Source of the DNA: Stenotrophomonas sp. Marseille-Q4652
GTDB taxonomy: Bacteria; Pseudomonadota; Gammaproteobacteria; Xanthomonadales; Xanthomonadaceae
DNA length: 64,000 bases
Direction: 5' to 3'
Assembly (NCBI RefSeq): GCF_916618915.1
Contig: NZ_CAKAKE010000001.1
Span: 2,277,001 to 2,341,000, forward strand
Shown: one piece after another, positions 1 to 64,000 of the stretch
Position numbering within the stretch: the stretch's first letter is position 1
Layout: every line of letters starts with the position of its first letter
Translations under genes and position numbers: made by a program
The notes under the pieces: generated by a model
What the model was told of the DNA's origin: nothing
Seen by the model: the letters and a program-made list of their open reading frames with translations, nothing else
The model's database searches: none

Positions 1-360
1 GTCGCCGGGGAACTTCAACAAAGGCTGGCTAGCCACGTTGCCACCATCGTGAGCGCCGTTGGCGTTCCTACGAGGGGCTATACAACAGAGAAATGCGCCT
101 CCATGAAGAGTTTGGTGGAGGCTTCTGTCGAACGGTATCAGGACCCGGTGTGCGGGGGTGTGCGTCCGTACACAAAGGAGTGTGACAATGTCAAATTTCT
201 GAAGGCAAAGACTGGCGCTGACGGTTACTGGGCCGACATCGTCAATCGAGAGGTTGGTGTCTACCTGCTGCATGGAGGCAACATCATGGTCATGCCGAAC
301 CTCGTATATGCGGAGTGCGGGAAGAAGATTGGCGAAAGCAATATCACAACGCTCAAGTAG
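1..360 (+). CDS. Hypothetical protein, 5'-truncated by window edge
   Basis: Frame 1 is open from the first base to a TAG stop, so the gene almost certainly begins upstream of the window. The only start-like codon near the edge is GTG at 49, which has no ribosome-binding site. About 119 residues are visible. They contain five cysteines, a central CGG and a glycine-rich LLHGGN stretch; no membrane segment or family is recognised. Its position beside decayed genes and an effector operon suggests an accessory gene. Function unknown. Confidence 0.5.
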   Translation, partial: VAGELQQRLASHVATIVSAVGVPTRGYTTEKCASMKSLVEASVERYQDPVCGGVRPYTKECDNVKFLKAKTGADGYWADIVNREVGVYLLHGGNIMVMPNLVYAECGKKIGESNITTLK

Positions 361-485
361 GACGAGTCAACAAACAGGGGTCAGAGTCGGGTTTCCCGGG
401 CAGCAGCCACCTGTGCGTGCTGGAATCAGAAGCTGGTGGCTCTGTCGAAGGATCGCTTGAAGGACGCAAATGACGACGCCCGGGC

Positions 486-772
486 CTTGCGTGCAAGGCT
501 CCAGGGGTTGCGCGCAAGCCAGAAGACTCCGGGAGCCGGGCTGCGGAGCTTGCGTTCAAGCTCCTAGGCTCGCGCGCAAGGCTGAAAGGCTTGCCGGTGC
601 AAGGCTGCGGGCTCCGTGTGCAAGGCTTTTTGCCTTGCGCACAAAGCAAAAAGGCTTGCGCGCAAGCTTCCGGGCTTGGCCGCAACGGTGAAAGGCTTGA
701 AGTTGCAAGGCTCCGCGCCTTGCGCGCAAGCCAAAACGCCTTGCGGTTGGAGCTTTTTGCCTTGCGGGCAGA
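486..772. repeat. Array of ~14 degenerate palindromes at 21-bp spacing
   Basis: The core is CTTGCGCGCAAG, exact at 655-666 and 719-730. Variants lie at 486-497, 507-518, 549-560, 569-580, 590-603, 612-624, 634-646, 675-686, 696-709, 740-752 and 761-771, with a very weak unit near 528-539. Centres are 20 to 22 bp apart, about two helical turns. Spacers often carry GGC/GCC and A- or T-runs. No convincing gene covers this stretch (361-883): open frames on both strands show only the seven-residue periodicity that a 21-bp repeat imposes. Function unknown. Confidence 0.8.
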
Positions 773-883
773 CGCCGCCTGCCGGCAACAGGCGCCAGGA
801 CGAGCCTGATGGCCGGTTGCAGGGCTGGGCGGCACGCCCCCGGGATACCGGCCTGCCGTTAGCTGGCGCTGGAGGGACCTGGA

Positions 884-1108
884 TCAGTGACGCTTGATCG
901 CCGCGGTGCGGCTGGTGTCCTTCTCGCGGGCCACGGTCTTGCTGTCGTCGTTTTCGGCCGCTTCTTCCTTGCCGTGGATGTCGTGCTGGGCCTTGTCGTC
1001 GGCCTGGTTGCCGCCGGTCTCGCTGCCGCGGTCGGCCCGGTCCACCGCGTCCTTGTCGCGGGGGCTGGAAGGCTGGTCACCATGCTTGCCGGTGTTGTTG
1101 CTGGACAT
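884..1108 (-). CDS. Small hydrophilic hypothetical protein
   Basis: 74 residues starting MSSNNTGKHG, preceded by a GGAG ribosome-binding site about eight bases from the ATG. An upstream in-frame start would add 17 residues but has no such site. The protein is rich in Asp, Lys, Glu, Arg, Asn and Gln, with no hydrophobic segment or cysteine, so it is probably disordered and cytoplasmic. Small hydrophilic proteins of this kind are often stress-related in Xanthomonadaceae, but nothing here proves it. Confidence 0.6.
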   Translation of the reverse strand: MSSNNTGKHGDQPSSPRDKDAVDRADRGSETGGNQADDKAQHDIHGKEEAAENDDSKTVAREKDTSRTAAIKRH

Positions 1109-1286
1109 GGGGGTCTCCGTCGTTGCTGGTTGCCCCTTGGTACCGTCCTGCCCGTCCACACGGGGTGAGATCGGCCGCCTGCCATCGCTGTCGGGCCGGT
1201 GCCGTGGTCCTCACGGGGCCGTGTCGTCACCAGTTGCGCGGGCCAGCGGGATCATCCAGCCTCCCGTTACCGATCGGAGGACCCCC

Positions 1287-1424
1287 ATGCAGATCAACAG
1301 CGCCGGGCTGAAGGAACCGCGCGGTGCCCGCGAGTGGTCGCAGGAACAGATGGCCAGCCTCAGCGGCCTGAACCAGCGCGAACGGCGCGGATACCTATTC
1401 CTGCCAGCTCGGCGAACCGGATAA
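1287..1424 (+). pseudogene. Remnant of an XRE-type helix-turn-helix regulator (N-terminal fragment)
   Basis: A GGAGG site precedes ATG 1287. The first 30 or so codons resemble the start of XRE-family regulators: MQINSAGLKE, then REWSQEQMASLSGLN, which matches the usual GWSQEQLA..SGL helix-turn-helix opening. The match is then lost, and the frame runs into unrelated residues and stops after 45 codons. RTARI-like residues reappear one frame over, suggesting a frameshifted relic. It lies just before two other broken genes. Confidence 0.45.
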
Positions 1425-1472
1425 TCAGCAGTTGCCCACGGCAAGCTCCCTGCGACGAACCACGGACAGGCT

Positions 1473-2084
1473 ATGCGCATCCTATCGATCTACCCGGCCA
1501 TCGCGCTGTTTGCCTGCGGGCTGGCGGCTCCGACTGCGATGGCGCGCGCCCCGGAAACCTGCCTGGCGCCAACCGAGCGCGAGCGCCTGCTCGCCCTGGA
1601 CAAAAACGCCTTCGACCTGCGCGGTGGCTGGCGCATGCTGGCCGATACGCCCGGCTGCGAGGCGGGCCGCCGACCTGATCCGTGACTGGCGCGACCGGCA
1701 CCAGCGCACCGACACCATCCTGTTCTGGCACGAAGGCCAGATCCGCGCCCAACTGGAGGCCGCCGTCGCGCTCTTCAAACAGTCGCTCAAGCTGGACGCG
1801 CCCGGCAACCACGCCTGGAACCTCTACGCACAGGCGACCATCGCCTTCATCACGAAGGACAGGCCCGCCCCGCAGCGCGCGCATGAGGAACTGCTGCAGA
1901 TCGCGCTCCCCGATCACATCGAAGTCATCGATGGTCACTACGACGCGGCATTCGTCGATGGCTCCAAGGCGCGGCTGCGCTGGCCACCGAACATCGACGT
2001 GGTCGAGGGGCTGGTCCACTCGGGGCGAGCTACCAGGAGGCCTACGGCAAGGCCTGCCGCGACGGGACGCAACCCGGCCCGTAG
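1473..2084 (+). pseudogene. Frameshifted secreted protein of unknown function
   Basis: A signal peptide (MRILSIYPAIALFACGLAAP) starts in frame 3. Homogeneous coding sequence then continues in frame 1 from about 1665 (AADLIRDWRDRHQRTD onward) and returns to frame 3 at about 2021 (GASYQEAYGKACRDG, stop at 2082-2084). One extra base in the GGG run at 1664-1666 and one missing base near 2020 explain this. The restored product would be about 200 residues, exported, with a helical middle. The family is not recognised. Sequencing error at the two G-runs is the alternative to true decay. Confidence 0.6.
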
Positions 2085-2176
2085 CCCGGCGCTGGTTCTG
2101 GATCGACACCGTAACCCGCGACGCATCGGCCGATGCGTCTTCCACCAAAGATGTTCTTGCTCAAGGAAGAAGAAAC

Positions 2177-2438
2177 ATGCGCGTTGAAGAACAGCAAAAG
2201 TTGCAGGCGACACCTTTAACCAGCTTGACCGGATCGCCCAGAGGATCGAGAGTGGCGAGCTGTCGGTCGACGAGGGCAGCCGCTTGGCTACGCATTGACG
2301 GAGGATTCCCGGCGCCGGGAGACGGAACTGCGTGAGGCCGGGCGCCTGGAGAAGCGCCGTATCAAGATGTTGGTCATCGGGATGTTCACCCTTGGCTTCG
2401 CCTGCGCCATTGCCTACCAGTTCCTGACGGCGGCCTGA
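2177..2438 (+). pseudogene. Frameshifted small membrane protein
   Basis: An AAGGAAG site precedes ATG 2177. The reading frame must step back one base at about 2209 and again at about 2295 to give a coherent product: MRVEEQQKLQ, then FNQLDRIAQRIESGELSVDEG, then a charged helix, then one hydrophobic segment (MLVIGMFTLGFACAIAYQF) ending AA-stop. The restored protein would be about 87 residues, a soluble coiled helix followed by a C-terminal membrane anchor. Two single-base deletions break it. Family not recognised. Confidence 0.6.
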
Positions 2439-2569
2439 TTCACCCGTGAGAAAGCCGCTTGAAACGCGCTGCGTTGCCGACCGGCACCTATCGGTGCTCC
2501 GCCAGTACCGGCCACTGGAGCACAAGAGGGTAGGCCCGCTCGAGCAAGTGAGTGACTCATTCGCGGGCG

Positions 2570-2605
2570 GCGGTCATTGGCAGTCCATCTGCTGCCAATG
2601 ACCGC
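2570..2605 (-). terminator. Hairpin downstream of the effector gene
   Basis: A perfect 14-bp stem (2570-2583 with 2592-2605) and an 8-base loop, ten bases past the effector stop codon. It lacks a clear U-run, so it may act as a transcript-end stabiliser as much as a terminator. Confidence 0.6.
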
Positions 2606-2614
2606 GTGCCCACG

Positions 2615-4960
2615 CTAGATCCCGTGGCTTTGCGCGTGCTGTCGCTGCTGCGCCTCAACCTGCTGCTGGACCCCGGCATTGAGTCTTTCAGCCTCGCGTG
2701 TACTGTCTTCGACGGTGTGCGCCTGCGCTTGTCGGTGCTCAACGAATACGCGGTGAGCGGCGGGATTGCCTGGCGTTCCCTGCACCGCGAACACACCGGT
2801 GCCATCAAGACGTGCGACAACAGTGTCGACGCGCTGCAGGCCGGAAGACCTGCTTGCGACTACAAGCTGGGCCGCAACACGCTCGGCCAGCACCCCATCA
2901 GGGTAAAGCGGATCCATGCCCCCCTGTAGCCGCTGCTGCTCCAGCAGCTGCAGCTTTTCCATCGCCTGGGTGAAGCGCGCATTGTCGGGATGGCCTGCAT
3001 CCCGCATGTCCGATGCCTTGCTCTCCGGCGTATTGGCCCGGCTTGCAGCTGCCTCGAGTTTTTCCAGCGTACGCGGACCGGCTTTGCCGTCCTCCTTGAG
3101 ACCATGATGACGCTGGAACTCCCTCACGGCGTACTCGGTGTTGGCTCCGAAATACCGGTCCACGACCAAGGGCTGTCCGTTCCTGCCGTGATGGCCCAGC
3201 GCGGCCAGTTTTTCCTGGAGAGCGCCAACAGCAGCACCGCGCTCCCCGTGGGTGAGCATTCCATCGTCCATCGCCGTGCGCCCGGTGGCATTCCGGCTGG
3301 AAACGTCCTGTCCGCAGGTCGGGCCAGCGAGCGTGATCCGGTCATTGAGTATGTCGCCCATGTAGCGACGAAACTGCTCCGGCTCAAGCTCGATGTGGGC
3401 GTGTACCGCGCCAGGCGTTCCGGCATCGGACTGCCGGATCAGCGGCGCACCGTACTCGATGAAGTCCCCGCTGCGGTATGTCGTGGTCCCCCGCTTGCCA
3501 TGCAGCACCTGCCCGATCAACTCACGCTCGGGGTGGCCTGCAGGATGGCTGTAGATGCTGATGGAATTCCACTTGTCCTGGTTCACCTGCACGTAGCCGG
3601 CTACGGGGTTGGGGATCATCAGGTCCCGGTCACCGCGCGAATTGGCCAGGATAAGGTCCTTGTGCACCAGCGGAATGCCGTTACGGTCCCCTCGGGTACG
3701 GACCGTTTCCAGCTCCCCCTTGATGAATGTGGACGGTCGATCCGCCTTGCTGGCATCGCCCGTGCGCACGGCCTCCGCGTTGGTGTTCGGGTGGTGGATC
3801 TTCAGCTCACGGTATGCGTCCTCTCCGGATGTGCCGTGCTCGATGGTCCGGTTGGACCGTCCGTTGCCAAACGGCTCCATCAAGACTATGCGTTGGCTGA
3901 CGCCCGCGGCTGCCGCCGACGCTGGCGCTGCACGCTGAGCCTGTTGCACGTCAGAAACGGCCGAGGAGCCAGCGGCGCGTGCTTCTGCGATCCTCTCCAG
4001 TTGACTGAGGGTATGACGCCCCACCTTTCCATCGACAGCTAAGCCATTGGCCTGCTGAAATGCCCTCACGGCGTACTCCGTGTTGGGCCCAAAGTGCCGG
4101 TCAGCTATCAAGGGCTGACCATCCTTGCCGGTATAGCCTCCCCGGATAAGCTTTTTCTGCAAAGCTTCCACTTCGGCGCCACGCTCGCCGACAGTCAACA
4201 TGCCGTCGGCCATTGGCGCAGGCATCGAAGGTGGGCGAGCCCGACGGATGGGCTCGGGCTCACCGAAGACCTGCGGGTAGGACAAGCCTTGGTAACGCTC
4301 CGGATGGCGATTTACCTGGTCGTACCGTGCCAAGCCGATCAACGCGTCCTTCTCCTCCAGAGTCCGGTTGCGCAACCACTCCCATTGTCTTGGCGAGCTT
4401 TCGAAATGCCTGTGGACCTTGGCATGCTTGTAGTCCTGCACCGCCCTCACGATCTGCTCGTCGGTCAGGTCGGATAGCCTGTAGTCCTTGCCATGGGCTT
4501 CTTCGAGCCCCTTCCGGAACACCGAACGGGTGAGGCCCCGGTACTGCACCGAAGTGCTCCATAGCGCGTCCTGCACTGCAGGCCCGCGACCAGAAAGATC
4601 GATCCCGACGTCCTTAAGGCGACCCAATTGGACGTCGTAATACTTAGCCTGGATGAAGTCGTGCTGGTCCTTGGCAAAGCCCTGAGGATCAGCGGCCGCC
4701 ACTTCCCGCCACCGTTCGCTGAAAGCCGGGGTACCTGGCTCAAGGCCAGTAAACCGGGCGCCGTAGGCAGAGCGCGCGACATATTCCGAAGCGCCGCCCA
4801 CATTGGTCGCGAACTGATAGGTCCCGTAAGAGACACCGCCATGGTCGCCACGCCCGGTCGACACCGTGCCCGGACCGCGACCGCCGGTTTCATGGTGTTC
4901 GGAGGTCTGGCCCCGGCGCCATTCTCCAATCCGTTGTTTCGCCTTGGTTACAACGTCCAT
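2615..4960 (-). CDS. Peptidoglycan-hydrolase effector of the Xanthomonadales type IV secretion system (XVIPCD protein)
   Basis: 781 residues, with an AAGGAG site before the ATG. Residues about 20-215 form a lysozyme-like region with the GGRGPGTVSTGRGD..GGVSYG signature seen in secreted cell-wall enzymes. Peptidoglycan-binding type 1 domains lie at about 253-322 and 565-637. Between them (about 355-530) is an M23-like fold with an H520-x-H522 pair. The C terminus, about 655-760, carries XVIPCD features: helical DNARFTQAMEKLQLLE, then GLQRVDTVV and GVFAVQG. XVIPCD recruits effectors to VirD4, so this is probably delivered into rival bacteria to degrade peptidoglycan. There is no signal peptide, as expected. 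The immunity gene lies 24 bp upstream. No secretion-apparatus genes are in the window. Confidence 0.85.
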   Translation of the reverse strand: MDVVTKAKQRIGEWRRGQTSEHHETGGRGPGTVSTGRGDHGGVSYGTYQFATNVGGASEYVARSAYGARFTGLEPGTPAFSERWREVAAADPQGFAKDQHDFIQAKYYDVQLGRLKDVGIDLSGRGPAVQDALWSTSVQYRGLTRSVFRKGLEEAHGKDYRLSDLTDEQIVRAVQDYKHAKVHRHFESSPRQWEWLRNRTLEEKDALIGLARYDQVNRHPERYQGLSYPQVFGEPEPIRRARPPSMPAPMADGMLTVGERGAEVEALQKKLIRGGYTGKDGQPLIADRHFGPNTEYAVRAFQQANGLAVDGKVGRHTLSQLERIAEARAAGSSAVSDVQQAQRAAPASAAAAGVSQRIVLMEPFGNGRSNRTIEHGTSGEDAYRELKIHHPNTNAEAVRTGDASKADRPSTFIKGELETVRTRGDRNGIPLVHKDLILANSRGDRDLMIPNPVAGYVQVNQDKWNSISIYSHPAGHPERELIGQVLHGKRGTTTYRSGDFIEYGAPLIRQSDAGTPGAVHAHIELEPEQFRRYMGDILNDRITLAGPTCGQDVSSRNATGRTAMDDGMLTHGERGAAVGALQEKLAALGHHGRNGQPLVVDRYFGANTEYAVREFQRHHGLKEDGKAGPRTLEKLEAAASRANTPESKASDMRDAGHPDNARFTQAMEKLQLLEQQRLQGGMDPLYPDGVLAERVAAQLVVASRSSGLQRVDTVVARLDGTGVFAVQGTPGNPAAHRVFVEHRQAQAHTVEDSTREAERLNAGVQQQVEAQQRQHAQSHGI

Positions 4961-4984
4961 TCCTGCACTCCTTTGCGGGAAGAT

Positions 4985-5572
4985 TTACTTGAGCTCAAGT
5001 GCCTGCAGTGCTTCGACACGATTTGCGACGCGGTTGATACGGCAGGACAGGGCGTCAAGCAGTTGCCCCTGGCCATCCTGTTCGGGGTGCGGCGCGCAAT
5101 GACGGTTGGTGTCATGCATGTACGCTGCCTGGGCATCCAGGAGCGCGTCCTTTTCCTCGCTGTCCGGCATTGCCAGCATCCTTGCGAAAGCTTCCTCGAG
5201 TCTCTTTTCCTGATACTCCAGTTCTTCCTGACCACAGACCAGCAACTCTGGGGTGACCGCATCTGCGGCCTCGATGCACCGATCGTATTCCGGGCGCAGA
5301 TTGGCCATGCGGTACGAGTCGTCCGGCCGCTTCGGAACCAGGTCGTCCTCGTCCTCTTCGGCTTCCGCGACAGTAGTCCCGCCAATCGGGGATTCGGGTG
5401 CACTGGCAGTGGCCGCGGTGGCGTCTTCGGGTGAGGTCGCTGCCGCGCCAGTGCCCTGCCCGTCCGCCGGGGCATGGCATGCCAACAGCACGGCACTCAA
5501 CAGCAGGGCTACCACACCCTTGCCCAAGGAAGCGCCTTTGTTCGCGCTGGTATCGATATACATTGCAGTCAT
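4985..5572 (-). CDS. DUF1311/LprI-like lipoprotein, probable immunity protein to the adjacent effector
   Basis: 195 residues from ATG 5572, chosen because AAGGAG lies nine bases upstream; an earlier in-frame start at 5608 has no site. The N terminus is a lipoprotein signal with lipobox LLAC, followed by an acidic, low-complexity linker. The C-terminal half has the DUF1311 pattern of spaced cysteines in a helical domain (YDRCIEAADA, LLVCGQEELEYQEKRLEEAF, later HCAPH and LSCRIN). LprI-type members inhibit lysozyme. A periplasmic lipoprotein encoded immediately upstream of a cell-wall hydrolase fits the known arrangement of type IV immunity proteins. Protection of the producer is inferred. Confidence 0.75.
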   Translation of the reverse strand: MTAMYIDTSANKGASLGKGVVALLLSAVLLACHAPADGQGTGAAATSPEDATAATASAPESPIGGTTVAEAEEDEDDLVPKRPDDSYRMANLRPEYDRCIEAADAVTPELLVCGQEELEYQEKRLEEAFARMLAMPDSEEKDALLDAQAAYMHDTNRHCAPHPEQDGQGQLLDALSCRINRVANRVEALQALELK

Positions 5573-5619
5573 TGCCTGTTTCTCCTTGCGTCCGTTCGTG
5601 CCGGCCAACAGCTTTACAC

Positions 5620-5647
5620 TGATGGTTGAGCCTTGATGGTTGAGCCT
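5620..5647. repeat. Tandem 14-bp direct repeat upstream of the immunity/effector operon
   Basis: TGATGGTTGAGCCT occurs twice back to back, 48 bases upstream of the immunity start codon on the promoter side. It could be a regulator site or a slippage duplication. The rest of 5573-5866 holds no supportable gene. Confidence 0.6.
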
Positions 5648-5866
5648 TGCGATTCATTCGCCACACGCGGAGGAAATCCGCTGCCGGCATCGGCGTGATT
5701 GTAGGGATCCTGGAGCCAGAGCGCTGGGATCGCTTCACACCAGGAACAATGGCGACTGGTCCGGTTCCTGCCCTGCCTCGGCTTTGACCGTCCTGGTGCT
5801 GGCGGCCTTTGCGGTGCAGTGTGTTTCCGTAGGTTTTCCACGGTAGTTGCTTCCGGAGATAGCTCG

Positions 5867-6133
5867 ATGAACCAGACCAGGCACGGGGACAACAGCTGGT
5901 TTTCGCTGGCGGCAATCCCTTGGGTGATTCTTGGCATCTTCCTCAACCCGATGTTCATTGGCGTTGCCGGGATGATGCTGGCGGCGTCACACCAACGGAA
6001 CAGGTTGTTGAGCGGACTATTGGTGGGCTTCGGCGTGCTTTTCCTGCTGTTCGTGCTGGGCTACGGCATCGGCAAGGACCTGGCGTACCGGGATGCCGCC
6101 GTTGCAAAAGGCGCGGTGAGCGTCTCCCGCTGA
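5867..6133 (+). CDS. Small membrane protein, unknown function
   Basis: 88 residues starting MNQTRHGDNS, with a GGAG site 13 bases upstream of the ATG. The frame extends 16 codons further up but without a site. Two hydrophobic segments (about residues 13-37 and 45-68) suggest a two-pass inner-membrane protein with a short charged tail. No family recognised. A hairpin with a T-run follows the stop. Confidence 0.6.
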   Translation: MNQTRHGDNSWFSLAAIPWVILGIFLNPMFIGVAGMMLAASHQRNRLLSGLLVGFGVLFLLFVLGYGIGKDLAYRDAAVAKGAVSVSR

Positions 6134-6170
6134 CAGCCGGCAGCTGAGGATCTGAAACCGGATTTCCCGG

Positions 6171-6190
6171 GAGGGCCGACGGCCCTCTTT
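6171..6190 (+). terminator. Rho-independent terminator
   Basis: A 7-bp stem GAGGGCC/GGCCCTC with a three-base loop, directly followed by TTT, 37 bases past the preceding stop codon. Confidence 0.65.
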
Positions 6191-6346
6191 CCTGGTGTCG
6201 CCGAAGGCCCGAACGCCATATACCCGCGAAGGACTGGCCCCGTTTATGGCAAAGTTGCGCACGGCGCGCCGAGGGAGCGCGCCCGGTTCAGGGATGCCTC
6301 GCGGCCAATGCCCTGTTTCCGCAGACTTCTTCCAGGGGGAAAACCA

Positions 6347-6685
6347 GTGGTAACCAACGTCATCGAACCCAGGCACTCGGGCCTGGGCATCTCCTCGTTT
6401 GTCCTGAGCGTCATCATCGGCGTGCTGATGTTCTGCCTGTTCGTCATCGCCGGGGTGATCGAGCAGACCACGCCCGGCGGCATGGACGAGGAAGCCGTCA
6501 GCACGATGCTGGTGGGGCTGTTCCTGATCGGCTTCATGGTGCTGGACGTGGTGGCGATCGGCCTCGGCATCGCCGGCCTGTTCCAGGCCAATCGCAGGAA
6601 GCTGTTTGCGATCCTGGGCGTGGTGTTCGCCTCGATCACGCTGCTGCTCACCGGCCTGCTGATGGTGATCGGCCTGATGGCGTGA
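6347..6685 (+). CDS. Three-segment membrane protein, unknown function
   Basis: 112 residues from GTG 6347, chosen because an AGGGGG site lies about eight bases upstream. An ATG at 6308 would add an unlikely hydrophilic leader. Hydrophobic segments fall at about residues 15-35, 53-76 and 86-110, separated by an acidic loop and a short basic loop. This resembles small DUF4190/DUF4064-like membrane proteins, but the assignment is not firm. No operon partner is evident. Confidence 0.55.
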   Translation: MVTNVIEPRHSGLGISSFVLSVIIGVLMFCLFVIAGVIEQTTPGGMDEEAVSTMLVGLFLIGFMVLDVVAIGLGIAGLFQANRRKLFAILGVVFASITLLLTGLLMVIGLMA

Positions 6686-6753
6686 CGGCCTGATGGCGTG
6701 ATCCACCACGCGGCGGTGGGCTGGACGTACTGATCCAACAGGGGGATGTGGTC

Positions 6754-7134
6754 GTGAACCTCAACCAGGTAACGCTTCCTGTGCTGGACGTGGAAGCTGC
6801 GGTTTCGTTCTACCAGGGCATCGGCCTGAACCTGATCGTGCACTCGCCGCACTACGCCCGCTTTGAATGTCCCGAAGGCGATGCCACGTTCTCGGTCCAC
6901 ATTGCCGACACGGCGCCTGCCACCGGCTGCGTCGTGTACTTCGAGTGTGAGGACCTGGACGAGCGCGTCGAGCAGTTGCGCGGCAAGGGCTTCGTGTTCT
7001 CCCGGCTGCCGACCGACGAACACTGGCTGTGGCGCGAGGCGCGGCTGCAGGATCCGTCGGGCAACGAGATCTGCCTGTTCCACGCCGGCAGCAACCGGAA
7101 GAACCCGCCGTGGCGCGTGGGCGGCCAGCGATGA
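6754..7134 (+). CDS. VOC family (glyoxalase/bleomycin-resistance fold) protein
   Basis: 126 residues. The start GTG 6754 (MNLNQVTLPV) has an AGGGGG site about eight bases upstream; GTG 6748 is a possible alternative. A single vicinal-oxygen-chelate unit is visible: NQVTLPVLDVEAAVSFYQGIG at the N terminus and DPSGNEICLF near the C terminus, the standard paired beta-alpha-beta modules. The substrate cannot be told from sequence. The stop overlaps the next start (ATGA), so it is translationally coupled to the excalibur protein. Confidence 0.8.
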   Translation: MNLNQVTLPVLDVEAAVSFYQGIGLNLIVHSPHYARFECPEGDATFSVHIADTAPATGCVVYFECEDLDERVEQLRGKGFVFSRLPTDEHWLWREARLQDPSGNEICLFHAGSNRKNPPWRVGGQR

Positions 7135-7475
7135 GGCTGCGCCCGCTCCCCACGCGTGCCGCGAAGTGTGGCGTGCTGATTGCCCTGCTGTCGCTTGCCG
7201 GCATGGCGATGGCGCATCCGGGCGGACTCAACAAACAGGGCTGCCACAACAACCGCCAGACCGGGGACTACCACTGCCACCGCGCACCTGCCGCCCCGTC
7301 GGCACCGATGAGGCTGGCACCGCCATCCGGACCATCCAATCCCGCCGACCGGCCCGGCACGTCCTATCCCAACTGCGCTGCCGCGCGTGCGGCAGGCGCT
7401 GCACCGGTACGGCGTGGCGATCCGGGTTACGGTCCGCATCTGGACCGCGACGGTGACGGCATCGGCTGCGAATGA
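7131..7475 (+). CDS. Exported excalibur calcium-binding domain protein
   Basis: 114 residues starting at the ATGA overlap with the VOC gene. A signal peptide ends near AMAHP. The mature part opens with GGLNKQGCHNN..GDYHCHR, a Cys/His motif common in small secreted nuclease-associated proteins. It ends with the excalibur signature: YPNCAAARAAGAAPV, then DRDGDGIGCE, a compact EF-hand-like calcium site with two cysteines. Probably periplasmic or secreted; the role is unknown. Its stop overlaps the next gene's ATG. Confidence 0.8.
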   Translation: MRLRPLPTRAAKCGVLIALLSLAGMAMAHPGGLNKQGCHNNRQTGDYHCHRAPAAPSAPMRLAPPSGPSNPADRPGTSYPNCAAARAAGAAPVRRGDPGYGPHLDRDGDGIGCE

Positions 7476-7981
7476 CCATGATCGAAGTGCGTGACGAGCG
7501 TGCGGATGACGCCGCGACGATCTCGGACGTCACCCGCGAGGCATTTGCCAGCGCACCGCACAGCAGCGGTACCGAGCCGGCGATCGTCGAGGCACTGCGC
7601 TCAGCGGGCCAGTTGACGGTATCGCTCGTCGCCGTGATCGACGGCGGCATCGTCGGCCATGTGGCGGTATCGCCGGTATCGATCAGTGACGGCACGGCCG
7701 GCTGGCATGGCCTGGGCCCGGTCTCGGTGCTGCCTGCGCACCAGCGGCAGGGCATCGGCGCAACACTGGTCCGCGAAGCCCTGCGGCGCCTGCAGGCACT
7801 GGGCGCACGCGGCTGCGTGGTGCTGGGTGAGCCCGGCTACTACGGCCGCTTCGGTTTCGTCGTCGTGCCGGGGCTGGTGCTGCCGGGCGTGCCGCCAGCC
7901 TACTTCCAGACGCTGTACTTCGGCGGCCCCTGTCCCCGGGGCGAAGTGCGCTACGCCGCGGCCTTCGACGCCGCCGGCTGA
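7472..7981 (+). CDS. GNAT family N-acetyltransferase (YhbS-like)
   Basis: 169 residues, ATGA-coupled to the preceding gene. It has the GNAT core: LGPVSVLPAHQRQGIGATLVREAL contains the acetyl-CoA-binding R/Q-x-x-G-x-G/A turn, followed by the GEPGYYGRFGF motif typical of the YhbS subgroup. It should transfer an acetyl group from acetyl-CoA to an unknown small molecule or protein. VOC, excalibur and GNAT form a tight three-gene run. Confidence 0.85.
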   Translation: MTMIEVRDERADDAATISDVTREAFASAPHSSGTEPAIVEALRSAGQLTVSLVAVIDGGIVGHVAVSPVSISDGTAGWHGLGPVSVLPAHQRQGIGATLVREALRRLQALGARGCVVLGEPGYYGRFGFVVVPGLVLPGVPPAYFQTLYFGGPCPRGEVRYAAAFDAAG

Positions 7982-7999
7982 CGCCACCCACCAGTGACA

Positions 8000-8019
8000 G
8001 CTCCATCAACCGATGGAGC
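8000..8019. terminator. Hairpin between convergent genes
   Basis: Stem GCTCCATC/GATGGAGC with a four-base loop, lying between the GNAT stop and the convergent vWA gene stop. Without a long T-run, it probably acts in both directions. Confidence 0.5.
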
Positions 8020-8033
8020 CGTCAGCCGGATGC

Positions 8034-9719
8034 TCACTCGTCAGTGGATGCAGCCGAATCCACCAGGCCCTGGGCCAGCCGCATAAGCTGCACGGCCTGT
8101 GCGCGTTCGCCGTTGGGATCGGTGCCGCGTGCGCCCTGCGCGGTGGCGATGACCTTGTCCCAGCTCCAGCCGGGCATGCGCTCGCCGCCCCGCAACTGGT
8201 CGGCAAAGCCGGCGATGGCGGCCGCCCAGCGCAGGGATTCGCCCGGCGACTTCCTTGCGTCACTGGCCAGCACCGGCCGGCTCAGCAGCTTGCTGGTGTC
8301 CTGCCCGGGCAGCTTGTAGCGCAGGCGCAGCTCGGCGATCTCGCCGGCCACGCTGGCTGGCACCTGCGGCTTGCTGCTGGCGTAGCGCCGCGCCGGCAGT
8401 TGTTCGGCACCGCTGCCGACCGGGGTGATCTCGTACAGCGCGGTGACCTCGTGGCCGACGCCGATGTCACCGGCATCGACCTTGTCGTTGGCGAAGTCCT
8501 GGTTGGCCAGCACGCGGTTCTCGTAGCCGATCAGGCGGTACTCGCTGACCTGGGCCGGGTTGAATTTGACCTGGATCTTCACGTCGTTGGCGATGGTGTG
8601 CAGCGTGCCGCCCATCTGCTCGACCAGCACCTTGCGCGCCTGGCTGAGGCTGTCGATGTAGGCGTGGTTGCCGTTGCCGATATTGGCCAGCTTCTCGGCC
8701 AGCGCATCGTTGTAGTTGCCACGGCCAAAGCCGAGCGTGGTCAGGGCAATGCCGCTGGCGCGCTGGTCGGCGACCAGGGTTTCCAGTGCGGCCTGGTCGA
8801 CGGTGCCGACGTTGAAGTCGCCATCCGTGGCCAGGATCACGCGGTTGGCGCCGTTGCGGATGAAGGACTGTTTGGCCAGCGCATAGGCGAGCTGGATGCC
8901 GGCGCCGCCGTTGGTGCTGCCACCGGCCTCGAGCTTCTCCAGCGCAGCGAGGATGGCCGCGTGCCGGTCGCCCGGCGTGGGAGCCAGCACCTCGCCCGCA
9001 CTTCCCGCGTAGGCAACGATGGCGACGCGGTCACGCGCGCGCAACTGCGGCACCAGCTGGGCGAAGGCTTTCTTCAGCAGCGGCAGCTTGTCGGGCGAAT
9101 ACATCGAGCCGGATGTGTCGACCAGGAACACCAGGTTCATCGGCGGCAATGCATCGCGCGGCAGCTCGTAACCCTTGATGCCGATCATGAGCAGTTGCCG
9201 GCGCGCATCCCACGGCGCCGGCGCCAGCTCGGTGTGGAACGCGAACGGCACCTTGCGGCTGGCTGGCGCCGGGTGGCCGTAGCGGAAGCTGTTGATGAAC
9301 TCCTCGGTGCGCACCGCATCGCGTGGCGGACGCTTGCCCGCCTCCAGCAGCTTGCGCACGTTGCTCCAGCTGCCGGTGTCCACGTCCACCGAGAACGTGG
9401 AGACCGGCTCGTCGGCCGTGGCCTTGACCGGGTTGTCGTCCGGGCGCTGGTACTTTTCGCGATCCACTGCAGCCGGCTGCATCCACCCCGGCGGTGGCGG
9501 CGGAAGCAGAGATGGGCGCGGGCCGGGTGCAACGCGGGCCATCGCGGCTGCTTCGTACGCATGGCGTGCCTGCGGAGGTGCCGGCGGACTGGGCGGTGTG
9601 ACGATTTCGGAGGGACGCGTCTCCGGCATGTCGACGCTCGGTCCGGCGACGGGCTGCGCGGCGCAGCCGGCCAGGGCGATCAATACGGCGGTAGTGAGTA
9701 CGACGCGATTCGTGTACAT
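8034..9719 (-). CDS. von Willebrand factor type A lipoprotein (YfbK-like)
   Basis: 561 residues from ATG 9719 (MYTNRVVL), with AGGGGA upstream; GTG at 9725 is an alternative. The lipoprotein signal has lipobox LAGC. A Pro-rich linker is followed by a YfbK N-terminal domain (EPVSTFSVDVDTGSWSNVRK), a vWA domain whose MIDAS motif is DTSGSM, with later TNGGAG and TDGDFN, and a C-terminal DUF3520 region. Metal-dependent protein binding at the cell envelope is expected for this family; the partner is unknown. It stands alone between convergent and divergent neighbours. Confidence 0.85.
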   Translation of the reverse strand: MYTNRVVLTTAVLIALAGCAAQPVAGPSVDMPETRPSEIVTPPSPPAPPQARHAYEAAAMARVAPGPRPSLLPPPPPGWMQPAAVDREKYQRPDDNPVKATADEPVSTFSVDVDTGSWSNVRKLLEAGKRPPRDAVRTEEFINSFRYGHPAPASRKVPFAFHTELAPAPWDARRQLLMIGIKGYELPRDALPPMNLVFLVDTSGSMYSPDKLPLLKKAFAQLVPQLRARDRVAIVAYAGSAGEVLAPTPGDRHAAILAALEKLEAGGSTNGGAGIQLAYALAKQSFIRNGANRVILATDGDFNVGTVDQAALETLVADQRASGIALTTLGFGRGNYNDALAEKLANIGNGNHAYIDSLSQARKVLVEQMGGTLHTIANDVKIQVKFNPAQVSEYRLIGYENRVLANQDFANDKVDAGDIGVGHEVTALYEITPVGSGAEQLPARRYASSKPQVPASVAGEIAELRLRYKLPGQDTSKLLSRPVLASDARKSPGESLRWAAAIAGFADQLRGGERMPGWSWDKVIATAQGARGTDPNGERAQAVQLMRLAQGLVDSAASTDE

Positions 9720-9802
9720 CGGCACTTCCCCTGTGGCGGAAGTGCCGACACTACCTGCGCACGGCCGGTGGCAACAGCACCGGCCGGGTGCGGGTTCAGC
9801 GA

Positions 9803-11155
9803 TCAGGCAGCCAGCGCGTCCAGCGAGGCCTGCTCGATGCCGGCGTACAGCGCAAAGCCATCGGCCACTGGCGCGCCGAGTGCCTGTTCGAACGCACGCT
9901 GGTTGGCCTGTGCGGCGTAGGCACGCTGCTCGGCCCCGCCGAGGTTGGACTGGAAGATGCCCGCCGCGCTGACCGGCAGGAAGTCCTCGTAGACGATCGG
10001 GCTGGCGCTGGCCAGGCCACGCTCGACCAGGACTTCGGCCGGCAGCTGGCGCTGGTCGGCCGGCAGCGCGCGACCAGCCTCGGTCAACTCGTAGCGGTAG
10101 TAGCCCAGCCCTTCGCGGCGCAGCGTGTCGTGGTCGTCCGGGAACGCGGCAAACGCGGCCTGCAGGCGCTGCATGTAGTCACCACCGGCGCTGCCCTCGG
10201 CGGCACGGGCCTGGGCCAGCAGCGTGTCGTACAGCGCACGGCCCTTGGGCGTCAGCGCAAGGCCGCGCTGCTCGATCTCGCCAAAGCGCGCGGTGTGGGT
10301 GCCGGCGGCGCTGTCGTCGCCATCGGGGAAGTGCACGTTCTCTTCCAGCGCCTTGAAGCTGGTCTGGCGCAGCAGGATCGGGCAGTGGCGGCGCGGCGGG
10401 CCTTCGATCACCGCCTTGGCGTCGATGCCGCGGCGCTGCATCTCGTCCTGCGCCGCATCGATGTCCAGCGTGCGCGGGGTGAGGTGGTTGATGTGCGGGC
10501 CGCGGAAGCTGACCACGTCGGCAACCAGGCGGTGCGCGTCATGCAGGGCGCGGTAGGTCGGCAGCGACACCGTGGCCTGGTTGTGCCAGCGGAAGGTCTC
10601 CAGCACCTCGACCACGAAACGCCACGCATCCTCCTCGCCCAGTCCGCCGTCGCGTTCGCACTGCTCGATCAATGCCAGCGCGCCCGGGGTGAAGATCTGG
10701 CGACGCGCGAGGATGGCCGCGGCCTGTTCGCGCAGCGCGGCATCCTCGATCAGCTCCAGCCGCAGCAGCGAGCAGAACACGCGGAACGGATTGCGGTTCA
10801 GCGCGTCGGCATCGAGCGGGCGGAACGCGGTGGAATGCACCGGCACGCCGGCCACCGACAGGTCGTAATAGCCGACCGGATGCATGCCCATCACCGCGAA
10901 CACGCGGCGCAGCGTGGCCAGTTCCTGCGCGGTGCCGACGCGGATCGCGCCGTGGCGCTCGACGTCCAGCCGCTCGCGCTCGCCGCTGCGCGCCATCTGC
11001 GCGGCCAGATCGGGATCGGCGGCAAGGACCTGTTCGTTGATCGCCCCCACCAGCTCCACCAGCGTGCCGTACAGCGGCACTTCGGTGCGGTACATGTGCG
11101 ACATGGCCTGCGAGAACAGGCTGCGGATGTGGTCGGGCGATACGTGGTCGGTCAT
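9803..11155 (-). CDS. hglS: 2-oxoadipate dioxygenase/decarboxylase (DUF1338, YdcJ/HglS family)
   Basis: 450 residues from ATG 11155 (MTDHVSPDHIRSLFSQAMS). The protein matches the DUF1338 family over its full length, including VHSTAFRPLD with its conserved histidine, GPHINHLTPRTLDID, and FKALEENVHFPDG. Characterised HglS converts 2-oxoadipate to D-2-hydroxyglutarate, releasing CO2, in lysine catabolism through D-lysine and 2-aminoadipate. No other lysine-degradation gene is nearby, so the pathway role rests on family knowledge. No strong ribosome-binding site precedes the ATG. Confidence 0.85.
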   Translation of the reverse strand: MTDHVSPDHIRSLFSQAMSHMYRTEVPLYGTLVELVGAINEQVLAADPDLAAQMARSGERERLDVERHGAIRVGTAQELATLRRVFAVMGMHPVGYYDLSVAGVPVHSTAFRPLDADALNRNPFRVFCSLLRLELIEDAALREQAAAILARRQIFTPGALALIEQCERDGGLGEEDAWRFVVEVLETFRWHNQATVSLPTYRALHDAHRLVADVVSFRGPHINHLTPRTLDIDAAQDEMQRRGIDAKAVIEGPPRRHCPILLRQTSFKALEENVHFPDGDDSAAGTHTARFGEIEQRGLALTPKGRALYDTLLAQARAAEGSAGGDYMQRLQAAFAAFPDDHDTLRREGLGYYRYELTEAGRALPADQRQLPAEVLVERGLASASPIVYEDFLPVSAAGIFQSNLGGAEQRAYAAQANQRAFEQALGAPVADGFALYAGIEQASLDALAA

Positions 11156-11243
11156 CGTTCGAAGGAGCAACGCCGGAAGCCGTCCGGCACTGCCTCATTC
11201 TCGCCTGCCGGCCCTGCCCACGGCTATCTGCAGGGCAACAAGG

Positions 11244-11804
11244 TCAGCGTGCGTCGCGTTCTTCGGCCCGCATCTGGCGACGCTGTTCGCGGTCGCCAAG
11301 CTGGCTGCGCAGCAGGGCGTCCAGTTCGATCGGCCGCTCCCAGTGGTCGAAGCTGGCGACGATGGCATGGCGCAACGCGCGCCACTGCGTGTTCTGCGGC
11401 TTCTCCGGCAGGCTGGCCAGCACGTCGGCCCAGCTGCCCTGCGGCAGGCGGCTGCGTGCGCGCACCAGCTCGCGGCATCCCAGGCCGCTGACCTTGCCCC
11501 AGACGCAGGCGAAGTAGATGTCCCCCGCCGGCCACTGCTGCTCGTTGAGCAGGGCCGCGGCATAGGCACGACGCGCGCCGCCGTAGCGCATCAGCTCATC
11601 GAGGAAGGCATCGGGATACCGCTCGGCATAGCGGTTGATGTCGGCCAGCTGGCGGTCCACCCAGGCATCGCCGGTGGCCGGCGCGTAGACCGCTTCGGCC
11701 AGCGGCGCTTCAGGCGCGGCCGCGTCCTGCGCCAGCGCGCTGGGCGCGGCGCCGGACAGCAGGCAGGCGAGCAGCAGGCCAGCGATGGGCAGGTGCGATG
11801 ACAT
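11244..11804 (-). CDS. Secreted protein of unknown function
   Basis: 186 residues with a clear signal peptide (MSSHLPIAGLLLACLLSGAA, cut near ALAQD). The mature part is helical and charged, with two cysteines (FACVWGK and GLGCREL) that could form a disulfide, then an Arg-rich C terminus. No family recognised. It follows the HAD gene on the same strand by 31 bp and may share its transcript. Confidence 0.6.
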   Translation of the reverse strand: MSSHLPIAGLLLACLLSGAAPSALAQDAAAPEAPLAEAVYAPATGDAWVDRQLADINRYAERYPDAFLDELMRYGGARRAYAAALLNEQQWPAGDIYFACVWGKVSGLGCRELVRARSRLPQGSWADVLASLPEKPQNTQWRALRHAIVASFDHWERPIELDALLRSQLGDREQRRQMRAEERDAR

Positions 11805-11835
11805 GGGCCGATTCTGCCGCAGCCCTGCCCGGGTG

Positions 11836-12585
11836 TCAGGCACCGTGGGCGCTCCGCGCCAGCGCATCGAGCTCGCGCACAGCATGTGGCCAGCCGGCCG
11901 CGGTCGGCACCTCGCGCAGGCGCGGTTCGCCGGCGGCCACGTCATGCTCGGCCTCGTGTGCCCAAGTGACCTCGTACGGGGTGTGGATCCCCCATCCACC
12001 CAGCGCGATGACCGGCTCCACGTCCGAACGCAGCGAGTTGCCGACCATCACGAAGCGTTCGGCCGGCAGGTCGAACTCGGCCAGCACCCGCGCATAGGTG
12101 GCCGCATCCTTCTCGGAGACGACCTCGATGCGCGGAAACAGGTCCTGCAGGCCGGACAGCGCGATCTTCTGTTCCTGGTGGAACAGGTCGCCCTTGGTGA
12201 TCAGCACGACCCCGAAGTCGCGGGCAATCTCCGCCACCGCCTCGCGTACGCCGGCAATCAACTCGACCGGGTGCTGCAGCGTGACGCGGCCGATCTCCAG
12301 CACCTGCTGCAGATGGCGGGCACTGATGCGTGCGTCGGTCAGTTCGATCGCCGCCTCGATCATCGACAGGGTCATGCCCTTTACGCCGTAGCCGAACACG
12401 GCGAGGTTGCGTCGCTCCACCGCCAGCAGGTGGCCGAGGGTGCCGGCGTCGCCCAGGTCCAGGTAATGGCCGAGGATCTGCTCGAACTGCTGCTCGGCGG
12501 CGCGGTAGTAGTCCTCGCTGCGCCAGAGCGTGTCATCGCCATCGAAGCCGACCAGGCCGATGGCGTGGGAAGAAAGGGTTTTCAT
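11836..12585 (-). CDS. HAD-superfamily hydrolase
   Basis: 249 residues from ATG 12585. Motif I is GFDGDDTLW, supplying the nucleophilic and acid/base aspartates. Motif II is VVLITKGD, motif III lies around EVVSEKDA, and motif IV is VMVGNSLRSDVEP. The helical cap inserted after motif I (about residues 25-110) makes it a subclass I phosphatase. The substrate is unknown; the spacing resembles YjjG/phosphoglycolate-phosphatase-like enzymes. Cytoplasmic. Confidence 0.8.
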   Translation of the reverse strand: MKTLSSHAIGLVGFDGDDTLWRSEDYYRAAEQQFEQILGHYLDLGDAGTLGHLLAVERRNLAVFGYGVKGMTLSMIEAAIELTDARISARHLQQVLEIGRVTLQHPVELIAGVREAVAEIARDFGVVLITKGDLFHQEQKIALSGLQDLFPRIEVVSEKDAATYARVLAEFDLPAERFVMVGNSLRSDVEPVIALGGWGIHTPYEVTWAHEAEHDVAAGEPRLREVPTAAGWPHAVRELDALARSAHGA

Positions 12586-12620
12586 CGGGCGAGGATAACA
12601 ACCGTGGCCTGTGCCACACA

Positions 12621-12650
12621 TGGAAGGGGCGGCTTGCGCCGCCCCTTCCA
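12621..12650 (-). terminator. Perfect 13-bp hairpin
   Basis: Arms 12621-12633 and 12638-12650 with TTGC loop, between the EF-hand stop and the HAD start. It should end the EF-hand transcript, though no U-run follows. Confidence 0.65.
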
Positions 12651-12674
12651 TCACCGGTCAACAACCCCCGAAGG

Positions 12675-13010
12675 TCAGTTGCCGCTGGCCTGCTTCTGGA
12701 CGAAGGCCTTGTACTCATCCGGCGTCAGCTGGCCATCGGAATCGGCATCGGCCTGGTCGAACACCTGGGCCAGGCCCGGGTTGACCTGCGCCTCGCTGCG
12801 GCTGATCGAGCCGTTGCCATCGGTATCGACGCTGGCCCAGGTCTGGCCGCCGCCGTTGGACTGCGCCTGTGTCTGTGCCTGTGCCGCGGCAGCGCCTGCA
12901 TCGGTGGTGGCGTCCTGGCCGGCGCTCTGGGCAAAGGCCGGAAAGCCCAGCGCCGCGCTGGCGCTCACGATCAGGGCGAGCAGGGAATTGCGGTTACGAA
13001 GATTCTTCAT
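12675..13010 (-). CDS. Exported EF-hand calcium-binding protein
   Basis: 111 residues from ATG 13010, with GAGG before the start. A signal peptide runs to FPAFAQ. An Ala/Gln-rich linker precedes two EF-hand loops: DTDGNGSISRSE and DADSDGQLTPDE, each with the 1-3-5-12 acidic or amide ligands of a canonical loop. It probably binds calcium in the periplasm. Small exported EF-hand proteins are common in Xanthomonadaceae; a partner is not evident. Confidence 0.85.
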   Translation of the reverse strand: MKNLRNRNSLLALIVSASAALGFPAFAQSAGQDATTDAGAAAAQAQTQAQSNGGGQTWASVDTDGNGSISRSEAQVNPGLAQVFDQADADSDGQLTPDEYKAFVQKQASGN

Positions 13011-13224
13011 GGAATACCTCTCTGACGTGGGTGGAAACGCACGGTGTCTCCGCACGGGGCCCACCTTGCCGCTGGAGGCCTGAATCGTTGTTGCCGGGGA
13101 ATCAGCGGATTACAGGCATTTAACCTGCTCGCAGGCGAGAGGGTCTAGCGCAGTGATTAGCGCGGCGTCAGTGCTTGGTAAGCCGCCCATTCAATGGGCC
13201 GTGAAAGCGTGACCCGTGACCGGA

Positions 13225-13605
13225 TCAGGCGGCCGGCTTGCCGCTTCCGTCTTCCGGCCGGTGGCTGAACAGCCAGTACGCGAGCGCTACACCGGCCAGC
13301 GCGCCGGAGACTTCCAGCACCACGCGGGTACCCAGTTCGTTGGGATCGTGGATGGTGGCCAGGAACAGCCGCGCGTACAGGGGCGACTCCAGCCGCATCA
13401 TCCCCATGTAGAACAGCTTCCAGATATCGATGCCCGCGCCGATCACCACGGCGATCACGCACGACCAGCCCAGAGCGTGGCCGATCGACCAGCGCAGCCA
13501 GCCGCACAGCTTGTGCCACAGCAAGTACACCGCGAACCCGACCAGCAGGGCGATCAATCCGGCTTCCAGCGAGCCCAGCAGTCCAAAGTGCAGCGGCAGG
13601 TTCAT
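13225..13605 (-). CDS. Inner-membrane protein, unknown function
   Basis: 126 residues from ATG 13605 (MNLPLHFGLL). Three hydrophobic segments are visible (about residues 9-30, 42-64 and 93-115), separated by a loop with LRWSIGH and a longer hydrophilic loop, then a basic tail. No family recognised. It lies 47 bp downstream of the CPXCG gene on the same strand. Confidence 0.55.
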   Translation of the reverse strand: MNLPLHFGLLGSLEAGLIALLVGFAVYLLWHKLCGWLRWSIGHALGWSCVIAVVIGAGIDIWKLFYMGMMRLESPLYARLFLATIHDPNELGTRVVLEVSGALAGVALAYWLFSHRPEDGSGKPAA

Positions 13606-13652
13606 CGTGCGTGTATCGAAACGAGGGAAGCGCACAGTCTAGCGGCTGCGCG

Positions 13653-13844
13653 CTACGCCTCGTCGCCCGAGGTCACGTGCAGCCGCACCTCGCCGTCGTC
13701 GTCGACCTGCACGAACACCTGCATCGGCCGGCAGCAGACCTGGCAGTCCTCGATGTACTGCTGGTCGTCGATGGAGGGATCGACCACCAGGTCGGTAGGC
13801 TCGCCGCAGTACGGGCAGTGCACGGTCAGCAGCTGGGTATCCAT
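13653..13844 (-). CDS. CPXCG-motif cysteine-rich protein
   Basis: 63 residues, with a strong AGAAGGAG site before the ATG. The motifs CPYCGEPTD and CQVCCRPM form two CxxC knuckles, a rubredoxin/zinc-ribbon-like metal site, followed by VFVQVDDDGEVRL. This is the full family length. A zinc-binding role is expected; the biological function of the family is unknown. Confidence 0.85.
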   Translation of the reverse strand: MDTQLLTVHCPYCGEPTDLVVDPSIDDQQYIEDCQVCCRPMQVFVQVDDDGEVRLHVTSGDEA

Positions 13845-13896
13845 GTGATCGCTCCTTCTGGACACCCACCCTGCACCGGCCGTGCTTCGCCCCGCG

Positions 13897-14625
13897 TCAA
13901 CGCACCGGGAAGCCGTAGGCGGTGGTCGGGTCCGGCTCCGGGCGGAAGGTGAAGTGCCACCACTCCTTGGGATAGTTGGCAAAGCCACGCCTGGCCATCG
14001 CATCGAGCAGCTGCTTGCGGTTTGCACGCTGGGCATCGGTCAGCCCGGGTGTGTGGGTATGCGCGATCGGATCGAAGAAGTCGAACGGCGTGCCCATGTC
14101 CAGCGGCTCGCAGCGACCGCTGCGGCAGTCCAGCAGGCCAAGGTCGACGGTGGCACCGCGGCTGTGGCCGGAGGTGGAGGCGATGTAGCCCTCGTCGATG
14201 AGCGTGTCCTTGGCGACGTTGGGATAGTGGCGCTGCCTCGCCTGCGGATCGTCCGGCTGGCCGACCCAGTCGACGAACGAATGCACGGCCGGCACCGGGC
14301 GGTAGCAGTCGTAGACCTGCAGTGAGTAGCCACCGGCGCGCAGGTCGTGCTGGACCCTGGCCAGCGCCTCGGCCACCGGCTGCAGCAGGTAGCAGGCGGC
14401 GGCCTCGTAGCCGGGAACGACGTTGCCGGTGAAGTTGTCGCGGCCGGCGTAGCGGATGTCCATGGCGATATCCGGCGCCAGCGTGCGGATCTCCACCATG
14501 CCGGCCTGCGCGGCATCGATGGCCGTGGACACCTTCACTTCATCGGCGGCGGCACTGGCGCAAGCCAGCAGTGCGGCAGCCAGCAGGCTGCAACGGAGGG
14601 TGGCACCAGGGCGGATGCGAAGCAT
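13897..14625 (-). CDS. ddpX: VanX/DdpX-type D-alanyl-D-alanine dipeptidase
   Basis: 242 residues, with GAGG before ATG 14625. A signal peptide (LLAAALLACASAAA) marks it as exported. M15D metallopeptidase residues are present: SGHSRGATVDL supplies the zinc His and Asp of the SxHxxGxAxD motif, and KEWWHF gives the catalytic Glu and third zinc His. The enzyme hydrolyses D-Ala-D-Ala, and here probably acts in the periplasm on peptidoglycan-derived dipeptide. It follows the serine hydrolase gene by 23 bp, so the two are probably co-transcribed. A role in glycopeptide resistance is unlikely in a Gram-negative. Confidence 0.85.
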   Translation of the reverse strand: MLRIRPGATLRCSLLAAALLACASAAADEVKVSTAIDAAQAGMVEIRTLAPDIAMDIRYAGRDNFTGNVVPGYEAAACYLLQPVAEALARVQHDLRAGGYSLQVYDCYRPVPAVHSFVDWVGQPDDPQARQRHYPNVAKDTLIDEGYIASTSGHSRGATVDLGLLDCRSGRCEPLDMGTPFDFFDPIAHTHTPGLTDAQRANRKQLLDAMARRGFANYPKEWWHFTFRPEPDPTTAYGFPVR

Positions 14626-14648
14626 GGCAACCTCGGTTGTCTGTCGTC

Positions 14649-16247
14649 TCAGGGGTGGGCACCGGACGCGGGACACGCGCCGGTGCGGACGAAATGCAGG
14701 TCCTGGTAGTCGTAGCTGAAATCGATGTCCGGGTCGATGGCGCGCATCTGCATGACCCTTTTCCCGTCCTCATGCGAGAACTGCAGCCATGCCTCGGCGT
14801 CCTCGCCCAGCCGCTCCCACTGCACCAGCCAGCGCGACTCCAGGCGCATGACCTGGCCATCGAGCCGCGGCGACTTGCGCGATACCCAGCGCACCATGCC
14901 TTCCTGCGGGCACAGCGTGACCTCACCGAACCACGGATCGCGGTACACGCCGGCCCACTGCGACAGCCCGGCCGGGGTTGCCGGCTGGCGTGCGGTGGTA
15001 TCCGTGGCAACCCGGCCGGCACTCTGCGAGGCCTCGCGGTCGGCCTGCAGCCGGTCGCCGTAATCGCCGACGCTGAAGCGCACCTGCGGCTGCGTCCAGC
15101 GCTGGAGCAGCACCTGCATCAGCGCGATGCGGGCGTCCTCGGCCTCGCCGTTGATCAGGATCACCACGCCGTTCCTCCGGTCCGGCAGCAGGGCCAGCGA
15201 GGAGTACATGCCCGACAGCGTGCCGGTGTGGGCAACCTTCCACTGGCCCTCCATGTCCGAGATCCGCCAGCCATAGCCATAACCCAGGAAGTGCGTGCCC
15301 TCCCATTGGCGCATGCGCTCGCTGATTGGCATTGGCATGTGCGCGGTCCACAGCGCGCGGCGCTGCGTGGTGTCCAGCCAGCCGGGCACGAGCTCCGGAT
15401 CGAGCAGCACCTGGCTCCAGCGCAGCATGTCCGTAAGCGAGCAGCGCACGCCGCCGGCGGCCATCGACGGGAAATCGGCCTCCCAGTCGCCATCGCGACC
15501 GCCGACCACGTTGCGGCCCTCGCGGCGCACGTGCGGCTGGGCGACGTTGCCGGTCCTGGCCGGCGACCAGTCACCGGCCCGGCAGCCCTCTAGGCCCAGC
15601 GGCGCGAACACTTCCTCGCGCAGCAACTGGTTGTACGGCTTGCCCCCGGCCGCGGCGGCGACCTCGCCGGCCACCACGTACAGCAGGTTGTCGTAGGCAT
15701 AGCCGGCGCGGAAGCTGGTCACCGGCTTGAGGTGGGCCAGGCCGGCGATGATGTCGGCGCGGCTGAAATCATTGGGTTCTGGCCACAGCATCAGGTCACC
15801 GGCGCCGAGGCCGAGGCCGGAGTTGTGCAGCAGCAGGTCGCGCACCTGGATCTGCTGCGTGACCCATGGGTCGTGCATGCGGAACTGCGGCAGGTGCCTG
15901 ATCACCGGGTCATCCCAGCGCAGCTTGCCGGCCTGCACCAGCCGCGCCAGCAGCGCACCGGTCATCGCCTTGGTGTTGGAGGCGATCTTGAACAGGCTGT
16001 CGGCATCGACCGCCGCGGGTTCGTCGACGGCCAGCCGGCCACGCGTGGCCACGTGGATCACCTCCCCGCCCTCGATTACGCCGACGGCAATGCCGGGCAG
16101 GTCATAGCGCGCGACCGTCTCGTCGACCAGACGGTCGATCTGGGCCTGCGCACTCGCATCGGCCTCGACGCAGGCCACCGCCAGCGGCGGTGCCAGCAGC
16201 AGCGCGCCGGCCAGCAGCCAGCGCGGCAGGATCTTGCGTTGTTGCAT
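14649..16247 (-). CDS. Exported serine hydrolase of the beta-lactamase / penicillin-binding fold
   Basis: 532 residues, with GGAGGGA before ATG 16247. The signal peptide ends near LAVAC. Catalytic motifs of the class C beta-lactamase/esterase superfamily: S90-N-T-K93, Y185-x-N187 and a late HTGTLSG. A C-terminal domain of about 150 residues follows the catalytic unit, as in D-amino-acid peptidases and related family S12 enzymes. Linkage to the D-Ala-D-Ala dipeptidase suggests action on D-Ala-containing peptides; a true beta-lactamase or an esterase are alternatives. Confidence 0.8.
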   Translation of the reverse strand: MQQRKILPRWLLAGALLLAPPLAVACVEADASAQAQIDRLVDETVARYDLPGIAVGVIEGGEVIHVATRGRLAVDEPAAVDADSLFKIASNTKAMTGALLARLVQAGKLRWDDPVIRHLPQFRMHDPWVTQQIQVRDLLLHNSGLGLGAGDLMLWPEPNDFSRADIIAGLAHLKPVTSFRAGYAYDNLLYVVAGEVAAAAGGKPYNQLLREEVFAPLGLEGCRAGDWSPARTGNVAQPHVRREGRNVVGGRDGDWEADFPSMAAGGVRCSLTDMLRWSQVLLDPELVPGWLDTTQRRALWTAHMPMPISERMRQWEGTHFLGYGYGWRISDMEGQWKVAHTGTLSGMYSSLALLPDRRNGVVILINGEAEDARIALMQVLLQRWTQPQVRFSVGDYGDRLQADREASQSAGRVATDTTARQPATPAGLSQWAGVYRDPWFGEVTLCPQEGMVRWVSRKSPRLDGQVMRLESRWLVQWERLGEDAEAWLQFSHEDGKRVMQMRAIDPDIDFSYDYQDLHFVRTGACPASGAHP

Positions 16248-16268
16248 CTTTCGTCCCTCCAAACGGCA

Positions 16269-16291
16269 AACGGCCCGCATTGCGGGCCGTT
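16269..16291 (-). terminator. Hairpin after the TonB receptor gene
   Basis: A 10-bp stem AACGGCCCGC/GCGGGCCGTT with a three-base loop, 19 bases past the receptor stop. It separates the receptor from the downstream hydrolase-dipeptidase pair, at least partly. Confidence 0.6.
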
Positions 16292-16309
16292 GCCTTCCCA
16301 CTCACTGGA

Positions 16310-19297
16310 TCAGAAGCTCCAGCTCACGTCCAGCTGCGCGTAGCGCGGGGCCTGCCAGCGGCGGGCCTCGGCGAAGTGCGGCATCTGCACGCCCGGGGCG
16401 CTCTCGTAACGCGAGTGCACGTTGACCGCGGCCTGGCTGTTGAGCACGTTGTAGATGTTGAAGCGTGCCTTCAGGTCGCCCACCGGCACCGGGATGGTCC
16501 AGGTGACGTTGAGGCCCAGGTCCTTGACCCACGGCATGCGGCCGAAGGCACCACGCGGGCTGTACACCAGCTCGCGATCGATGCTCGAGCAGTTGGCCAC
16601 GCACAGCCAGCCCGAACCGCCGCCGCTGTACTCGCCCGGACCACCGGCACTGCGGTTGTCGTTGGGCCAGCGCACGCCATAGGCGGTGATCGGGCCACCG
16701 GAGATCGCAGTAAAGGTGCCGCCGAAGGACAGCGCCTCGTTCAACTTGAAGCTGCCACGCAGCTTGATCTGGTGGCGGTGGTCGTTGAACAGGTAGCCGT
16801 AGCGCTCGTTGACCGCCGGGTGGTCGTAGTACTGCACCAGGTTGGTGTCGTTGTAGCCGGTATCCGAGTTCACCGGGCCTTCGATGTTGCCCTCGGACTT
16901 GGACCACAGGTAGCTGGCGTTGAACGCCCACCTGTCATCCCAGGCGCGGTCCAGCTGCAGCTCCACGCCCTTGTAGGTGCGCTTGGGCTTCTTGTAGCCC
17001 ATGACGATGCCGCTGCCGGTGGTGATGTAGCCGTCCTTGGAGCTGTCGAAGCTGACCCAGTCGTTGGTGGTCGGGCACCACAGGGTGGTCTTCTCGCCCG
17101 GGTTGATGATCGGCCAGTCGCCCGAGTACCACGGGCAGCCGTCGACGTGGCGGATGGCCGCATCTTCCACCGCGCGGGTCATGCGGCGGTAGGTCACGTT
17201 CGCACCGTAGGACCAGGATTCGCTGATCGCCTGCTGGAAGCCCAGGATGTATTCGTCCTGGAACACCTGCTTGAGGTTCCTGGCCACGGCGGTGCGCATG
17301 TCATCCGGCGCCGGGGCGTTGCCATCGGTGTTCACCGGGCCGATCTGGCCGCCCGGCACCGGCACGTAGTAGGCCGCACCGCTGGAGTCGGTGCGCTGCT
17401 CCCAGCCGGCCAGCGCGTAGTAGGTGTGCTCGTCGGTGGTGCCGCCGCCGAAGTAGTCGGTCAGCTTGTTGGTCAGCGGGATGTAGTAGCGGCCGGCGTT
17501 GCCGAACAGCTTGGTGGTGCCGTCGCCGTTCATGTCCCAGCTGAAGCCCAGGCGCGGGGAGATCATGTCGCCGAAGTCGGCCCTGGCGAACAGCGCGCCG
17601 CTGGCCAGGGTGTTGGTGAACTTGTCGGCGCGCACGCCCAGGCTGAGCAGCAGGTTCGGGGTGACGTTCCAGTTGTCCTCGATGTAGAAGGCCTGGGTGT
17701 CGGTGGAGACCGGCGCGCCGGTTACGTAACGGCGGGCGTCGATCAGGCCGGTGACACCGGCCGGCACCGCCGCGCCGTTGGCCAGCACCGCGCCCGGACG
17801 GGTGTTTAGCACGCTGTAGGCCAGGCCGTCGCCCGGGTTGAAGACCGTGCTGTCCGAATCCATCACCTCGCGGTCATAGCCGAAACGGACCAGGTGGTCG
17901 CCCAGCGTCCACTCGAAGTCCACGCGGCTGGCTTCGCGCTCGTCATAGCGGGTGCTGACGCGGGCGTTGTTGGGGTGGCAACCGATGCGGTCCGGCTTGG
18001 GACCGTTGGTATAGGCGGTGTGCGCGTAGGTGCTGCACTCGGCATCCATGTTGCTGCCGGAGGTGGCGCTGCGCTCATTGACGCCGTACATGAGCTTGGC
18101 GGTGAAGTTCTCGGTCAGGTGGCCGGTGTAGGTCGCCGACCAGTTGTCGCCACCCGAACCGGATGCGGCACTGCCGATGTCCGGCTCGCCCCACTGCCTG
18201 GTATCCCAGACGTAGTCGTTGTACTTGGTGGTGTACGAGGTCGCCTTGTCGGAGAACGCGAGCAGCTCGACCAGGTGGTCGTCGCTGATGCGCCAGTCCA
18301 GCTTGGCGCCCCAGAAGTCGTTGCCGCTGTCGGTCTTCCAGGCCTCGCTTTCGTCGATGTCGCGCGAGTCTGCATCGCGCTTCTCGTACATCGCGAAGAA
18401 GAACAGCTTGTCCTGCACGATCGGGCCGGACGCCCAGGCGTTGTACTTGTAGAACGGACTGGCGTCGCGGCTGGTCCGGTTGAGGTCGGTGATGCTGCCG
18501 TCCCGGTAGAAGTGGTCGTCGCGGCTGGATTCCCAGGCCGCCGGCTCGGCGGTGACCTGCACGCCGCCGTGGAACTCGTTGGTGCCCGAACGGGTGACGG
18601 CATTGATCACGCCGCCGGTGCTGCGGCCGAATTCGGCCGAGTAGCCGCCGGTCTTGACCTGCACTTCCTTGTAGAAGGCGAACGGCACCGAGGAGAAGCC
18701 CTGGCGACGGTACGGGTCGGTGACGTTGAGGCCGTTGATGTAGGCCACGTTCTCGGCCACCGAGGAGCCGCCGAAGGTCAGGCCGCCGAAGGTGGCGCCA
18801 CTGGCCACCACGCCCGGGGCGAGCAGCGCGACCGAACTCAGGCTCTGGTCCACCGGCAGCCGCGCCAGTTCCTCGCGGTTGATGTTGAACGAGCTTTCGG
18901 TGGAGTAGACGTCCACGCGGTTGACCACGCGCGAGCCGACCACGTGCACCGTGTCGAGGTTGCGCAGGCCACCTTCGGCATTGAGGTTGATGGTAGCGGT
19001 GCCGCCCAGCGGCACGGACACGGTCAGGTCCTGGCCGGCGCCCTGGCCCCCACGCGAAACCGACAGGGTGTAGTCGCCAACCGGCAGCTGGGACAGGCGG
19101 TAGGTGCCATCGGCGCCCACGGTGACCGTGCGGGTCAGGCCGGTGGCGGCATTGGTGATGGTGATCTGGTCACCTGCGCTTGCCCGGCCGGCCACCGCAC
19201 CGGTCGCACTCTGTGCCATCGCAAGAGGCGCCATGGACCCCAGGCACGCACCCAGGGCAACGCATAGCGCCGCCCGCTTCATGATCTTCGCGTTCAT
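16310..19297 (-). CDS. Oar-like TonB-dependent outer-membrane receptor
   Basis: 995 residues from ATG 19297 (MNAKIMKRAAL). Signal peptide to AMAQS. Then comes a carboxypeptidase-regulatory-like (CarboxypepD_reg) domain of about 90 residues (GTYRLSQLPVGDYTLSV), a plug domain (GGLTFGGSSVAENVAYINGLNVTDPY, then SAEFGRSTGGVINAVTRSGTNEFHG), and a beta-barrel rich in aromatic strands ending in W-S-F. This is the Oar/OmpA-related class abundant in Xanthomonadaceae. The ligand is unknown; the flanking genes suggest peptidoglycan or peptide fragments. The gene is divergent from the NlpC/P60 gene across a 538-bp gap. Confidence 0.85.
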   Translation of the reverse strand: MNAKIMKRAALCVALGACLGSMAPLAMAQSATGAVAGRASAGDQITITNAATGLTRTVTVGADGTYRLSQLPVGDYTLSVSRGGQGAGQDLTVSVPLGGTATINLNAEGGLRNLDTVHVVGSRVVNRVDVYSTESSFNINREELARLPVDQSLSSVALLAPGVVASGATFGGLTFGGSSVAENVAYINGLNVTDPYRRQGFSSVPFAFYKEVQVKTGGYSAEFGRSTGGVINAVTRSGTNEFHGGVQVTAEPAAWESSRDDHFYRDGSITDLNRTSRDASPFYKYNAWASGPIVQDKLFFFAMYEKRDADSRDIDESEAWKTDSGNDFWGAKLDWRISDDHLVELLAFSDKATSYTTKYNDYVWDTRQWGEPDIGSAASGSGGDNWSATYTGHLTENFTAKLMYGVNERSATSGSNMDAECSTYAHTAYTNGPKPDRIGCHPNNARVSTRYDEREASRVDFEWTLGDHLVRFGYDREVMDSDSTVFNPGDGLAYSVLNTRPGAVLANGAAVPAGVTGLIDARRYVTGAPVSTDTQAFYIEDNWNVTPNLLLSLGVRADKFTNTLASGALFARADFGDMISPRLGFSWDMNGDGTTKLFGNAGRYYIPLTNKLTDYFGGGTTDEHTYYALAGWEQRTDSSGAAYYVPVPGGQIGPVNTDGNAPAPDDMRTAVARNLKQVFQDEYILGFQQAISESWSYGANVTYRRMTRAVEDAAIRHVDGCPWYSGDWPIINPGEKTTLWCPTTNDWVSFDSSKDGYITTGSGIVMGYKKPKRTYKGVELQLDRAWDDRWAFNASYLWSKSEGNIEGPVNSDTGYNDTNLVQYYDHPAVNERYGYLFNDHRHQIKLRGSFKLNEALSFGGTFTAISGGPITAYGVRWPNDNRSAGGPGEYSGGGSGWLCVANCSSIDRELVYSPRGAFGRMPWVKDLGLNVTWTIPVPVGDLKARFNIYNVLNSQAAVNVHSRYESAPGVQMPHFAEARRWQAPRYAQLDVSWSF

Positions 19298-19835
19298 CCC
19301 CTGCTCTCTCCTGCAGACGTTGATAAGAAATTGGAACCACTGCCCGGAGGACCTGGCCTCCGGTGGCAGCACCGGACGCCGGAAACTCCTGTTTGCTGGA
19401 TCACCGCGGAGCTGCTCCCCAGCTGCTCCGCCCGCCGCACATCCCCTGAAGCCGTTACTGCTGCCCCGCTGCGCTGATCAAACAGGCGCGCGCACGGGCG
19501 TCCGGACCTGGGTCCGCTACCGCGTGTTGACCGATGAGCCGTCCTGGCGGGAAATCCTGGAAACGCGCAATTGTCCTGGGCCAGGCGCTCCCCGCCGGCC
19601 CGACCCCCGCACGCCCTGCAGCGGCGTCCATCGCCCTCGCGCCGCTGCATCGACTGCAGCACGGCAGGGCAACTACGCGACAACGCAGGCACGGCACGAT
19701 CCACGACGACACTCCCCAACGCGCGGGTGGTACGAAGGGTGTGTAGCACGGGCTCGATTGCCGGGTCAATAATTTATTCTTGCAATCGCGCGTACAAGGA
19801 ATAACTATTCCTGAAGCTACCGAGGAGCCTGTTCG
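19298..19835. other. 538-bp divergent intergenic region
   Basis: Separates the TonB receptor from the NlpC/P60 operon and must carry promoters in both directions. The last 80 bases on the NlpC side are clearly AT-richer than the surroundings and contain a palindrome and promoter-like hexamers. Open frames inside it overlap in shadow fashion and none has a ribosome-binding site. Nothing else recognised. Confidence 0.5.
19797..19812. promoter_or_regulatory. Palindrome AGGAATA-AC-TATTCCT, candidate operator upstream of the NlpC/P60 operon
   Basis: A perfect 7+2+7 inverted repeat 24 bases before the ATG. A TTGCAA at 19780-19785 would be a -35 element 17 bases from a weak -10 (AACTAT, 19803-19808) inside the palindrome, so a bound repressor could block the promoter. 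The regulator is not identified; the RpiR-type protein of the locus is an obvious candidate. Confidence 0.45.
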
Positions 19836-21278
19836 ATGAATCCGTTCCGCCTGTCTGCCGCCCTGCGGCCTTTGCCGTTGGGTGTCGCCGCCGCGGCCCT
19901 GCTGTGGTCATCGCTCGCGCTGGCTTCCTCGCCGGTGCCCCAGAGAACGGGCGACGGCCATGCCGGTGTCATCGGCCTGCAGGCTTCCTATCTGGGCGCC
20001 GACCACTGGGTCGGGCAGCTTCCCGATCCGGACCGCGTGATCCTGGACCGCGCCGGCATCGCCGCGCAGAACGCGCGCATGCGTGCCGAGGACAAGTCGA
20101 TCCACGACCTCGCCGCGCTGCCGGCGACGCTGTCGCGCGAGGAGGTGGTTGCGAGGATCCAGGAGCTTTCGTCCCTGCCCAGCCGCACCCTGTATGACGT
20201 CAACGGGCGCGAGGTCGGCGCCTCGCAGCTGCGCTCGCTGGAGCGCAACCTGGCGCTGGGCAAGGTCGCGGCCACCACCGATGTCCGCTACGGGCTGGTG
20301 GTGCATCGCGCCGCGCTGCGCACCTTCCCGACCGCGCTGCGGGTGTTCAACAGCCGTGGCGATACCGACATCGACCGCTTCCAGGAGTCGGCGCTGTTCC
20401 CCGGCGATACGGTAGCAGTGCTGCACGAGAGCGCCGACGGCCAGTGGCTGTTCGTCACCAGCGAGCGCTACTCGGCGTGGATCGAGAAGCAGCATGTCGG
20501 CCTCGGCAGCCGCGCGCAGGTACTCGGCTATGGCAGCTCCGGCCCGTACCGGGTGGTGACCGGCGCCACCGCCTTCACCGCCTACACCCCGGAAGAGCCG
20601 CGCGTGTCGCGCCTGCAGCTGGACATGGGCGTACGCCTGCCGGTGCTGGCCGGCTGGCCGGCCAACGAACCGGTCAATGGCCAGCAGGCCCACGCCGGCC
20701 ACGTGCTGCAGCTGCCGGTGCGCAACGCCGACGGCTCGCTGGCCCTGGTGCCGGCGCTGCTGCCGCGCTCGCAGGACACCGCCGACGAGTACCTGCCGCT
20801 GACCCCGCGCAACCTGCTGGTGCAGTCGTTCAAGTTCCTCGGCGAGCGCTACGGCTGGGGCCACTCGTACGACGCCCGCGACTGCAGCGGCTTCGTCTCG
20901 GAGATCTACCGCAGCTTCGGCGTGTTGCTGCCGCGCAATACCAGCGCGCAGGCGGTGAGCCCGGCGCTGGACCGCATCGCCTTCACTGCCGACGACGGCA
21001 AGGACCAGCGTGACCAGGCCGTGGCCGACCTGCAGGTCGGCGATCTGGTCTACATCCCGGGCCACGTGATGATGGCCATCGGCAAGGCCGACGGCCGTAC
21101 CTGGCTGATCCACGACACCTCCGGCGGCAGCTGGTTCGGCGCGGATGGCAAGCGCGTGCAGGCCCACCTCAATGGCGTCTCGGTGACGCCGCTGGAGCCG
21201 ATGATGGCCAGCGACACCGCCAGCTACGTCGACCGCATCACCAACATCCAACGCATCCGGCCACGGGCCCACGAATGA
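19836..21278 (+). CDS. Exported SH3-NlpC/P60 peptidoglycan endopeptidase
   Basis: 480 residues with signal peptide (cut near ALASS). SH3b-type domains span about residues 145-290 (WLFVTSERYSAWIEKQHV is typical), followed by an NlpC/P60 catalytic domain at about 330-470: C350 in YDARDCSGFV, H410 in PGHVMMAIG and a polar third residue near H426. Family members cut the gamma-D-Glu-mDAP bond of stem peptides, often requiring a free L-Ala, and release L-Ala-D-Glu. The stop overlaps the epimerase ATG (ATGA), a direct link to the enzyme that would use this product. Confidence 0.88.
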   Translation: MNPFRLSAALRPLPLGVAAAALLWSSLALASSPVPQRTGDGHAGVIGLQASYLGADHWVGQLPDPDRVILDRAGIAAQNARMRAEDKSIHDLAALPATLSREEVVARIQELSSLPSRTLYDVNGREVGASQLRSLERNLALGKVAATTDVRYGLVVHRAALRTFPTALRVFNSRGDTDIDRFQESALFPGDTVAVLHESADGQWLFVTSERYSAWIEKQHVGLGSRAQVLGYGSSGPYRVVTGATAFTAYTPEEPRVSRLQLDMGVRLPVLAGWPANEPVNGQQAHAGHVLQLPVRNADGSLALVPALLPRSQDTADEYLPLTPRNLLVQSFKFLGERYGWGHSYDARDCSGFVSEIYRSFGVLLPRNTSAQAVSPALDRIAFTADDGKDQRDQAVADLQVGDLVYIPGHVMMAIGKADGRTWLIHDTSGGSWFGADGKRVQAHLNGVSVTPLEPMMASDTASYVDRITNIQRIRPRAHE

Positions 21279-22372
21279 AGATCACCGCCATCGAGCTCGG
21301 CATGCTGCGCGTGCCGCTGAAGACCCCGTTCAAGACCGCCCTGCGCACCGTCGACACGGTCGAGGACATCGTGGTGCTGGTGCGCACCGACACCGGCCAC
21401 ACCGGTTACGGCGAGGCACCGGCCACGGCGGTGATCACCGGTGACACCCACGGCTCGATCATCGAGGCGATCCGCCACTTCATCGGCCCGCGCCTGATCG
21501 GCCAGGACGTGTCCAACCTCAACCGCATCTGCGGGCTGATCCAGGGCTCGATGGAACGCAACACCAGCGCCAAGGCCGCGGTGGAGATTGCCGTCTACGA
21601 CCTGTGGGCGCAGCTGCACGGCGCGCCGCTGTACCAGATGCTGGGTGGCGGCGACCCGGTGATCACCACCGACATCACGATCAGCGTCGACTACATCGAC
21701 AAGATGGTGGCCGACTCGCTGTCGGCGATCGAGCGCGGCTTCGAGTCGCTGAAGATCAAGGTCGGCAAGGACATCGGCCTGGACATCAAGCGGGTCAAGG
21801 CGATCCATGCCGCGGTCGAGGGCCGTGCCCTGCTGCGCCTGGACGCCAACCAGGGCTGGACCGCCAAGCAGGCGGTGCACGCGATGAAGGCGCTGGAGGA
21901 CGCGGGCGTGGTGCTGGAGTTGCTGGAACAGCCGGTCAAGGCGGCCGACATCGCCGGCCTGAAGTACGTCACCGACCGGGTCAACACGCCGGTGATGGCC
22001 GACGAGAGCGTGTTCAGCCCCACCCAGGTGTTCGACCTGATCCAGCAGCGCGCCGCCGACATCATCAACATCAAGCTGATGAAGACCGGTGGCCTGTCCA
22101 ACGCGATCCGCATCGCCGACATCGCCGCGATCTACGGCATGCCGTGCATGATCGGCTGCATGATCGAATCGAGCATCAGCGTGGCGGCCGCCGTGCACCT
22201 GGCAGTGGCCCGCGCCGACGTGATCACCAAGGTCGACCTCGATGGTCCGTCGCTGGGCCGCTTCAACCCGGTCGAGGGCGGGGTCACCTTCAACGAGTCG
22301 GAGATCAGCATCTCCGATGCGCCCGGCCTGGGCATCACCGAGGTGCGCGGGCTGGAAATGCTCCCCGCATGA
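21275..22372 (+). CDS. L-Ala-D/L-Glu epimerase (enolase superfamily)
   Basis: 365 residues. Residue positions align almost one for one with characterised L-Ala-D/L-Glu epimerases: K160-x-K162 base pair, metal ligands D190, E218 and D243 (RLDANQGW, LLEQPV, MADES), and K267 on the opposite face. The enzyme converts L-Ala-D-Glu from peptidoglycan into L-Ala-L-Glu, which ordinary dipeptidases can cut. No signal peptide, so it is cytoplasmic. Translationally coupled to the NlpC/P60 gene. A different dipeptide specificity cannot be excluded. Confidence 0.88.
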   Translation: MKITAIELGMLRVPLKTPFKTALRTVDTVEDIVVLVRTDTGHTGYGEAPATAVITGDTHGSIIEAIRHFIGPRLIGQDVSNLNRICGLIQGSMERNTSAKAAVEIAVYDLWAQLHGAPLYQMLGGGDPVITTDITISVDYIDKMVADSLSAIERGFESLKIKVGKDIGLDIKRVKAIHAAVEGRALLRLDANQGWTAKQAVHAMKALEDAGVVLELLEQPVKAADIAGLKYVTDRVNTPVMADESVFSPTQVFDLIQQRAADIINIKLMKTGGLSNAIRIADIAAIYGMPCMIGCMIESSISVAAAVHLAVARADVITKVDLDGPSLGRFNPVEGGVTFNESEISISDAPGLGITEVRGLEMLPA

Positions 22373-22431
22373 GCACCTGGCAGCGCAGGGTCATCCGCAC
22401 CGCGCTGCCGCATACCCCGGCGGTTTCCCGC

Positions 22432-22457
22432 ACGGCACCTGTCCGCGCAGGTGCCGT
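22432..22457 (+). terminator. Hairpin between epimerase and regulator genes
   Basis: A 10-bp stem ACGGCACCTG/CAGGTGCCGT with a six-base loop, 60 bases after the epimerase stop. The T-run is poor, so read-through into the regulator is possible. Confidence 0.5.
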
Positions 22458-22544
22458 TCGCATCTGCGTGCGCGTGCCTGCCGGCCCGCTGCGCCGGCGC
22501 CGGTCGCTGCCGTAAAGTCCTGCCACCCAACCGCCACCTCGCCC

Positions 22545-23393
22545 ATGCCACCGCTGCTGAAGATCCGTTCCGAACGCGAGCAGATGTCGGCGATCGAGCG
22601 TCGCATCGCCGACTTCATCCTCGACAACGCCCACCTGCTGCGCGACTACTCCTCGCAGCAGCTAGCCAATGCGCTGGACATCAGCCAGTCCTCGGTCGTG
22701 AAGTTCAGCCAGAAGCTCGGCTTCAAGGGCTATCCCGACCTGAAGTACTCCATTGGCGAGGCGGTGGCCCGCGCCGGCAACGGCCAGGCCGAGGCCGCAC
22801 CGGCGCCGCCGGCCGACAGCGACTACGCCCGCCACGCCACCGACCTGCACCGTGCCAAGCTCGAGGCCGAGGAGGAAACGCGGCTGGTGAATCCGCAGGA
22901 GACGGTGGAGGCCATCGTCGGCCTGCTCGATGCCGCACCGAAGGTGTTCGTCTACGGCCTGGGCGATGACGGCCTGTACGCACGCGAGTTCGCGATGCGG
23001 CTGTCGCTGCTGGGCATCCTCACCGTGCACCACGCCGATCCGGTGCTGATGATGGCCAACCTTTCCGCTGCGCGGCCGGGCGACGTGATGCTGGTGTTCT
23101 CCGAGTTCGGCCGGCTGCCCCAGCTGTGGCAGCTCTCGCGCCAGTTCCAGGAAGGCGGCGGCAGGGTGGTGTCGATCACCCGCCACACCTCCAATCCGCT
23201 GCGCGCGCATGCCGATGCGGCGCTGGCGATCTGCGCCCATGCGCAGGCACCGCACATGGCGCAACTGTTGTACCGTTCCTCGCTGCAGTACCTGCTCGAT
23301 TTCGTGTTCGTGCTGCTGTGCCATGCCAACCCGGACCGGTACCGCCAGCTCGGCGTCAACCAGGAACGGATCCAGCACCTGATCGACAACTGA
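22545..23393 (+). CDS. MurR/RpiR-family transcriptional regulator
   Basis: 282 residues from ATG 22545. The N-terminal HTH_6 domain (about 1-77) reads MSAIERRIADFILDN, YSSQQLANALDISQSSVVKFSQKLGFKGYPDLK. A SIS domain follows at about 120-260 (KVFVYGLGDDGLYAREFAMRL). SIS domains in this family bind phosphosugars; MurR itself senses MurNAc-6-phosphate. It lies between the epimerase and the YkuD-fold gene, and is probably the local regulator. The ligand is not known and could be an amino-sugar phosphate from peptidoglycan. Confidence 0.88.
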   Translation: MPPLLKIRSEREQMSAIERRIADFILDNAHLLRDYSSQQLANALDISQSSVVKFSQKLGFKGYPDLKYSIGEAVARAGNGQAEAAPAPPADSDYARHATDLHRAKLEAEEETRLVNPQETVEAIVGLLDAAPKVFVYGLGDDGLYAREFAMRLSLLGILTVHHADPVLMMANLSAARPGDVMLVFSEFGRLPQLWQLSRQFQEGGGRVVSITRHTSNPLRAHADAALAICAHAQAPHMAQLLYRSSLQYLLDFVFVLLCHANPDRYRQLGVNQERIQHLIDN

Positions 23394-23413
23394 CCGCCGG
23401 AGCCTGCCGACCC

Positions 23414-24199
23414 ATGCCCAGTCCCACCCGCGCCGCCACCGGCGGCCTGCTGCCGCGCCTGGCCCTGCTGCTGTCACTGGCCGTGCCGGCTGCCGCCACC
23501 CTGGCAGCAAGCGGCCCGCTCGATGGCGCCAGGCAAGTGGTCGTGGTGACCAGCGAGGGCTGGGATGCGGGCAGCGGGCGCCTGCAGGCGTTCGAACGCG
23601 GCGACGATGGCTGGCAGCCGCATGGCGACTCCTTCGAGGTGGCCCTGGGCCGCAGTGGCAGCGCCTGGGGCGTGGGCCTGCATCCGGCGCCCGCCGGCGA
23701 CGGTCCGCGCAAGCGCGAAGGCGATGGCCGCAGCCCGGCGGGCGTGTTCGCCATCGGCGAGGCCTTCGGCTACGCAGGCATGATCGACAGCGCGCTGCGC
23801 TACCGGCCGATGCTGCGTGACAGCTACTGCATCGACGTGCCCGAGTCGCCGCTGTACAACCGCATCGTCGAGGCCGACGAGGTCGGCGCCGAGGCGGTGG
23901 AAGGCTCGACCGAGCCGATGCGGCTGGACCTGCACAACAACGGCGACGTCCGCTACCGCGAAGGTTTCGTCATCGCCCACAACCCGGGCAACCAGCCCGG
24001 CCTGGGCAGCTGCATCTTCGCCCATCTGTGGCGCGCGCCCGGCGAGGCCACCGCCGGCTGCACCGCCATGGAACCGGCACGGATGAGCGCGCTGCTGGCC
24101 TGGCTGCAGCCGCAGGCCCGTTTCGTGCTGCTGCCCGCGGCTGAATACCGCCGGCTGCAGGCGCAGTGGCAGCTGCCGGCACTGGAGGCCGCACCGTGA
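23414..24199 (+). CDS. Exported YkuD-fold (L,D-transpeptidase-like) protein
   Basis: 261 residues from ATG 23414, with signal peptide (LLLSLAVPAAATLAAS). The catalytic signature is IFAHLWRAPGEATAGCTAM: H204 and C216 match the His and nucleophilic Cys of the YkuD motif, in the shorter form found in the ErfK-like subgroup. GDGRSPAGVFAIGEAFGY is the usual substrate-side motif. It could cut or exchange the mDAP-D-Ala bond of tetrapeptides in the periplasm. It starts 20 bp after the regulator and overlaps the permease start by GTGA. Confidence 0.75.
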   Translation: MPSPTRAATGGLLPRLALLLSLAVPAAATLAASGPLDGARQVVVVTSEGWDAGSGRLQAFERGDDGWQPHGDSFEVALGRSGSAWGVGLHPAPAGDGPRKREGDGRSPAGVFAIGEAFGYAGMIDSALRYRPMLRDSYCIDVPESPLYNRIVEADEVGAEAVEGSTEPMRLDLHNNGDVRYREGFVIAHNPGNQPGLGSCIFAHLWRAPGEATAGCTAMEPARMSALLAWLQPQARFVLLPAAEYRRLQAQWQLPALEAAP

Positions 24200-25521
24200 G
24201 CGAAGCCGACAACAGCCAGCCGCAGCTGGTCCGCGCGGTCAGTCGCTGGCAGATCGTCGGCCTGTCGATCAATGACGTCATCGGCAGCGGCATCTACCTG
24301 CTGCCCGCGGCCACGGTCGCCCTGCTCGGCGGCTTCAGCCTGTGGGGCGTGGTGCTGGCCGGCGTCGTCGTCGCGCTGCTGGTGGCCTGCTACGCGCAGG
24401 CGGCCAGCTATTACGACGCGCCCGGCGGCAGCTACCTGTACGCACGCGAGGCCTTTGGCCCGTTCATCGGATTCCAGGTCGGCTGGATGATCTGGCTGAC
24501 CCGCATCGCCTCGGCGGCGGCGCTGGCCAATGCCCTGGCCGACGCGCTGGCGCGGTTCTGGCCGGTGCTCGGCGAAGGCGGCGGGCGTGCGGCGGTGATC
24601 GTCGGCTCGCTCGGGCTGCTGACCTTCATCAACGTGATAGGCGTGCGTTCGGCCGCGCGCACCGGCGTGGCGCTGGTGATCGGCAAGCTGCTGCCGCTGG
24701 CGGTCTTCATCTTCGTCGGCCTGTTCTACGTGGACTGGTCGCTGGCCTTCCGCGGCGAGGCCATTGCCCTGCATGACCCGGCCAGGCTCGGCGAAGCGGC
24801 CTTGCTGCTGCTCTATGCCTATGCCGGTTTCGAGAACATTCCGGCCGCCGCCGGCGAATACCGCAACCCGCGCCGCGACCTGCCGTTCGCGCTGATGACG
24901 ATGATCGTCACCGTGACCCTGGTCTATGCCGGCGTGCAGCTGGTCGCCCAAGGCACGCTGGCCGGGCTGGCCGGTTCGGCCACACCGCTGGCCGATTCGG
25001 CCGCCACCTTCGGCGGCGTCGGCATGGCGATGCTGCTGACCTTCGGCGCGGTGGTGTCGATCCTGGGCACCAACTCCAACACGATGATGATGGGCCCGCG
25101 CTTCCTGTACGCCCTGGCCCATGACGGCTACGGCCCGTCGATCCTGGCCCGGGTGCATGCCCGCTTCCGCACCCCGGCCGCGGCCATCATCACCCAGGGC
25201 GTGATCGCGCTTGGCCTGGCGCTGGCACCGATGCTGATCGAGGAACCCACCCACAATCCGTTCGTGCTGCTGGCCCTGCTGTCGATGGTGACCCGGCTGC
25301 TGTCCTACATCGGCACCGCCGCGGCGGTGCTGGTGCTGGAGCGCCGCTACGGCCACCGCGCCGAGGCCATGCAGCTGCCCGGCGGCCGGCTGATCCCGGT
25401 GCTGGCGCTGCTGCTGTGCCTGGCGCTGTTTGCCAGCGCCAGCTGGCAGAACATCCTTGCCGCGGCGGTGGCCTTCGCGATCGGCGCGGTGATCTACCTG
25501 TTCCCGCGCCGGGCTCACTGA
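24196..25521 (+). CDS. APC-superfamily amino acid/peptide permease
   Basis: 441 residues starting GTG 24196, overlapping the preceding stop. About twelve membrane segments are visible. The APC signature near the N terminus is VGLSINDVIGSGIYLLPA, and AGFENIPAAAGEYRNPRRDLP matches the conserved loop after TM6. It is a secondary transporter for an amino acid or small peptide. Its place at the end of the operon suggests import of amino acids or L-Ala-D-Glu released from peptidoglycan; the substrate is inferred from context only. Confidence 0.85.
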   Translation: MSEADNSQPQLVRAVSRWQIVGLSINDVIGSGIYLLPAATVALLGGFSLWGVVLAGVVVALLVACYAQAASYYDAPGGSYLYAREAFGPFIGFQVGWMIWLTRIASAAALANALADALARFWPVLGEGGGRAAVIVGSLGLLTFINVIGVRSAARTGVALVIGKLLPLAVFIFVGLFYVDWSLAFRGEAIALHDPARLGEAALLLLYAYAGFENIPAAAGEYRNPRRDLPFALMTMIVTVTLVYAGVQLVAQGTLAGLAGSATPLADSAATFGGVGMAMLLTFGAVVSILGTNSNTMMMGPRFLYALAHDGYGPSILARVHARFRTPAAAIITQGVIALGLALAPMLIEEPTHNPFVLLALLSMVTRLLSYIGTAAAVLVLERRYGHRAEAMQLPGGRLIPVLALLLCLALFASASWQNILAAAVAFAIGAVIYLFPRRAH

Positions 25522-25596
25522 GCGGCCACGTCCCGGTCACGGCTGGCTAACTGGAGTGCGGCGATCGTGCGGCGTCTCCCCCACAGGAACGCGCCG

Positions 25597-26094
25597 ATGA
25601 AGACCCGCCGTGTCTACAGCACCCACGACGTCGAGGCCGCCCAGCACGCCCTGCAGGCAGCGCGCCAGCATGGGGTCGAGAACGATGACCTGTCGCTGGT
25701 GGCCCGTGGCGACATCGAGCTGCAGCAGATTCCCGACGACCGCAAGGAAGCGCGCACCGACATGCTGCCGGCCGTTGCGCGTGGCGCGCTGGGCGGCGGT
25801 GCCGCCGGCCTGCTGGCCGGGCTGGTGGCCATCGCGGTGCCGCCGCTGGGCATCACCCTGGCCGGTGCCGGCGCACTGACCGCCGCCGGCGCCCTGGTCG
25901 GCAGCTGGTCGTCGGCGCTGATGGGCTCGACCGTGCCCGACCCGGTGCGCCGCACCTTCGAGGAGCAGATCGAGAGCGGCCGCATCCTGCTGGTGGTCGA
26001 CGCCGAACCGGAGGTGCTGGACCGCGCCGAAACCGCGATCACCGCCGCCGGTGCTACGCCGCTGCCCTACGACGCCCCGTCATTGCCGGCCTGA
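25597..26094 (+). CDS. Glycine-zipper stress-type protein (DUF1269-like)
   Basis: 165 residues from ATG 25597 (MKTRRVYSTHDVEAAQHALQ). The protein has an N-terminal alpha/beta unit with DLSLVARGDIELQQIPDD. A glycine/alanine-rich hydrophobic double hairpin follows (about residues 62-108: GALGGGAAGLLAGLVAIAVPP). A C-terminal unit (GRILLVVDAEPEVLDRAETAI) is like the flexible ends of general-stress YflT/DUF1269 proteins. The membrane-associated Gly zipper and lone position suggest a stress protein; the function is not known. Confidence 0.55.
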   Translation: MKTRRVYSTHDVEAAQHALQAARQHGVENDDLSLVARGDIELQQIPDDRKEARTDMLPAVARGALGGGAAGLLAGLVAIAVPPLGITLAGAGALTAAGALVGSWSSALMGSTVPDPVRRTFEEQIESGRILLVVDAEPEVLDRAETAITAAGATPLPYDAPSLPA

Positions 26095-26185
26095 GCGCAG
26101 TCCTTGATCCGGCGCTCACGCCGTGGCGCACCGGCCTTAATGCCGGTGCGGTTAGGGTCATGCGTCCCCGAGAAAGGAAACGCCA

Positions 26186-26521
26186 ATGAGTACCGACTAC
26201 CAGATCCCCGGCCGCGTACCCAATGACGGCGTGCAGCGCACCGCGGTTTCCACGTTCTGGCGCGAGCGCTTCACCGCAGAGCCGTACTACACCGAAGGCG
26301 ACCGTTTCGAGGATTTCGAATCGGCCTACTACGCCGGCCACGAGGCCCGCGTGCGCGAATACACCCGCGCCTATGAGGAAGTGGAAGCCGAACTGCAGCA
26401 GCGCTGGGAACACGACCATCGCGACAAGCCCGGGCTGGGCTGGGACCGTGCGCGCCACGCGATCCGCCGCGCCTGGGACGAGGCCGGCAAGCTGGTGTCC
26501 GGCACTTCGCGGGACCGCTGA
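26186..26521 (+). CDS. Small conserved hypothetical protein
   Basis: 111 residues with an AAAGGAAA ribosome-binding site. Rich in aromatic and charged residues (FEDFESAYYAGHEARVREYTRAYEEVEAELQ is split here by Tyr-rich turns), mainly helical, with no signal or membrane segment. It resembles small soluble stress-associated proteins of Xanthomonadaceae, but no named family is recognised. Confidence 0.65.
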   Translation: MSTDYQIPGRVPNDGVQRTAVSTFWRERFTAEPYYTEGDRFEDFESAYYAGHEARVREYTRAYEEVEAELQQRWEHDHRDKPGLGWDRARHAIRRAWDEAGKLVSGTSRDR

Positions 26522-26641
26522 TCGGGCGCAGTCGCTCGTGAAACGTGCAGTCGCGCGGCCAGCGGGGGGGCGTGGTGACGCCGGTTTCGCTATCGATGGT
26601 GTAAAACACCCGGCAATACCCAGCTGCAACAGGAGACCCGC

Positions 26642-27790
26642 ATGACGCCCCGACTGCTGCTCACCCTCGCCTGCGCGCTGACGCCCGGCCTGGTCACCAC
26701 GGCCTGCGCGCAGGACAACGAAGCCCAGCCGGCGGCGGTGGAACGCGCGCAATGGCCGTTCACCGCCACCGAGTTCGGCAGGTTCGACGAGCCGTGGGCA
26801 ATGACCTTCCTGCCTGATGGCGGCCTGCTGGTCACCGAGAAGGGCGGCAAGCTGCGCCATTTCGACGTCACCTCGCGCAAGAGCACGGAGATCACCGGCG
26901 TGCCGGCAGTGGCCTACGGTGGCCAGGGCGGCCTGGGCGACGTGGTGCTGCATCCGCAGTTCGCCAGCAACCAGCTGGTCTACATCAGCTATGCCGAGGC
27001 CGGCGACGGCGATACCCGCGGCGCGGCCGTGGCGCGGGCGAAGCTGCAGCTGGACAAGGCCGGTGGCGGCAAGCTGGCCGACCTGCAGGTGATCTGGCGG
27101 CAGACGCCCAAGGTCACCGGTAGCGGCCACTACGGCCACCGCATTGCCTTCGACCAGGACGGCAAGCTGTGGATCAGCTCCAGCGAGCGCCAGAAGTTCG
27201 ATCCGGCGCAGGACATGAAGGCCAACCTCGGCAAGCTGATCCGGCTCAATGACGATGGTTCCGTGCCGGCCGACAACCCCTTCGTCGACCAGGGCAGTCC
27301 CGCCGACCAGGTGTGGTCGCTGGGCCACCGCAATATCCTCGGCATCGCCTTCGATGCGCAGCAGCGGTTGTGGGCGCACGAGATGGGCCCCAAGGGCGGC
27401 GACGAGCTCAACCTGATCCAGCGCGGCGGCAACTACGGCTATCCGCTGGTTTCAAACGGCAACCACTACGACGGCCGCGAGATCCCCAACCACGACACCC
27501 GTCCGGACTTCATCGCACCGAAGGTGACCTGGTGGGAAGTGATTTCCCCGGCCGGCCTGATCATCTACAGCGGCAGCCAGTTCCCGCAGTGGCAGGGCAG
27601 CGGCTTCATCGGTGGCCTGTCGTCCAAGTCGCTGGTTCGCGTCGCCTTCGAGGGCGAGAACGCCAGCGAGGCCGAGCGCTTTGACATGGGCGAGCGCATC
27701 CGCGAAGTCGAACAGGGTCCGGACGGCGCCATCTGGCTGCTGGAAGACGGCAAGGGCGGGCGCCTGCTCAAGCTGACCCCGCGCAACTGA
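26642..27790 (+). CDS. PQQ-dependent aldose sugar dehydrogenase (YliI-like)
   Basis: 382 residues with an AGGAG site and a signal peptide (cut near TTACAQ). The six-bladed beta-propeller of the soluble glucose/aldose dehydrogenase family is recognisable: [56 protein letters not shown] with the catalytic His, and [12 protein letters not shown]. It oxidises aldoses in the periplasm with PQQ and calcium. PQQ biosynthesis genes are not in the window. A strong terminator follows. Confidence 0.88.
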
Positions 27791-27814
27791 CGCCCATCAA
27801 AAGGCTCGGAGAAC

Positions 27815-27844
27815 AGCCCGTCACCGTGCGGTGGCGGGCTTTTT
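27815..27844 (+). terminator. Rho-independent terminator
   Basis: A 12-bp stem with one G-T wobble (27815-27826 with 27829-27840), a two-base minimal loop and a TTTTT run, 24 bases past the sugar dehydrogenase stop. It sits between convergent genes. Confidence 0.85.
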
Positions 27845-27856
27845 CCGTTTTGCGAA

Positions 27857-30031
27857 TCAAAGAGCGAGCAGCTCGAACGACACCGGCTCGCCGTCCTGCG
27901 CCGAGGCGCAGACCCACAGGTCGAACAGGCCCGGTTCGGCGCGCAGCACGCCATCGCGGCCGGTGAACTGCAGCTGCGAGCGGTGCAGCTGGAACTCCAC
28001 CTCGACACTTTCGCCGGGAGCCAGCGCCACCTTGCGGAAGTCCTTGAGCTCGCGCACCGGACGCACGCGCGAGGCGACGCGGTCGTTGATGTACAGCTGC
28101 ACCACTTCCTCGCCCGCGACCTTGCCGGTGTTCGTCAGCGTGGTGGTGATGGTGAGCGTGTCGTCCCAGCCAAGCCGCGCGGTCGACAGCCGCGGCTGGC
28201 CGTAGGCAAACGTGGTGTAGCCGATGCCATGGCCGAACGGGTACAGCGGCGCATTGGGGATCTCGCGCCAGCGCGCCTTGAACTCGGACATGTCCGGCAG
28301 CTCGGGACGGCCGGTGCGCGGATGGTTGTAGTAATACGGCTGCTGCCCGGACACCTGCGGGAAACTCACCGGCAGGCGGCCGGACGGGTTGTAGTCGCCG
28401 AACAGCACATCGGCCACCGCGTTCCCGGTCTGGGTGCCCAGGTACCAGGTCACCGCGATCGCCTGGGCATTGCGCACCGCGCCCTGCAGGGCCAGTGCGC
28501 GGCCATTGCGCAACAGCACCACCAGCGGCTTGCCGGTCATCGCCACCGCTGCGGCCAGCGCCTGCTGCGCGGCCGGCAGCACGATCTCCACGCGCGACTG
28601 CGCCTCGCCGCTGTAGCGCTGCGGCTCACCCAGCGCCAGCACCACCACGTCGGCGCGCTGCGCGGCGGCCATTGCCTGTTCGGTGCCGTCCTGCAGCGCG
28701 GTTTCCAGCCCGCAGCCATCGAGGATTTCCAGCAATGAGTCATCCTCGAGCGCGGCGCGCATGCCCTGCTCCAGGCTCACGTAGCGCGCCTTGTCGCCAA
28801 ACAGTGTCCAGCAGCCTTCGATGTTGTCGCGGTCGCGCGCGAACGGGCCGATCAGCGCGATCTTCTGCCCGCGCCTGCGCAGCGGCAGCACCGCGTCCTC
28901 GTTCTTCAGCAGCACGATGGAACGGCGCGCCACCTCGCGCGACAGCGCATCGTGCGCGGGGATATGCGAGGTGTCGGCCTCGCGCGCCGGGTCCAGCGAG
29001 CGGTAGGGATCATCGAGCAGGCCGATGGACTGCTTGAGCCGCAGCATGCGCCGCACCGCCTCGTCGAGCATCGCCATTGGCACCTGCCCACTTTCGACCA
29101 GACCCGGCAGGTGTTCGGCGTAAAAGCCGCTCTGCATGCTCAGGTCCAGTCCGGCGGTGAAGGCCTTGAGCGTGGCGTCGCGCTCGTCGGCGGCATAGCC
29201 GTGCGCGACCAGCTCCATGTCGGCGGTGTAGTCGGAGACCACGACGCCGGGGAACTTCCATTCGCCGCGCAGGATGTCGGTCAGCAGTTCCTCGCTGGCA
29301 CTGGCCGGCACGCCGTTGATGTCGTTGAAGGCGCTCATCACCGCCAGCGCGCCGGCGTCGAGCGCGGCCTTGAACGGCGGCAGGTGCACGTCGCGCAGGG
29401 TCTGCGGCGAGATGTCGACCTGGGCGTATTCCATGCCGGCGGCGACCGCGCCATAAGCGGCGAAATGCTTGGGCGTGGCCAGCAGCGCGTCCGGCGCGGT
29501 GAGATCGTCGCCCTGGAAACCACGCACGCGCGCGGCGGCGAACGCGCAGCCCAGCACCACGTCCTCGCCGGCACCTTCGGCACCGCGGCCCCAGCGCTGG
29601 TCGCGGGCGATGTCCACGGCCGGGGCGTAGGTCCAGTGGATGCCGGCGGCGGTCGCCTCGATCGCGGTGGCGCGTGCGGTGCGCCGGGCCAGTTCCGGCT
29701 CGAAGCTGGCGGCCTCGCCGAGCGGGATCGGGAACACCGTGCGCATGCCGTGGATCACGTCGGCCGCCAGGATCACCGGGATACCGAGCCGGCTTTCCTC
29801 CACCGCCACCTGCTGGATGCGGCGCCCGGCTTCGGCACCGACCCCGTTGAACAGCGAGCCCACGCGCCCGGCACGTACCTGCTCGAGCACCTGCTCGGCG
29901 TTGCGCACGTTGGTTTCCGGGTTCACGTCGGGCGCGAACGGCCGCACCATGTCGGCGAACACCCCCAGCTGGCCCACCTTCTCCTCCACGGTCATGCGGG
30001 AGATCAGCGATTCGATGCGGTCATCGGCCAT
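27857..30031 (-). CDS. bglX: Glycoside hydrolase family 3 beta-glucosidase
   Basis: 724 residues from ATG 30031, with GAGGAAG before it. The GH3 N-terminal barrel has FPIPLGEAASFEPEL and the nucleophile Asp in GVVVSDYTADMELV. The C-terminal alpha/beta domain (KIALIGPFARDRDN) and a fibronectin-like domain near the end complete the BglX architecture. It hydrolyses beta-glucosides or related oligosaccharides. Periplasmic BglX proteins carry a signal peptide; this one starts directly with MADDRIESLISRMTVEEKVGQ, so it appears cytoplasmic. It follows the mscS gene by 39 bp. Confidence 0.88.
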   Translation of the reverse strand: MADDRIESLISRMTVEEKVGQLGVFADMVRPFAPDVNPETNVRNAEQVLEQVRAGRVGSLFNGVGAEAGRRIQQVAVEESRLGIPVILAADVIHGMRTVFPIPLGEAASFEPELARRTARATAIEATAAGIHWTYAPAVDIARDQRWGRGAEGAGEDVVLGCAFAAARVRGFQGDDLTAPDALLATPKHFAAYGAVAAGMEYAQVDISPQTLRDVHLPPFKAALDAGALAVMSAFNDINGVPASASEELLTDILRGEWKFPGVVVSDYTADMELVAHGYAADERDATLKAFTAGLDLSMQSGFYAEHLPGLVESGQVPMAMLDEAVRRMLRLKQSIGLLDDPYRSLDPAREADTSHIPAHDALSREVARRSIVLLKNEDAVLPLRRRGQKIALIGPFARDRDNIEGCWTLFGDKARYVSLEQGMRAALEDDSLLEILDGCGLETALQDGTEQAMAAAQRADVVVLALGEPQRYSGEAQSRVEIVLPAAQQALAAAVAMTGKPLVVLLRNGRALALQGAVRNAQAIAVTWYLGTQTGNAVADVLFGDYNPSGRLPVSFPQVSGQQPYYYNHPRTGRPELPDMSEFKARWREIPNAPLYPFGHGIGYTTFAYGQPRLSTARLGWDDTLTITTTLTNTGKVAGEEVVQLYINDRVASRVRPVRELKDFRKVALAPGESVEVEFQLHRSQLQFTGRDGVLRAEPGLFDLWVCASAQDGEPVSFELLAL

Positions 30032-30070
30032 GGGAACTTCCTCGGAACGTGGGTCTTGCCGGCAACGCAC

Positions 30071-31336
30071 TCAGCGCGCGCGTGCCTGGTCGTGCAGCTG
30101 CATGAACATCGCATCGCTGGACTGCTGGAACACGCGTAGCCCGAAGGCCGGCAGGATCGCCAGCAGGTGGTCGAACACATCCGACTGGATCGCCTCGTAC
30201 TCGGCCCACGCGGTGCTGGCGGTGAAGCAGTAGATCTCCAGCGGCAGCCCATGCTCGGTCGGCTGCAGCTGCCGGACCAGCTGGGTCATTTCCTGGTGGA
30301 TGCGCGGATTGTGCTTCAGGTACTGCTCCACGTAGGCGCGGAACGTCCCCAGGTTGGTGACCCGGCGCGCGTTGACCGGCGCCATGCCCTTGGCCGCCAG
30401 TCCGGCATTCCAGGCCTGCAGCTCGCGCTGCTTCCCGTCCAGGTAGTCATGCAGCAGCGCAAAGCGCGACAGCTCGGCCACCTGCCCGTCGTCAAGGAAC
30501 TGCACGCTGTGCTGGTCCAGGTACAGCGAGCGCTTGATCCGGCGCCCGCCCGATTCCTGCATGCCGCGCCAGTTCTTGAACGACTCGGTGACCAGCTTCT
30601 TGGTCGGGATGGTGGTGACGGTCTTGTCCCAGTTCTGCACGGTGACCGTGTGCAGGGCGATGTCGATCACGTCGCCATCGGCGTTCTGGCTGGGCATTTC
30701 GATCCAGTCGCCGATGCGGATGCGGCCATCGCCACTGATCTGCACGCTGGCCACCAGCGACAGGATGGTGTCCTGGAAGATCAGCATCAGCACCGCGGTT
30801 GCTGCACCCAGGCCGGTCAGCACGTGCAGCAGCTTGACCCCGGCCAGGGTCGCCACCACCGACAGGCCGGCCAGCACGAACACCACGATCTTGGCGACCT
30901 GCAGGTAGCCCTTGATCGGCTTGTTGCGCGCATCCGGACGGCGCTCGTAGAAGTCGTTGAACACGTCCAGCGCATGCGAGGCCGCCAGCGCGATGGTCAG
31001 CATCGTCCACACGTGGCAGGCGCCCTGCAGCACCCGCACCAGGTCCGGGGGCAGGTCCGGCACCAGGTTCAGTCCGGCGGCGATCACCACCGAGGGCACC
31101 ACGTTGGCCAGGCGCGAGATCACCCGCAGCGGGCGGCGGCCTTCCTCGCCATGGCCGGACACCCGCTGGATCACGCTGTGCAGGCCGCGCAGCAGGATGC
31201 GCTTGGTGACGAAATTGGCCAGCCATGCCACCGCCACCAGGGCGGCCAGCACGGTGGCTGGCCACGCCATCGGATACGGTTCCAGGGACTGCTGGAGCGA
31301 CTCCAGCCACGGCAGGACGAGTGCCGGTTGCTGCAT
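30071..31336 (-). CDS. MscS-family mechanosensitive channel (YbdG-like)
   Basis: 421 residues. Several N-terminal membrane segments lead into the MscS pore and beta domain: GAATAVLMLIFQDTILSLVASVQISGDGRIRIGDWIEMPSQNADG is split across pore helix and beta-domain strands, followed by VTVQNWDKTVTTIPTKKLV. The C-terminal cytoplasmic cage is longer than in E. coli MscS, as in YbdG/YnaI types. It protects against hypoosmotic shock in the inner membrane. Same strand as folB, 27 bp away. Confidence 0.85.
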   Translation of the reverse strand: MQQPALVLPWLESLQQSLEPYPMAWPATVLAALVAVAWLANFVTKRILLRGLHSVIQRVSGHGEEGRRPLRVISRLANVVPSVVIAAGLNLVPDLPPDLVRVLQGACHVWTMLTIALAASHALDVFNDFYERRPDARNKPIKGYLQVAKIVVFVLAGLSVVATLAGVKLLHVLTGLGAATAVLMLIFQDTILSLVASVQISGDGRIRIGDWIEMPSQNADGDVIDIALHTVTVQNWDKTVTTIPTKKLVTESFKNWRGMQESGGRRIKRSLYLDQHSVQFLDDGQVAELSRFALLHDYLDGKQRELQAWNAGLAAKGMAPVNARRVTNLGTFRAYVEQYLKHNPRIHQEMTQLVRQLQPTEHGLPLEIYCFTASTAWAEYEAIQSDVFDHLLAILPAFGLRVFQQSSDAMFMQLHDQARAR

Positions 31337-31363
31337 GGGGAATCCTTTTTCTACTGCGGGGAA

Positions 31364-31723
31364 TCAGCCGGCGTCGCGGCTGCGTTCGATGATCACGCCA
31401 ACGGCGCGGGCGCCACGCACGGCACCGGGCTTGGACAGCTTCAGCCGCAGCCACTGCACGTTGAATTCGTCCAGCACGATCTGCGCGCAACGCTCGGCCA
31501 GGGTCTCCACCAAGCCAAAGCCGGACTGGCGGACGTACTCCTCCAGCCGTTTGCTCACCGCCTTGTAGTTCAGGGTGTCGGCGATGTCGTCGGTGGCCGC
31601 GGGCCTGCGGTTGTCAAAGCCCATTTCCAGATCGAACACCAGGGTCTGCCGGATGCGCCGTTCCCAGTCGTAGATGCCGATCAGCGCCTCGATTTCCAGG
31701 CCCTCGATGAATACCTTGTCCAT
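31364..31723 (-). CDS. folB: Dihydroneopterin aldolase
   Basis: 119 residues from ATG 31723 (MDKVFIEGLEIEALIGIYDWER), the canonical family start; a TTG 15 bases earlier is not favoured. The catalytic Lys lies in WLRLKLSKPGAV, and the substrate-binding Glu in LVETLAERCA. It converts dihydroneopterin to 6-hydroxymethyl-dihydropterin and glycolaldehyde in folate synthesis; cytoplasmic octamer. First gene of a probable folB-mscS-bglX transcript, divergent from the glycosyltransferase. Confidence 0.9.
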   Translation of the reverse strand: MDKVFIEGLEIEALIGIYDWERRIRQTLVFDLEMGFDNRRPAATDDIADTLNYKAVSKRLEEYVRQSGFGLVETLAERCAQIVLDEFNVQWLRLKLSKPGAVRGARAVGVIIERSRDAG

Positions 31724-31777
31724 TGGATGCTGCGACAATACGGGCTCAGGATTCTAGCCCAAGGGCGACGGCACCGA

Positions 31778-32911
31778 ATGAAACTGGCCTATTTCCTCAA
31801 GGATGCGACCGCTTCCGGCGGCATGGAGCGCGTGCTCTCCAACAAGTGCGCCTGGTGGTGCGCGCAGGGACACGAGGTGCATGTGGTGTCGCTGGTCGAT
31901 CCGCAGGGACGCGAGCCGTTCTTCCCGTTTCCCGCGCAGGTGCGCCACCACAACCTCGGCCTGCAGCGGATCTACCGCAAGGGCCTGGCGAACAAGCTGC
32001 GCAAGGGACGCAACGTCGAAGCGTTCGTCGCCGCCGCCGACCGCTGGCTCACGCAGTTCCAGCCGGACATCGCGATCTCGATGTTCGACGAGTACTCGCG
32101 CCACCTGCCGCGTACCCGCCATGCGTGCCGCAAGGTCGGCGAGCTGCATTTCGCCAAGCACAAGAGCGCGCAGCACATGTACCGGCTGGAGCGGACCGCC
32201 GCCGGACGCGCCCTGTGCCGGCTCTACAAGCACGCCGACTACCGCCTGATCGGCGGCTACGACGCCTTCGTGACCCTGACCGCGCAGGATGCCGAGGCCT
32301 GGGGCCGGCTCCCCAACATCACCTCCATCCCCAACGCCGCCAGCTTCGCCTGCCCCACGCGCGCACCGCTGGATTCGAAGCAGGTCATCGCGCTTGGCCG
32401 CAATACCCGGCAGAAGCGCTTCGACCGCCTGCTGGAAGCGTGGTCGCGGGTGGCGCCACGCCATCCGGATGCGACCCTGCGCATCGTCGGCCCGGGCGGC
32501 AAGGACGACCTGCGCCGGCTCGCGCACAGGCTGGGGATCGAGTCGCAGGTCACCCTGGACGACGCCGTGCGCGACGTGCCCGGCGCGCTGATGCAGGCAA
32601 GCGTGCTGGCGTTGTCCTCGCAGTACGAGGGATTCGCGATGGTACTGCTGGAGGCGATGAGCTGCGGCCTGCCGGTGGTGGCCAACGACTGCCGCAGCGG
32701 CCCGGCGGAAATCGTCACCCACGGCGAGGACGGCTTCCTGGTCGCGCCGGGCGACATCGAAGGCATGGCCGCGGCGCTGGACCGGCTGCTGTCGGATCCG
32801 TCGCTGCGCGACGCGATGGGCGCCGCCGCCCACCGCAACATCGCGCGTTTCTCCGGGCAGGCGGTGATGGCCCGCTGGCAGGCGCTGTTCGAAGGGCTGT
32901 TACGCGCCTGA
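31778..32911 (+). CDS. GT4-type glycosyltransferase
   Basis: 377 residues. The N-terminal Rossmann domain opens with [20 protein letters not shown], the usual glycine-rich acceptor loop. The C-terminal donor-binding domain has [20 protein letters not shown] and the E-x7-E motif in [20 protein letters not shown]. It transfers a sugar from a nucleotide donor in the cytoplasm, possibly for LPS or exopolysaccharide. No other polysaccharide gene is near. Its last 12 bases overlap the tail of tsaD on the other strand. Confidence 0.85.
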
Positions 32912-33940
32912 GGCGGCCAGCGCCGGCAGGGCGGCCATGTCCCAGCGCGGGGTGACGCGCACCGAAGTGTCCTCGTGCTGGCCGGCCTGCAGGCGCAGCG
33001 CGCCGGCGAAGGCGATCATCGCGCCGTTGTCGGTGCACAGCGATGGACGCGGGAAGCAGGCGCGTCCGCCGCGCTGCGCGCACATCTCCTGCAGCTTCGC
33101 GCGCAGGCGCCTGTTGGCGCCGACGCCGCCGGCGATCACCAGGGTGTCGCTGCCGGCCGCCTCCAGCGCGCGCCCGCACTTGATCGCCAGGGTGTCCACC
33201 ACCGCGTCCTCGAAGCCACGGGCGATGTCGGCGCGGGTCTGCTCGCCCTGGTCGCTGTCGCGCCAGGCCAGCAGCACCTGGGTCTTCAGGCCGGAGAAAC
33301 TGAAATCCAGCCCCGGGCGGTCGGTCATCGGCCGCGCGAACCTGTACTTGCCCGGCGTGCCCTGCTCGGCCAGCCGCGCCAGCTGCGGGCCACCGGGATA
33401 CGGCAGGCCCATCAGCTTGGCGGTCTTGTCGAAGGCCTCGCCGGCGGCATCGTCCAGGGTTTCGCCCAGCAGGCGGTAGGAACCGATGCGGTCCACCGCC
33501 ACCAGCTGGGTGTGCCCGCCGGACACCAGCAGGGCCACGAACGGCGGCTGCGGCGGGTCGTCCTCCATCAGCGGTGCCAGCAGGTGGCCTTCCATGTGGT
33601 GCACGCCGACAGCCGGCACATCCAGCGCCCAGGCCAGCGAGCGGGCCACGCCGGCGCCGACCAGCAGCGCGCCGACCAGGCCCGGCCCGGCGGTGTAGGC
33701 GACGCCGTCGATGTCCGACGGCTTCAGCCCGGCTTCGGCCAGGGTCTGCCGTATCAGCGGCAGGGTCTTGCGCACATGGTCGCGGCTGGCCAGTTCCGGT
33801 ACCACGCCGCCATACTCTGCATGCAGGGCGATCTGGCTGTAGACGGCGTGCGCACGCAGCGCGTCGGGGCCGGAGAGGTCGGTGTCATACACCGCCACGC
33901 CGGTCTCATCGCACGATGATTCAATGCCAAGGACTTTCAT
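32900..33940 (-). CDS. tsaD: tRNA N6-threonylcarbamoyladenosine transferase TsaD
   Basis: 346 residues from ATG 33940 ([19 protein letters not shown]). ASKHA-fold motifs are clear: the opening ESSCDET loop, the metal-binding HHMEGH, SGGHTQL, and [10 protein letters not shown]. With TsaB, TsaE and TsaC it makes t6A37 in ANN-decoding tRNAs. It is divergent from rpsU, the standard gammaproteobacterial arrangement. Convergent overlap with the glycosyltransferase stop. Confidence 0.95.
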
Positions 33941-33986
33941 GGCACGCATTGTGGACCCGATTCGGACGGGTGCAAGTGCAAAGTGC

Positions 33987-34014
33987 TTGCACAGCCGGAT
34001 CAAGCCGCTATAAT
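33987..34014 (+). promoter_or_regulatory. Sigma-70 promoter of rpsU
   Basis: TTGCAC at 33987-33992 and a perfect TATAAT at 34009-34014, with a 16-base spacer. An inverted repeat GTGCAAG (33970-33976) / CTTGCAC (33986-33992) overlaps the -35. Start codon 51 bases after the -10. Confidence 0.8.
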
Positions 34015-34064
34015 GCGCGGCTCACCTACCGGGCCTGCCCGGTCTACTTGTGTCCGGAGATTCC

Positions 34065-34280
34065 ATGCCCAGCGTCAAAGTCCGCGAGAACGAACCTTTC
34101 GAGTTTGCGCTCCGCCGCTTCAAGCGCACCTGCGAAAAGGCCGGCGTGCTGGCCGAGACCCGCAAGCGCGAGTTCTACGAAAAGCCGACCCAGGAGCGTA
34201 AGCGCAAGGCTGCCGCCGCCGTCAAGCGCCAGCTGCGTCGCTCGTCGCGCGACGTCACCAAGCGTCAGCGCCTGTACTGA
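34065..34280 (+). CDS. rpsU: 30S ribosomal protein bS21
   Basis: 71 residues from ATG 34065, with a GGAG site. Very basic and full-length: [20 protein letters not shown], then the Lys/Arg-rich C terminus [14 protein letters not shown]. It is needed for translation initiation on the small subunit. It heads the macromolecular-synthesis block rpsU, yqeY-like, yihY-like, dnaG, but a terminator follows it, so downstream genes probably use read-through or their own promoters. Confidence 0.97.
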
Positions 34281-34336
34281 TCGGTCGCAGCTCCTGAATG
34301 GGGCTTGCGCCTGGCGCACAGTCCCATGAAGGGGGT

Positions 34337-34370
34337 AAAAGCCGGCACGCGCGAGCGTGGCCGGCTTTTT
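34337..34370 (+). terminator. Rho-independent terminator after rpsU
   Basis: AAAAGCCGG...CCGGCTTTTT outer stem plus a CACGC/GCGTG inner stem with one bulged G and a GCGA loop, ending in a T-run, 56 bases after rpsU. Confidence 0.85.
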
Positions 34371-34428
34371 GCGTTCCTGCGTTTCCCGGCAGGCCGGCCC
34401 TGCCCTCCTCCTGATGACGAGGTTTCCC

Positions 34429-34875
34429 ATGAGCCTGAAACTGCAGCTCAGCAACGACATGAAGGCCGCGATGAAGGGCGGCGACAAGCACAGCCTGGGC
34501 GTGATCCGCCTGATCAACGCCGCGATCAAGCAGCGCGAGGTCGACGAGCGCATCGAGCTGGACGACGCCGCCGTCATCGCCGTGCTCGACAAGATGGTCA
34601 AGCAGCGCAAGGACTCGGTCACCCAGTACGAAGCCGCCGGCCGCGAGGACCTGGCCTCGGTGGAGCGCGAGGAGATCGTGGTGATCGAGCGCTACCTGCC
34701 GGCCAAGATGGGCGAGACCGAGATCCTGGCCGCGGTGCAGGCCGCGATCGCCGAAACCGGCGCCAGCAGCGCAGCCGACATGGGCAAGCTGATGGGCGTG
34801 CTCAAGCCCAAGCTGGCCGGCCAGGCCGACATGGGCCTGGTCTCCAGGCTGGTGAAGCAGGCACTGGCCGGCTGA
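34429..34875 (+). CDS. GatB/YqeY domain protein
   Basis: 148 residues from ATG 34429, with GAGG upstream. The protein is the stand-alone YqeY family over its full length: SLGVIRLINAAIKQREVD, KQRKDSVTQYEAAGREDLA, EIVVIERYLPAKM, and the C-terminal GKLMGVLKPKLAGQADMGLVS. The fold matches the tail domain of GatB, which contacts tRNA in amidotransferase. The function of the free-standing protein is not settled. Usual place between rpsU and dnaG. Confidence 0.9.
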   Translation: MSLKLQLSNDMKAAMKGGDKHSLGVIRLINAAIKQREVDERIELDDAAVIAVLDKMVKQRKDSVTQYEAAGREDLASVEREEIVVIERYLPAKMGETEILAAVQAAIAETGASSAADMGKLMGVLKPKLAGQADMGLVSRLVKQALAG

Positions 34876-34897
34876 TCCCGGCCGCTCCTGCGGTGCG

Positions 34898-34924
34898 AAA
34901 GGCCCGCCACCCGGCGGGCCTTTT
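34898..34924 (+). terminator. Rho-independent terminator after the yqeY-like gene
   Basis: 11-bp stem AAAGGCCCGCC/GGCGGGCCTTT, ACCC loop, T-run, 22 bases after the stop. Confidence 0.85.
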
Positions 34925-35010
34925 CGTTTGCGGCCTGCGCTGCCGCCCTTTCATCCCACCTTGCGCGCGCAGTTGCTAGAACACGGGCGACTTCCGCCTT
35001 GACTGGTCGC

Positions 35011-35937
35011 ATGGCCCCTCGCCTTTCGCCCCGCCTGCAACGCTTCAGTGATCGCGCCCAGCACAGCCTGCCGGTGGCGCTGGTGCGGCGTTTCGTCGAG
35101 ATCGACCTGATGACCCAGGCCGCCTCGCTGTCGTTCTACGCGCTGCTGTCGCTGGCACCGCTGCTGGTGCTGCTGCTGTGGCTGACCGCCTCGCTGTATC
35201 CACCGGCGCAGCAGTCGCTGATCGACCAGATCGCGCAGATGGCCGGACACAACGCCGCGGCCGTGGCCGATACCGTGATCGAGAACGCCACCGACCAGCC
35301 CAGCGTCGGCTCGCTGGCCGGGCTGTGGAGCACGGCGCTGCTGTTCATTGGCGCCACCGTGGTGTTCGCCCAGCTGCAGGGCGCGCTGAACCTGATCTTC
35401 CGTACCGACGCACAGCGCCTCAACGGCCTGCTGGCGTGGCTGAAGAAACGCGTGTTCTCGCTGGGCGTGGTGCTGGCGCTGGGCTTCCTGCTGATCATCT
35501 CGATGATCGCCACCACCGCGCTGCAGGTGGCCTTCGCGCGGATGCCCTCGATCCTGCCGGCGATCGGCTACCTCACCACCCTGCTGCTGTATGCGGCCGC
35601 GTTCGCCTTCCTCTACCACTACCTGCCCGACCGCCGGGTGGAATGGAAGCAGGCCATCCTTGGCGGGATCATCACCGCGGTGCTGTTCGCGCTGGGCCGC
35701 TACCTGATCGGCCTGTACCTGGCGCAGGCCGCGCCGGGCAGCGCCTACGGCTCGATGGGCGCGCTGGTGCTGCTGCTGATCTGGCTGTACTACGCGATCC
35801 TGGTGTTCTTCGCCGGGGCGCTGATCACCGCAGTGATCGACGAGCGCGCCGATGCCCGGCACCTGGCTGCGGCCGAAGCCAGCGGATCAGGCCCGGAAGC
35901 CGTGGACGCGCCTCCGGATCCGCCGAGTACGCCGTAA
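35011..35937 (+). CDS. YihY/virulence-factor BrkB family membrane protein
   Basis: 308 residues from ATG 35011. Six membrane segments with the family signature: the N-terminal DLMTQAASLSFYALLSLAPLLVLL, the central GALNLIFRTDA, and the C-terminal SAYGSMGALVLLLIWLYYAILVF segment. It was once called ribonuclease BN in error. The transport or envelope role is not defined. The C-terminal tail is hydrophilic and Pro-rich. Confidence 0.85.
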   Translation: MAPRLSPRLQRFSDRAQHSLPVALVRRFVEIDLMTQAASLSFYALLSLAPLLVLLLWLTASLYPPAQQSLIDQIAQMAGHNAAAVADTVIENATDQPSVGSLAGLWSTALLFIGATVVFAQLQGALNLIFRTDAQRLNGLLAWLKKRVFSLGVVLALGFLLIISMIATTALQVAFARMPSILPAIGYLTTLLLYAAAFAFLYHYLPDRRVEWKQAILGGIITAVLFALGRYLIGLYLAQAAPGSAYGSMGALVLLLIWLYYAILVFFAGALITAVIDERADARHLAAAEASGSGPEAVDAPPDPPSTP

Positions 35938-36090
35938 GACGCAGTGCCTGCATCCGGCCACGCGCTTGACGTCCATGGCATCCTATCGGCCTGCCATGCC
36001 CCGCCTGCTTCCCGCCCCCGTTCCCGCCTGCGCTGCCGTGATTGCTGGCGGTCGGCGCGCGTGCGCGCATCGAGACGGGGGACGCTGAGC

Positions 36091-37821
36091 ATGGCCAGGA
36101 TCCCCGACGCCTTCATCGACGACCTGCTGGCCCGCACCGACATCGTCGAGGTGGTCGGCTCGCGCGTGCCGCTCAAGCGCCAGGGCAAGGAATACTCGGC
36201 GCGCTGCCCGTTCCATGACGAGCGTTCGGCCTCGTTCACCGTGTCGCCGACCAAGCAGTTCTACCACTGCTTCGGCTGCGGGGCGCATGGCACCGCGATC
36301 AGCTTCCTGATGAATTACGACCGCCTCGAATTCCTCGATGCGGTGGACGAACTGGCCAAGCGCGTGGGCATGGAAGTGCCACGCGCGGAGAACCCGCGCA
36401 GCGCCCAGCAGCAGGACGACAGCCGCGACCTGTACGCGGCGGTGGAGGCGGCCAGCCGCTTCTTCGTCAAGCAGCTGGAGGGCAGCGACAAGGCCCGCGC
36501 CTACCTCGACCAGCGTGGCGTGGATGCAGACAACCGCGCGCGCTTTGCCATCGGCTACGCGCCCGACGGCTACAGCGCGCTGAAGGATGCGCTGGGCAAG
36601 GACGAGCGGCGGATGAAGCTGCTCGAACGCGCCGGCCTGTTCTCCAAGAACGACCGCGGCCACGTCTACGACAAGTTCCGCGACCGGGTGATGTTCCCGA
36701 TCTTCGACCGCCGCGGCCGCGTGATCGCCTTTGGCGGCCGCGTGCTCGACAAGGACGACGGTCCCAAGTACCTCAACTCGCCGGAGACGGCGTTGTTCCA
36801 CAAGGGCCGCGAGCTGTACGGCCTGTGGCAGGTGCGCCAGGCCAACCAGAAGATCGAGCGGCTGATCGTCGTCGAGGGCTACATGGACGTGGTCAGCCTG
36901 TTCCAGTTCGGCGTCACCCAGGCGGTGGCCACGCTGGGCACGGCCACCACGCCGGACCATGCCGAACTTCTGTTCCGCAACGCGCCGGACGTTTACTTCT
37001 GCTTTGACGGCGACAACGCCGGGCGCAAGGCCGGCTGGCGTGCGCTCGAATCGGTGCTGCCGCGCATGAAGGATGGCCGCCAGGCCTTCTTCCTGTTCCT
37101 GCCCGATGGCGAGGACCCGGACACCATCGTGCGCAAGGAAGGCGCCGAGGCCTTCAATGCGCGCCTGAAGCAGGCCACGCCGCTGTCACAGTTCTTCTTC
37201 GACGAGCTCACCCGCGAGATCAACCTGGCCACGCTCGACGGCAAGGCGCGCCTGGCCGAGCGGGCAAAGCCGATGCTGGCGCAGATCCCCGACGGCGCCT
37301 TCGGCGACCTGATGAAGCAGGAGCTCGCCCGGCTCACCGGCGTCGGTGCCGCACAGCCGGCACAGCCGCAGTCGCGCCCCCGACCGGGCCGCCAGGTCGC
37401 CCCGGTGCAGAAGCGCAGCCTGGTGCGCGCGGCCATCGCCATCCTGCTGCAGCAGCCTTCGCTGGCGCTGGGCATCGATGGCCATCGCGCCCTGTCCGGC
37501 CTGCGCCTGCCCGGGATCGAGCTGCTGATCGAGCTGCTGGAGCTGGTGCAGCAGCGTCCGGAAATCACCACCGGCGCCGTGCTCGAGCATTTCACCGGCC
37601 GCGAGGAACAGGCCGCGCTGCACAAGCTGGCGGCGATCGAACTGCCCGGCGACGAACAGGCCTGGGCCCAGGAACTGCACGACGCGATGCTGCAGATGGA
37701 AAAGCAGCTGTTGCAGCAGCGCCTGGAGGAGCTGCAGGCCAAGCAGCTGCAGCAGGGCCTGGATGACACCGACAAGTACGAACTGCGCGAGCTGCTGAAG
37801 GCGCGCGCGTCCCTGGGTTGA
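36091..37821 (+). CDS. dnaG: DNA primase DnaG
   Basis: 576 residues from ATG 36091. Zinc-binding CHC2 domain: C39, H42, C60 and C63 (CPFHD..YHCFGCG). The TOPRIM catalytic core holds VVEGYMDVVSLFQ and the acidic FDGDNAGRKAGWRAL. A C-terminal helicase-binding region (about 430-576) ends in a coiled, Gln-rich helix. It synthesises RNA primers at the replication fork with DnaB. Usual neighbour of rpsU; rpoD, often next, is absent here. Confidence 0.96.
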   Translation: MARIPDAFIDDLLARTDIVEVVGSRVPLKRQGKEYSARCPFHDERSASFTVSPTKQFYHCFGCGAHGTAISFLMNYDRLEFLDAVDELAKRVGMEVPRAENPRSAQQQDDSRDLYAAVEAASRFFVKQLEGSDKARAYLDQRGVDADNRARFAIGYAPDGYSALKDALGKDERRMKLLERAGLFSKNDRGHVYDKFRDRVMFPIFDRRGRVIAFGGRVLDKDDGPKYLNSPETALFHKGRELYGLWQVRQANQKIERLIVVEGYMDVVSLFQFGVTQAVATLGTATTPDHAELLFRNAPDVYFCFDGDNAGRKAGWRALESVLPRMKDGRQAFFLFLPDGEDPDTIVRKEGAEAFNARLKQATPLSQFFFDELTREINLATLDGKARLAERAKPMLAQIPDGAFGDLMKQELARLTGVGAAQPAQPQSRPRPGRQVAPVQKRSLVRAAIAILLQQPSLALGIDGHRALSGLRLPGIELLIELLELVQQRPEITTGAVLEHFTGREEQAALHKLAAIELPGDEQAWAQELHDAMLQMEKQLLQQRLEELQAKQLQQGLDDTDKYELRELLKARASLG

Positions 37822-37829
37822 GCCCGCAC

Positions 37830-38321
37830 ATGATCCGCATCCTGCTTGCCCTGTCCCTGTTGCTGACGACCGCGTTGGCCCACGCCAGCGGCGCACTGCC
37901 CTTCGCCCAGCCGCGCCCCGGCCTGCACACCGGCGGCCAGCCCAGCCGCGAACAGCTCGCCAGCGCGGCGGCCAGCGGCGTGCGTACCGTGATCGACCTG
38001 CGCGGCGCCGACGAGGCACGCGGCTATGACGAGGCGGCCGAAGCCCGCCGCCTGGGCCTGGCCTACGTCACCCTGCCAGTGGCCGGCGGCGAGGACATCA
38101 CCCTGGCCAGGGCGCGGGCGCTGCAGCAGCTGCTGGCCAATGCCGAGGGCCCGGTGCTGCTGCATTGCGCCTCCGGCAACCGCGTCGGCGCCCTGCTCGC
38201 CCTGGCCGCCGCCGAGGACGGCGCCAGCGATGACGCCGCAATGGAGCTGGGCCGCAAGGCCGGGCTCGGCTCGCTGGCCCCGACGGTCGAACAGGTCCTG
38301 CAGTCGCGGGGACAGGCGTGA
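37830..38321 (+). CDS. Exported DUF442 (beta-lactamase-hydrolase-like) phosphatase-fold protein
   Basis: 163 residues from ATG 37830, with a signal peptide (LLTTALAHAS). Dual-specificity-phosphatase-like fold: GGQPSREQLASAAASGVRTVIDLRG and the active-site loop HCASGNRVG (Cys-x5-Arg). The DUF442 family is widely found fused to or beside beta-lactamase-like enzymes. Phosphatase activity in the periplasm is plausible but not certain. The stop overlaps the next ATG. Confidence 0.75.
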   Translation: MIRILLALSLLLTTALAHASGALPFAQPRPGLHTGGQPSREQLASAAASGVRTVIDLRGADEARGYDEAAEARRLGLAYVTLPVAGGEDITLARARALQQLLANAEGPVLLHCASGNRVGALLALAAAEDGASDDAAMELGRKAGLGSLAPTVEQVLQSRGQA

Positions 38322-39283
38322 TGGCGCGGCGCCTGCCGCGTCCGGACAACTTCACCCTCGCCCTGCTGGCGACCATCGCCCTGGCCTCGCTGCTGCCGGC
38401 ACGCGGCGGTGCGGCGGTGGCGCTGGACCAGGTCAGCGACATCGCCATCGCCCTGCTGTTCTTCCTGCACGGCGCCCGCCTGCCGCGCCAGGCCATCGTC
38501 GCCGGACTGCTGCACTGGCGCCTGCACCTGGTCATCCTTGCCTGCACCTTCGTGCTGTACCCGCTGCTCGGCCTGCTGGCGCAGCCACTGGCCAACGCGC
38601 TGCTCACCCCGGAACTGGCGCTGGGCATGCTGTTCCTGTGCGCCCTGCCGTCGACCGTGCAGTCGTCGATCGCGTTCACCTCGATGGCCGGCGGCAATGT
38701 CGCCGCGGCGGTGTGCAGCGCCTCGCTGTCCTCGCTGCTGGGCGTGTTCCTGACGCCGTGGCTGATGACGTTGCTGGCCGGCAGCAGCGGCGCGATGGCC
38801 AACCCGCTGCAGGCGGTGGGCAAGATCATGTTGCTGCTGCTGGCCCCGTTCGTGCTCGGCCACCTGCTGCGGCCGCTGATCGGCACCGCGGTCGAACGCG
38901 CCCGCCCGCTGCTGCGCTGGACCGACCAGGGCACGATCCTGCTGGTGGTCTACGCCGCCTTCGGCGCGGCGGTGGTCGAAGGCCTGTGGCGACAGACGCC
39001 CCTGCCGGCGCTGGCCGGTACCGCCGTGCTGTGCGCAGTGCTGCTAGGCGTGGCGATGCCACTGGTGGCGCTGGTCGCGCGACGGGCAGGCTTCAGCCGC
39101 GGGGACCGCATCGCGGTGTTGTTTTGCGGCACCAAGAAGAGCCTGGCCACCGGCGTGCCGATCGCCAAGGTGCTGTTCGCCGGCGGCAGCCTCGGCGCGA
39201 TCGTGCTGCCGATCATGATCTACCACCAGCTCCAGCTCATCGTCTGCGCGATGGTGGCGCAGCGCTACGCGCGCAAACCGTAG
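38321..39283 (+). CDS. Bile acid:sodium symporter-like (SBF, DUF4137) transporter
   Basis: 320 residues from ATG 38321, which overlaps the preceding TGA; GTG 38318 is possible. About ten membrane segments. Family landmarks: DIAIALLFFLHGARLPRQA, the crossover helix motif FLCALPSTVQSSIAFTSMAGGNVAAA, and CGTKKSLATGVPIA near TM9. The Na+-coupled transport of an organic anion is expected; the substrate is unknown. Confidence 0.85.
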   Translation: MARRLPRPDNFTLALLATIALASLLPARGGAAVALDQVSDIAIALLFFLHGARLPRQAIVAGLLHWRLHLVILACTFVLYPLLGLLAQPLANALLTPELALGMLFLCALPSTVQSSIAFTSMAGGNVAAAVCSASLSSLLGVFLTPWLMTLLAGSSGAMANPLQAVGKIMLLLLAPFVLGHLLRPLIGTAVERARPLLRWTDQGTILLVVYAAFGAAVVEGLWRQTPLPALAGTAVLCAVLLGVAMPLVALVARRAGFSRGDRIAVLFCGTKKSLATGVPIAKVLFAGGSLGAIVLPIMIYHQLQLIVCAMVAQRYARKP

Positions 39284-39307
39284 GAGGGCACCCTGGTGCG
39301 CGATGAA

Positions 39308-39324
39308 GCTTTGCCCGGCAAAGC
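39308..39324 (+). terminator. Small hairpin after the SBF transporter
   Basis: GCTTTG/CAAAGC stem around CCCGG, 25 bases past the stop; no T-run, so weak. Confidence 0.35.
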
Positions 39325-39409
39325 CTCACCCGACTCCCCACATTACACATGGTGAATTCAACTCTCGATCGCAATACCCAAGGTTGTGAACCAGTGACCT
39401 GATGCCATG

Positions 39410-39434
39410 AAAAGGGCGGCATGAGCCGCCCCTT
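39410..39434 (-). terminator. Terminator of the OstA-like gene
   Basis: GGGCGGC/GCCGCCC stem with a four-base loop and, reading on the minus strand, a TTTT run; 27 bases beyond the stop codon. Confidence 0.7.
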
Positions 39435-39460
39435 CTGACCACGTGATTCCATTCAAACAA

Positions 39461-39970
39461 TCATTGCAACGGACAATCTTCGACAAGGAAAATAACCTGA
39501 ACTTCATTACCCCCCTTCCCGCCACAAGTGATTAGCATTTTACCGTGGCATGCAGAATTCCCTTCAACTGGCACGCCATCCGCCTCCAGCTTCCCGTTAC
39601 TACAGGTATATTCAACTATGGATTTTGCTCCGACCAAATTGGCCACGGAGACAGCAGTAGCCGTCAGGGCAGATATTTGGGGGTAAAGTGTCGCCGCATC
39701 CGCCAAAACGAGTTGCCCATCTGCCGTCACTCGAACATTTCCCTTCAGATCAACGACACGTGGATCACCGTTCTTTTCGGCCCGGTACTCCGCCAATTCG
39801 GCAGACGCTTTCAGCCTGTCCGAAGCGTTGATCGTTGCTGCAGTCATGACTACCTGCCCACTGTGTTCGTCAAACGAAACACGTGTCCCAGAGGCAAACT
39901 CCCCAGCCTGCATGGATCCTGAAAAAATCATTGCTGCTACAAAAACAACTGCCCTCATGTTTTCGTTCAT
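39461..39970 (-). CDS. Exported OstA/LptA-like protein of unknown function
   Basis: 169 residues from ATG 39970, with a GGAGG site. Signal peptide MNENMRAVVFVAAMIFSGSMQAG. The middle has alternating strands resembling the OstA/LptA beta-jellyroll: FASGTRVSFDEHSGQVVM, VVDLKGNVRVTADGQLVLADAATLYP. Two C-terminal Cys pairs (YTCSNG, SACHG, ITCGG, EDCPLQ) suggest disulfides in the periplasm. Base composition is visibly AT-richer than neighbours and codon use is mixed, suggesting acquisition. It lies 78 bp downstream of the haem O synthase gene. Confidence 0.55.
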   Translation of the reverse strand: MNENMRAVVFVAAMIFSGSMQAGEFASGTRVSFDEHSGQVVMTAATINASDRLKASAELAEYRAEKNGDPRVVDLKGNVRVTADGQLVLADAATLYPQISALTATAVSVANLVGAKSIVEYTCSNGKLEADGVPVEGNSACHGKMLITCGGKGGNEVQVIFLVEDCPLQ

Positions 39971-40048
39971 TTCATCAGCCTCCAATCTTGCTCGTGCGGT
40001 TTTATTTCCACTTACCAGCTCACATGCAACCCGTCAAGTCAAGCCACG

Positions 40049-40951
40049 CTACACCCAGGGCAGCAGCCAGTGGTCCACCAGCAGGAAGGCAAACAGCGCC
40101 ATCAGGTAGACCACCGAGTAATTGAACATCTTCATGTTGAACAGCTCGTCCGGCGGATCGAGCATGCGCCAGGCGTACCAGAGGAAGATCGCGTTGAGCA
40201 CCGCGGCGCTGCCCAGGTAGAACCAGCCGCTCATGCCCACCACGGTCGGCATCAGGCTCACCACCGCCAGCGCGATGGAATAGAACAGGATCTGCCGGCG
40301 GGTATGCGGCACGCCGTGGGTCACCGGCAACATCGGGATGTCGGCCTTGGCGTAGTCGGCGCGACGGAAGATCGCCAGCGCCCAGAAGTGCGGGGGCGTC
40401 CAGATGAAGATGATCAGCACCAGCAGCGAGGCGTAGGCCCAGTCCGAGGGACCCTGCATGCCGGTGATCGCCGCCCAGCCGAGCAGCGGCGGGGTGGCAC
40501 CGGCCAGGCCGCCGATGACGATGTTCTGCGAGGTGGCACGCTTGAGGTAGACGGTGTAGATCACCGCGTAGCCGATCAGCGAGGCGAAGGTCAGCACCGC
40601 GGTCAGCACGTTGACCCACAGCACCAGGATGGTCATCGACAGCGCGGTCAGCACGCCGGCGAACACCAGCACCTGGCGCGGCGTCACCGCACCGACCACC
40701 AGCGGGCGCCACGAGGTACGCGCCATCTGCGCGTCGATGCGGGCATCGAGCAGCTGGTTGATCGCGGCCGCGGCCGAGGCCGACAGCCAGATGCCGATGA
40801 AGCCCAGCACGCCGGCCTTCACCTGCTCGGCGGTCGGCAGGCCGGGCACGGCCAGGAACATGCCCACCAGCGCGGTGAACACGATCAGGGCCACGACCCG
40901 CGGCTTGGTCAGGTCCCAGTACTGGCGCACGCCGGGCGACACGGCGTTCAT
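40049..40951 (-). CDS. cyoE: Protohaem IX farnesyltransferase (haem O synthase)
   Basis: 300 residues from ATG 40951. UbiA-superfamily prenyltransferase with nine membrane segments; first aspartate motif [12 protein letters not shown], second motif in [16 protein letters not shown]. It attaches farnesyl to protohaem, giving haem O. The start overlaps the haem A synthase stop, so the two consecutive steps to haem A are translationally linked. Confidence 0.93.
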
Positions 40952-42111
40952 TCCGGAGCCCGCAGGCGCGCCAGCAGCGACACCAGCACGAACAGCAGGG
41001 CCACCGCGCAGCCGGCGTGGGCCACGGCCACACCCAGCGGCAGCGCCAGCTTGACGTTGAGGATGCCCAGGGTGACCTGCACCGCGACCAGCAGGCCCAG
41101 CGCGCTGGCCCAGCCACGCAGGCCGGGCACGCGCAGCATGCGCGCCGACACCACCCACAGGTACAGCGCCACCACCACCGCGAACATGCGGTGCGCCATC
41201 TGGATGGCGATGCGCGAGGCGCCGTCAAGCACGCCACCTTCGTAGTCCACGCCGATGCCACGCCACAGGGTGAAGCCCTCGGCGTAGTTCTGCATCGGCC
41301 ACCACTGGCCCACGCAGCGCGGGAAGTTGTTGGCCGACCACGAACTGCCGCCGCAGGCGAGCGCCGCGTAGTTGGCACTGACCCAACCGCCGAGCGCGAT
41401 CTGGGTGACCAGCAGCACCACCCCAGCCAGCAGCCAGCGCCGCATCACCGGTGCCTGCACCAGGGTGATCGGCATGTTGGTGGCCTTCCACGCCATCCAC
41501 GCCAGGCAGCCGAACATCGCCATGCCGCCGAGCAGGTGGCCCATGACCACGGCCGGCTTGAGCAGCCAGGTCACCGTCCACATGCCGAGCAGGGCCTGGA
41601 ACACGACCACCGCCAGGGTCAGCACCGCCACCCGCGACAGGTCGCTGTTGGACCAGCGCCAGGCTGCGACCAGCAGGATCCCCTCGCCCACCACCGCCAG
41701 CACGCTGGCTTCCACGTGCTTGCCGAGCATGTACATCGGGATTGCCGCGGCCACCAGGCTGCAGGCAGCCACCACCTGGGCCACGCCATGGCGACGGCGG
41801 CGCGCGGCCATCAGCGACAGCAGCAGCACCTCCACGCCAAGCGCGCCAGCCAGAAAGCGGTGCACCTGCTCACGCCAGGCCTTGTGGGTCTCCAGCGGAC
41901 GGATCTCGCTGGCCACGTGCTGCAGGGCTTCGGCCTGGGTCTGCGGCCAGGTGACGCGGCCATAGCAGGTCGGCCAGTCCGGGCAGCTGAGGCCCGCATC
42001 GGACAGGCGCACGAACGAGCCGAACATGATCGTCGAGGCGGTCATGATCAGGGCGAACCATGCCAGGCGATGGAAATTGCGGTGCGGCGCCGGGCGCGCG
42101 TGGGAATTCAT
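40948..42111 (-). CDS. ctaA: Haem A synthase (COX15/CtaA)
   Basis: 387 residues from ATG 42111. Eight membrane segments; the conserved [12 protein letters not shown] loop of the family lies after TM1, and four haem-ligand histidines are in [26 protein letters not shown], and IQMAHRMFA with VAVAHAGCA. It oxidises the C8 methyl of haem O to formyl for the aa3 oxidase. Operon with surf1, a sco-like gene and cyoE. Confidence 0.92.
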
Positions 42112-42119
42112 CAGGCGAC

Positions 42120-42692
42120 TCACTTCAGTTTCAGCAGCTTGGCCAGGTCCGCACGCAGGCCGGCCGGATCGAATCCGGGCGCGTAACGCAGGATCACGAA
42201 GCCATTGGGATCGACCACGTACACCGGCAGGCCGGCAGGGTCGTCGACACCGGGCAGGCTCGCCCGCAGTGCCGGCTGTGGCGACAGGGGCCGCAGCGCC
42301 GGCATGCCGGCGGCGGAAGCGGGCACAGTGCCCAGCCACAGGATGTCGACATTATCGGCGTTGTGGCCCAGCAGCTGCCAGACCTTGTGCAGATCCTGCG
42401 ACAAAGTGACGCACGCCGCAGCGCACTCGCCGGCCGGTGCCACCAGCACGCGCCAGCGCCGTTCGGCCGGTTCCCACGCATACGCGCTGCCGTCGGCCAG
42501 GGTCGGCGCGAGCTGGCGCAGGTCGGCCGGCGGCGCGAGCATCTGGCCGTGGTTGCGCTGCCCCTGCGGCTGCCAGCCGGAGAAACGCAGCAACCCGGCC
42601 AGCGCCATCGAGCCGAAGAACAGCGCGAACAGGGCGACCAGGGTCCAGCGCCCGCGATTTCGCCCCTGGGGCGCTTGGGAGACGGCATTCAT
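42120..42692 (-). CDS. Sco-like, membrane-anchored thioredoxin-fold protein
   Basis: 190 residues from ATG 42692 (MNAVSQAPQG); ATG 42701 is an alternative. One N-terminal membrane anchor (WTLVALFALFFGSMALAGLL), then a thioredoxin-like domain with C-x3-C (GECAAACVTL) and a PVYVVDPNGFVILRYAPGFDP strand that mirrors SCO1/PrrC. A distal His ligand, as in copper-binding Sco proteins, is not obvious. Probably cytochrome oxidase copper-centre or thiol maintenance. Eight bp from the haem A synthase gene. Confidence 0.7.
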   Translation of the reverse strand: MNAVSQAPQGRNRGRWTLVALFALFFGSMALAGLLRFSGWQPQGQRNHGQMLAPPADLRQLAPTLADGSAYAWEPAERRWRVLVAPAGECAAACVTLSQDLHKVWQLLGHNADNVDILWLGTVPASAAGMPALRPLSPQPALRASLPGVDDPAGLPVYVVDPNGFVILRYAPGFDPAGLRADLAKLLKLK

Positions 42693-42719
42693 GTGCGGCA
42701 TTTTCTCATGGGTGGCGGC

Positions 42720-43436
42720 TCAGCGCCGACGCCGCTGTCGCCACTCCAGCAGCACCGCGATCACCAGCACCGCGATGGCCAGCCCGAACCACTGCACCGC
42801 ATAGCCGAGATGGCGCGCGGGCGGCAGGGTGTTGGGCAGCATTGCCAGGTCGCGGGCATGGCCCAGCGCGATGTCCGGATCCAGCCGCAACACCTGCCCG
42901 GACATCGGACCGGGAACCTGCAGCTCGCGTGCGATGCGCGGGAAATCCAGCCGCACCGCCAGCCAGGTATCCGCACCGGTGGCCTGCATCGATTCGCCCA
43001 TCGCCACTCCGGCCGCGGGCGCCGGTGCCAGCAGCCCCGACAGTTCGTGTTCGCCACTGACCGGAGCCACTGCCGGAACGCGGCGATCGGCCGGCATCGG
43101 CAGCCAGCCCAGGTCGACCAGCACCCAGTGGTTGCCGCCTTCGGCGAGGAACGGCTGGTACACACGGATGCCGGCGCGGCCCTCGCGCAGCTGGTTGTCC
43201 AGCAGCACCTGCGCGGCGAGGAAGCGCCCATGGCCCTGCACCCGCTGCAGGCGCGGTGGCCCGTCCAGCGCAGCGGCCAATCCCACGGGGGCACTGGCCA
43301 TGGCGCTGCCGGCCTGCGCCAGCAGCGCCTCCTTGCCCAGCTTGCGCTGCAGTTGCCAGGTGCCGAGGGTGCAGAACAGGGCGATGGCGAGCATGGCCAG
43401 CGACCAGCCGACCAGCCGCGTGTGCTGGCGCATCAT
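42720..43436 (-). CDS. Surf1 family cytochrome oxidase assembly protein
   Basis: 238 residues from ATG 43436 (or 43433). Surf1 architecture: N-terminal membrane segment followed by CTLGTWQLQRKLGKEALL, a periplasmic domain with VLLDNQLREGRAGIRVYQPF and WVLVDLGWLPMP, and a C-terminal membrane segment in HLGYAVQWFGLAIAVLVIAV. It helps haem A insertion into subunit I. First gene of the surf1-sco-ctaA-cyoE group, divergent from the DUF2909 gene. Confidence 0.9.
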   Translation of the reverse strand: MMRQHTRLVGWSLAMLAIALFCTLGTWQLQRKLGKEALLAQAGSAMASAPVGLAAALDGPPRLQRVQGHGRFLAAQVLLDNQLREGRAGIRVYQPFLAEGGNHWVLVDLGWLPMPADRRVPAVAPVSGEHELSGLLAPAPAAGVAMGESMQATGADTWLAVRLDFPRIARELQVPGPMSGQVLRLDPDIALGHARDLAMLPNTLPPARHLGYAVQWFGLAIAVLVIAVLLEWRQRRRR

Positions 43437-43493
43437 GACAAGCACGCGCAAACGCGGTCAGATGGCGTGGCCCACCCCGCCTTCGAGCCGCGC

Positions 43494-43712
43494 ATGAATG
43501 ATTCGCTGAAGACCCTGCTGGTAATCGCGTTCTTGATCGTCATCGTCTGGAATCTGGGAGCAGGGCTGTACTACCTGCTGGTCGACCGTGGCCAGACCAA
43601 GCGCACGGTCAACGCCCTGACCCGGCGCATCGCCCTGTCGGTGGCGCTGATCCTGCTGGTGATCGTGGGCATCTACAGCGGCTGGATCAAGCCGCACGGC
43701 GTCGGCGGCTGA
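43494..43712 (+). CDS. Twin-transmembrane protein (DUF2909)
   Basis: 72 residues. Two hydrophobic helices (about residues 8-28 and 46-64) flank a basic loop DRGQTKRTVNALTRRI, the full DUF2909 pattern. It is regularly found with cytochrome c oxidase genes and is probably an assembly or stability factor in the inner membrane. Convergent with subunit III. Confidence 0.85.
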   Translation: MNDSLKTLLVIAFLIVIVWNLGAGLYYLLVDRGQTKRTVNALTRRIALSVALILLVIVGIYSGWIKPHGVGG

Positions 43713-43721
43713 CGTCCCTGC

Positions 43722-43745
43722 CCGCCCGGCGCGTGTGCCGGGCGG
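43722..43745. terminator. Bidirectional hairpin between DUF2909 gene and oxidase subunit III
   Basis: Perfect 9-bp stem CCGCCCGGC/GCCGGGCGG with a six-base loop between two convergent stop codons. Confidence 0.6.
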
Positions 43746-43757
43746 TCCGGCGTGCGC

Positions 43758-44633
43758 TTACAGGACGTAAACGAACAGGAACAGCATCAGCCACACCACG
43801 TCGACGAAGTGCCAGTACCACGCCGCGGCCTCGAAGCCGAAGTGGTTGTCGCGGGTGAAGTGCCCGCGCAGTGCCCGGAACCACATCACCAGCAGCATGA
43901 TCGTGCCCAGCAGCACGTGCGCGCCATGGAAGCCGGTGAGCATGAAAAAGGTTGAGCCGTAGATGCCCGAGCCCAGGGTCAGGTTGAGCTCGCGGTAGGC
44001 GTGGATGTATTCCTCGGCCTGGAAGAACAGGAACACCGCGCCCAGCGCGATGGTGGCGCCCAGCCAGACCAGCAGCCCGCGGCGGTTGCCGGCCTTCAGG
44101 GCATGGTGGGCAATGGTCAGGGTGATGCCCGAGGTCAGCAGGATCAGCGTGTTGAGCAGCGGCAGGCCCCACGCCGGGATGGTCTGGAAGCTGCCACCGA
44201 TCGCCCCCGGGCCGTTGGTCGGCCACGCGGCGGAGTAGCCCGACCACAGCAGCTCGTTGGTCATCACGCCGTCGCCAGTGCCGCCCAGCCATGGCAGGCC
44301 GAGATTGCGGGTGTAGAACAGCGCGCCGAAGAAGGCGCCGAAGAACATCACCTCGGAGAAGATGAACCACACCATCCCCATCCGGAACGAGACGTCGACC
44401 TGGCGGTTGTAGTGGCCGGCCTCGGACTCGCGGATCACATCGCCAAACCACAGGAACAGGGTGAACACCAGCATCGCCACGCCGATGGCGAAGGCCCACG
44501 GGGCCCAGCGGGCATCGTTGAGCCAGCTGGCGACGCCGACCATCAGCACCAGCATCGATATCGAACCCAGGAATGGCCATTTGCTGTGGCTGGGCACGAA
44601 ATAGACATTGGCGTCGGGCGAGTTCTGGGCCAT
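43758..44633 (-). CDS. ctaE: Cytochrome c oxidase subunit III
   Basis: 291 residues from ATG 44633 (MAQNSPDANVYFVP). Seven membrane segments: RMGMVWFIFSEVMFFGAFFGALF, FFQAEEYIHAYRELN, FFMLTGFHGAHVLLG and the final AAWYWHFVDVVWLMLFLFVYVL. These are the conserved subunit III motifs. It stabilises the proton-pumping aa3 core. Downstream of Cox11 by 22 bp. Confidence 0.95.
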   Translation of the reverse strand: MAQNSPDANVYFVPSHSKWPFLGSISMLVLMVGVASWLNDARWAPWAFAIGVAMLVFTLFLWFGDVIRESEAGHYNRQVDVSFRMGMVWFIFSEVMFFGAFFGALFYTRNLGLPWLGGTGDGVMTNELLWSGYSAAWPTNGPGAIGGSFQTIPAWGLPLLNTLILLTSGITLTIAHHALKAGNRRGLLVWLGATIALGAVFLFFQAEEYIHAYRELNLTLGSGIYGSTFFMLTGFHGAHVLLGTIMLLVMWFRALRGHFTRDNHFGFEAAAWYWHFVDVVWLMLFLFVYVL

Positions 44634-44655
44634 GGCGTTGGTTCCGGGTCCGTGA

Positions 44656-45243
44656 TCAGGGAGCGGCGTGGCCGGCGTTGGTGGCCGCGGAAGCCGGCGC
44701 CAGCTGCAGCGACAGCGCATCGTTCTTGTAGAAGGTGTAGGACAGGGTGATCGTGTTCACGTCGGCCGGCAGGTCCGGATCGACGATGAAGCGCACAGGC
44801 ATCTCGCGTGTCTCCCCTGCCTGCAGGGTCTGCGCGGTGAAGCAGAAGCATTCGGTCTTGCTGAAGTAGCCCGAGGCCCGCGCCGGCGCCACCGACGGTA
44901 CCGCGCTGCCGACCAGCGCGCGCTGGCTGTCGTTGCGGGCGTAGTACAGCGCCTCGTTGAGCTCGCCGGGCACCACGTCCATGGTCAGCTGTTCGGGGTG
45001 GAACGCCCACGGAAGTTTCGAGTTCACCCCGCCATCGAACTCCACCCGCACCGTGCGCTTGCCGCTTGCCACGGCCGCTGCGGCCTGCGCCGGCCCGCGC
45101 TCCAGGCGGATGCCGAACACCTTCTCGCAGGCGATGCGGTACAGCGGCACCAGCGAGAAGGTCAGCAGGAACACGCCCACCACCACCGCGGCCATGCGAC
45201 CGAGGCCGGCCGTACGTCGCGCGGTGCCTGCCGGCGTGCTCAT
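44656..45243 (-). CDS. ctaG: Cytochrome c oxidase copper-assembly protein Cox11/CtaG
   Basis: 195 residues. N-terminal membrane anchor ([23 protein letters not shown]), then a periplasmic immunoglobulin-like domain with the copper-binding CFC in [13 protein letters not shown] and the conserved [11 protein letters not shown]. It delivers copper to the CuB site of subunit I. Start overlaps the stop of the upstream 44-codon gene (ATGA type). Confidence 0.93.
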
Positions 45244-45374
45244 CGGCCGATCACCCCGGACAGGATGAAACCGAGGTAGACCACCAGCGCGATCGCGCCG
45301 GCCACCAGCGCGGTGCGCGAGGCGCGGCGGCGGCGCAGGGCCATGTCATCGAAGGGCGGGCGCGGTCCGGTCAT
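45240..45374 (-). CDS. 44-residue single-pass membrane protein in the oxidase operon
   Basis: Read directly between the subunit I and ctaG genes: ATG at 45374, stop at 45240-45242. Product [19 protein letters not shown], then a hydrophobic helix ending GVIGR. It starts ten bases after the subunit I stop, with a GAGG site, and its stop overlaps the ctaG ATG. Arg-rich cytoplasmic stretch before the helix predicts N-in orientation. Its placement between ctaD and ctaG and strict coupling suggest a small assembly factor. Confidence 0.8.
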
Positions 45375-45384
45375 GCGCGGCGCC

Positions 45385-46995
45385 TCAGTGGGTGATGTCG
45401 TCATGGGCCAGGTCGCCCGGGCGGATCACCGGCGGCACGGTGAAGGTATGGGCCGGGGCAGGCGACGGGATGGTCCACTCCAGACCCCTGGCGCCTTCCC
45501 AGGCGCGGTCCGGTGCATCGGCGGGTTTGCGCAGCGAGGCCAGCAGCACCGCGGCCATCATGAACGGCGTGGCGAACATGCCGAACGCGCCAATCGAGCT
45601 GATCAGGTTCCAGTCGGCAAACACCGGGTTGTAGTCCGGGATACGGCGCGGCATGCCGGCCAGGCCGAGGAAGTGCTGCGGGAAGAACAGCAGGTTGACG
45701 AACACCATCGTCCACCAGAAGTGGAACTTGGCCCAGAACTCGTTGTACATGCGCCCGGTGAACTTGGGCCACCAGTAGTAGACCGCCGCGATCAGCGCCA
45801 GCACCGCGCCGGTGACCAGCACGTAGTGGAAGTGCGCCACCACGAAGTAGGTGTCGTGGTACTGGAAGTCGGCCGGCACGATGGCCAGCATCAGGCCGGA
45901 GAAGCCGCCGATGGTGAACAGGATGACGAAGGCGATCGAGAAGAGCATCGGAGCCTCGAACGTCAGCGAGCCGCGCCACATCGTCGATACCCAGTTGAAC
46001 ACCTTCACCCCGGTCGGGATCGAGATCAGCATCGTGGCGAACATGAAGTAGATCTCGCCGCCCAGCGGCATGCCCACGGTGAACATGTGGTGGGCCCAGA
46101 CGATGAAGCTCAGGAAGGCGATCGCCGCGGTCGCGTAGACCATGGCCTGGTAGCCGAACAGCGGCTTGCGGCTGAAGGTCGGGATGATCTCGCTGACCAC
46201 GCCGAAGGCGGGCAGGATCATGATGTAGACCTCGGGATGGCCGAAGAACCAGAAGATGTGCTGGTACATCACCGGGTCGCCGCCACCGGCGGCATTGAAG
46301 AAGCTGGTGGCGAAGAACTTGTCGGTCAGCAGCATCGTCACCGCACCGGCCAGCACCGGCATCACCGCGATCAGCAGGAAGGCGGTGATCAGCCAGGTCC
46401 AGCAGAAGATCGGCATCTTCAGCAGGTCGATGCCCGGGGCGCGCATGTTGAGCACGGTGGCGATGATGTTGATCGCGCCCATGATCGAGCTGATGCCGGC
46501 CACATGGATGGCGAAGATGGTGAAGGCCACGTTGTAGCCGCCCTGCAGCGACAGCGGCGGATACAGCGTCCAGCCGCCGGCCGGTGCGCCGCCGGGCAGG
46601 AACAGGGTCAGCAGCAGCATGGTGAAGGCCACCGGCAGCAGCCAGAACGACCAGTTGTTCATGCGCGGCAGGGCCATGTCCGGCGCGCCGATCTGCAGCG
46701 GGATCATCCAGTTGGCCAGGCCGACGAAGGCCGGCATCACGCCGCCGAAGATCATCACCAGCGCGTGCACGGTGGTCATCTGGTTGAAGAATTCGGGACT
46801 GACGAACTGCAGGCCCGGCTGTGCCAGCTCGGCACGGATGACCACGCTCATCGCCGCGCCGATGATGAACATCACGAAGGAGAACAGCAGGTACAGCGTG
46901 CCGATGTCCTTGTGGTTGGTCGAGAAGAACCAACGCTCGACGAAGCCCTGCTTGTGGCCGTGATGATCGGAGTGTTCGACTGCGGAATGGGACAT
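45385..46995 (-). CDS. ctaD: Cytochrome c oxidase subunit I
   Basis: 536 residues with an AGAGGTG site. Twelve membrane segments. Binuclear-centre residues are present: FWFFGHPEVYIMILP (CuB His and the His-Tyr cross-link), VWAHHMFTVG (two CuB His), VVAHFHYVLV (haem a and a3 His). The K- and D-pathway regions are of the A-type aa3 family. It reduces O2 to water and pumps protons. Core of the DUF2244-ctaC-ctaD-small-ctaG-ctaE operon. Confidence 0.97.
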   Translation of the reverse strand: MSHSAVEHSDHHGHKQGFVERWFFSTNHKDIGTLYLLFSFVMFIIGAAMSVVIRAELAQPGLQFVSPEFFNQMTTVHALVMIFGGVMPAFVGLANWMIPLQIGAPDMALPRMNNWSFWLLPVAFTMLLLTLFLPGGAPAGGWTLYPPLSLQGGYNVAFTIFAIHVAGISSIMGAINIIATVLNMRAPGIDLLKMPIFCWTWLITAFLLIAVMPVLAGAVTMLLTDKFFATSFFNAAGGGDPVMYQHIFWFFGHPEVYIMILPAFGVVSEIIPTFSRKPLFGYQAMVYATAAIAFLSFIVWAHHMFTVGMPLGGEIYFMFATMLISIPTGVKVFNWVSTMWRGSLTFEAPMLFSIAFVILFTIGGFSGLMLAIVPADFQYHDTYFVVAHFHYVLVTGAVLALIAAVYYWWPKFTGRMYNEFWAKFHFWWTMVFVNLLFFPQHFLGLAGMPRRIPDYNPVFADWNLISSIGAFGMFATPFMMAAVLLASLRKPADAPDRAWEGARGLEWTIPSPAPAHTFTVPPVIRPGDLAHDDITH

Positions 46996-47051
46996 CGCAA
47001 CTACACCTCTTTATCGATTTTTCGTGCCGCACCATCCGGTGCGGATGCACA

Positions 47052-47972
47052 TCAGGCGTCGGTCGAGCCGGCGGCAGCGCCGGCCCCGGGGGCAGGTTCG
47101 GCGTCGGGGCTGGGTTCCGCTGCCGGTTCGGCCGCGGGCTCGGCCGATGCCGGCTTGCGCGCGGCCAGCCAGCGCTGGAATTCGTCCTTGGGCAGGGCCT
47201 CGACCACGATCGGCATGAAGGCGTGGTCCTTGCCGCACAGCTCGGCGCACTGGCCGCGGTAGACGCCCGGGACCTCGATGCTGGTCCAGGCCTCGTTGAT
47301 GATCCCGGGGATGGCGTCCTGCTTCCAGCCCAGCGCCGGCACCCACCAGGCGTGGATCACGTCATCGGAGGTGATGACGAAACGCACCTTGGTATCGACC
47401 GGCAGCACCAGGCGGTTGTCCACGTCGAGCAGGTAATGCGGATGGGAATCCAGCGTCGGCCGCTCGCCACTCTGGCGCATGCGGTCGGACTCGCGGTCCA
47501 GGCGACTGGTGAACTGAACGCCCTCGCCCAGGTACTCGTACTTCCACATCCACTGGTAGCCGGTGACCTTGATGGTCATCTCCGCATCGCGGGTGTCGTA
47601 CATGGCGATCAGCTTGGCCGTGGCCGGCCACGCCATCACGATCAGGATCAGCACCGGGATCACGGTCCAGATCACTTCGGCCTTGGTGTTGTGGCTGAAG
47701 GTGGCGGCGACCGCGCCCTTGGACTTGCGGAACTTCACGACCGCCACCGCGATCGCGCCGAACACCAGCAGGCCGATCACCACGCAGACCCACAGCGCGA
47801 CCATGTGTGCTTCCCAGGCCATGCGTGCGGTCTGGGTGACGCCGCGCCCCATGTTCAACTGCCATGCCTTGGGATCAGCCGCCTGGGCCCACGCCATCGG
47901 CGTTGCCAACATGGTCGATACCAGCATCCCCAACGAACCGAACTTCCTACCCCAGCTGCTGCTTTGCTTCAT
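47052..47972 (-). CDS. ctaC: Cytochrome c oxidase subunit II
   Basis: 306 residues with signal peptide (TPMAWAQA). Two membrane segments, then a cupredoxin domain with the aromatic patch GYQWMWKYEY and the CuA motif CAELCGKDHAFMP (Cys-x3-Cys-x3-His-x2-Met). It accepts electrons from cytochrome c. The C-terminal 30 residues are an Ala/Glu/Pro-rich tail, not a haem c domain. 56 bp upstream of subunit I and 17 bp downstream of the DUF2244 gene. Confidence 0.95.
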   Translation of the reverse strand: MKQSSSWGRKFGSLGMLVSTMLATPMAWAQAADPKAWQLNMGRGVTQTARMAWEAHMVALWVCVVIGLLVFGAIAVAVVKFRKSKGAVAATFSHNTKAEVIWTVIPVLILIVMAWPATAKLIAMYDTRDAEMTIKVTGYQWMWKYEYLGEGVQFTSRLDRESDRMRQSGERPTLDSHPHYLLDVDNRLVLPVDTKVRFVITSDDVIHAWWVPALGWKQDAIPGIINEAWTSIEVPGVYRGQCAELCGKDHAFMPIVVEALPKDEFQRWLAARKPASAEPAAEPAAEPSPDAEPAPGAGAAAGSTDA

Positions 47973-47989
47973 TTCCTAGACCCTTGGCG

Positions 47990-48463
47990 TCATCGGTGGC
48001 AGCCATTGCTGGCTGCAAGCAAGCTTTCCAGAGTCCGCGCCAGTTGCTGGCGTTCGGCTGGCGCGAGGAAGCTCCCCACCTCCACCTGCCGCCCGCTGGA
48101 TACCAGTCGGACCGTCTCGTCCCCGGTGACCAGGCGCACCCAGTAAGGGTGTGCGCGGAACGCCGGGGGCTGGCCGTGTGCGAGGGTGACTTCCACGCAG
48201 TCGGGCCCTACCCGGATCTCTTCCCTGCGTTCGCCGCTGCGCCAGGTACAGCGCAGCGCGGCGGCCACAAGAAAGCTGTGCAGCAGCGCGAAGAGCGGAG
48301 CGAAGACGTTTCCGGAAAGCCACCCCAGGCCAGCCGTGAACCACATCGCACCCGCCAGTGCGGCGAACAACAGGACGAACTGCCGGGCTGACAGCGCCCG
48401 TGGGGGACGCAGCCGCAGCCGCGCACCTGACCCATCCGGAAACAACCGAAGCATCTCGATCAT
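47990..48463 (-). CDS. DUF2244 membrane protein
   Basis: 157 residues. Two hydrophobic helices near residues 28-68 (LSARQFVLLFAALAGAMWF, then a second segment up to LVAAALRC), then a soluble beta-rich part with REEIRVGPDCVEVTL and VGSFLAPAERQQLARTLESLL. This is the complete DUF2244 pattern. Members lie next to cox operons, as here, and are presumed to help oxidase assembly. It is the first gene of this operon. Confidence 0.85.
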   Translation of the reverse strand: MIEMLRLFPDGSGARLRLRPPRALSARQFVLLFAALAGAMWFTAGLGWLSGNVFAPLFALLHSFLVAAALRCTWRSGERREEIRVGPDCVEVTLAHGQPPAFRAHPYWVRLVTGDETVRLVSSGRQVEVGSFLAPAERQQLARTLESLLAASNGCHR

Positions 48464-48711
48464 GTCGCAACCGCGTTCATGCCGCGGGAAACGCGATCGA
48501 TGGTAGCCCCGGTCACCGACCCCGGCAAGCTCCGGTTCATGCAGAAAAAATGCTGCGATGCACCAAGCGGTTCGCTGCTTTCTTCAATCATCATGACGAA
48601 TCCGGCACAAAGTCACGGCGCAACCGAAATGGCTGGGTTCTGCGCTGCTTTCCAGTGGTTTTGACCGCCCAGAAAGACCAGGAAAATCGCTTTCGGAGCC
48701 AGCGATCCGAC

Positions 48712-48717
48712 TAAAAT
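48712..48717 (+). promoter_or_regulatory. Possible -10 element of putA
   Basis: TAAAAT, 26 bases before the putA ATG, in an AT-richer segment of a 280-bp divergent gap. No good -35 is visible at the right spacing. Confidence 0.3.
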
Positions 48718-48743
48718 GGCCAAGTTTCCATCCGGCCCTGCGC

Positions 48744-51700
48744 ATGAACGCACATCCTTCTCCAGCCCCTGCCACGCATGTGTCAGGCAACGACACTGCC
48801 GCGTTGCTTGCGCGTGATCTTCCGCCTGTTCCAGGCGCATTCCGCCAGGCCATCACCGATGCCTGGCTGAAGGACGAAACCAACCACGTGCGCGAACTGC
48901 TCGAGCAGGCGCGCCTGCCAGCCGACCAGCAGGCGCAGGTGCAGGCCACTGCCGCCGACCTGGTGCAGCGGGTGCGCGCCCGCGCGAAGAACCAGGGCGC
49001 GATCGAGGCGTTCATGCGCCAGTACGACCTTGGCAGCGAGGAAGGCGTGCTGCTGATGTGCGTGGCCGAGGCGCTGCTGCGCATTCCCGACCAGGAAACT
49101 GCCGACAAGCTGATCCGGGACAAGCTCGGCGACGCCGACTGGAAGAAGCACATGGGCCAGTCCGAATCGGTGCTGGTCAACGCCTCGACCTGGGGCCTGA
49201 TGCTGACCGGCCACCTGGTCGACCTGGCCGATGCCACCAAGCGCGACGTGCATGGCGCGTTCAAACGCCTGATCGGCCGCGTCGGCGAGCCGGTGGTGCG
49301 CCTGGCCGTACGCCAGGCGATGAAGATCATGGGCCACCAGTTCGTCATGGGCCGCACCATCGACGAGGCGCTGGCACGCTCGCACAAGGGCGACAACGCC
49401 AACTACCGCTATTCGTTCGACATGCTCGGCGAAGGCGCGCTGACGATGAAGGACGCGCAACGCTACCTGGAGGATTACCGGCGCGCGATCCGCACCATTG
49501 GCAAGGACAACCTTGCCCATGGCGGCGGCGAAGGCGGCGACGTCACCACCGCGCACGGCATCTCGATCAAGCTGTCGGCGCTGTACCCGCGCTACGAGCA
49601 CGCCCAGCGCAAGCGCGTGATGCGCGACCTGGTGCCCGGCGTGCTCGAGCTGGCGCAGCTGGCAAAGTCCTATGGCATCGGCTGCACCGTCGACGCCGAG
49701 GAAGCCGATCGCCTGGAACTGTCGCTGGACATCATCGAGGCGGTGGTGACCGATCCTTCGCTTGAGGGCTGGGAAGGCTTCGGCGTGGTCGTGCAGGCCT
49801 ACCAGAAGCGTACCCCGTACACGATCGACTACCTGGCCGACCTGGCCCGCCGCATCGGCCGCAAGCTGCAGGTGCGCCTGGTCAAGGGCGCGTACTGGGA
49901 CGCGGAGATCAAGCGCGCGCAGATCGAGGGCCTGCCGGGCTACCCGGTGTTCACCCGCAAGCAGAACACCGACGTGTCCTACCTGGCCTGCGCCAGGCGC
50001 CTGTTCGGCCACGCCGACGTGTTGTACCCGATGTTCGCCACCCACAACGCGGCCACCATCGCCGCGGTCCGGCAGATCGCGTGCGGCCGCACCTACGAGC
50101 ACCAGAAGCTGCACGGCATGGGCGATGACCTGTATGCCGAGGTGATCCCCGCCGACCGACTGGGCGTGCCGTGCCGCGTGTACGCGCCGGTCGGCTCGCA
50201 CGAGGACCTGCTGCCCTACCTGGTGCGCCGCCTGCTGGAAAACGGCGCCAACTCCAGTTTCGTCAACCGGATCACCGACGAGGACGTGTCCATTGACGAG
50301 CTGATTCGCGATCCGGTCGAAGCCGTGTCCTCGTTCGCCTCCATCCCGCATCCCAAGATCCCGCTGCCGGTCGACCTGCTGCGCAGCCAGAACCATGACA
50401 GGAACAATTCCATGGGCGTGAACCTCGCCAACGACAACGCGCTGCGCGACCTCGCCGGCCAGCTCCATGCCGCCCTCGCCGCCGCCGGCCCCGATGGCTG
50501 GCAGGCCGCACCGCTGGTACCCGGTGCCAGCGCCACCGGCGCGAAGACCGCGGTGACCAACCCGGCCGACCGACGCCAGGTAGTGGGCCACTGGCAGGCC
50601 GCGGACAGCGCCACCGTGGAGAAGGCGCTGGCCAATGCCGTGGCCGCGCATCCGGGCTGGAACCGCACCCCGGCCGCCAGCCGGGCCGCGATCCTGGAGA
50701 ACGCCGCCGACCTGCTGGAAGCACGCATTGCCACCTTCATGGCGCTGTGCGTCAAGGAAGCCGGCAAGAGCCTGCCCGACAGCGTGGCCGAGGTGCGCGA
50801 GGCCGTCGACTTCCTGCGCTACTACGCCAAGCTGGCGCGAGAGCAGTTCGGCCACGCCGAAAAGCTGCCCAGCCCGACCGGTGAGTCCAACGAGCTGCAG
50901 CTGCATGGCCGCGGCGTGTTCGTGTGCATCAGCCCGTGGAACTTCCCGCTGGCGATCTTCCTGGGCCAGGTGGCCGCGGCGCTGGCCGCCGGCAACAGCG
51001 TGATCGCCAAGCCGGCAGAACAGACCAACCTGGTCGGTGCCGCCGCGGTGAAGCTGCTGCACGAAGCCGGCATCCCCGAAGCGGTGCTGCAGTTCCTGCC
51101 CGGCGACGGCGCCACCGTCGGCGCGGCCCTGACCGCCGATGCGCGCGTGGCCGGCGTGGCCTTCACCGGCTCCACCGAGACCGCACGTGCGATCAACCGC
51201 GCGATGGCCGCGCGTGATGCCGCCATCGGCGTGCTCATCGCCGAGACCGGTGGCCAGAACGCCTTCATCGCCGACTCCTCGGCCCTGCCCGAGCAGCTGG
51301 TCAAGGACGCGATCGGCTCGGCCTTCACCTCGGCCGGCCAGCGCTGCTCGGCCGCACGCGTGCTGTTCGTGCAGGACGACATCGCCGACAAGGTGATGGG
51401 CATGCTGGCTGGCGCCATGGCCGAGCTGAAGGTCGGCAACCCGGGCGAGCTGTCCACCGACGTCGGCCCGGTGATCGACGCCGATGCGCTGAAGATCCTC
51501 GAGGAGCACGCCGCGCGCATGGACCGCGAGGCGCGCCTGATCGCCGTCGCGCCGATGTTGGAGGACACCGCCCACGGCACGTTCTTCGCCCCGCGCGCCT
51601 ACGAGCTGAAGGAGCTGGACCAGTTGCAGCGCGAGGTGTTCGGGCCGGTGCTGCACGTTATCCGCTGGAAGGCCGACCAGCTCGATGCGGTGATCGACCA

Positions 51701-51983
51701 GATCAACGCCACCGGCTACGGCCTGACCCTGGGCGTGCACTCGCGCATCGACGAGACCGTCGAGCGCGTCGCCTCGCGGGTCAACGTCGGCAACGTCTAC
51801 GTCAACCGCAACCAGATCGGCGCGGTGGTGGGCGTGCAGCCGTTCGGTGGCCAGGGTCTGTCCGGTACCGGTCCCAAGGCCGGCGGCCCGCACTACCTGC
51901 TGCGCTTTGCCACCGAGAAGACGGTGACGGTGAACACCACCGCCGCCGGCGGCAACGCGTCGCTGCTGACGCTGGGCGACTGA
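48744..51983 (+). CDS. putA: Bifunctional proline dehydrogenase / P5C dehydrogenase PutA
   Basis: 1079 residues. The N-terminal arm and PRODH barrel (about 130-490) include the FAD-site YSFDMLGEGALT, VDAEEADRLELSLDIIE, RLVKGAYWD and YAPVGSHEDLLPYLVRRLLENGANSSFVNR, the last split by the substrate arginines. The aldehyde dehydrogenase domain (about 560-1050) has SPWNFPLAIF, FTGSTETARAI, catalytic Glu in ETGGQNAF and Cys in GQRCSAARV. It oxidises proline to glutamate, channelling the intermediate. There is no N-terminal ribbon-helix-helix domain, so it is not a self-regulating PutA. Strong terminator follows. Confidence 0.95.
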   Translation: MNAHPSPAPATHVSGNDTAALLARDLPPVPGAFRQAITDAWLKDETNHVRELLEQARLPADQQAQVQATAADLVQRVRARAKNQGAIEAFMRQYDLGSEEGVLLMCVAEALLRIPDQETADKLIRDKLGDADWKKHMGQSESVLVNASTWGLMLTGHLVDLADATKRDVHGAFKRLIGRVGEPVVRLAVRQAMKIMGHQFVMGRTIDEALARSHKGDNANYRYSFDMLGEGALTMKDAQRYLEDYRRAIRTIGKDNLAHGGGEGGDVTTAHGISIKLSALYPRYEHAQRKRVMRDLVPGVLELAQLAKSYGIGCTVDAEEADRLELSLDIIEAVVTDPSLEGWEGFGVVVQAYQKRTPYTIDYLADLARRIGRKLQVRLVKGAYWDAEIKRAQIEGLPGYPVFTRKQNTDVSYLACARRLFGHADVLYPMFATHNAATIAAVRQIACGRTYEHQKLHGMGDDLYAEVIPADRLGVPCRVYAPVGSHEDLLPYLVRRLLENGANSSFVNRITDEDVSIDELIRDPVEAVSSFASIPHPKIPLPVDLLRSQNHDRNNSMGVNLANDNALRDLAGQLHAALAAAGPDGWQAAPLVPGASATGAKTAVTNPADRRQVVGHWQAADSATVEKALANAVAAHPGWNRTPAASRAAILENAADLLEARIATFMALCVKEAGKSLPDSVAEVREAVDFLRYYAKLAREQFGHAEKLPSPTGESNELQLHGRGVFVCISPWNFPLAIFLGQVAAALAAGNSVIAKPAEQTNLVGAAAVKLLHEAGIPEAVLQFLPGDGATVGAALTADARVAGVAFTGSTETARAINRAMAARDAAIGVLIAETGGQNAFIADSSALPEQLVKDAIGSAFTSAGQRCSAARVLFVQDDIADKVMGMLAGAMAELKVGNPGELSTDVGPVIDADALKILEEHAARMDREARLIAVAPMLEDTAHGTFFAPRAYELKELDQLQREVFGPVLHVIRWKADQLDAVIDQINATGYGLTLGVHSRIDETVERVASRVNVGNVYVNRNQIGAVVGVQPFGGQGLSGTGPKAGGPHYLLRFATEKTVTVNTTAAGGNASLLTLGD

Positions 51984-52007
51984 GGAAAACCGGTACCCAG
52001 TGATGCA

Positions 52008-52033
52008 AAAAACCCCGCGAAAGCGGGGTTTTT
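52008..52033 (+). terminator. putA terminator
   Basis: 11-bp stem AAAAACCCCGC/GCGGGGTTTTT with GAAA loop; T-run included, 25 bases past putA. Confidence 0.9.
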
Positions 52034-52061
52034 CATGTCTGCGCAGCCTTGGCCACAGGCC

Positions 52062-52089
52062 AAAAAAGAACCCCGCCGGAGCGGGGTTC
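52062..52089 (-). terminator. fadL-like gene terminator
   Basis: GAACCCCGC/GCGGGGTTC stem with a CGGA loop; followed on the minus strand by six Ts. Tandem with the putA terminator, facing the opposite way. Confidence 0.85.
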
Positions 52090-52113
52090 CCTTGCAGCTC
52101 ATGGAGCGTTCGA

Positions 52114-53547
52114 TCAGAACTTGTAGTTGATCGAGGCAGCCAGGATGTCGCCGCCCACGTCGTACTTGCCCTGCAGCACGTTGCCGGTGGCGCTGGTGAC
52201 GTTGATCGCCGGCGAGTTGGTGAACAGGTGGGTGTAGCCGAAGTTGAACTCGGTCTGCTCCGACGGGGTCCAGCCCAGGCCAATCGAGACCCACTTGCGG
52301 GTCACGTCCGGCACGCGCACGTCGCGGTGGGCGTAGCTGGTCGGGGACTCGTCATAGGCCAGGCCGCCACGCAGGGTGACGGTGTCGCTCAGCTTGTACT
52401 CGGTACCGATCGAACCGTAGGTGGTGTCGTCGTACTGGAACGACAGCACGCTGTCCGGCTGGTTGGAGGCGAAGTCCACGGTCACCTGGTCGAACGCGCT
52501 CTTCCACGCGGTGCGGCTGACGTCGGCCATCACGGTCCAGCGGTCATTGACGCGGTGGGTGACCGAGATGGTGGCCGAGGCCGGCAGGGTCAGGGTGGCC
52601 TTGCCGCTGCTGTCGGTGAACAGGCCGCTGGCCGGCTGGCCCAGGGCCACGCCGACGTTGGCCGGCACGGTGAAGTCACCGGTGCCGCCGGTGATCTTGT
52701 GCTTGACCTTGGAGCGGTAGCTGATGGCGATGTTGGTGTCTTCGCTCGGGCTCAGGGTCGTGCCCAGGGTGTAGCCGATGGCGTTGTTGTCGCCTTCGAT
52801 GGTCACGAAACCATCAGCGCTGCCCGGGTAGAAGCCCTGGCCAGCGGCGGCCATGGCAGCCTGGTTGGCGATCGCGGCCAGCTGGGCCGGATTGGTGATG
52901 CCGGCGGCCTGGGCCTGGGCAACGGCGCGCTGCTGGGCCTGGCCATTGATCACCGAGCCCATGTCCAGGGCGTTGGAGATCTCCATGGTCAGGTGCTCGA
53001 CGAACACCGAGGCGCCGAAGGACACGTACGGGTTGACGTCATACGAGAACGAGGCACCCAGGTCGATGGCCTTCAGGTCGGTGGTGACGCCGTGGTAGCG
53101 GCCCACCCAGTCGTTGTCGTATTCGGTCTTGAAGCCGAACGGCACGCTCAGGGACATGCCGAAGTGCATGTTGTCATCGCCCAGCGGCATGTAGAAGTAC
53201 GCAGCCGGGACCGGCGCGATCATGCCGGCGTCGCCACCGTTGCCACCGGACACCGGGGTGCCGTTGGAGTTGCGGGCGCCGTACTTCTCGAAATCGGCCG
53301 AGAAGCTGATGGCGCTCAGGTCGGCCTGGAACTGGCGACCTTCGAGCAGGCGCATCGAGGCCGGGTTGGTCGCGACGACCGAGGCATCGCCCCAGGCGCT
53401 GGTGGAACCAGCGAACGCGCGGCCGAGGCCCTTGGCGGAATTTTCCTTCAGCTGGAAGGCAGCAGCGCTGGCGTCGCCAACAGCCAGGACACCGGCAATA
53501 CCCACGGCCAGGGCGGTGACGCGGGCGATATTGGAAGCGATGGACAT
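52114..53547 (-). CDS. FadL/OmpP1 family outer-membrane transporter
   Basis: 477 residues from ATG 53547, with GGAG 14 bases upstream. Signal peptide cut near DASAA. The mature N terminus has the FadL hatch signature AAFQLKENSAKGLGRAFAG..WGDASVVATNPASM, including the NPA triad. A 14-strand barrel follows, ending in a terminal Phe (SINYKF), needed for outer-membrane insertion. It takes up long-chain fatty acids or other hydrophobic compounds. Confidence 0.9.
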   Translation of the reverse strand: MSIASNIARVTALAVGIAGVLAVGDASAAAFQLKENSAKGLGRAFAGSTSAWGDASVVATNPASMRLLEGRQFQADLSAISFSADFEKYGARNSNGTPVSGGNGGDAGMIAPVPAAYFYMPLGDDNMHFGMSLSVPFGFKTEYDNDWVGRYHGVTTDLKAIDLGASFSYDVNPYVSFGASVFVEHLTMEISNALDMGSVINGQAQQRAVAQAQAAGITNPAQLAAIANQAAMAAAGQGFYPGSADGFVTIEGDNNAIGYTLGTTLSPSEDTNIAISYRSKVKHKITGGTGDFTVPANVGVALGQPASGLFTDSSGKATLTLPASATISVTHRVNDRWTVMADVSRTAWKSAFDQVTVDFASNQPDSVLSFQYDDTTYGSIGTEYKLSDTVTLRGGLAYDESPTSYAHRDVRVPDVTRKWVSIGLGWTPSEQTEFNFGYTHLFTNSPAINVTSATGNVLQGKYDVGGDILAASINYKF

Positions 53548-53764
53548 ATGTTTTTTCTCTCCGGAAAACGGTGATGGTTCGTCTTTTGCGCGCCTGCGTC
53601 CCACCCTCGCGTACGACGGATGGAACGCGCCGGAGTCCCCTCCCGACATACGACGCCGTATGCAGTATACCCAGCACCGTTAACTAAACAATAACGACGA
53701 AAGGGTAAGGAACGGGCCGGATTGTGGACGGTTCCGGGCAGCCCCGGGGTACGCTTCCCACCCC

Positions 53765-54457
53765 ATGTTCATCTCCATTCCGACCCGCAGGAAGCCGGCG
53801 CTGCGCTGGGCCGCCCCGCTGCTCTTCCTGGCCATCTGGATCGCGTTCCTGTGGTCCCTGTCGCGGCCGGACGAGGCGCGCGGGGTGCTGTGGATGGACT
53901 GGGGCGCCCTCTCCACCGGCCTGGACCACCCCCGCGACTGGTGGGCGGCGCTGCGCGATGGCAGCGTGCTGCGGTTGTTCACCGCGCTGTTCCTGCACGC
54001 GGACTGGTCGCACCTGCTGGGCAACCTGGTGTTCCTGCTGATCTTCGGCCTGCCGGCCGAACGGGTGCTCGGGCCGTGGCGGCTTCTGCTCCTGTTCCTG
54101 GTCGGCGGCGCGGTAGCCAACCTGGTCGCGCTCTACATGATGGGCACCCCGGGCCGGGTGATCATCGGCGCCAGTGGCGCGGTGTCGGCGCTGATCGGCA
54201 CCTACCTGGCGCTGTTCCCGGGCGCGCGGCTGGGCGTGGTGCTGCCGCTGGGGCTGTTCCTGGAATTCATCCGCGCCCCGGCCTACCTGCTGATCGGTGT
54301 GTGGGCGGGCCTGCAGGTGGTGTTCGCCTACATCGGCCCGAGCTTCGGCAAGGTCGCCTGGGCCGCGCACGTGGCCGGCTTCGTGTTCGGCGTGGCCTAC
54401 GGGCTGTACGTGCGCGCGGCCATTGCCCGCCGGTTGCGCAAGCGCCACGGTTTCTGA
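53765..54457 (+). CDS. Rhomboid family intramembrane serine protease
   Basis: 230 residues with six membrane segments. The TM2 region has H78 and H83 with N87 in FLHADWSHLLGNLVF. The catalytic Ser137 is in IIGASGAVSAL, and the His202 base in AHVAGFVFG, so the dyad is intact. It cleaves membrane-protein segments in the inner membrane; the substrate is unknown. Single gene divergent from the fadL-like gene. Confidence 0.9.
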   Translation: MFISIPTRRKPALRWAAPLLFLAIWIAFLWSLSRPDEARGVLWMDWGALSTGLDHPRDWWAALRDGSVLRLFTALFLHADWSHLLGNLVFLLIFGLPAERVLGPWRLLLLFLVGGAVANLVALYMMGTPGRVIIGASGAVSALIGTYLALFPGARLGVVLPLGLFLEFIRAPAYLLIGVWAGLQVVFAYIGPSFGKVAWAAHVAGFVFGVAYGLYVRAAIARRLRKRHGF

Positions 54458-54480
54458 GCCGTGGGCGGCCTTGCCCGGGT

Positions 54481-54507
54481 GGGTCGCGTCGACCCGCACC
54501 CTATAAT
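54481..54507 (+). promoter_or_regulatory. Putative promoter of the DUF1820 gene with an inverted repeat
   Basis: A perfect TATAAT at 54502-54507 lies only seven bases before the ATG at 54515, so transcription should start at or next to the first codon (leaderless mRNA). GGGTCG-CGT-CGACCC (54481-54495) is an inverted repeat where the -35 would sit; no good -35 hexamer is visible. Confidence 0.5.
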
Positions 54508-54514
54508 CCGCGCC

Positions 54515-54835
54515 ATGAGCAAGCCCCTGTACAAAGTGACGTTCCTCAACCACGGCAAGGTCTACGAGGTGTATGCCGGGCGCGTGGGCAGCAGCCACCT
54601 GTGGGGATTCAACGAAGTGGCCGACCTGGTGTTCGACCTGCGCGACGGCGTGCTGGTCGACCCGACCGAAGAGCGCCTTCGCGACGAGTTCGCCAACACC
54701 AAGGTGCTGCACCTGCCGATGCAGAGCATCGTGCGCATCGAGGAAGTGGAGAAGAAGGGCCAGTCGGCGATCCGCGACGCGGCCACCGGTGAGAAGGTGG
54801 TCACCCCGTTCCCGCTGCCGGCCCGGCCGCGCTGA
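54515..54835 (+). CDS. DUF1820 family protein
   Basis: 106 residues (MSKPLYKVTFLNHGKVYEVYAG). Full-length match to the DUF1820 pattern: SSHLWGFNEVADLVFDL, DPTEERLRDEFANTKVLHLPMQSIVRIEEVEKKG is divided here by its central turn. Small soluble cytoplasmic protein, probably beta-rich; function unknown. No ribosome-binding site precedes the ATG, which fits the leaderless promoter arrangement. Confidence 0.8.
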   Translation: MSKPLYKVTFLNHGKVYEVYAGRVGSSHLWGFNEVADLVFDLRDGVLVDPTEERLRDEFANTKVLHLPMQSIVRIEEVEKKGQSAIRDAATGEKVVTPFPLPARPR

Positions 54836-54865
54836 CCTTTCCTCCCGTCATCCCATGGACGACAC

Positions 54866-54891
54866 AGGCCGCTGGCTCCTGCCAGCGGCCT
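54866..54891. terminator. Bidirectional hairpin between DUF1820 and ctpA
   Basis: Perfect 11-bp stem AGGCCGCTGGC/GCCAGCGGCCT with TCCT loop between two convergent stops. Confidence 0.75.
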
Positions 54892-54916
54892 TGCTGTTGG
54901 ACCGCGCAGGGGCCGA

Positions 54917-56275
54917 TCAATCCGCCGCAGGGGCTGCGACCGGTTTGCCGGCGGCCACGGCCTCGCGTACCGACGGCTGCGAGCTGGGCTGCTTGAGTTC
55001 GGCCAGGGCAGCGGCGATCGGTTTGTCGCCGGGCAGCACCGCACCGGCCTTGTAGCCTTCGCCGGCCTCGCCGCCCTCCTCGTCACCACGCAGGTGGCCC
55101 GGCAGCGTGGCCTCGCTGTAGTCGGCGCTGGTGGCCACTTCCTCGCCCTCGGCGGCCTCAGGCTGCAGTTCAACGTCCGGGACGATGCCGGTGGCCTGGA
55201 TCGAGCGGCCGCTGGGCGTGTAGTAACGCGCGGTCGTGAGCTTGACCGAGTCGCCATTGTCCAGCGGCAGCACGGTCTGCACCGAGCCCTTGCCGAAGGT
55301 GCGGCTGCCGATCACCCGCGCGCGGCCGTTGTCGCGCAACGCACCGGCAACCACTTCCGAGGCGCTGGCCGACCCGGCGTCCACCAGCACCATTACCGGT
55401 GCGCCGTTGAGCAGGTCGCCCGGGGTCGCGTCGAAGCGGGTGTCGCTGATCGACAGGCGGCCGCGGGTACTGACGATGCCGCCCTTCTCCAGCAGGTCGT
55501 CGGCCACCTGTACCGCGGCGGTGAGCAGGCCGCCGGGATTGCTGCGCAGGTCCAGTACCAGGCCCTCGAGCCGGCCGTTGGCCTTGTCCTGCAGCTGGCG
55601 CACGTGCTTCTGGAAGTCGGCACCGGTGTCGGCCTGGAAGGTGCTGATGCGCACGTAGCCATAGCCCGGTTCCAGCAGGCGGCTGCGCACGCTGGTGACG
55701 CGGATCGTCTCGCGGGTAATCGACAGGTCGAACGGTTCCTTGCGACCGTCGCGCACCACGGTCACCACCACGCTGGAGCCTGAGGGCCCACGCAGCGGCT
55801 CCATCGCCTCGATCGCGCTGATCGGCTTGCCGTCGATGGCGACGATGACGTCACCGGCACGCAGACCGGCGCGGGCGGCCGGGGTGTCGTCGATCGGTGA
55901 CACGACCTTGAGCGTGTTGTCCGGCTGCTGCAGCAGTTCCACGCCGATACCGTCATAGGCACCGGTGGCCTGCTCGTCGAAGGCTTCCGCGTCGGCGCGG
56001 TCGAAATAGGTGCTGTGCGGATCCAGGTCCAGCAGCAGGCCGCGGATCGCCGACTGCATCAGCCTGGCATCGTCCACCGGCTCGACGTAGGCCGCACGCA
56101 CCGCGTTGAACACCGCCACATACCGGCGGATCTCGTCCAGCGGCACCCTGGAGGTCACCGACTCCTTGGCGTCGGCGTCCTCGCTGCCTGCTGCCGCGGG
56201 GCCGGGCTGGTTCTGGGCCCAGGCCAGGGCGGGCAGCAGGGCAAGCAACAGGGCAGCGGGACGGATGACGCGCAT
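54917..56275 (-). CDS. ctpA: S41 family C-terminal processing peptidase
   Basis: 452 residues with signal peptide (ALAWAQNQ). A PDZ domain lies at about residues 105-195 (DDTPAARAGLRAGDVIVAIDG). The catalytic domain has the Ser-Lys dyad: Ser in DAGSASASEVVAGAL and Lys in SRTFGKGSVQTVLPL. The tail is Glu/Ala-rich. Periplasmic protease that trims or degrades envelope proteins, including peptidoglycan hydrolases in relatives. 98 bp downstream of envC, the usual pairing. Confidence 0.92.
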   Translation of the reverse strand: MRVIRPAALLLALLPALAWAQNQPGPAAAGSEDADAKESVTSRVPLDEIRRYVAVFNAVRAAYVEPVDDARLMQSAIRGLLLDLDPHSTYFDRADAEAFDEQATGAYDGIGVELLQQPDNTLKVVSPIDDTPAARAGLRAGDVIVAIDGKPISAIEAMEPLRGPSGSSVVVTVVRDGRKEPFDLSITRETIRVTSVRSRLLEPGYGYVRISTFQADTGADFQKHVRQLQDKANGRLEGLVLDLRSNPGGLLTAAVQVADDLLEKGGIVSTRGRLSISDTRFDATPGDLLNGAPVMVLVDAGSASASEVVAGALRDNGRARVIGSRTFGKGSVQTVLPLDNGDSVKLTTARYYTPSGRSIQATGIVPDVELQPEAAEGEEVATSADYSEATLPGHLRGDEEGGEAGEGYKAGAVLPGDKPIAAALAELKQPSSQPSVREAVAAGKPVAAPAAD

Positions 56276-56373
56276 GGACCACTCCGGAAGAAAGGAAGAC
56301 GCGCCGGTGGCGCGCGTGGCGGATTATGCGTCAGGGCTGGCTAAATTCCCGTTGAACCCAGCCATGCCAGGGC

Positions 56374-57705
56374 TCAGCGTCGTTGCAGCCAGCTCGACGG
56401 ATCGACCGGCTGCCCATTGCGGCGCAGTTCGAAGTAGAGCGCCGGCACGCCCTGCCCGCCGGAGTTGCCGACCCGCGCCACCGCCTCGCCGCGCTTGATG
56501 CGCGCGCCGGCATCGCGCAGCAGCGCGTCGTTGTGCGCGTACAGGCTCATGTAGCCGTTGCCGTGGTCGATGATCAGGATCATCCCGTAGCCGGTCATCC
56601 AGTCGGAGAACACCACGGTGCCATCGGCCACCGCGGTCACCGGCGTACCGGCCGGTGCCCCGATCAGCACCCCGCTGCTGGCACGCCCGTCGGGCAGGCG
56701 TCCGCCATAACGGGACAGCAGGTTGCCCGACACCGGCCAGCCCAGCCCGCCCACGCGGGGCGGCGGCGCACTGGCAGTCACCCGTGGCGGCACCTTGCCG
56801 GCGCGGGGGCGTTCAGTGCCTGCCGGCGGCTTGGCCGCAGCTGCCCTGGCGGCTGCCGCGGCGGCGGCACGACGCTCGCGCTCGGCCTTGGCCGCGGCCT
56901 GGCGCAGATTGCGCAGCAGCGTTTCAAGCGACTGCGCGTCGCGGCCCAGCGCCTGTTCGCGCTCGGCCCGGTCGCGGTAACGCTGGTCCAGTTCGGCCAT
57001 GAGCCTTTCCCGCTCGCGGCGGTCACGCTCGAGCGTGCTGGCCTGCTGCCGGTGCGCGTCGCGGGCACGTTGCAGTTCATCGCGGCGCTGGGTGACCTGC
57101 TGCTCGAGGCTGGCCAGGGTTTCCAGCTCGCCGGCCAGGGTGGCGATGCGCGAGGTCCGCTCGCGTTGCAGGTAACGGTGGTAGGCCAGGGTGCGGTTGG
57201 CATCGGCCACGGTGTCCTGCGACAGCAGCAGCTTCAGCGGCGCGTGGTTGCCGAGCCGGTAGGCACCACGCAAAAGGCCGGCCAGTTGCTGGCGCTGCTG
57301 CGCCAGGCCCTGCTGCATGCGGTCGCGTTCGCCCTGCAGGCGGGCCAGCTCCTGCTGCTCGCGGGCGATGGCCGCCTCGGTTTCGGACAGCGCGCGCGCG
57401 GCACGGGACACCTTCTCGTCAGCCTCGCGCAGCTGGCGCGCGGCCTGGCCGCGCTCGCTTTCGATCCTGCGCCGCTCCTGGGCCACGCTGCGCAGCTCGC
57501 CGCGCACCTGCTCCAGCTTCTTCTGCGCCTCGCGGGTGTCCTGGGCCGGGGCCAGCGCCACCCAGCAGCCCACCAGCAGTGCCATCCCCACGCGCACGCC
57601 ACGACGGCGCGGGCGGGCCGCAACGTCAACCGGGGCGTGGTCAGGCGGGCGAAGGCGCAAGGCAGGTCCAGTGACTTCAGGCAGGTGCGGATTGTAACCA
57701 TGCAT
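56374..57705 (-). CDS. envC: EnvC-like murein hydrolase activator
   Basis: Up to 443 residues. The start is uncertain: ATG 57705 gives a 37-residue Arg-rich leader, and a later start near GTG 57594 or ATG 57585 (MALLVGCWVALAPAQ) gives a normal signal peptide. Two long coiled coils (about residues 60-165 and 190-295) precede a LytM/M23 domain. Its zinc residues are missing: the expected His-x3-Asp is SSGVLIG and the final His-x-His is LYFEL. Such degenerate domains activate amidases AmiA/AmiB during cell division rather than cutting peptidoglycan. Confidence 0.88.
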   Translation of the reverse strand: MHGYNPHLPEVTGPALRLRPPDHAPVDVAARPRRRGVRVGMALLVGCWVALAPAQDTREAQKKLEQVRGELRSVAQERRRIESERGQAARQLREADEKVSRAARALSETEAAIAREQQELARLQGERDRMQQGLAQQRQQLAGLLRGAYRLGNHAPLKLLLSQDTVADANRTLAYHRYLQRERTSRIATLAGELETLASLEQQVTQRRDELQRARDAHRQQASTLERDRRERERLMAELDQRYRDRAEREQALGRDAQSLETLLRNLRQAAAKAERERRAAAAAAARAAAAKPPAGTERPRAGKVPPRVTASAPPPRVGGLGWPVSGNLLSRYGGRLPDGRASSGVLIGAPAGTPVTAVADGTVVFSDWMTGYGMILIIDHGNGYMSLYAHNDALLRDAGARIKRGEAVARVGNSGGQGVPALYFELRRNGQPVDPSSWLQRR

Positions 57706-57765
57706 GCTTCCATGGCTTCAGCTGGTCACGCACCCGGCGGACCAGACCTGATCCGGAGGCAACCC

Positions 57766-58428
57766 ATGAAGCAGAACCATCTTGCCCCGCTGCTCCTGCT
57801 CGCCCTGGCCGCCAGCCCGGCGCTGGCCAGCAACGACATCAGCAAGGTCAACGGCAGCATCCACGCCGAAGCAGGCCAGCAGTACCGCGACCTGGAAACC
57901 GTGAACGGCAGCATCAAGGTCGCCGAGGGCGTGCAGGCGCGACAGATCGAGACCGTCAACGGCAGCGTCACCCTTGGCGACCGCGTGCACGCGCACAGCG
58001 TGGAGACGGTCAACGGCGACATCCGCCTCGGCCGCGACGTGGTCATCACCGACGACCTCGAATCGGTCAACGGCAGCGTGTTCACCGACCAGGGCAGCCG
58101 CATCGGCGGCAGCATCGAGACCGTCAACGGCAACATCGGCCTGGTCCGCACCGAGCTGGCGCGCGGCATCGAGACCATCAACGGCGACATCACCGTGGGC
58201 ATCGGCTCGCACGTGCGCGGCGGGGTGAAGGTCCGCAAGGCCAAGGTCAACCTGTCGCTCACCCCGCAGCGGAAGCAGCGCGTGATCGTCGGCCCTGGCG
58301 CGGTGGTCGACGGCCCGCTGGATTTCGAACGCGAGGTCGTGCTGTACGTGCACGCCAGCGCCAAGGTCGGCCCGATCAGCGGTGCCACCGCGCAGCGCTA
58401 CGAGACCGATACCGCACCGCGCGACTGA
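57766..58428 (+). CDS. Exported beta-solenoid repeat protein (bactofilin-like)
   Basis: 220 residues with a CGGAGG site and a signal peptide (LALAASPALA). Seven repeats of the type E-T-V-N-G-S/D/N-I/V, with Asn at 29, 47, 65, 83, 102, 121 and 139, that is, every 18 or 19 residues. This predicts a short beta-helix. A basic linker (KVRKAKVNLSL) and a final strand-rich segment with VIVGPGAVVDGPL follow. It resembles DUF4097/bactofilin-type solenoids, but the export signal is unlike cytoplasmic bactofilins. Function unknown, probably structural in the periplasm. Confidence 0.7.
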   Translation: MKQNHLAPLLLLALAASPALASNDISKVNGSIHAEAGQQYRDLETVNGSIKVAEGVQARQIETVNGSVTLGDRVHAHSVETVNGDIRLGRDVVITDDLESVNGSVFTDQGSRIGGSIETVNGNIGLVRTELARGIETINGDITVGIGSHVRGGVKVRKAKVNLSLTPQRKQRVIVGPGAVVDGPLDFEREVVLYVHASAKVGPISGATAQRYETDTAPRD

Positions 58429-58487
58429 ACGGCCTGCTGATCCCGGTTTGCATAGAATCGGGGCATCGTCGCCCAACAGGAGCCTCC

Positions 58488-60209
58488 ATGCCCCGCAAGT
58501 TGATGTCGTGCCTGGCTGTTGCCATGGCCCTGAGTGCCTGCCAGCGCGAGCCGCAGGCCCCGGACCAGTCCCAGGCACAGGCCGTGGACGTGGCTCCCGC
58601 CGCGCCCGGCCATGCGTTCTCGCCGCAGATCACCGCCGACGATTTCGCCGAGCTGGTGAAGACCCTGTCCTCGGATGACTTCGAAGGCCGCGCCCCGGGC
58701 ACCCGCGGCGAGGAACTGACGGTCAACTACATCCGCGACCAGATGCAGCGCATCGGCCTGCAGCCGGGCAACGGCGACAGCTGGTTCCAGGAAGTGCCGA
58801 TGGTCGAGAGCACGGCCGGCGCGGACACGGTCCTGCGCGTGGAGCGCAACGGCAAGGTCAAGGAACTGGAGTTCGGCACCGACATGATGATCGGCACCCG
58901 CAGCGGGCAGGCCGAAGTCAGGGTCGATGGCAGCGAGATGGTGTTCGTCGGCTACGGCGTGGACGCGCCGGAGCAGGACTGGAACGACTACGCCGGCCAG
59001 GACTGGACCGGCAAGACCGTGGTGATGTTCGTCAATGACCCCGGCTTCCACGTCGATGACGACAAGCTGTTCGAAGGCAAGCGCATGACCTATTACGGGC
59101 GCTGGACCTACAAGTTCGAGGAAGCCGCGCGCAAGGGTGCCGCCGCCGCGCTGATCATCCACGATGCCCCCGGCGCAGCCTATGGATGGGACGTGGTGAA
59201 GAATTCCTGGTCCGGTCCGCAGTACGACCTGCCGGCCAAGGATGATCCGGCCCCGCGCCTGCCGGCACAGGGCTGGCTCAGCGCCGAGGCCGCACGTGCG
59301 CTGTTCGCCGAGGCCGGGCTGGACCTGGACAAGGCCTACCGCGATGCCAGCAAGCGCGGCTTCAAGCCGGTGCCGCTGGGCGCGAAGCTGTCGCTGGAGC
59401 TCAGCAGCACCATCACCGAGAAGAAGTCGCGCAACGTGGTCGGCGTGCTGCCGGGCCAGGGCCGCGCCGACGAGGCGGTGCTGTACATGGCCCACTGGGA
59501 CCACCTGGGCAAGCGCGAGGGCGACGAAGGCGACGACATCTACAACGGCGCGGTGGACAACGCCACCGGCGTGGCCGGTGTCCTCGAGATCGCCGAGGCG
59601 ATGGCCAACCAGCAGCCGCGCCCGGAGCGCTCGGCGGTGTTCCTGGCGGTGACGCTGGAGGAATCGGGCCTGCTCGGTTCGCAGTACTACGTCGCCCATC
59701 CGACCTTCCCGCTGGAGAAGATCGCCGGGGTGATCAACATCGACGCGATGTCGATCTATGGCCGCACCCGCGACGTGACCGTCACCGGCATGGGCAGCTC
59801 GGAGCTGGAGGACATCCTCAAGCCGCTGGCGGCAATGCAGAACCGCGTGCTGCGTGGCGAGCAGTCGGTGCAGAGCGGCTCCTACTTCCGTTCGGACCAT
59901 TTCAGCTTCGCCAAGGCCGGCGTGCCGGCGCTGTACGCCGGTGGCGGCAGCGACCTGCGCGAGGGCGGCACTGCCGCGTCCAAGCGCATCCGCGAGGAGT
60001 ACGGCCGCACCCGCTACCACGCCCCGGGCGATGAGTACGATCCGGCGGTCTGGAAGCTGGACGGCACCGTGGAGGACCTGGAGCTGCTGTACGGCGTGGG
60101 CAGGGAGCTGGCTTCCGGTGATCGCTGGCCCAACTGGTACGAGGGCAATCCGTTCAAGGCCGCGCGCGATGCACAGATGCGCACGCGCCCGGCTGGCGGC
60201 AGCCGCTGA
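58488..60209 (+). CDS. M28 family metallopeptidase lipoprotein with PA domain
   Basis: 573 residues with an AGGAG site. Lipoprotein signal with lipobox LSAC. A protease-associated domain sits inside the N-terminal half (about residues 130-280). M28 zinc residues are in order: AHWDHLG, the bridging Asp in GAVDNATGVAG, the catalytic Glu pair in LEESGLLGS, the later Asp in INIDAMS and the final His in TRYHAPGD. It is an aminopeptidase of the periplasm or outer membrane; substrate unknown. Confidence 0.9.
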   Translation: MPRKLMSCLAVAMALSACQREPQAPDQSQAQAVDVAPAAPGHAFSPQITADDFAELVKTLSSDDFEGRAPGTRGEELTVNYIRDQMQRIGLQPGNGDSWFQEVPMVESTAGADTVLRVERNGKVKELEFGTDMMIGTRSGQAEVRVDGSEMVFVGYGVDAPEQDWNDYAGQDWTGKTVVMFVNDPGFHVDDDKLFEGKRMTYYGRWTYKFEEAARKGAAAALIIHDAPGAAYGWDVVKNSWSGPQYDLPAKDDPAPRLPAQGWLSAEAARALFAEAGLDLDKAYRDASKRGFKPVPLGAKLSLELSSTITEKKSRNVVGVLPGQGRADEAVLYMAHWDHLGKREGDEGDDIYNGAVDNATGVAGVLEIAEAMANQQPRPERSAVFLAVTLEESGLLGSQYYVAHPTFPLEKIAGVINIDAMSIYGRTRDVTVTGMGSSELEDILKPLAAMQNRVLRGEQSVQSGSYFRSDHFSFAKAGVPALYAGGGSDLREGGTAASKRIREEYGRTRYHAPGDEYDPAVWKLDGTVEDLELLYGVGRELASGDRWPNWYEGNPFKAARDAQMRTRPAGGSR

Positions 60210-60232
60210 GCCGGAGGAAATGGTTGATCGGG

Positions 60233-60254
60233 GACGGCGCCTGCGGGCGCCGTC
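60233..60254 (+). terminator. Hairpin after the M28 peptidase gene
   Basis: Stem GACGGCGCC/GGCGCCGTC with a four-base loop, 24 bases past the stop. T-content downstream is weak (GTCGTT). Confidence 0.5.
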
Positions 60255-60300
60255 GTCGTTCCCGGGGCAGGCACCGGCAGGCAACTGGTAACCTTTGCCG

Positions 60301-61203
60301 ATGGCTTACGAACGTTACGAACAACCGGATTCGGGCGCGCCATCGCGCGCGATGCAGTTCTGGAAACTGATGCGTGCCGACCGCCCGATCGGCACGTTGC
60401 TGCTGCTGTGGCCGACCTGGTGGGCGCTGTGGCTGGCGGCCGGCGGGCTGCCCTCGCTGTGGATCCTGTTCGTGTTCACCGCCGGCGTGTGGTTGACCCG
60501 CTCGGCCGGCTGCGTGATCAACGACTACGCCGACCGCTGGCTGGATCCGCACGTCAAACGCACCCGGGACCGTCCGCTGGCCACGGGCGCGGTGTCCGGT
60601 CGCGAGGCGCTTGCGTTGTTCGCCGGGCTGATGCTGGTGGCCTTCGCGCTTGTGCTCACACTCAACCGGCTGACGATCCTGCTCAGCTTCGTCGGCGTGT
60701 TCCTGGCCGCCAGCTACCCCTACCTCAAACGCTACACCCACCTGCCCCAGGTCTACCTGGGCCTGGCCTTCGGCTGGGGCATCCCGATGGCGTTCGCCGC
60801 GGTGCAGGGCGAGGTGCCGGCACTGGCCTGGCTGCTGTACGTGGCCAACATCGTCTGGTCCACCGCCTACGACACCTGGTACGCGATGGTCGACCGCGAC
60901 GACGACATCCGCATGGGCTCGCACTCCACCGCGATCCTGTTCGGTGACCTGGACCTGGTCATCCAGGGCGTGCTGTACGCGCTGTTCCTGGGTGCGATGG
61001 CGATGGTCGGGCAGCGCGCAGGCCTTGGCCTGGCCTACTGGATCGGACTGGGCGTGGCCGCGGTACTGGTGGCCTGGGAGTTCTTCCTCGCCCGCCACCG
61101 CGGGCGCGAGGCCTGCTTCAAGGCGTTCCTGCACAACAACTGGGTCGGGATGGCCCTGTTCGCCGGCATCGCCTTTGCCCTGGCCTGGCCGGAACTGGGC
61201 TGA
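60301..61203 (+). CDS. ubiA: 4-hydroxybenzoate polyprenyltransferase
   Basis: 300 residues from ATG 60301. Nine membrane segments. First Asp-rich motif [20 protein letters not shown] and second [13 protein letters not shown] bind Mg-prenyl diphosphate. Length and motifs match bacterial UbiA of ubiquinone synthesis. It prenylates 4-hydroxybenzoate in the inner membrane. Convergent with comF. Confidence 0.93.
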
Positions 61204-61218
61204 GATTGCCGCGCAGTG

Positions 61219-61944
61219 CTACGGCACCCGCGCACACACCCAGGCATCGACCCGCTCCACCCCGGCCCGGCGCAGGGCCATCGCCGCCGCACGCAGCGTC
61301 GCGCCTGTGGTCATCACGTCATCGACCAGGGCCACGTGTGCGGGCAGGCCCCGCCGCGCCACGAAGGCGCCGCGCAGGTTGCGGCGGCGTGCGGACGCAT
61401 CCAGTTCCGACTGCGCATGGGTGGCACGCACCCGCTGCAGCCCCTCGACCAGCGGCAATCCCAGCTCCCGGGCCACTGGCCGGGCCAGTTCCAGCGCCTG
61501 GTCGTAGCCACGCTGGCGCAGGCGCCTGCGATGCAGCGACACCGGCACCACGGCCTGCGGGCGCGGCGCCTGCTGCAGGGCCTCGACCATCAGCTGCGCC
61601 AACAGCCGGCCGGCGGCGAGGTCCTGGTGGAACTTGAAGCGTCGCAGCAGCCGATCCACCGGGGCGGCGTACACCAGCGCCGCACGCACCTGCAGCAACG
61701 AGCCACGCACCCGTTGGCAGGCACCGCACAGCTCGGCGCTTTCGCCGGCCGGCAGCGGCAATGCACAGCGCGCGCAGGCCGGCTGGTTCCATGGCAGGGC
61801 CGCATGACATTCGCCACACAGGTCACGGCCTGCGCCGCCGCGGGCCGCGCAGGCCAGGCAACGGGCCGGCAGCAGCCAGGTTCCAATCCCTGAGCATGAC
61901 CTGTAAACCACTCGGAATAATTGATTGTTGACAGGGCGAGGCAT
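61219..61944 (-). CDS. ComF family phosphoribosyltransferase-like protein
   Basis: About 241 residues from ATG 61944; a GTG at 61950 and a later GTG at 61911 are alternatives. Zinc-finger-like cysteines [14 protein letters not shown] and CARC..LCGAC precede the PRTase fold, with PRPP loop [14 protein letters not shown]. ComF proteins act in DNA uptake and related DNA handling. The probable BirA operator lies inside its first codons if the upstream ATG is used, which favours GTG 61911 or biotin-linked control. Confidence 0.85.
61901..61934. promoter_or_regulatory. Probable BirA (biotin repressor) operator between comF and bioB
   Basis: Left half CTGTAAACC (61901-61909) and right half TGTTGACAG (61926-61934), separated by 16 bases. 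This matches the E. coli bio operator form, TTGTAAACC-N16-GGTTTACAA, at 8 of 9 and 6 of 9 positions, with the same spacing. An AATAAT -10-like hexamer sits in the spacer (61916-61921), so bound BirA-biotinoyl-AMP would cover the promoter. Confidence 0.75.
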
Positions 61945-61993
61945 GCTCACCAGACTGCCCGGCTTTCGCTGCCCACGCTGTCAGGTAATCCCG

Positions 61994-63022
61994 ATGCCCC
62001 CTGTCATCCGTCACGACTGGCACCTCGACGAACTGCTCGCCCTGTTCGAGCTGCCACTGCCGGAGCTGCTGCACCGGGCCGCCAGCATGCACCGCACGCA
62101 TTTCGATCCGGCCCAGGTGCAGGTCTCGACCCTGCTCTCGGTCAAGACCGGTGGCTGCCCGGAGGACTGCGGCTACTGCCCGCAGGCGCAGCGTTACGCC
62201 ACCGGGGTGGATGCGCAGAAGCTGATGGACACCGAAGCCGTGCTCGAGCGCGCCCGCCAGGCCCGGGCCGCCGGCGCCTCGCGTTTCTGCATGGGCGCGG
62301 CGTGGCGTTCGCCCAAGGACCGTGACATCCCCAAGGTGGCGGCGATGATCCGCGAGGTGAAGGCGCTGGGCCTGGAGACCTGCGCCACCTTGGGCATGCT
62401 CGAAGGCCACCAGGCCCGCGCGCTCAAGGAAGCCGGGCTGGACTACTACAACCACAACCTCGACACCGCGCCGGACTACTACGACTCGGTCATCCACACC
62501 CGCCAGTACCAGGACCGCCTGGACACGCTGGCGCACGTGCGCGAGGCGGGGCTGAAGACCTGCTGCGGCGGCATCGTCGGCATGGGCGAGACCCGCGCGC
62601 AGCGCGCCGGCCTGCTGCAGGCCCTGGCCAACCTGCCCGCGCATCCGGATTCGGTGCCGATCAACCGCCTGGTGCAGGTCGCCGGCACCCCGCTGCATGG
62701 CAGCCCCGAGCTGGATCCGTTCGAATTCGTGCGGATGATCGCGGTGGCCCGCATCACCATGCCGCGGTCGATGGTGCGGCTGTCGGCCGGGCGCGAGACG
62801 ATGAGCGATGAGCTGCAGGCACTGTGCTTCCTCGCCGGTGCCAACTCGATCTTCTACGGCGAGAAGCTGCTGACCACCGGCAACCCCGACACCGCGCGCG
62901 ACCGCCAGCTGTTCGCGCGGCTGGGCCTGGTGCCGATGGAAGTGACCGTGGATGCCGACGACCACGATCATCCGGGGACTGTGCACATGGACATCGCTGC
63001 CGAGTGCGCCGACCCGGCCTGA
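61994..63022 (+). CDS. bioB: Biotin synthase
   Basis: 342 residues from ATG 61994 ([14 protein letters not shown]), the position that matches family length; the frame is open upstream to 61925. The radical SAM cluster is [10 protein letters not shown] (Cys-x3-Cys-x2-Cys). Ligands and motifs for the auxiliary [2Fe-2S] cluster include [21 protein letters not shown] and the Arg in VRLSAGRE. It inserts sulfur into dethiobiotin. Preceded by the BirA-type operator and followed by bioF after 86 bp. Confidence 0.95.
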
Positions 63023-63108
63023 GGCCGGCCCCGGCCCTACGCGGCTGCACGCAATCCGCTGCAGCTAGCGGTTACGCTATCGGCCCTTTCGACCATGAAG
63101 CCTTGACC

Positions 63109-64000
63109 ATGGCCCGCCCCGACCTGCACGAACGCATCCAGGCCCAGCAGAAACTGCGTGGCGCCCAGGGCCGCACCCGCGCCCGCCGGACCGTAAGCCG
63201 TCGCGATGGCGTGCGGCTGGAAGTCGACGGCCGCTGGCTCACCGGCTTCTGCAGCAACGACTACCTCGGCCTGGCCCAGCAGTTCGAGGTCGTGGCCGCA
63301 CTGCAGGACGCGGCCGCGCGCGACGGTGCCGGCAGCACCGCCTCGCACCTGATCTGCGGCCACCACGCCAACCACGACGCGCTCGAGCGCGAGATGGCCG
63401 AATGGCTGGGCTATCCGCGTGCACTGCTGTTCGACAGCGGCTTCAGCGCCAACCTGGCCGTGCAGCAGGCGCTGCTGGGCGATGACAACGACGTCTGCGT
63501 GCAGGACCGGCTCAACCACGCCAGCCTGCTCGATGCCTCGCGCCTGGCCGGCTGCCGCCTGCGCCGCTATCCGCACCTGGATACCGAAGGCGCGATGCGC
63601 CAGCTCAAGCACGCGCCCGATGGCGCGGCGATGCTCGTCACCGATGGCGTCTTCAGCATGGATGGCGACATCGCCCCGCTGCGCTCGCTGTCGCTGGTGG
63701 CGCGCATGCAGCAGGCGCTGTTCTACGTGGACGATGCCCACGGCGTGGGCGTGGTCGGCGAGGACGGTCGCGGCTGCGTGGCCGATGCCGGCCTGGGCGT
63801 GAACGAAGTGCCGCTGCAGCTGGCCACGCTGGGCAAGTCCCTGGGCGGCCACGGCGCGGTGGTGCTGGGCGACGAGGCGCTGATCCAGCACCTGTCCGAG
63901 ACCGCCCGCCCGTACATCTACACCACCGCCCTGCCACCCGCGCTGGCCGCGGCCTCGCTGGCGGCGATCAAGCTGGCCCGCCGCGACCACTGGCGCCGCG
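63109..64000 (+). CDS. bioF: 8-amino-7-oxononanoate synthase, 3'-truncated by window edge
   Basis: 297 codons are visible and the frame is open at the last base. Starts [18 protein letters not shown]. Alpha-oxoamine synthase motifs: [53 protein letters not shown] (the PLP-ring Asp and His), and the PLP-binding Lys in [14 protein letters not shown]. It condenses pimeloyl thioester with L-alanine in biotin synthesis. Probably co-transcribed with bioB. Confidence 0.95.

Follow-up and report, generated by a model that had tools for sequence, protein, structure and literature searches.

The window, a 64,000-nucleotide stretch of DNA from Stenotrophomonas sp. Marseille-Q4652, probably carries a two-armed, RpiR-controlled locus for the use of peptidoglycan stem peptides. 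Sequence shows the genes with their active-site residues, the conservation of their linkage, an operator that tracks the regulator, and further stem-peptide genes recruited in relatives. An earlier note had described a set of eight genes, and Pfam and NCBIfam profile scans together with ORF translations bore out all eight between positions 13897 and 25521. The leftward arm comprises the M15 (VanX-like), S12 and TonB receptor genes, while the rightward arm encodes the exported SH3-NlpC/P60 protein, the L-Ala-D/L-Glu epimerase, RpiR, YkuD and an APC permease. Likely gene starts were taken from reading the translations. The features are as follows:

13897–14676, minus strand: M15 D-Ala-D-Ala dipeptidase-like protein (VanX/DdpX type), predicted exported; PF01427, 140 bits; likely start about 14625.
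14649–16301, minus strand: S12 serine hydrolase (AmpH-like), predicted exported, with a DUF3471-like C-terminus; PF00144, 205 bits; likely start about 16247.
16310–19372, minus strand: Oar-type TonB-dependent outer-membrane receptor; PF13620, PF07715, PF25183; likely start about 19297.
19765–19779, plus strand: first half of the operator, GTCAATAATTTATTC; exact 15-mer kept upstream in relatives, with a family-wide tie to RpiR.
19798–19811, plus strand: second half of the operator, the palindrome GGAATAACTATTCC, 33 bp after the first half; single perfect match in its own genome.
19836–21278, plus strand: SH3b (SH3_6) and NLPC_P60 endopeptidase of the DvLysin/PnpA type, predicted exported; PF12913, PF00877; predicted to cut gamma-D-Glu-mDAP.
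21275–22372, plus strand: L-Ala-D/L-Glu dipeptide epimerase, cytoplasmic; MR_MLE_N and MR_MLE_C; best chain 1JPM.
22545–23393, plus strand: RpiR-family regulator; HTH_6 77 bits, SIS 52 bits; co-occurs with the operator; likely start 22545.
23414–24199, plus strand: YkuD-fold enzyme, predicted exported; predicted L,D-carboxypeptidase or transpeptidase on mDAP-D-Ala; likely start 23414.
24196–25521, plus strand: APC-family inner-membrane permease; PF13520, 140 bits; likely start 24196 (GTG).

The ATGA overlap proposed to couple the NlpC/P60 and epimerase genes is real (21275–21278). The YkuD and APC genes also overlap by 4 bases, as they do in 39 of the 44 relatives in which both genes were measured. 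The capacity for "complete" stem-peptide dismantling was overstated, because the Pfam scan of the window's block genes identified no MurNAc-L-Ala amidase. A component of an ABC transporter was likewise not found by Pfam among the ORFs of the block and its flanks.

Active-site residues were counted in alignments of orthologues. In the epimerase, R24, K160, K162, D190, E218, D243, K267, D321 and D323 are invariant (80/80), in agreement with the claim that every active-site residue is present. The nearest solved chain is B. subtilis YkfB (1JPM, 357 bits), and the catalytic lysines, metal ligands, DxD motif and Arg24 of L-Ala-D/L-Glu epimerases all occur in the window protein. Its scores lie under the NCBIfam equivalog cut-offs (250 versus 500 bits for NF041118; 114 versus 343 for NF011708), which are to be read with B. 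subtilis YkfB unscored as a yardstick. We predict from these residues that the enzyme acts on L-Ala-D-Glu.

The endopeptidase retains C350, H410 and H426 in 76/76 orthologues, and its closest solved relatives are 3M1U (DvLysin) and 6SQX (PnpA). Alignments to these begin at residues 117 and 102, respectively, and the N-terminal c-clip region has no Pfam match. Asp256 of B. cereus YkfC (BcYkfC) marks the YkfC subfamily (PMC2954226, section 3.10). Asn368 of the window protein aligns with the Asp of 'PRDS' in 3H41, taken as Asp256, and is Asn in 76/76 orthologues; membership of this free-peptide subfamily was thus rejected.

The remaining cutting enzymes also retain their catalytic residues. H171, D178, E238 and H241 of the M15 protein are invariant (56/56); its single solved-structure match is 1R44, and it scores below the NCBIfam equivalog cut-offs for VanX (186 versus 320) and PRK10178 (115.5 versus 176). 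The S12 protein has SxxK, YxN and HxG motifs in 61/61 sequences, with AmpH as its top NCBIfam match (86 bits versus a cut-off of 266). The YkuD fold and the catalytic His and Cys are found in the window protein, H204 and C216 being invariant (66/66), and its Pfam score of 22.1 bits is slightly below the gathering threshold of 23.4, which the L043 orthologue passes at 25.1. Against solved sequences it matched WD-40 repeat chains alone at E≤1. A Foldseek search with its model returned nothing at E≤0.001, the top match being an L,D-transpeptidase at 0.026. The VIA second look gave a clearer picture of this protein than those structure comparisons. The cutting enzymes look exported.

The arrangement is conserved. 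Our synteny sample consisted of 57 full-flank loci among the 80 nearest of 457 relatives, and all 57 retain NlpC, the epimerase, RpiR, some TonB receptor in the slot region and a transporter, the last being APC, SDF or DUF819. The earlier note's reading passed this synteny test. A rival reading, which we regard as highly improbable, is that the genes are adjacent through shared descent with no joint function; in its favor, the GSDH, GH3 and MscS flanks are also kept in the 25 closest full-flank loci. However, the 14 full-flank loci that have diverged most have largely lost the flanks (GSDH 2, GH3 2, MscS 0), and there the block persists (NlpC 14, RpiR 14, YkuD 13, S12 10, M15 7). A chance neighborhood is disfavored because the block genes outlast the flanks in these loci. 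Shared descent also leaves unexplained why the operator tracks RpiR and why relocated parts still carry operators, as described below.

Counts across the family agree. The epimerase occurs in 58 of 99 family genomes, NlpC is present in all 58, and in 57 of them the two genes share a strand and are no more than 2.5 kb apart; neither gene occurs in 35 of the 99. With co-occurrence counted uncorrected for ancestry, this linkage is more than chance. In the wider phylum, 249 Pseudomonadota genomes yielded NlpC relatives (E≤1e-10) in 8, of which 5 belong to the same order. At one locus from another family (L113), a YkuD-like gene lies roughly 3 kb away from NlpC, and no epimerase was recognized. At a second (L114) no block gene or epimerase was recognized and NlpC itself went uncalled, so the gene caller failed there.

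A composite operator of 47 bp (19765–19811) stands immediately upstream of nlpC. Of the 72 upstream regions that fit, 68 contain its first half as an exact 15-mer. The 99 family genomes comprise 48 that have RpiR, of which 47 carry this half ahead of nlpC, and 51 that lack RpiR, of which none does; 16 of those 51 have NlpC (0/16). RpiR is absent from 10 of the 58 epimerase genomes. The operator also precedes receptors in relatives: of the 12 loci whose TonB receptor is of the second type, 8 have an operator 214–351 bp ahead of it, which in 6 of those 8 is a separate second site, and the relocated receptors of L124 and L134 carry one as well. The other four second-type receptors have no nearby operator (L057, which is a distant 27% match, L072, L079 and L080). 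Together, these patterns support the shared regulation that the earlier note had required. Control of the left arm is inferred, since some 470 bp separate the receptor start from the operator in the window; we predict that both arms answer to RpiR through this site.

The palindrome has 1 perfect match in its own genome, 0 with one mismatch and 24 with two, compared to 21 for a reversed control pattern, and a regulator with many targets in this genome is thus unsupported. A consensus scan of 13000–27000 detected no sigma-70-like promoter at the operator, and we therefore claim none. The regulator had been called MurR/RpiR: the RpiR-type HTH_6 and SIS domains stand, but the MurR label does not, at 82 bits against an NCBIfam cut-off of 408.

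Receptor and transporter slots vary in content. By sequence, the slot receptors form three classes that do not track the epimerase, and this genome has 5 receptor genes of the same (Oar-type) Pfam family, making a single fixed receptor ligand less likely. Because most of the substrates of APC permeases are single amino acids, the importer of L-Ala-D-Glu may lie elsewhere. Some full-flank relatives have added genes to the locus, namely Amidase_2 (muramoyl-alanine amidase, 13/57) and SDF (glutamate-type symporter, 17/57). LysA-type genes occur at the locus in 5 genomes (459–485 bits, cut-off 298), each of which has a second LysA-type copy elsewhere, in a long frame. These additions, the amidase, the symporter and the further diaminopimelate decarboxylase, fit stem-peptide catabolism. 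A Transglut_core family gene also occurs in the same block in relatives; its model is poor (mean pLDDT 62) and at E≤0.001 matched nothing but three chains of 3ISR, a putative cysteine protease. Block membership suggests possible roles for DUF819 and for this family.

These genes bear on a broader reading, in which the locus serves D-amino-acid-rich peptides or protein fragments generally and wall peptides are one source among others. Oar-type receptors form a family, the S12 and M15 families are broad, and specificity varies among the dipeptide epimerases. Still, the epimerase is closest to YkfB and has YkfB residues, and NlpC, YkuD, the amidase and the decarboxylase indicate mDAP-type wall peptides, leaving generality of this kind rather improbable.

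This genome also contains AmpG and Mpl, and Mpl scores above its cut-off in 99/99 family genomes, so that the locus as a substitute for absent Mpl was rejected. Because AmpG and Mpl are present, the distinct route that had been proposed survives as a conserved TonB-to-epimerase locus added to recycling, not as its replacement. Similarly, the take-up, cut, import and convert path stands as one conserved, co-regulated locus, but the window's block is incomplete. A MurI-type glutamate racemase had no match in this genome (control 10/14), which leaves epimerization of the dipeptide as the one route identified here for bringing wall D-Glu back into metabolism.

With AmpG and Mpl present, wall fragments circulate anyway, and the locus might instead clear or remodel the cell's own periplasmic fragments, in turnover or in tuning beta-lactamase-inducing muropeptide signals, beside a receptor with another job. 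The exported look of the cutting enzymes is consistent with this, and EcgA, a known relative, remodels the wall of its own cell (PMC7860986). Against it are the receptor of some kind in every full-flank locus (57/57), the operators ahead of receptors (8/12 second-type plus two relocated), and the recruitment of LysA and symporter genes, which resembles nutrition. We consider this alternative unlikely.

In the favored stem-peptide utilization pathway, the TonB receptor would admit muropeptides or stem peptides to the periplasm. There, an amidase, presumably encoded elsewhere in this genome and in the block in some relatives, would release the peptide from MurNAc, and the exported enzymes would cut D-Glu-mDAP (NlpC/P60), mDAP-D-Ala (YkuD) and the D-Ala ends (S12 and M15). 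The permease would import amino acids or L-Ala-D-Glu, which the cytoplasmic epimerase would convert to L-Ala-L-Glu for ordinary dipeptidases. RpiR, assumed to repress, would occupy the nlpC promoter until a pathway product appears. A tentative extension, which we put forward as a possibility, is that the locus is a peptide counterpart of a polysaccharide utilization locus, TonB-gated and RpiR-switched, in which the receptor, importer, amidase and DAP decarboxylase are modules that can be exchanged. RpiR might then sense a peptide or amino-acid product (e.g., L-Ala-D-Glu) and not a sugar phosphate, and the locus might be the main means of D-Glu recovery from walls in MurI-less bacteria that use the MurD2/MurL route.

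The proposal brings separate annotations in Lysobacteraceae (VanX-like, NlpC/P60, RpiR, TonB receptor) together as a single pathway that can be tested and has a named operator. It also offers a candidate for cell-wall peptide import across the outer membrane and connects wall chemistry without MurI in these bacteria to D-Glu recovery. A search of titles and abstract openings, with subscription literature mostly outside its scope, returned no earlier description of such a locus, which does not establish absence from print.

Like AmpG-Mpl recycling, the proposed locus would return stem peptides to the cell. In AmpG-Mpl recycling, anhydromuropeptides are imported and the tripeptide is re-ligated, whereas here cutting is predicted to be periplasmic and D-Glu to be epimerized. 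Caulobacter GlcNAc clusters likewise combine a TonB receptor, an inner-membrane importer, catabolic enzymes and a regulator for a wall component but, in the available portion of PMC13046382, take up a sugar instead of a peptide, with a GntR-type regulator and a PTS permease. DvLysin (3M1U), PnpA (6SQX) and EcgA, four-domain NlpC/P60 enzymes, share with the window NlpC an SH3b domain, a C-terminal NlpC/P60 domain and a Cys-His site. As described in the accessible text of PMC7860986, they cleave gamma-D-Glu-mDAP; PnpA is secreted, EcgA remodels the wall, DvLysin has no assigned role, and none is placed there in an uptake locus.

The locus is a variant of the ykf-type murein-peptide operons. As in B. 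subtilis ykfABCD and B. cereus ykfBC, an NlpC/P60 gene adjoins an L-Ala-D/L-Glu epimerase gene. B. cereus YkfC has a signal peptide, as predicted for the window NlpC, and the ykfB-ykfC pairing is also reported in Listeria, Acidobacterium, Solibacter, Bacteroides and Gramella (PMC2954226). In contrast to the YkfC subfamily, the window NlpC has Asn in place of Asp256 (76/76), and where ykf operons have a linked peptide-binding or ABC transporter gene, the window block has an APC permease. Beyond the ykf pair, the window locus adds a TonB receptor, an RpiR operator, S12, M15 and YkuD enzymes, and a secondary transporter.

The best-supported reading of the eight-gene block is that it is quite probably a conserved, locally regulated locus for stem-peptide scavenging, in which import of such peptides is predicted. 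All eight genes named in the earlier note were recovered in place by gene calls, Pfam and NCBIfam profile scans and translations, and the ATGA overlap it described between nlpC and the epimerase gene is present in the window. The features discussed here are:

13897–25521, both strands: the block (minus strand, M15 (VanX-like), S12 and TonB receptor; plus strand, NlpC/P60, epimerase, RpiR, YkuD and APC)
16310–19297, minus strand: TonB receptor
19765–19811: operator upstream of nlpC, a 47-bp composite element (first half 19765–19779; second half, a palindrome, 19798–19811)
26642–31336: glucose/sorbosone dehydrogenase (GSDH), GH3 glycosidase and MscS channel genes after the block, kept mainly in closer relatives

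The left arm is transcribed leftward as receptor, S12 and M15, separated by short gaps. The right arm runs rightward with nlpC and the epimerase gene followed, after a 172-bp gap, by rpiR, ykuD and APC, the last two overlapping by 4 bases. About 540 bp containing the operator separate the arms (GC of the window, 0.68; genome, 3.35 Mb). A simple hydropathy test, rather than a signal-peptide predictor, indicated an export-type hydrophobic N-terminal stretch in the window's M15, S12, receptor, NlpC and YkuD proteins and ∼10 membrane segments in APC; the epimerase and RpiR have neither an export stretch nor membrane segments. Among orthologues of the six proteins counted, the stretch was found in NlpC (73/76), YkuD (55/66), S12 (50/61) and M15 (45/56), and in 0/80 epimerases and 0/62 RpiR proteins.

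An epimerase search confirmed 457 relatives, of which the best 80 were analyzed. By tblastn, NlpC was found in 80/80 of these loci, RpiR in 75, receptor in 72, YkuD in 70, S12 in 69, M15 in 61 and APC in 46, counts that include some short contigs. The synteny check called for earlier was run, and the core of the block is kept in all 57 full-flank loci (at least 20.5 kb, among the best 80 of 457) while the flanks are lost with divergence. Each of the 57 has NlpC and RpiR together with a TonB receptor and a transporter of one kind or another; YkuD occurs in 55, S12 in 53 and M15 in 47. GSDH, GH3 and MscS were each present in 25 of 25 full-flank loci at epimerase identity of at least 90%, in 12, 16 and 7 of 18 at intermediate identity, and in 2, 2 and 0 of 14 below 86%, where NlpC and RpiR still occur in 14/14. 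One record titled Bacillus subtilis SK7B5 (L061) carries a Stenotrophomonas-type locus with a 91% identical epimerase and is probably mislabelled or contaminated.

In 99 family genomes drawn evenly (counts not corrected for descent), the epimerase was found in 58, NlpC in 64 and RpiR in 48. NlpC was present in all 58 epimerase genomes, adjoining in 57 (exception, G046), and alone in 6. RpiR never occurred without the epimerase and adjoined it in 47/48, the two lying on different contigs in G071; 10 genomes have the epimerase without RpiR. Split loci were seen in G057 (L120 and L121) and G003 (L124 and L128), their parts apart or duplicated and an operator on each.

The sole GGAA-N6-TTCC of the window, GGAATAACTATTCC at 19798, is a palindrome that recurs 5' of nlpC in relatives. 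The other half of the element, GTCAATAATTTATTC, is conserved better and stands before it at a constant spacing of 33 bp. The composite operator, which we take to resemble an IolR site, fits 72/78 nlpC upstream regions at ≤3 mismatches, with the exact 15-mer in 68/72. A weight matrix trained on nlpC upstream regions found one window site, at 64 bits, and none >8 bits in five single-base shuffles of the window. Sites >25 bits, at least one each, were found in 78/80 loci; the contigs of the other two (L048, L066) start at nlpC. Scanning the 99 genomes for the first half, with one mismatch allowed, located it 57–1349 bp upstream of nlpC on the same strand in 47/48 RpiR genomes. The remaining one is G007, an assembly of 72% completeness in which 225 bp separate the start of the nlpC match from the end of a contig. 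Upstream of nlpC, the half was found in 0/51 genomes without RpiR; because 16 of these have NlpC, the fairest contrast is 47/48 versus 0/16. One-mismatch sites occur in G034 and G068, which lack RpiR, but neither has an NlpC match.

Shared regulation, as proposed earlier, was upheld for receptors in several relatives, where operators precede them and they are therefore regulon members; the window receptor shares only an intergenic region with the operator, from which we infer its control. Two operator sites occur in 6/80 loci, and in all six the extra one is flanked by an amidase gene and, on its other side, by the 5' end of a TonB receptor of a second type. This receptor matched in 12 loci, with an operator 214–351 bp from its 5' end in 8 and none nearby in 4 (L057, a 27% match; L072; L079; L080). 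At L056 and L077 the operator before it is the one common to nlpC. In G003, an operator lies directly upstream of a receptor that shares 72% identity with the window protein and is encoded on a separate contig; another receptor, in G063, has an operator as well. The G005 receptor has the first half only, with one mismatch, and no site by weight matrix. The second operator site of G057 serves DUF819 of its split locus.

The receptor slot (L004–L083) holds three sequence classes, with 71–74% identity to the window protein in 9, 56–60% in 27 and 46–49% in 15 of 51 loci compared. These classes do not track epimerase identity, as if receptors had been exchanged in place.

Relatives carry further modules. 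A Transglut_core protein lies between receptor and nlpC in 52/57 full-flank loci (for example L010:6941–8473) and is absent from the window (19298–19764); its model is poor and at E≤0.001 matched no structure other than chains of 3ISR, a putative cysteine protease. Also in the full-flank set are an Amidase_2 protein in 13/57 (one scored: AmpD, 106 bits against a cut-off of 143), diaminopimelate decarboxylase in 2/57 (one scored: 456 against 298), a GltP-like SDF symporter in 17/57 and DUF819 in 1/57, with more in other genomes. The symporter scores 130 bits for GltP against a cut-off of 638, and its substrate is therefore a guess. DUF819, a functionally uncharacterized membrane family and a candidate L-Ala-D-Glu importer, stands first in the operon, with the operator in front of it, at L043:7094–8239, L054, L115, L126, L127, L131 and L135. 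In the five genomes checked that carry lysA at the locus, another copy lies elsewhere, in an open frame of 882–1214 codons; three genomes with none at the locus (the window's own, G029 and G010) also have a copy in such a frame. In Stenotrophomonas mori (L034) one stretch holds S12, amidase, LysA, receptor and Transglut_core protein / NlpC, epimerase, RpiR, YkuD and APC.

The epimerase scores under NCBIfam equivalog cut-offs; B. subtilis YkfB is its best solved relative, and the YkfB residues are present. For NlpC the best solved relatives are DvLysin and PnpA, which cut gamma-D-Glu-mDAP according to PMC7860986. The position opposite Asp256 of BcYkfC, a mark of the free-peptide YkfC subfamily (Xu et al. 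2010), is Asn in 76/76 orthologues, and NlpC is therefore predicted to act on MurNAc-linked stems too. Given this NlpC type, an amidase step would still be expected in order to make L-Ala-D-Glu. YkuD is a weak match by sequence and a clearer one when structures are compared, with a model of mediocre quality. The RpiR SIS loop reads S-E-F-G-x, and Asp143, Glu188, Gly190, Arg214 and His215 are invariant in 62 orthologues. Set against the serine/threonine loop usual in sugar-phosphate SIS domains, this sequence leaves room for another ligand.

The window's own genome encodes AmpG (411 bits against a cut-off of 350) and Mpl (608 bits); MurI had no match there in a search that finds it in 10/14 control genomes. 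We regard the locus as an additional catabolic route in which the epimerase would handle D-Glu at the dipeptide level. It has the NlpC-epimerase core in common with ykf operons but differs from them in receptor, regulator, NlpC type and importer.
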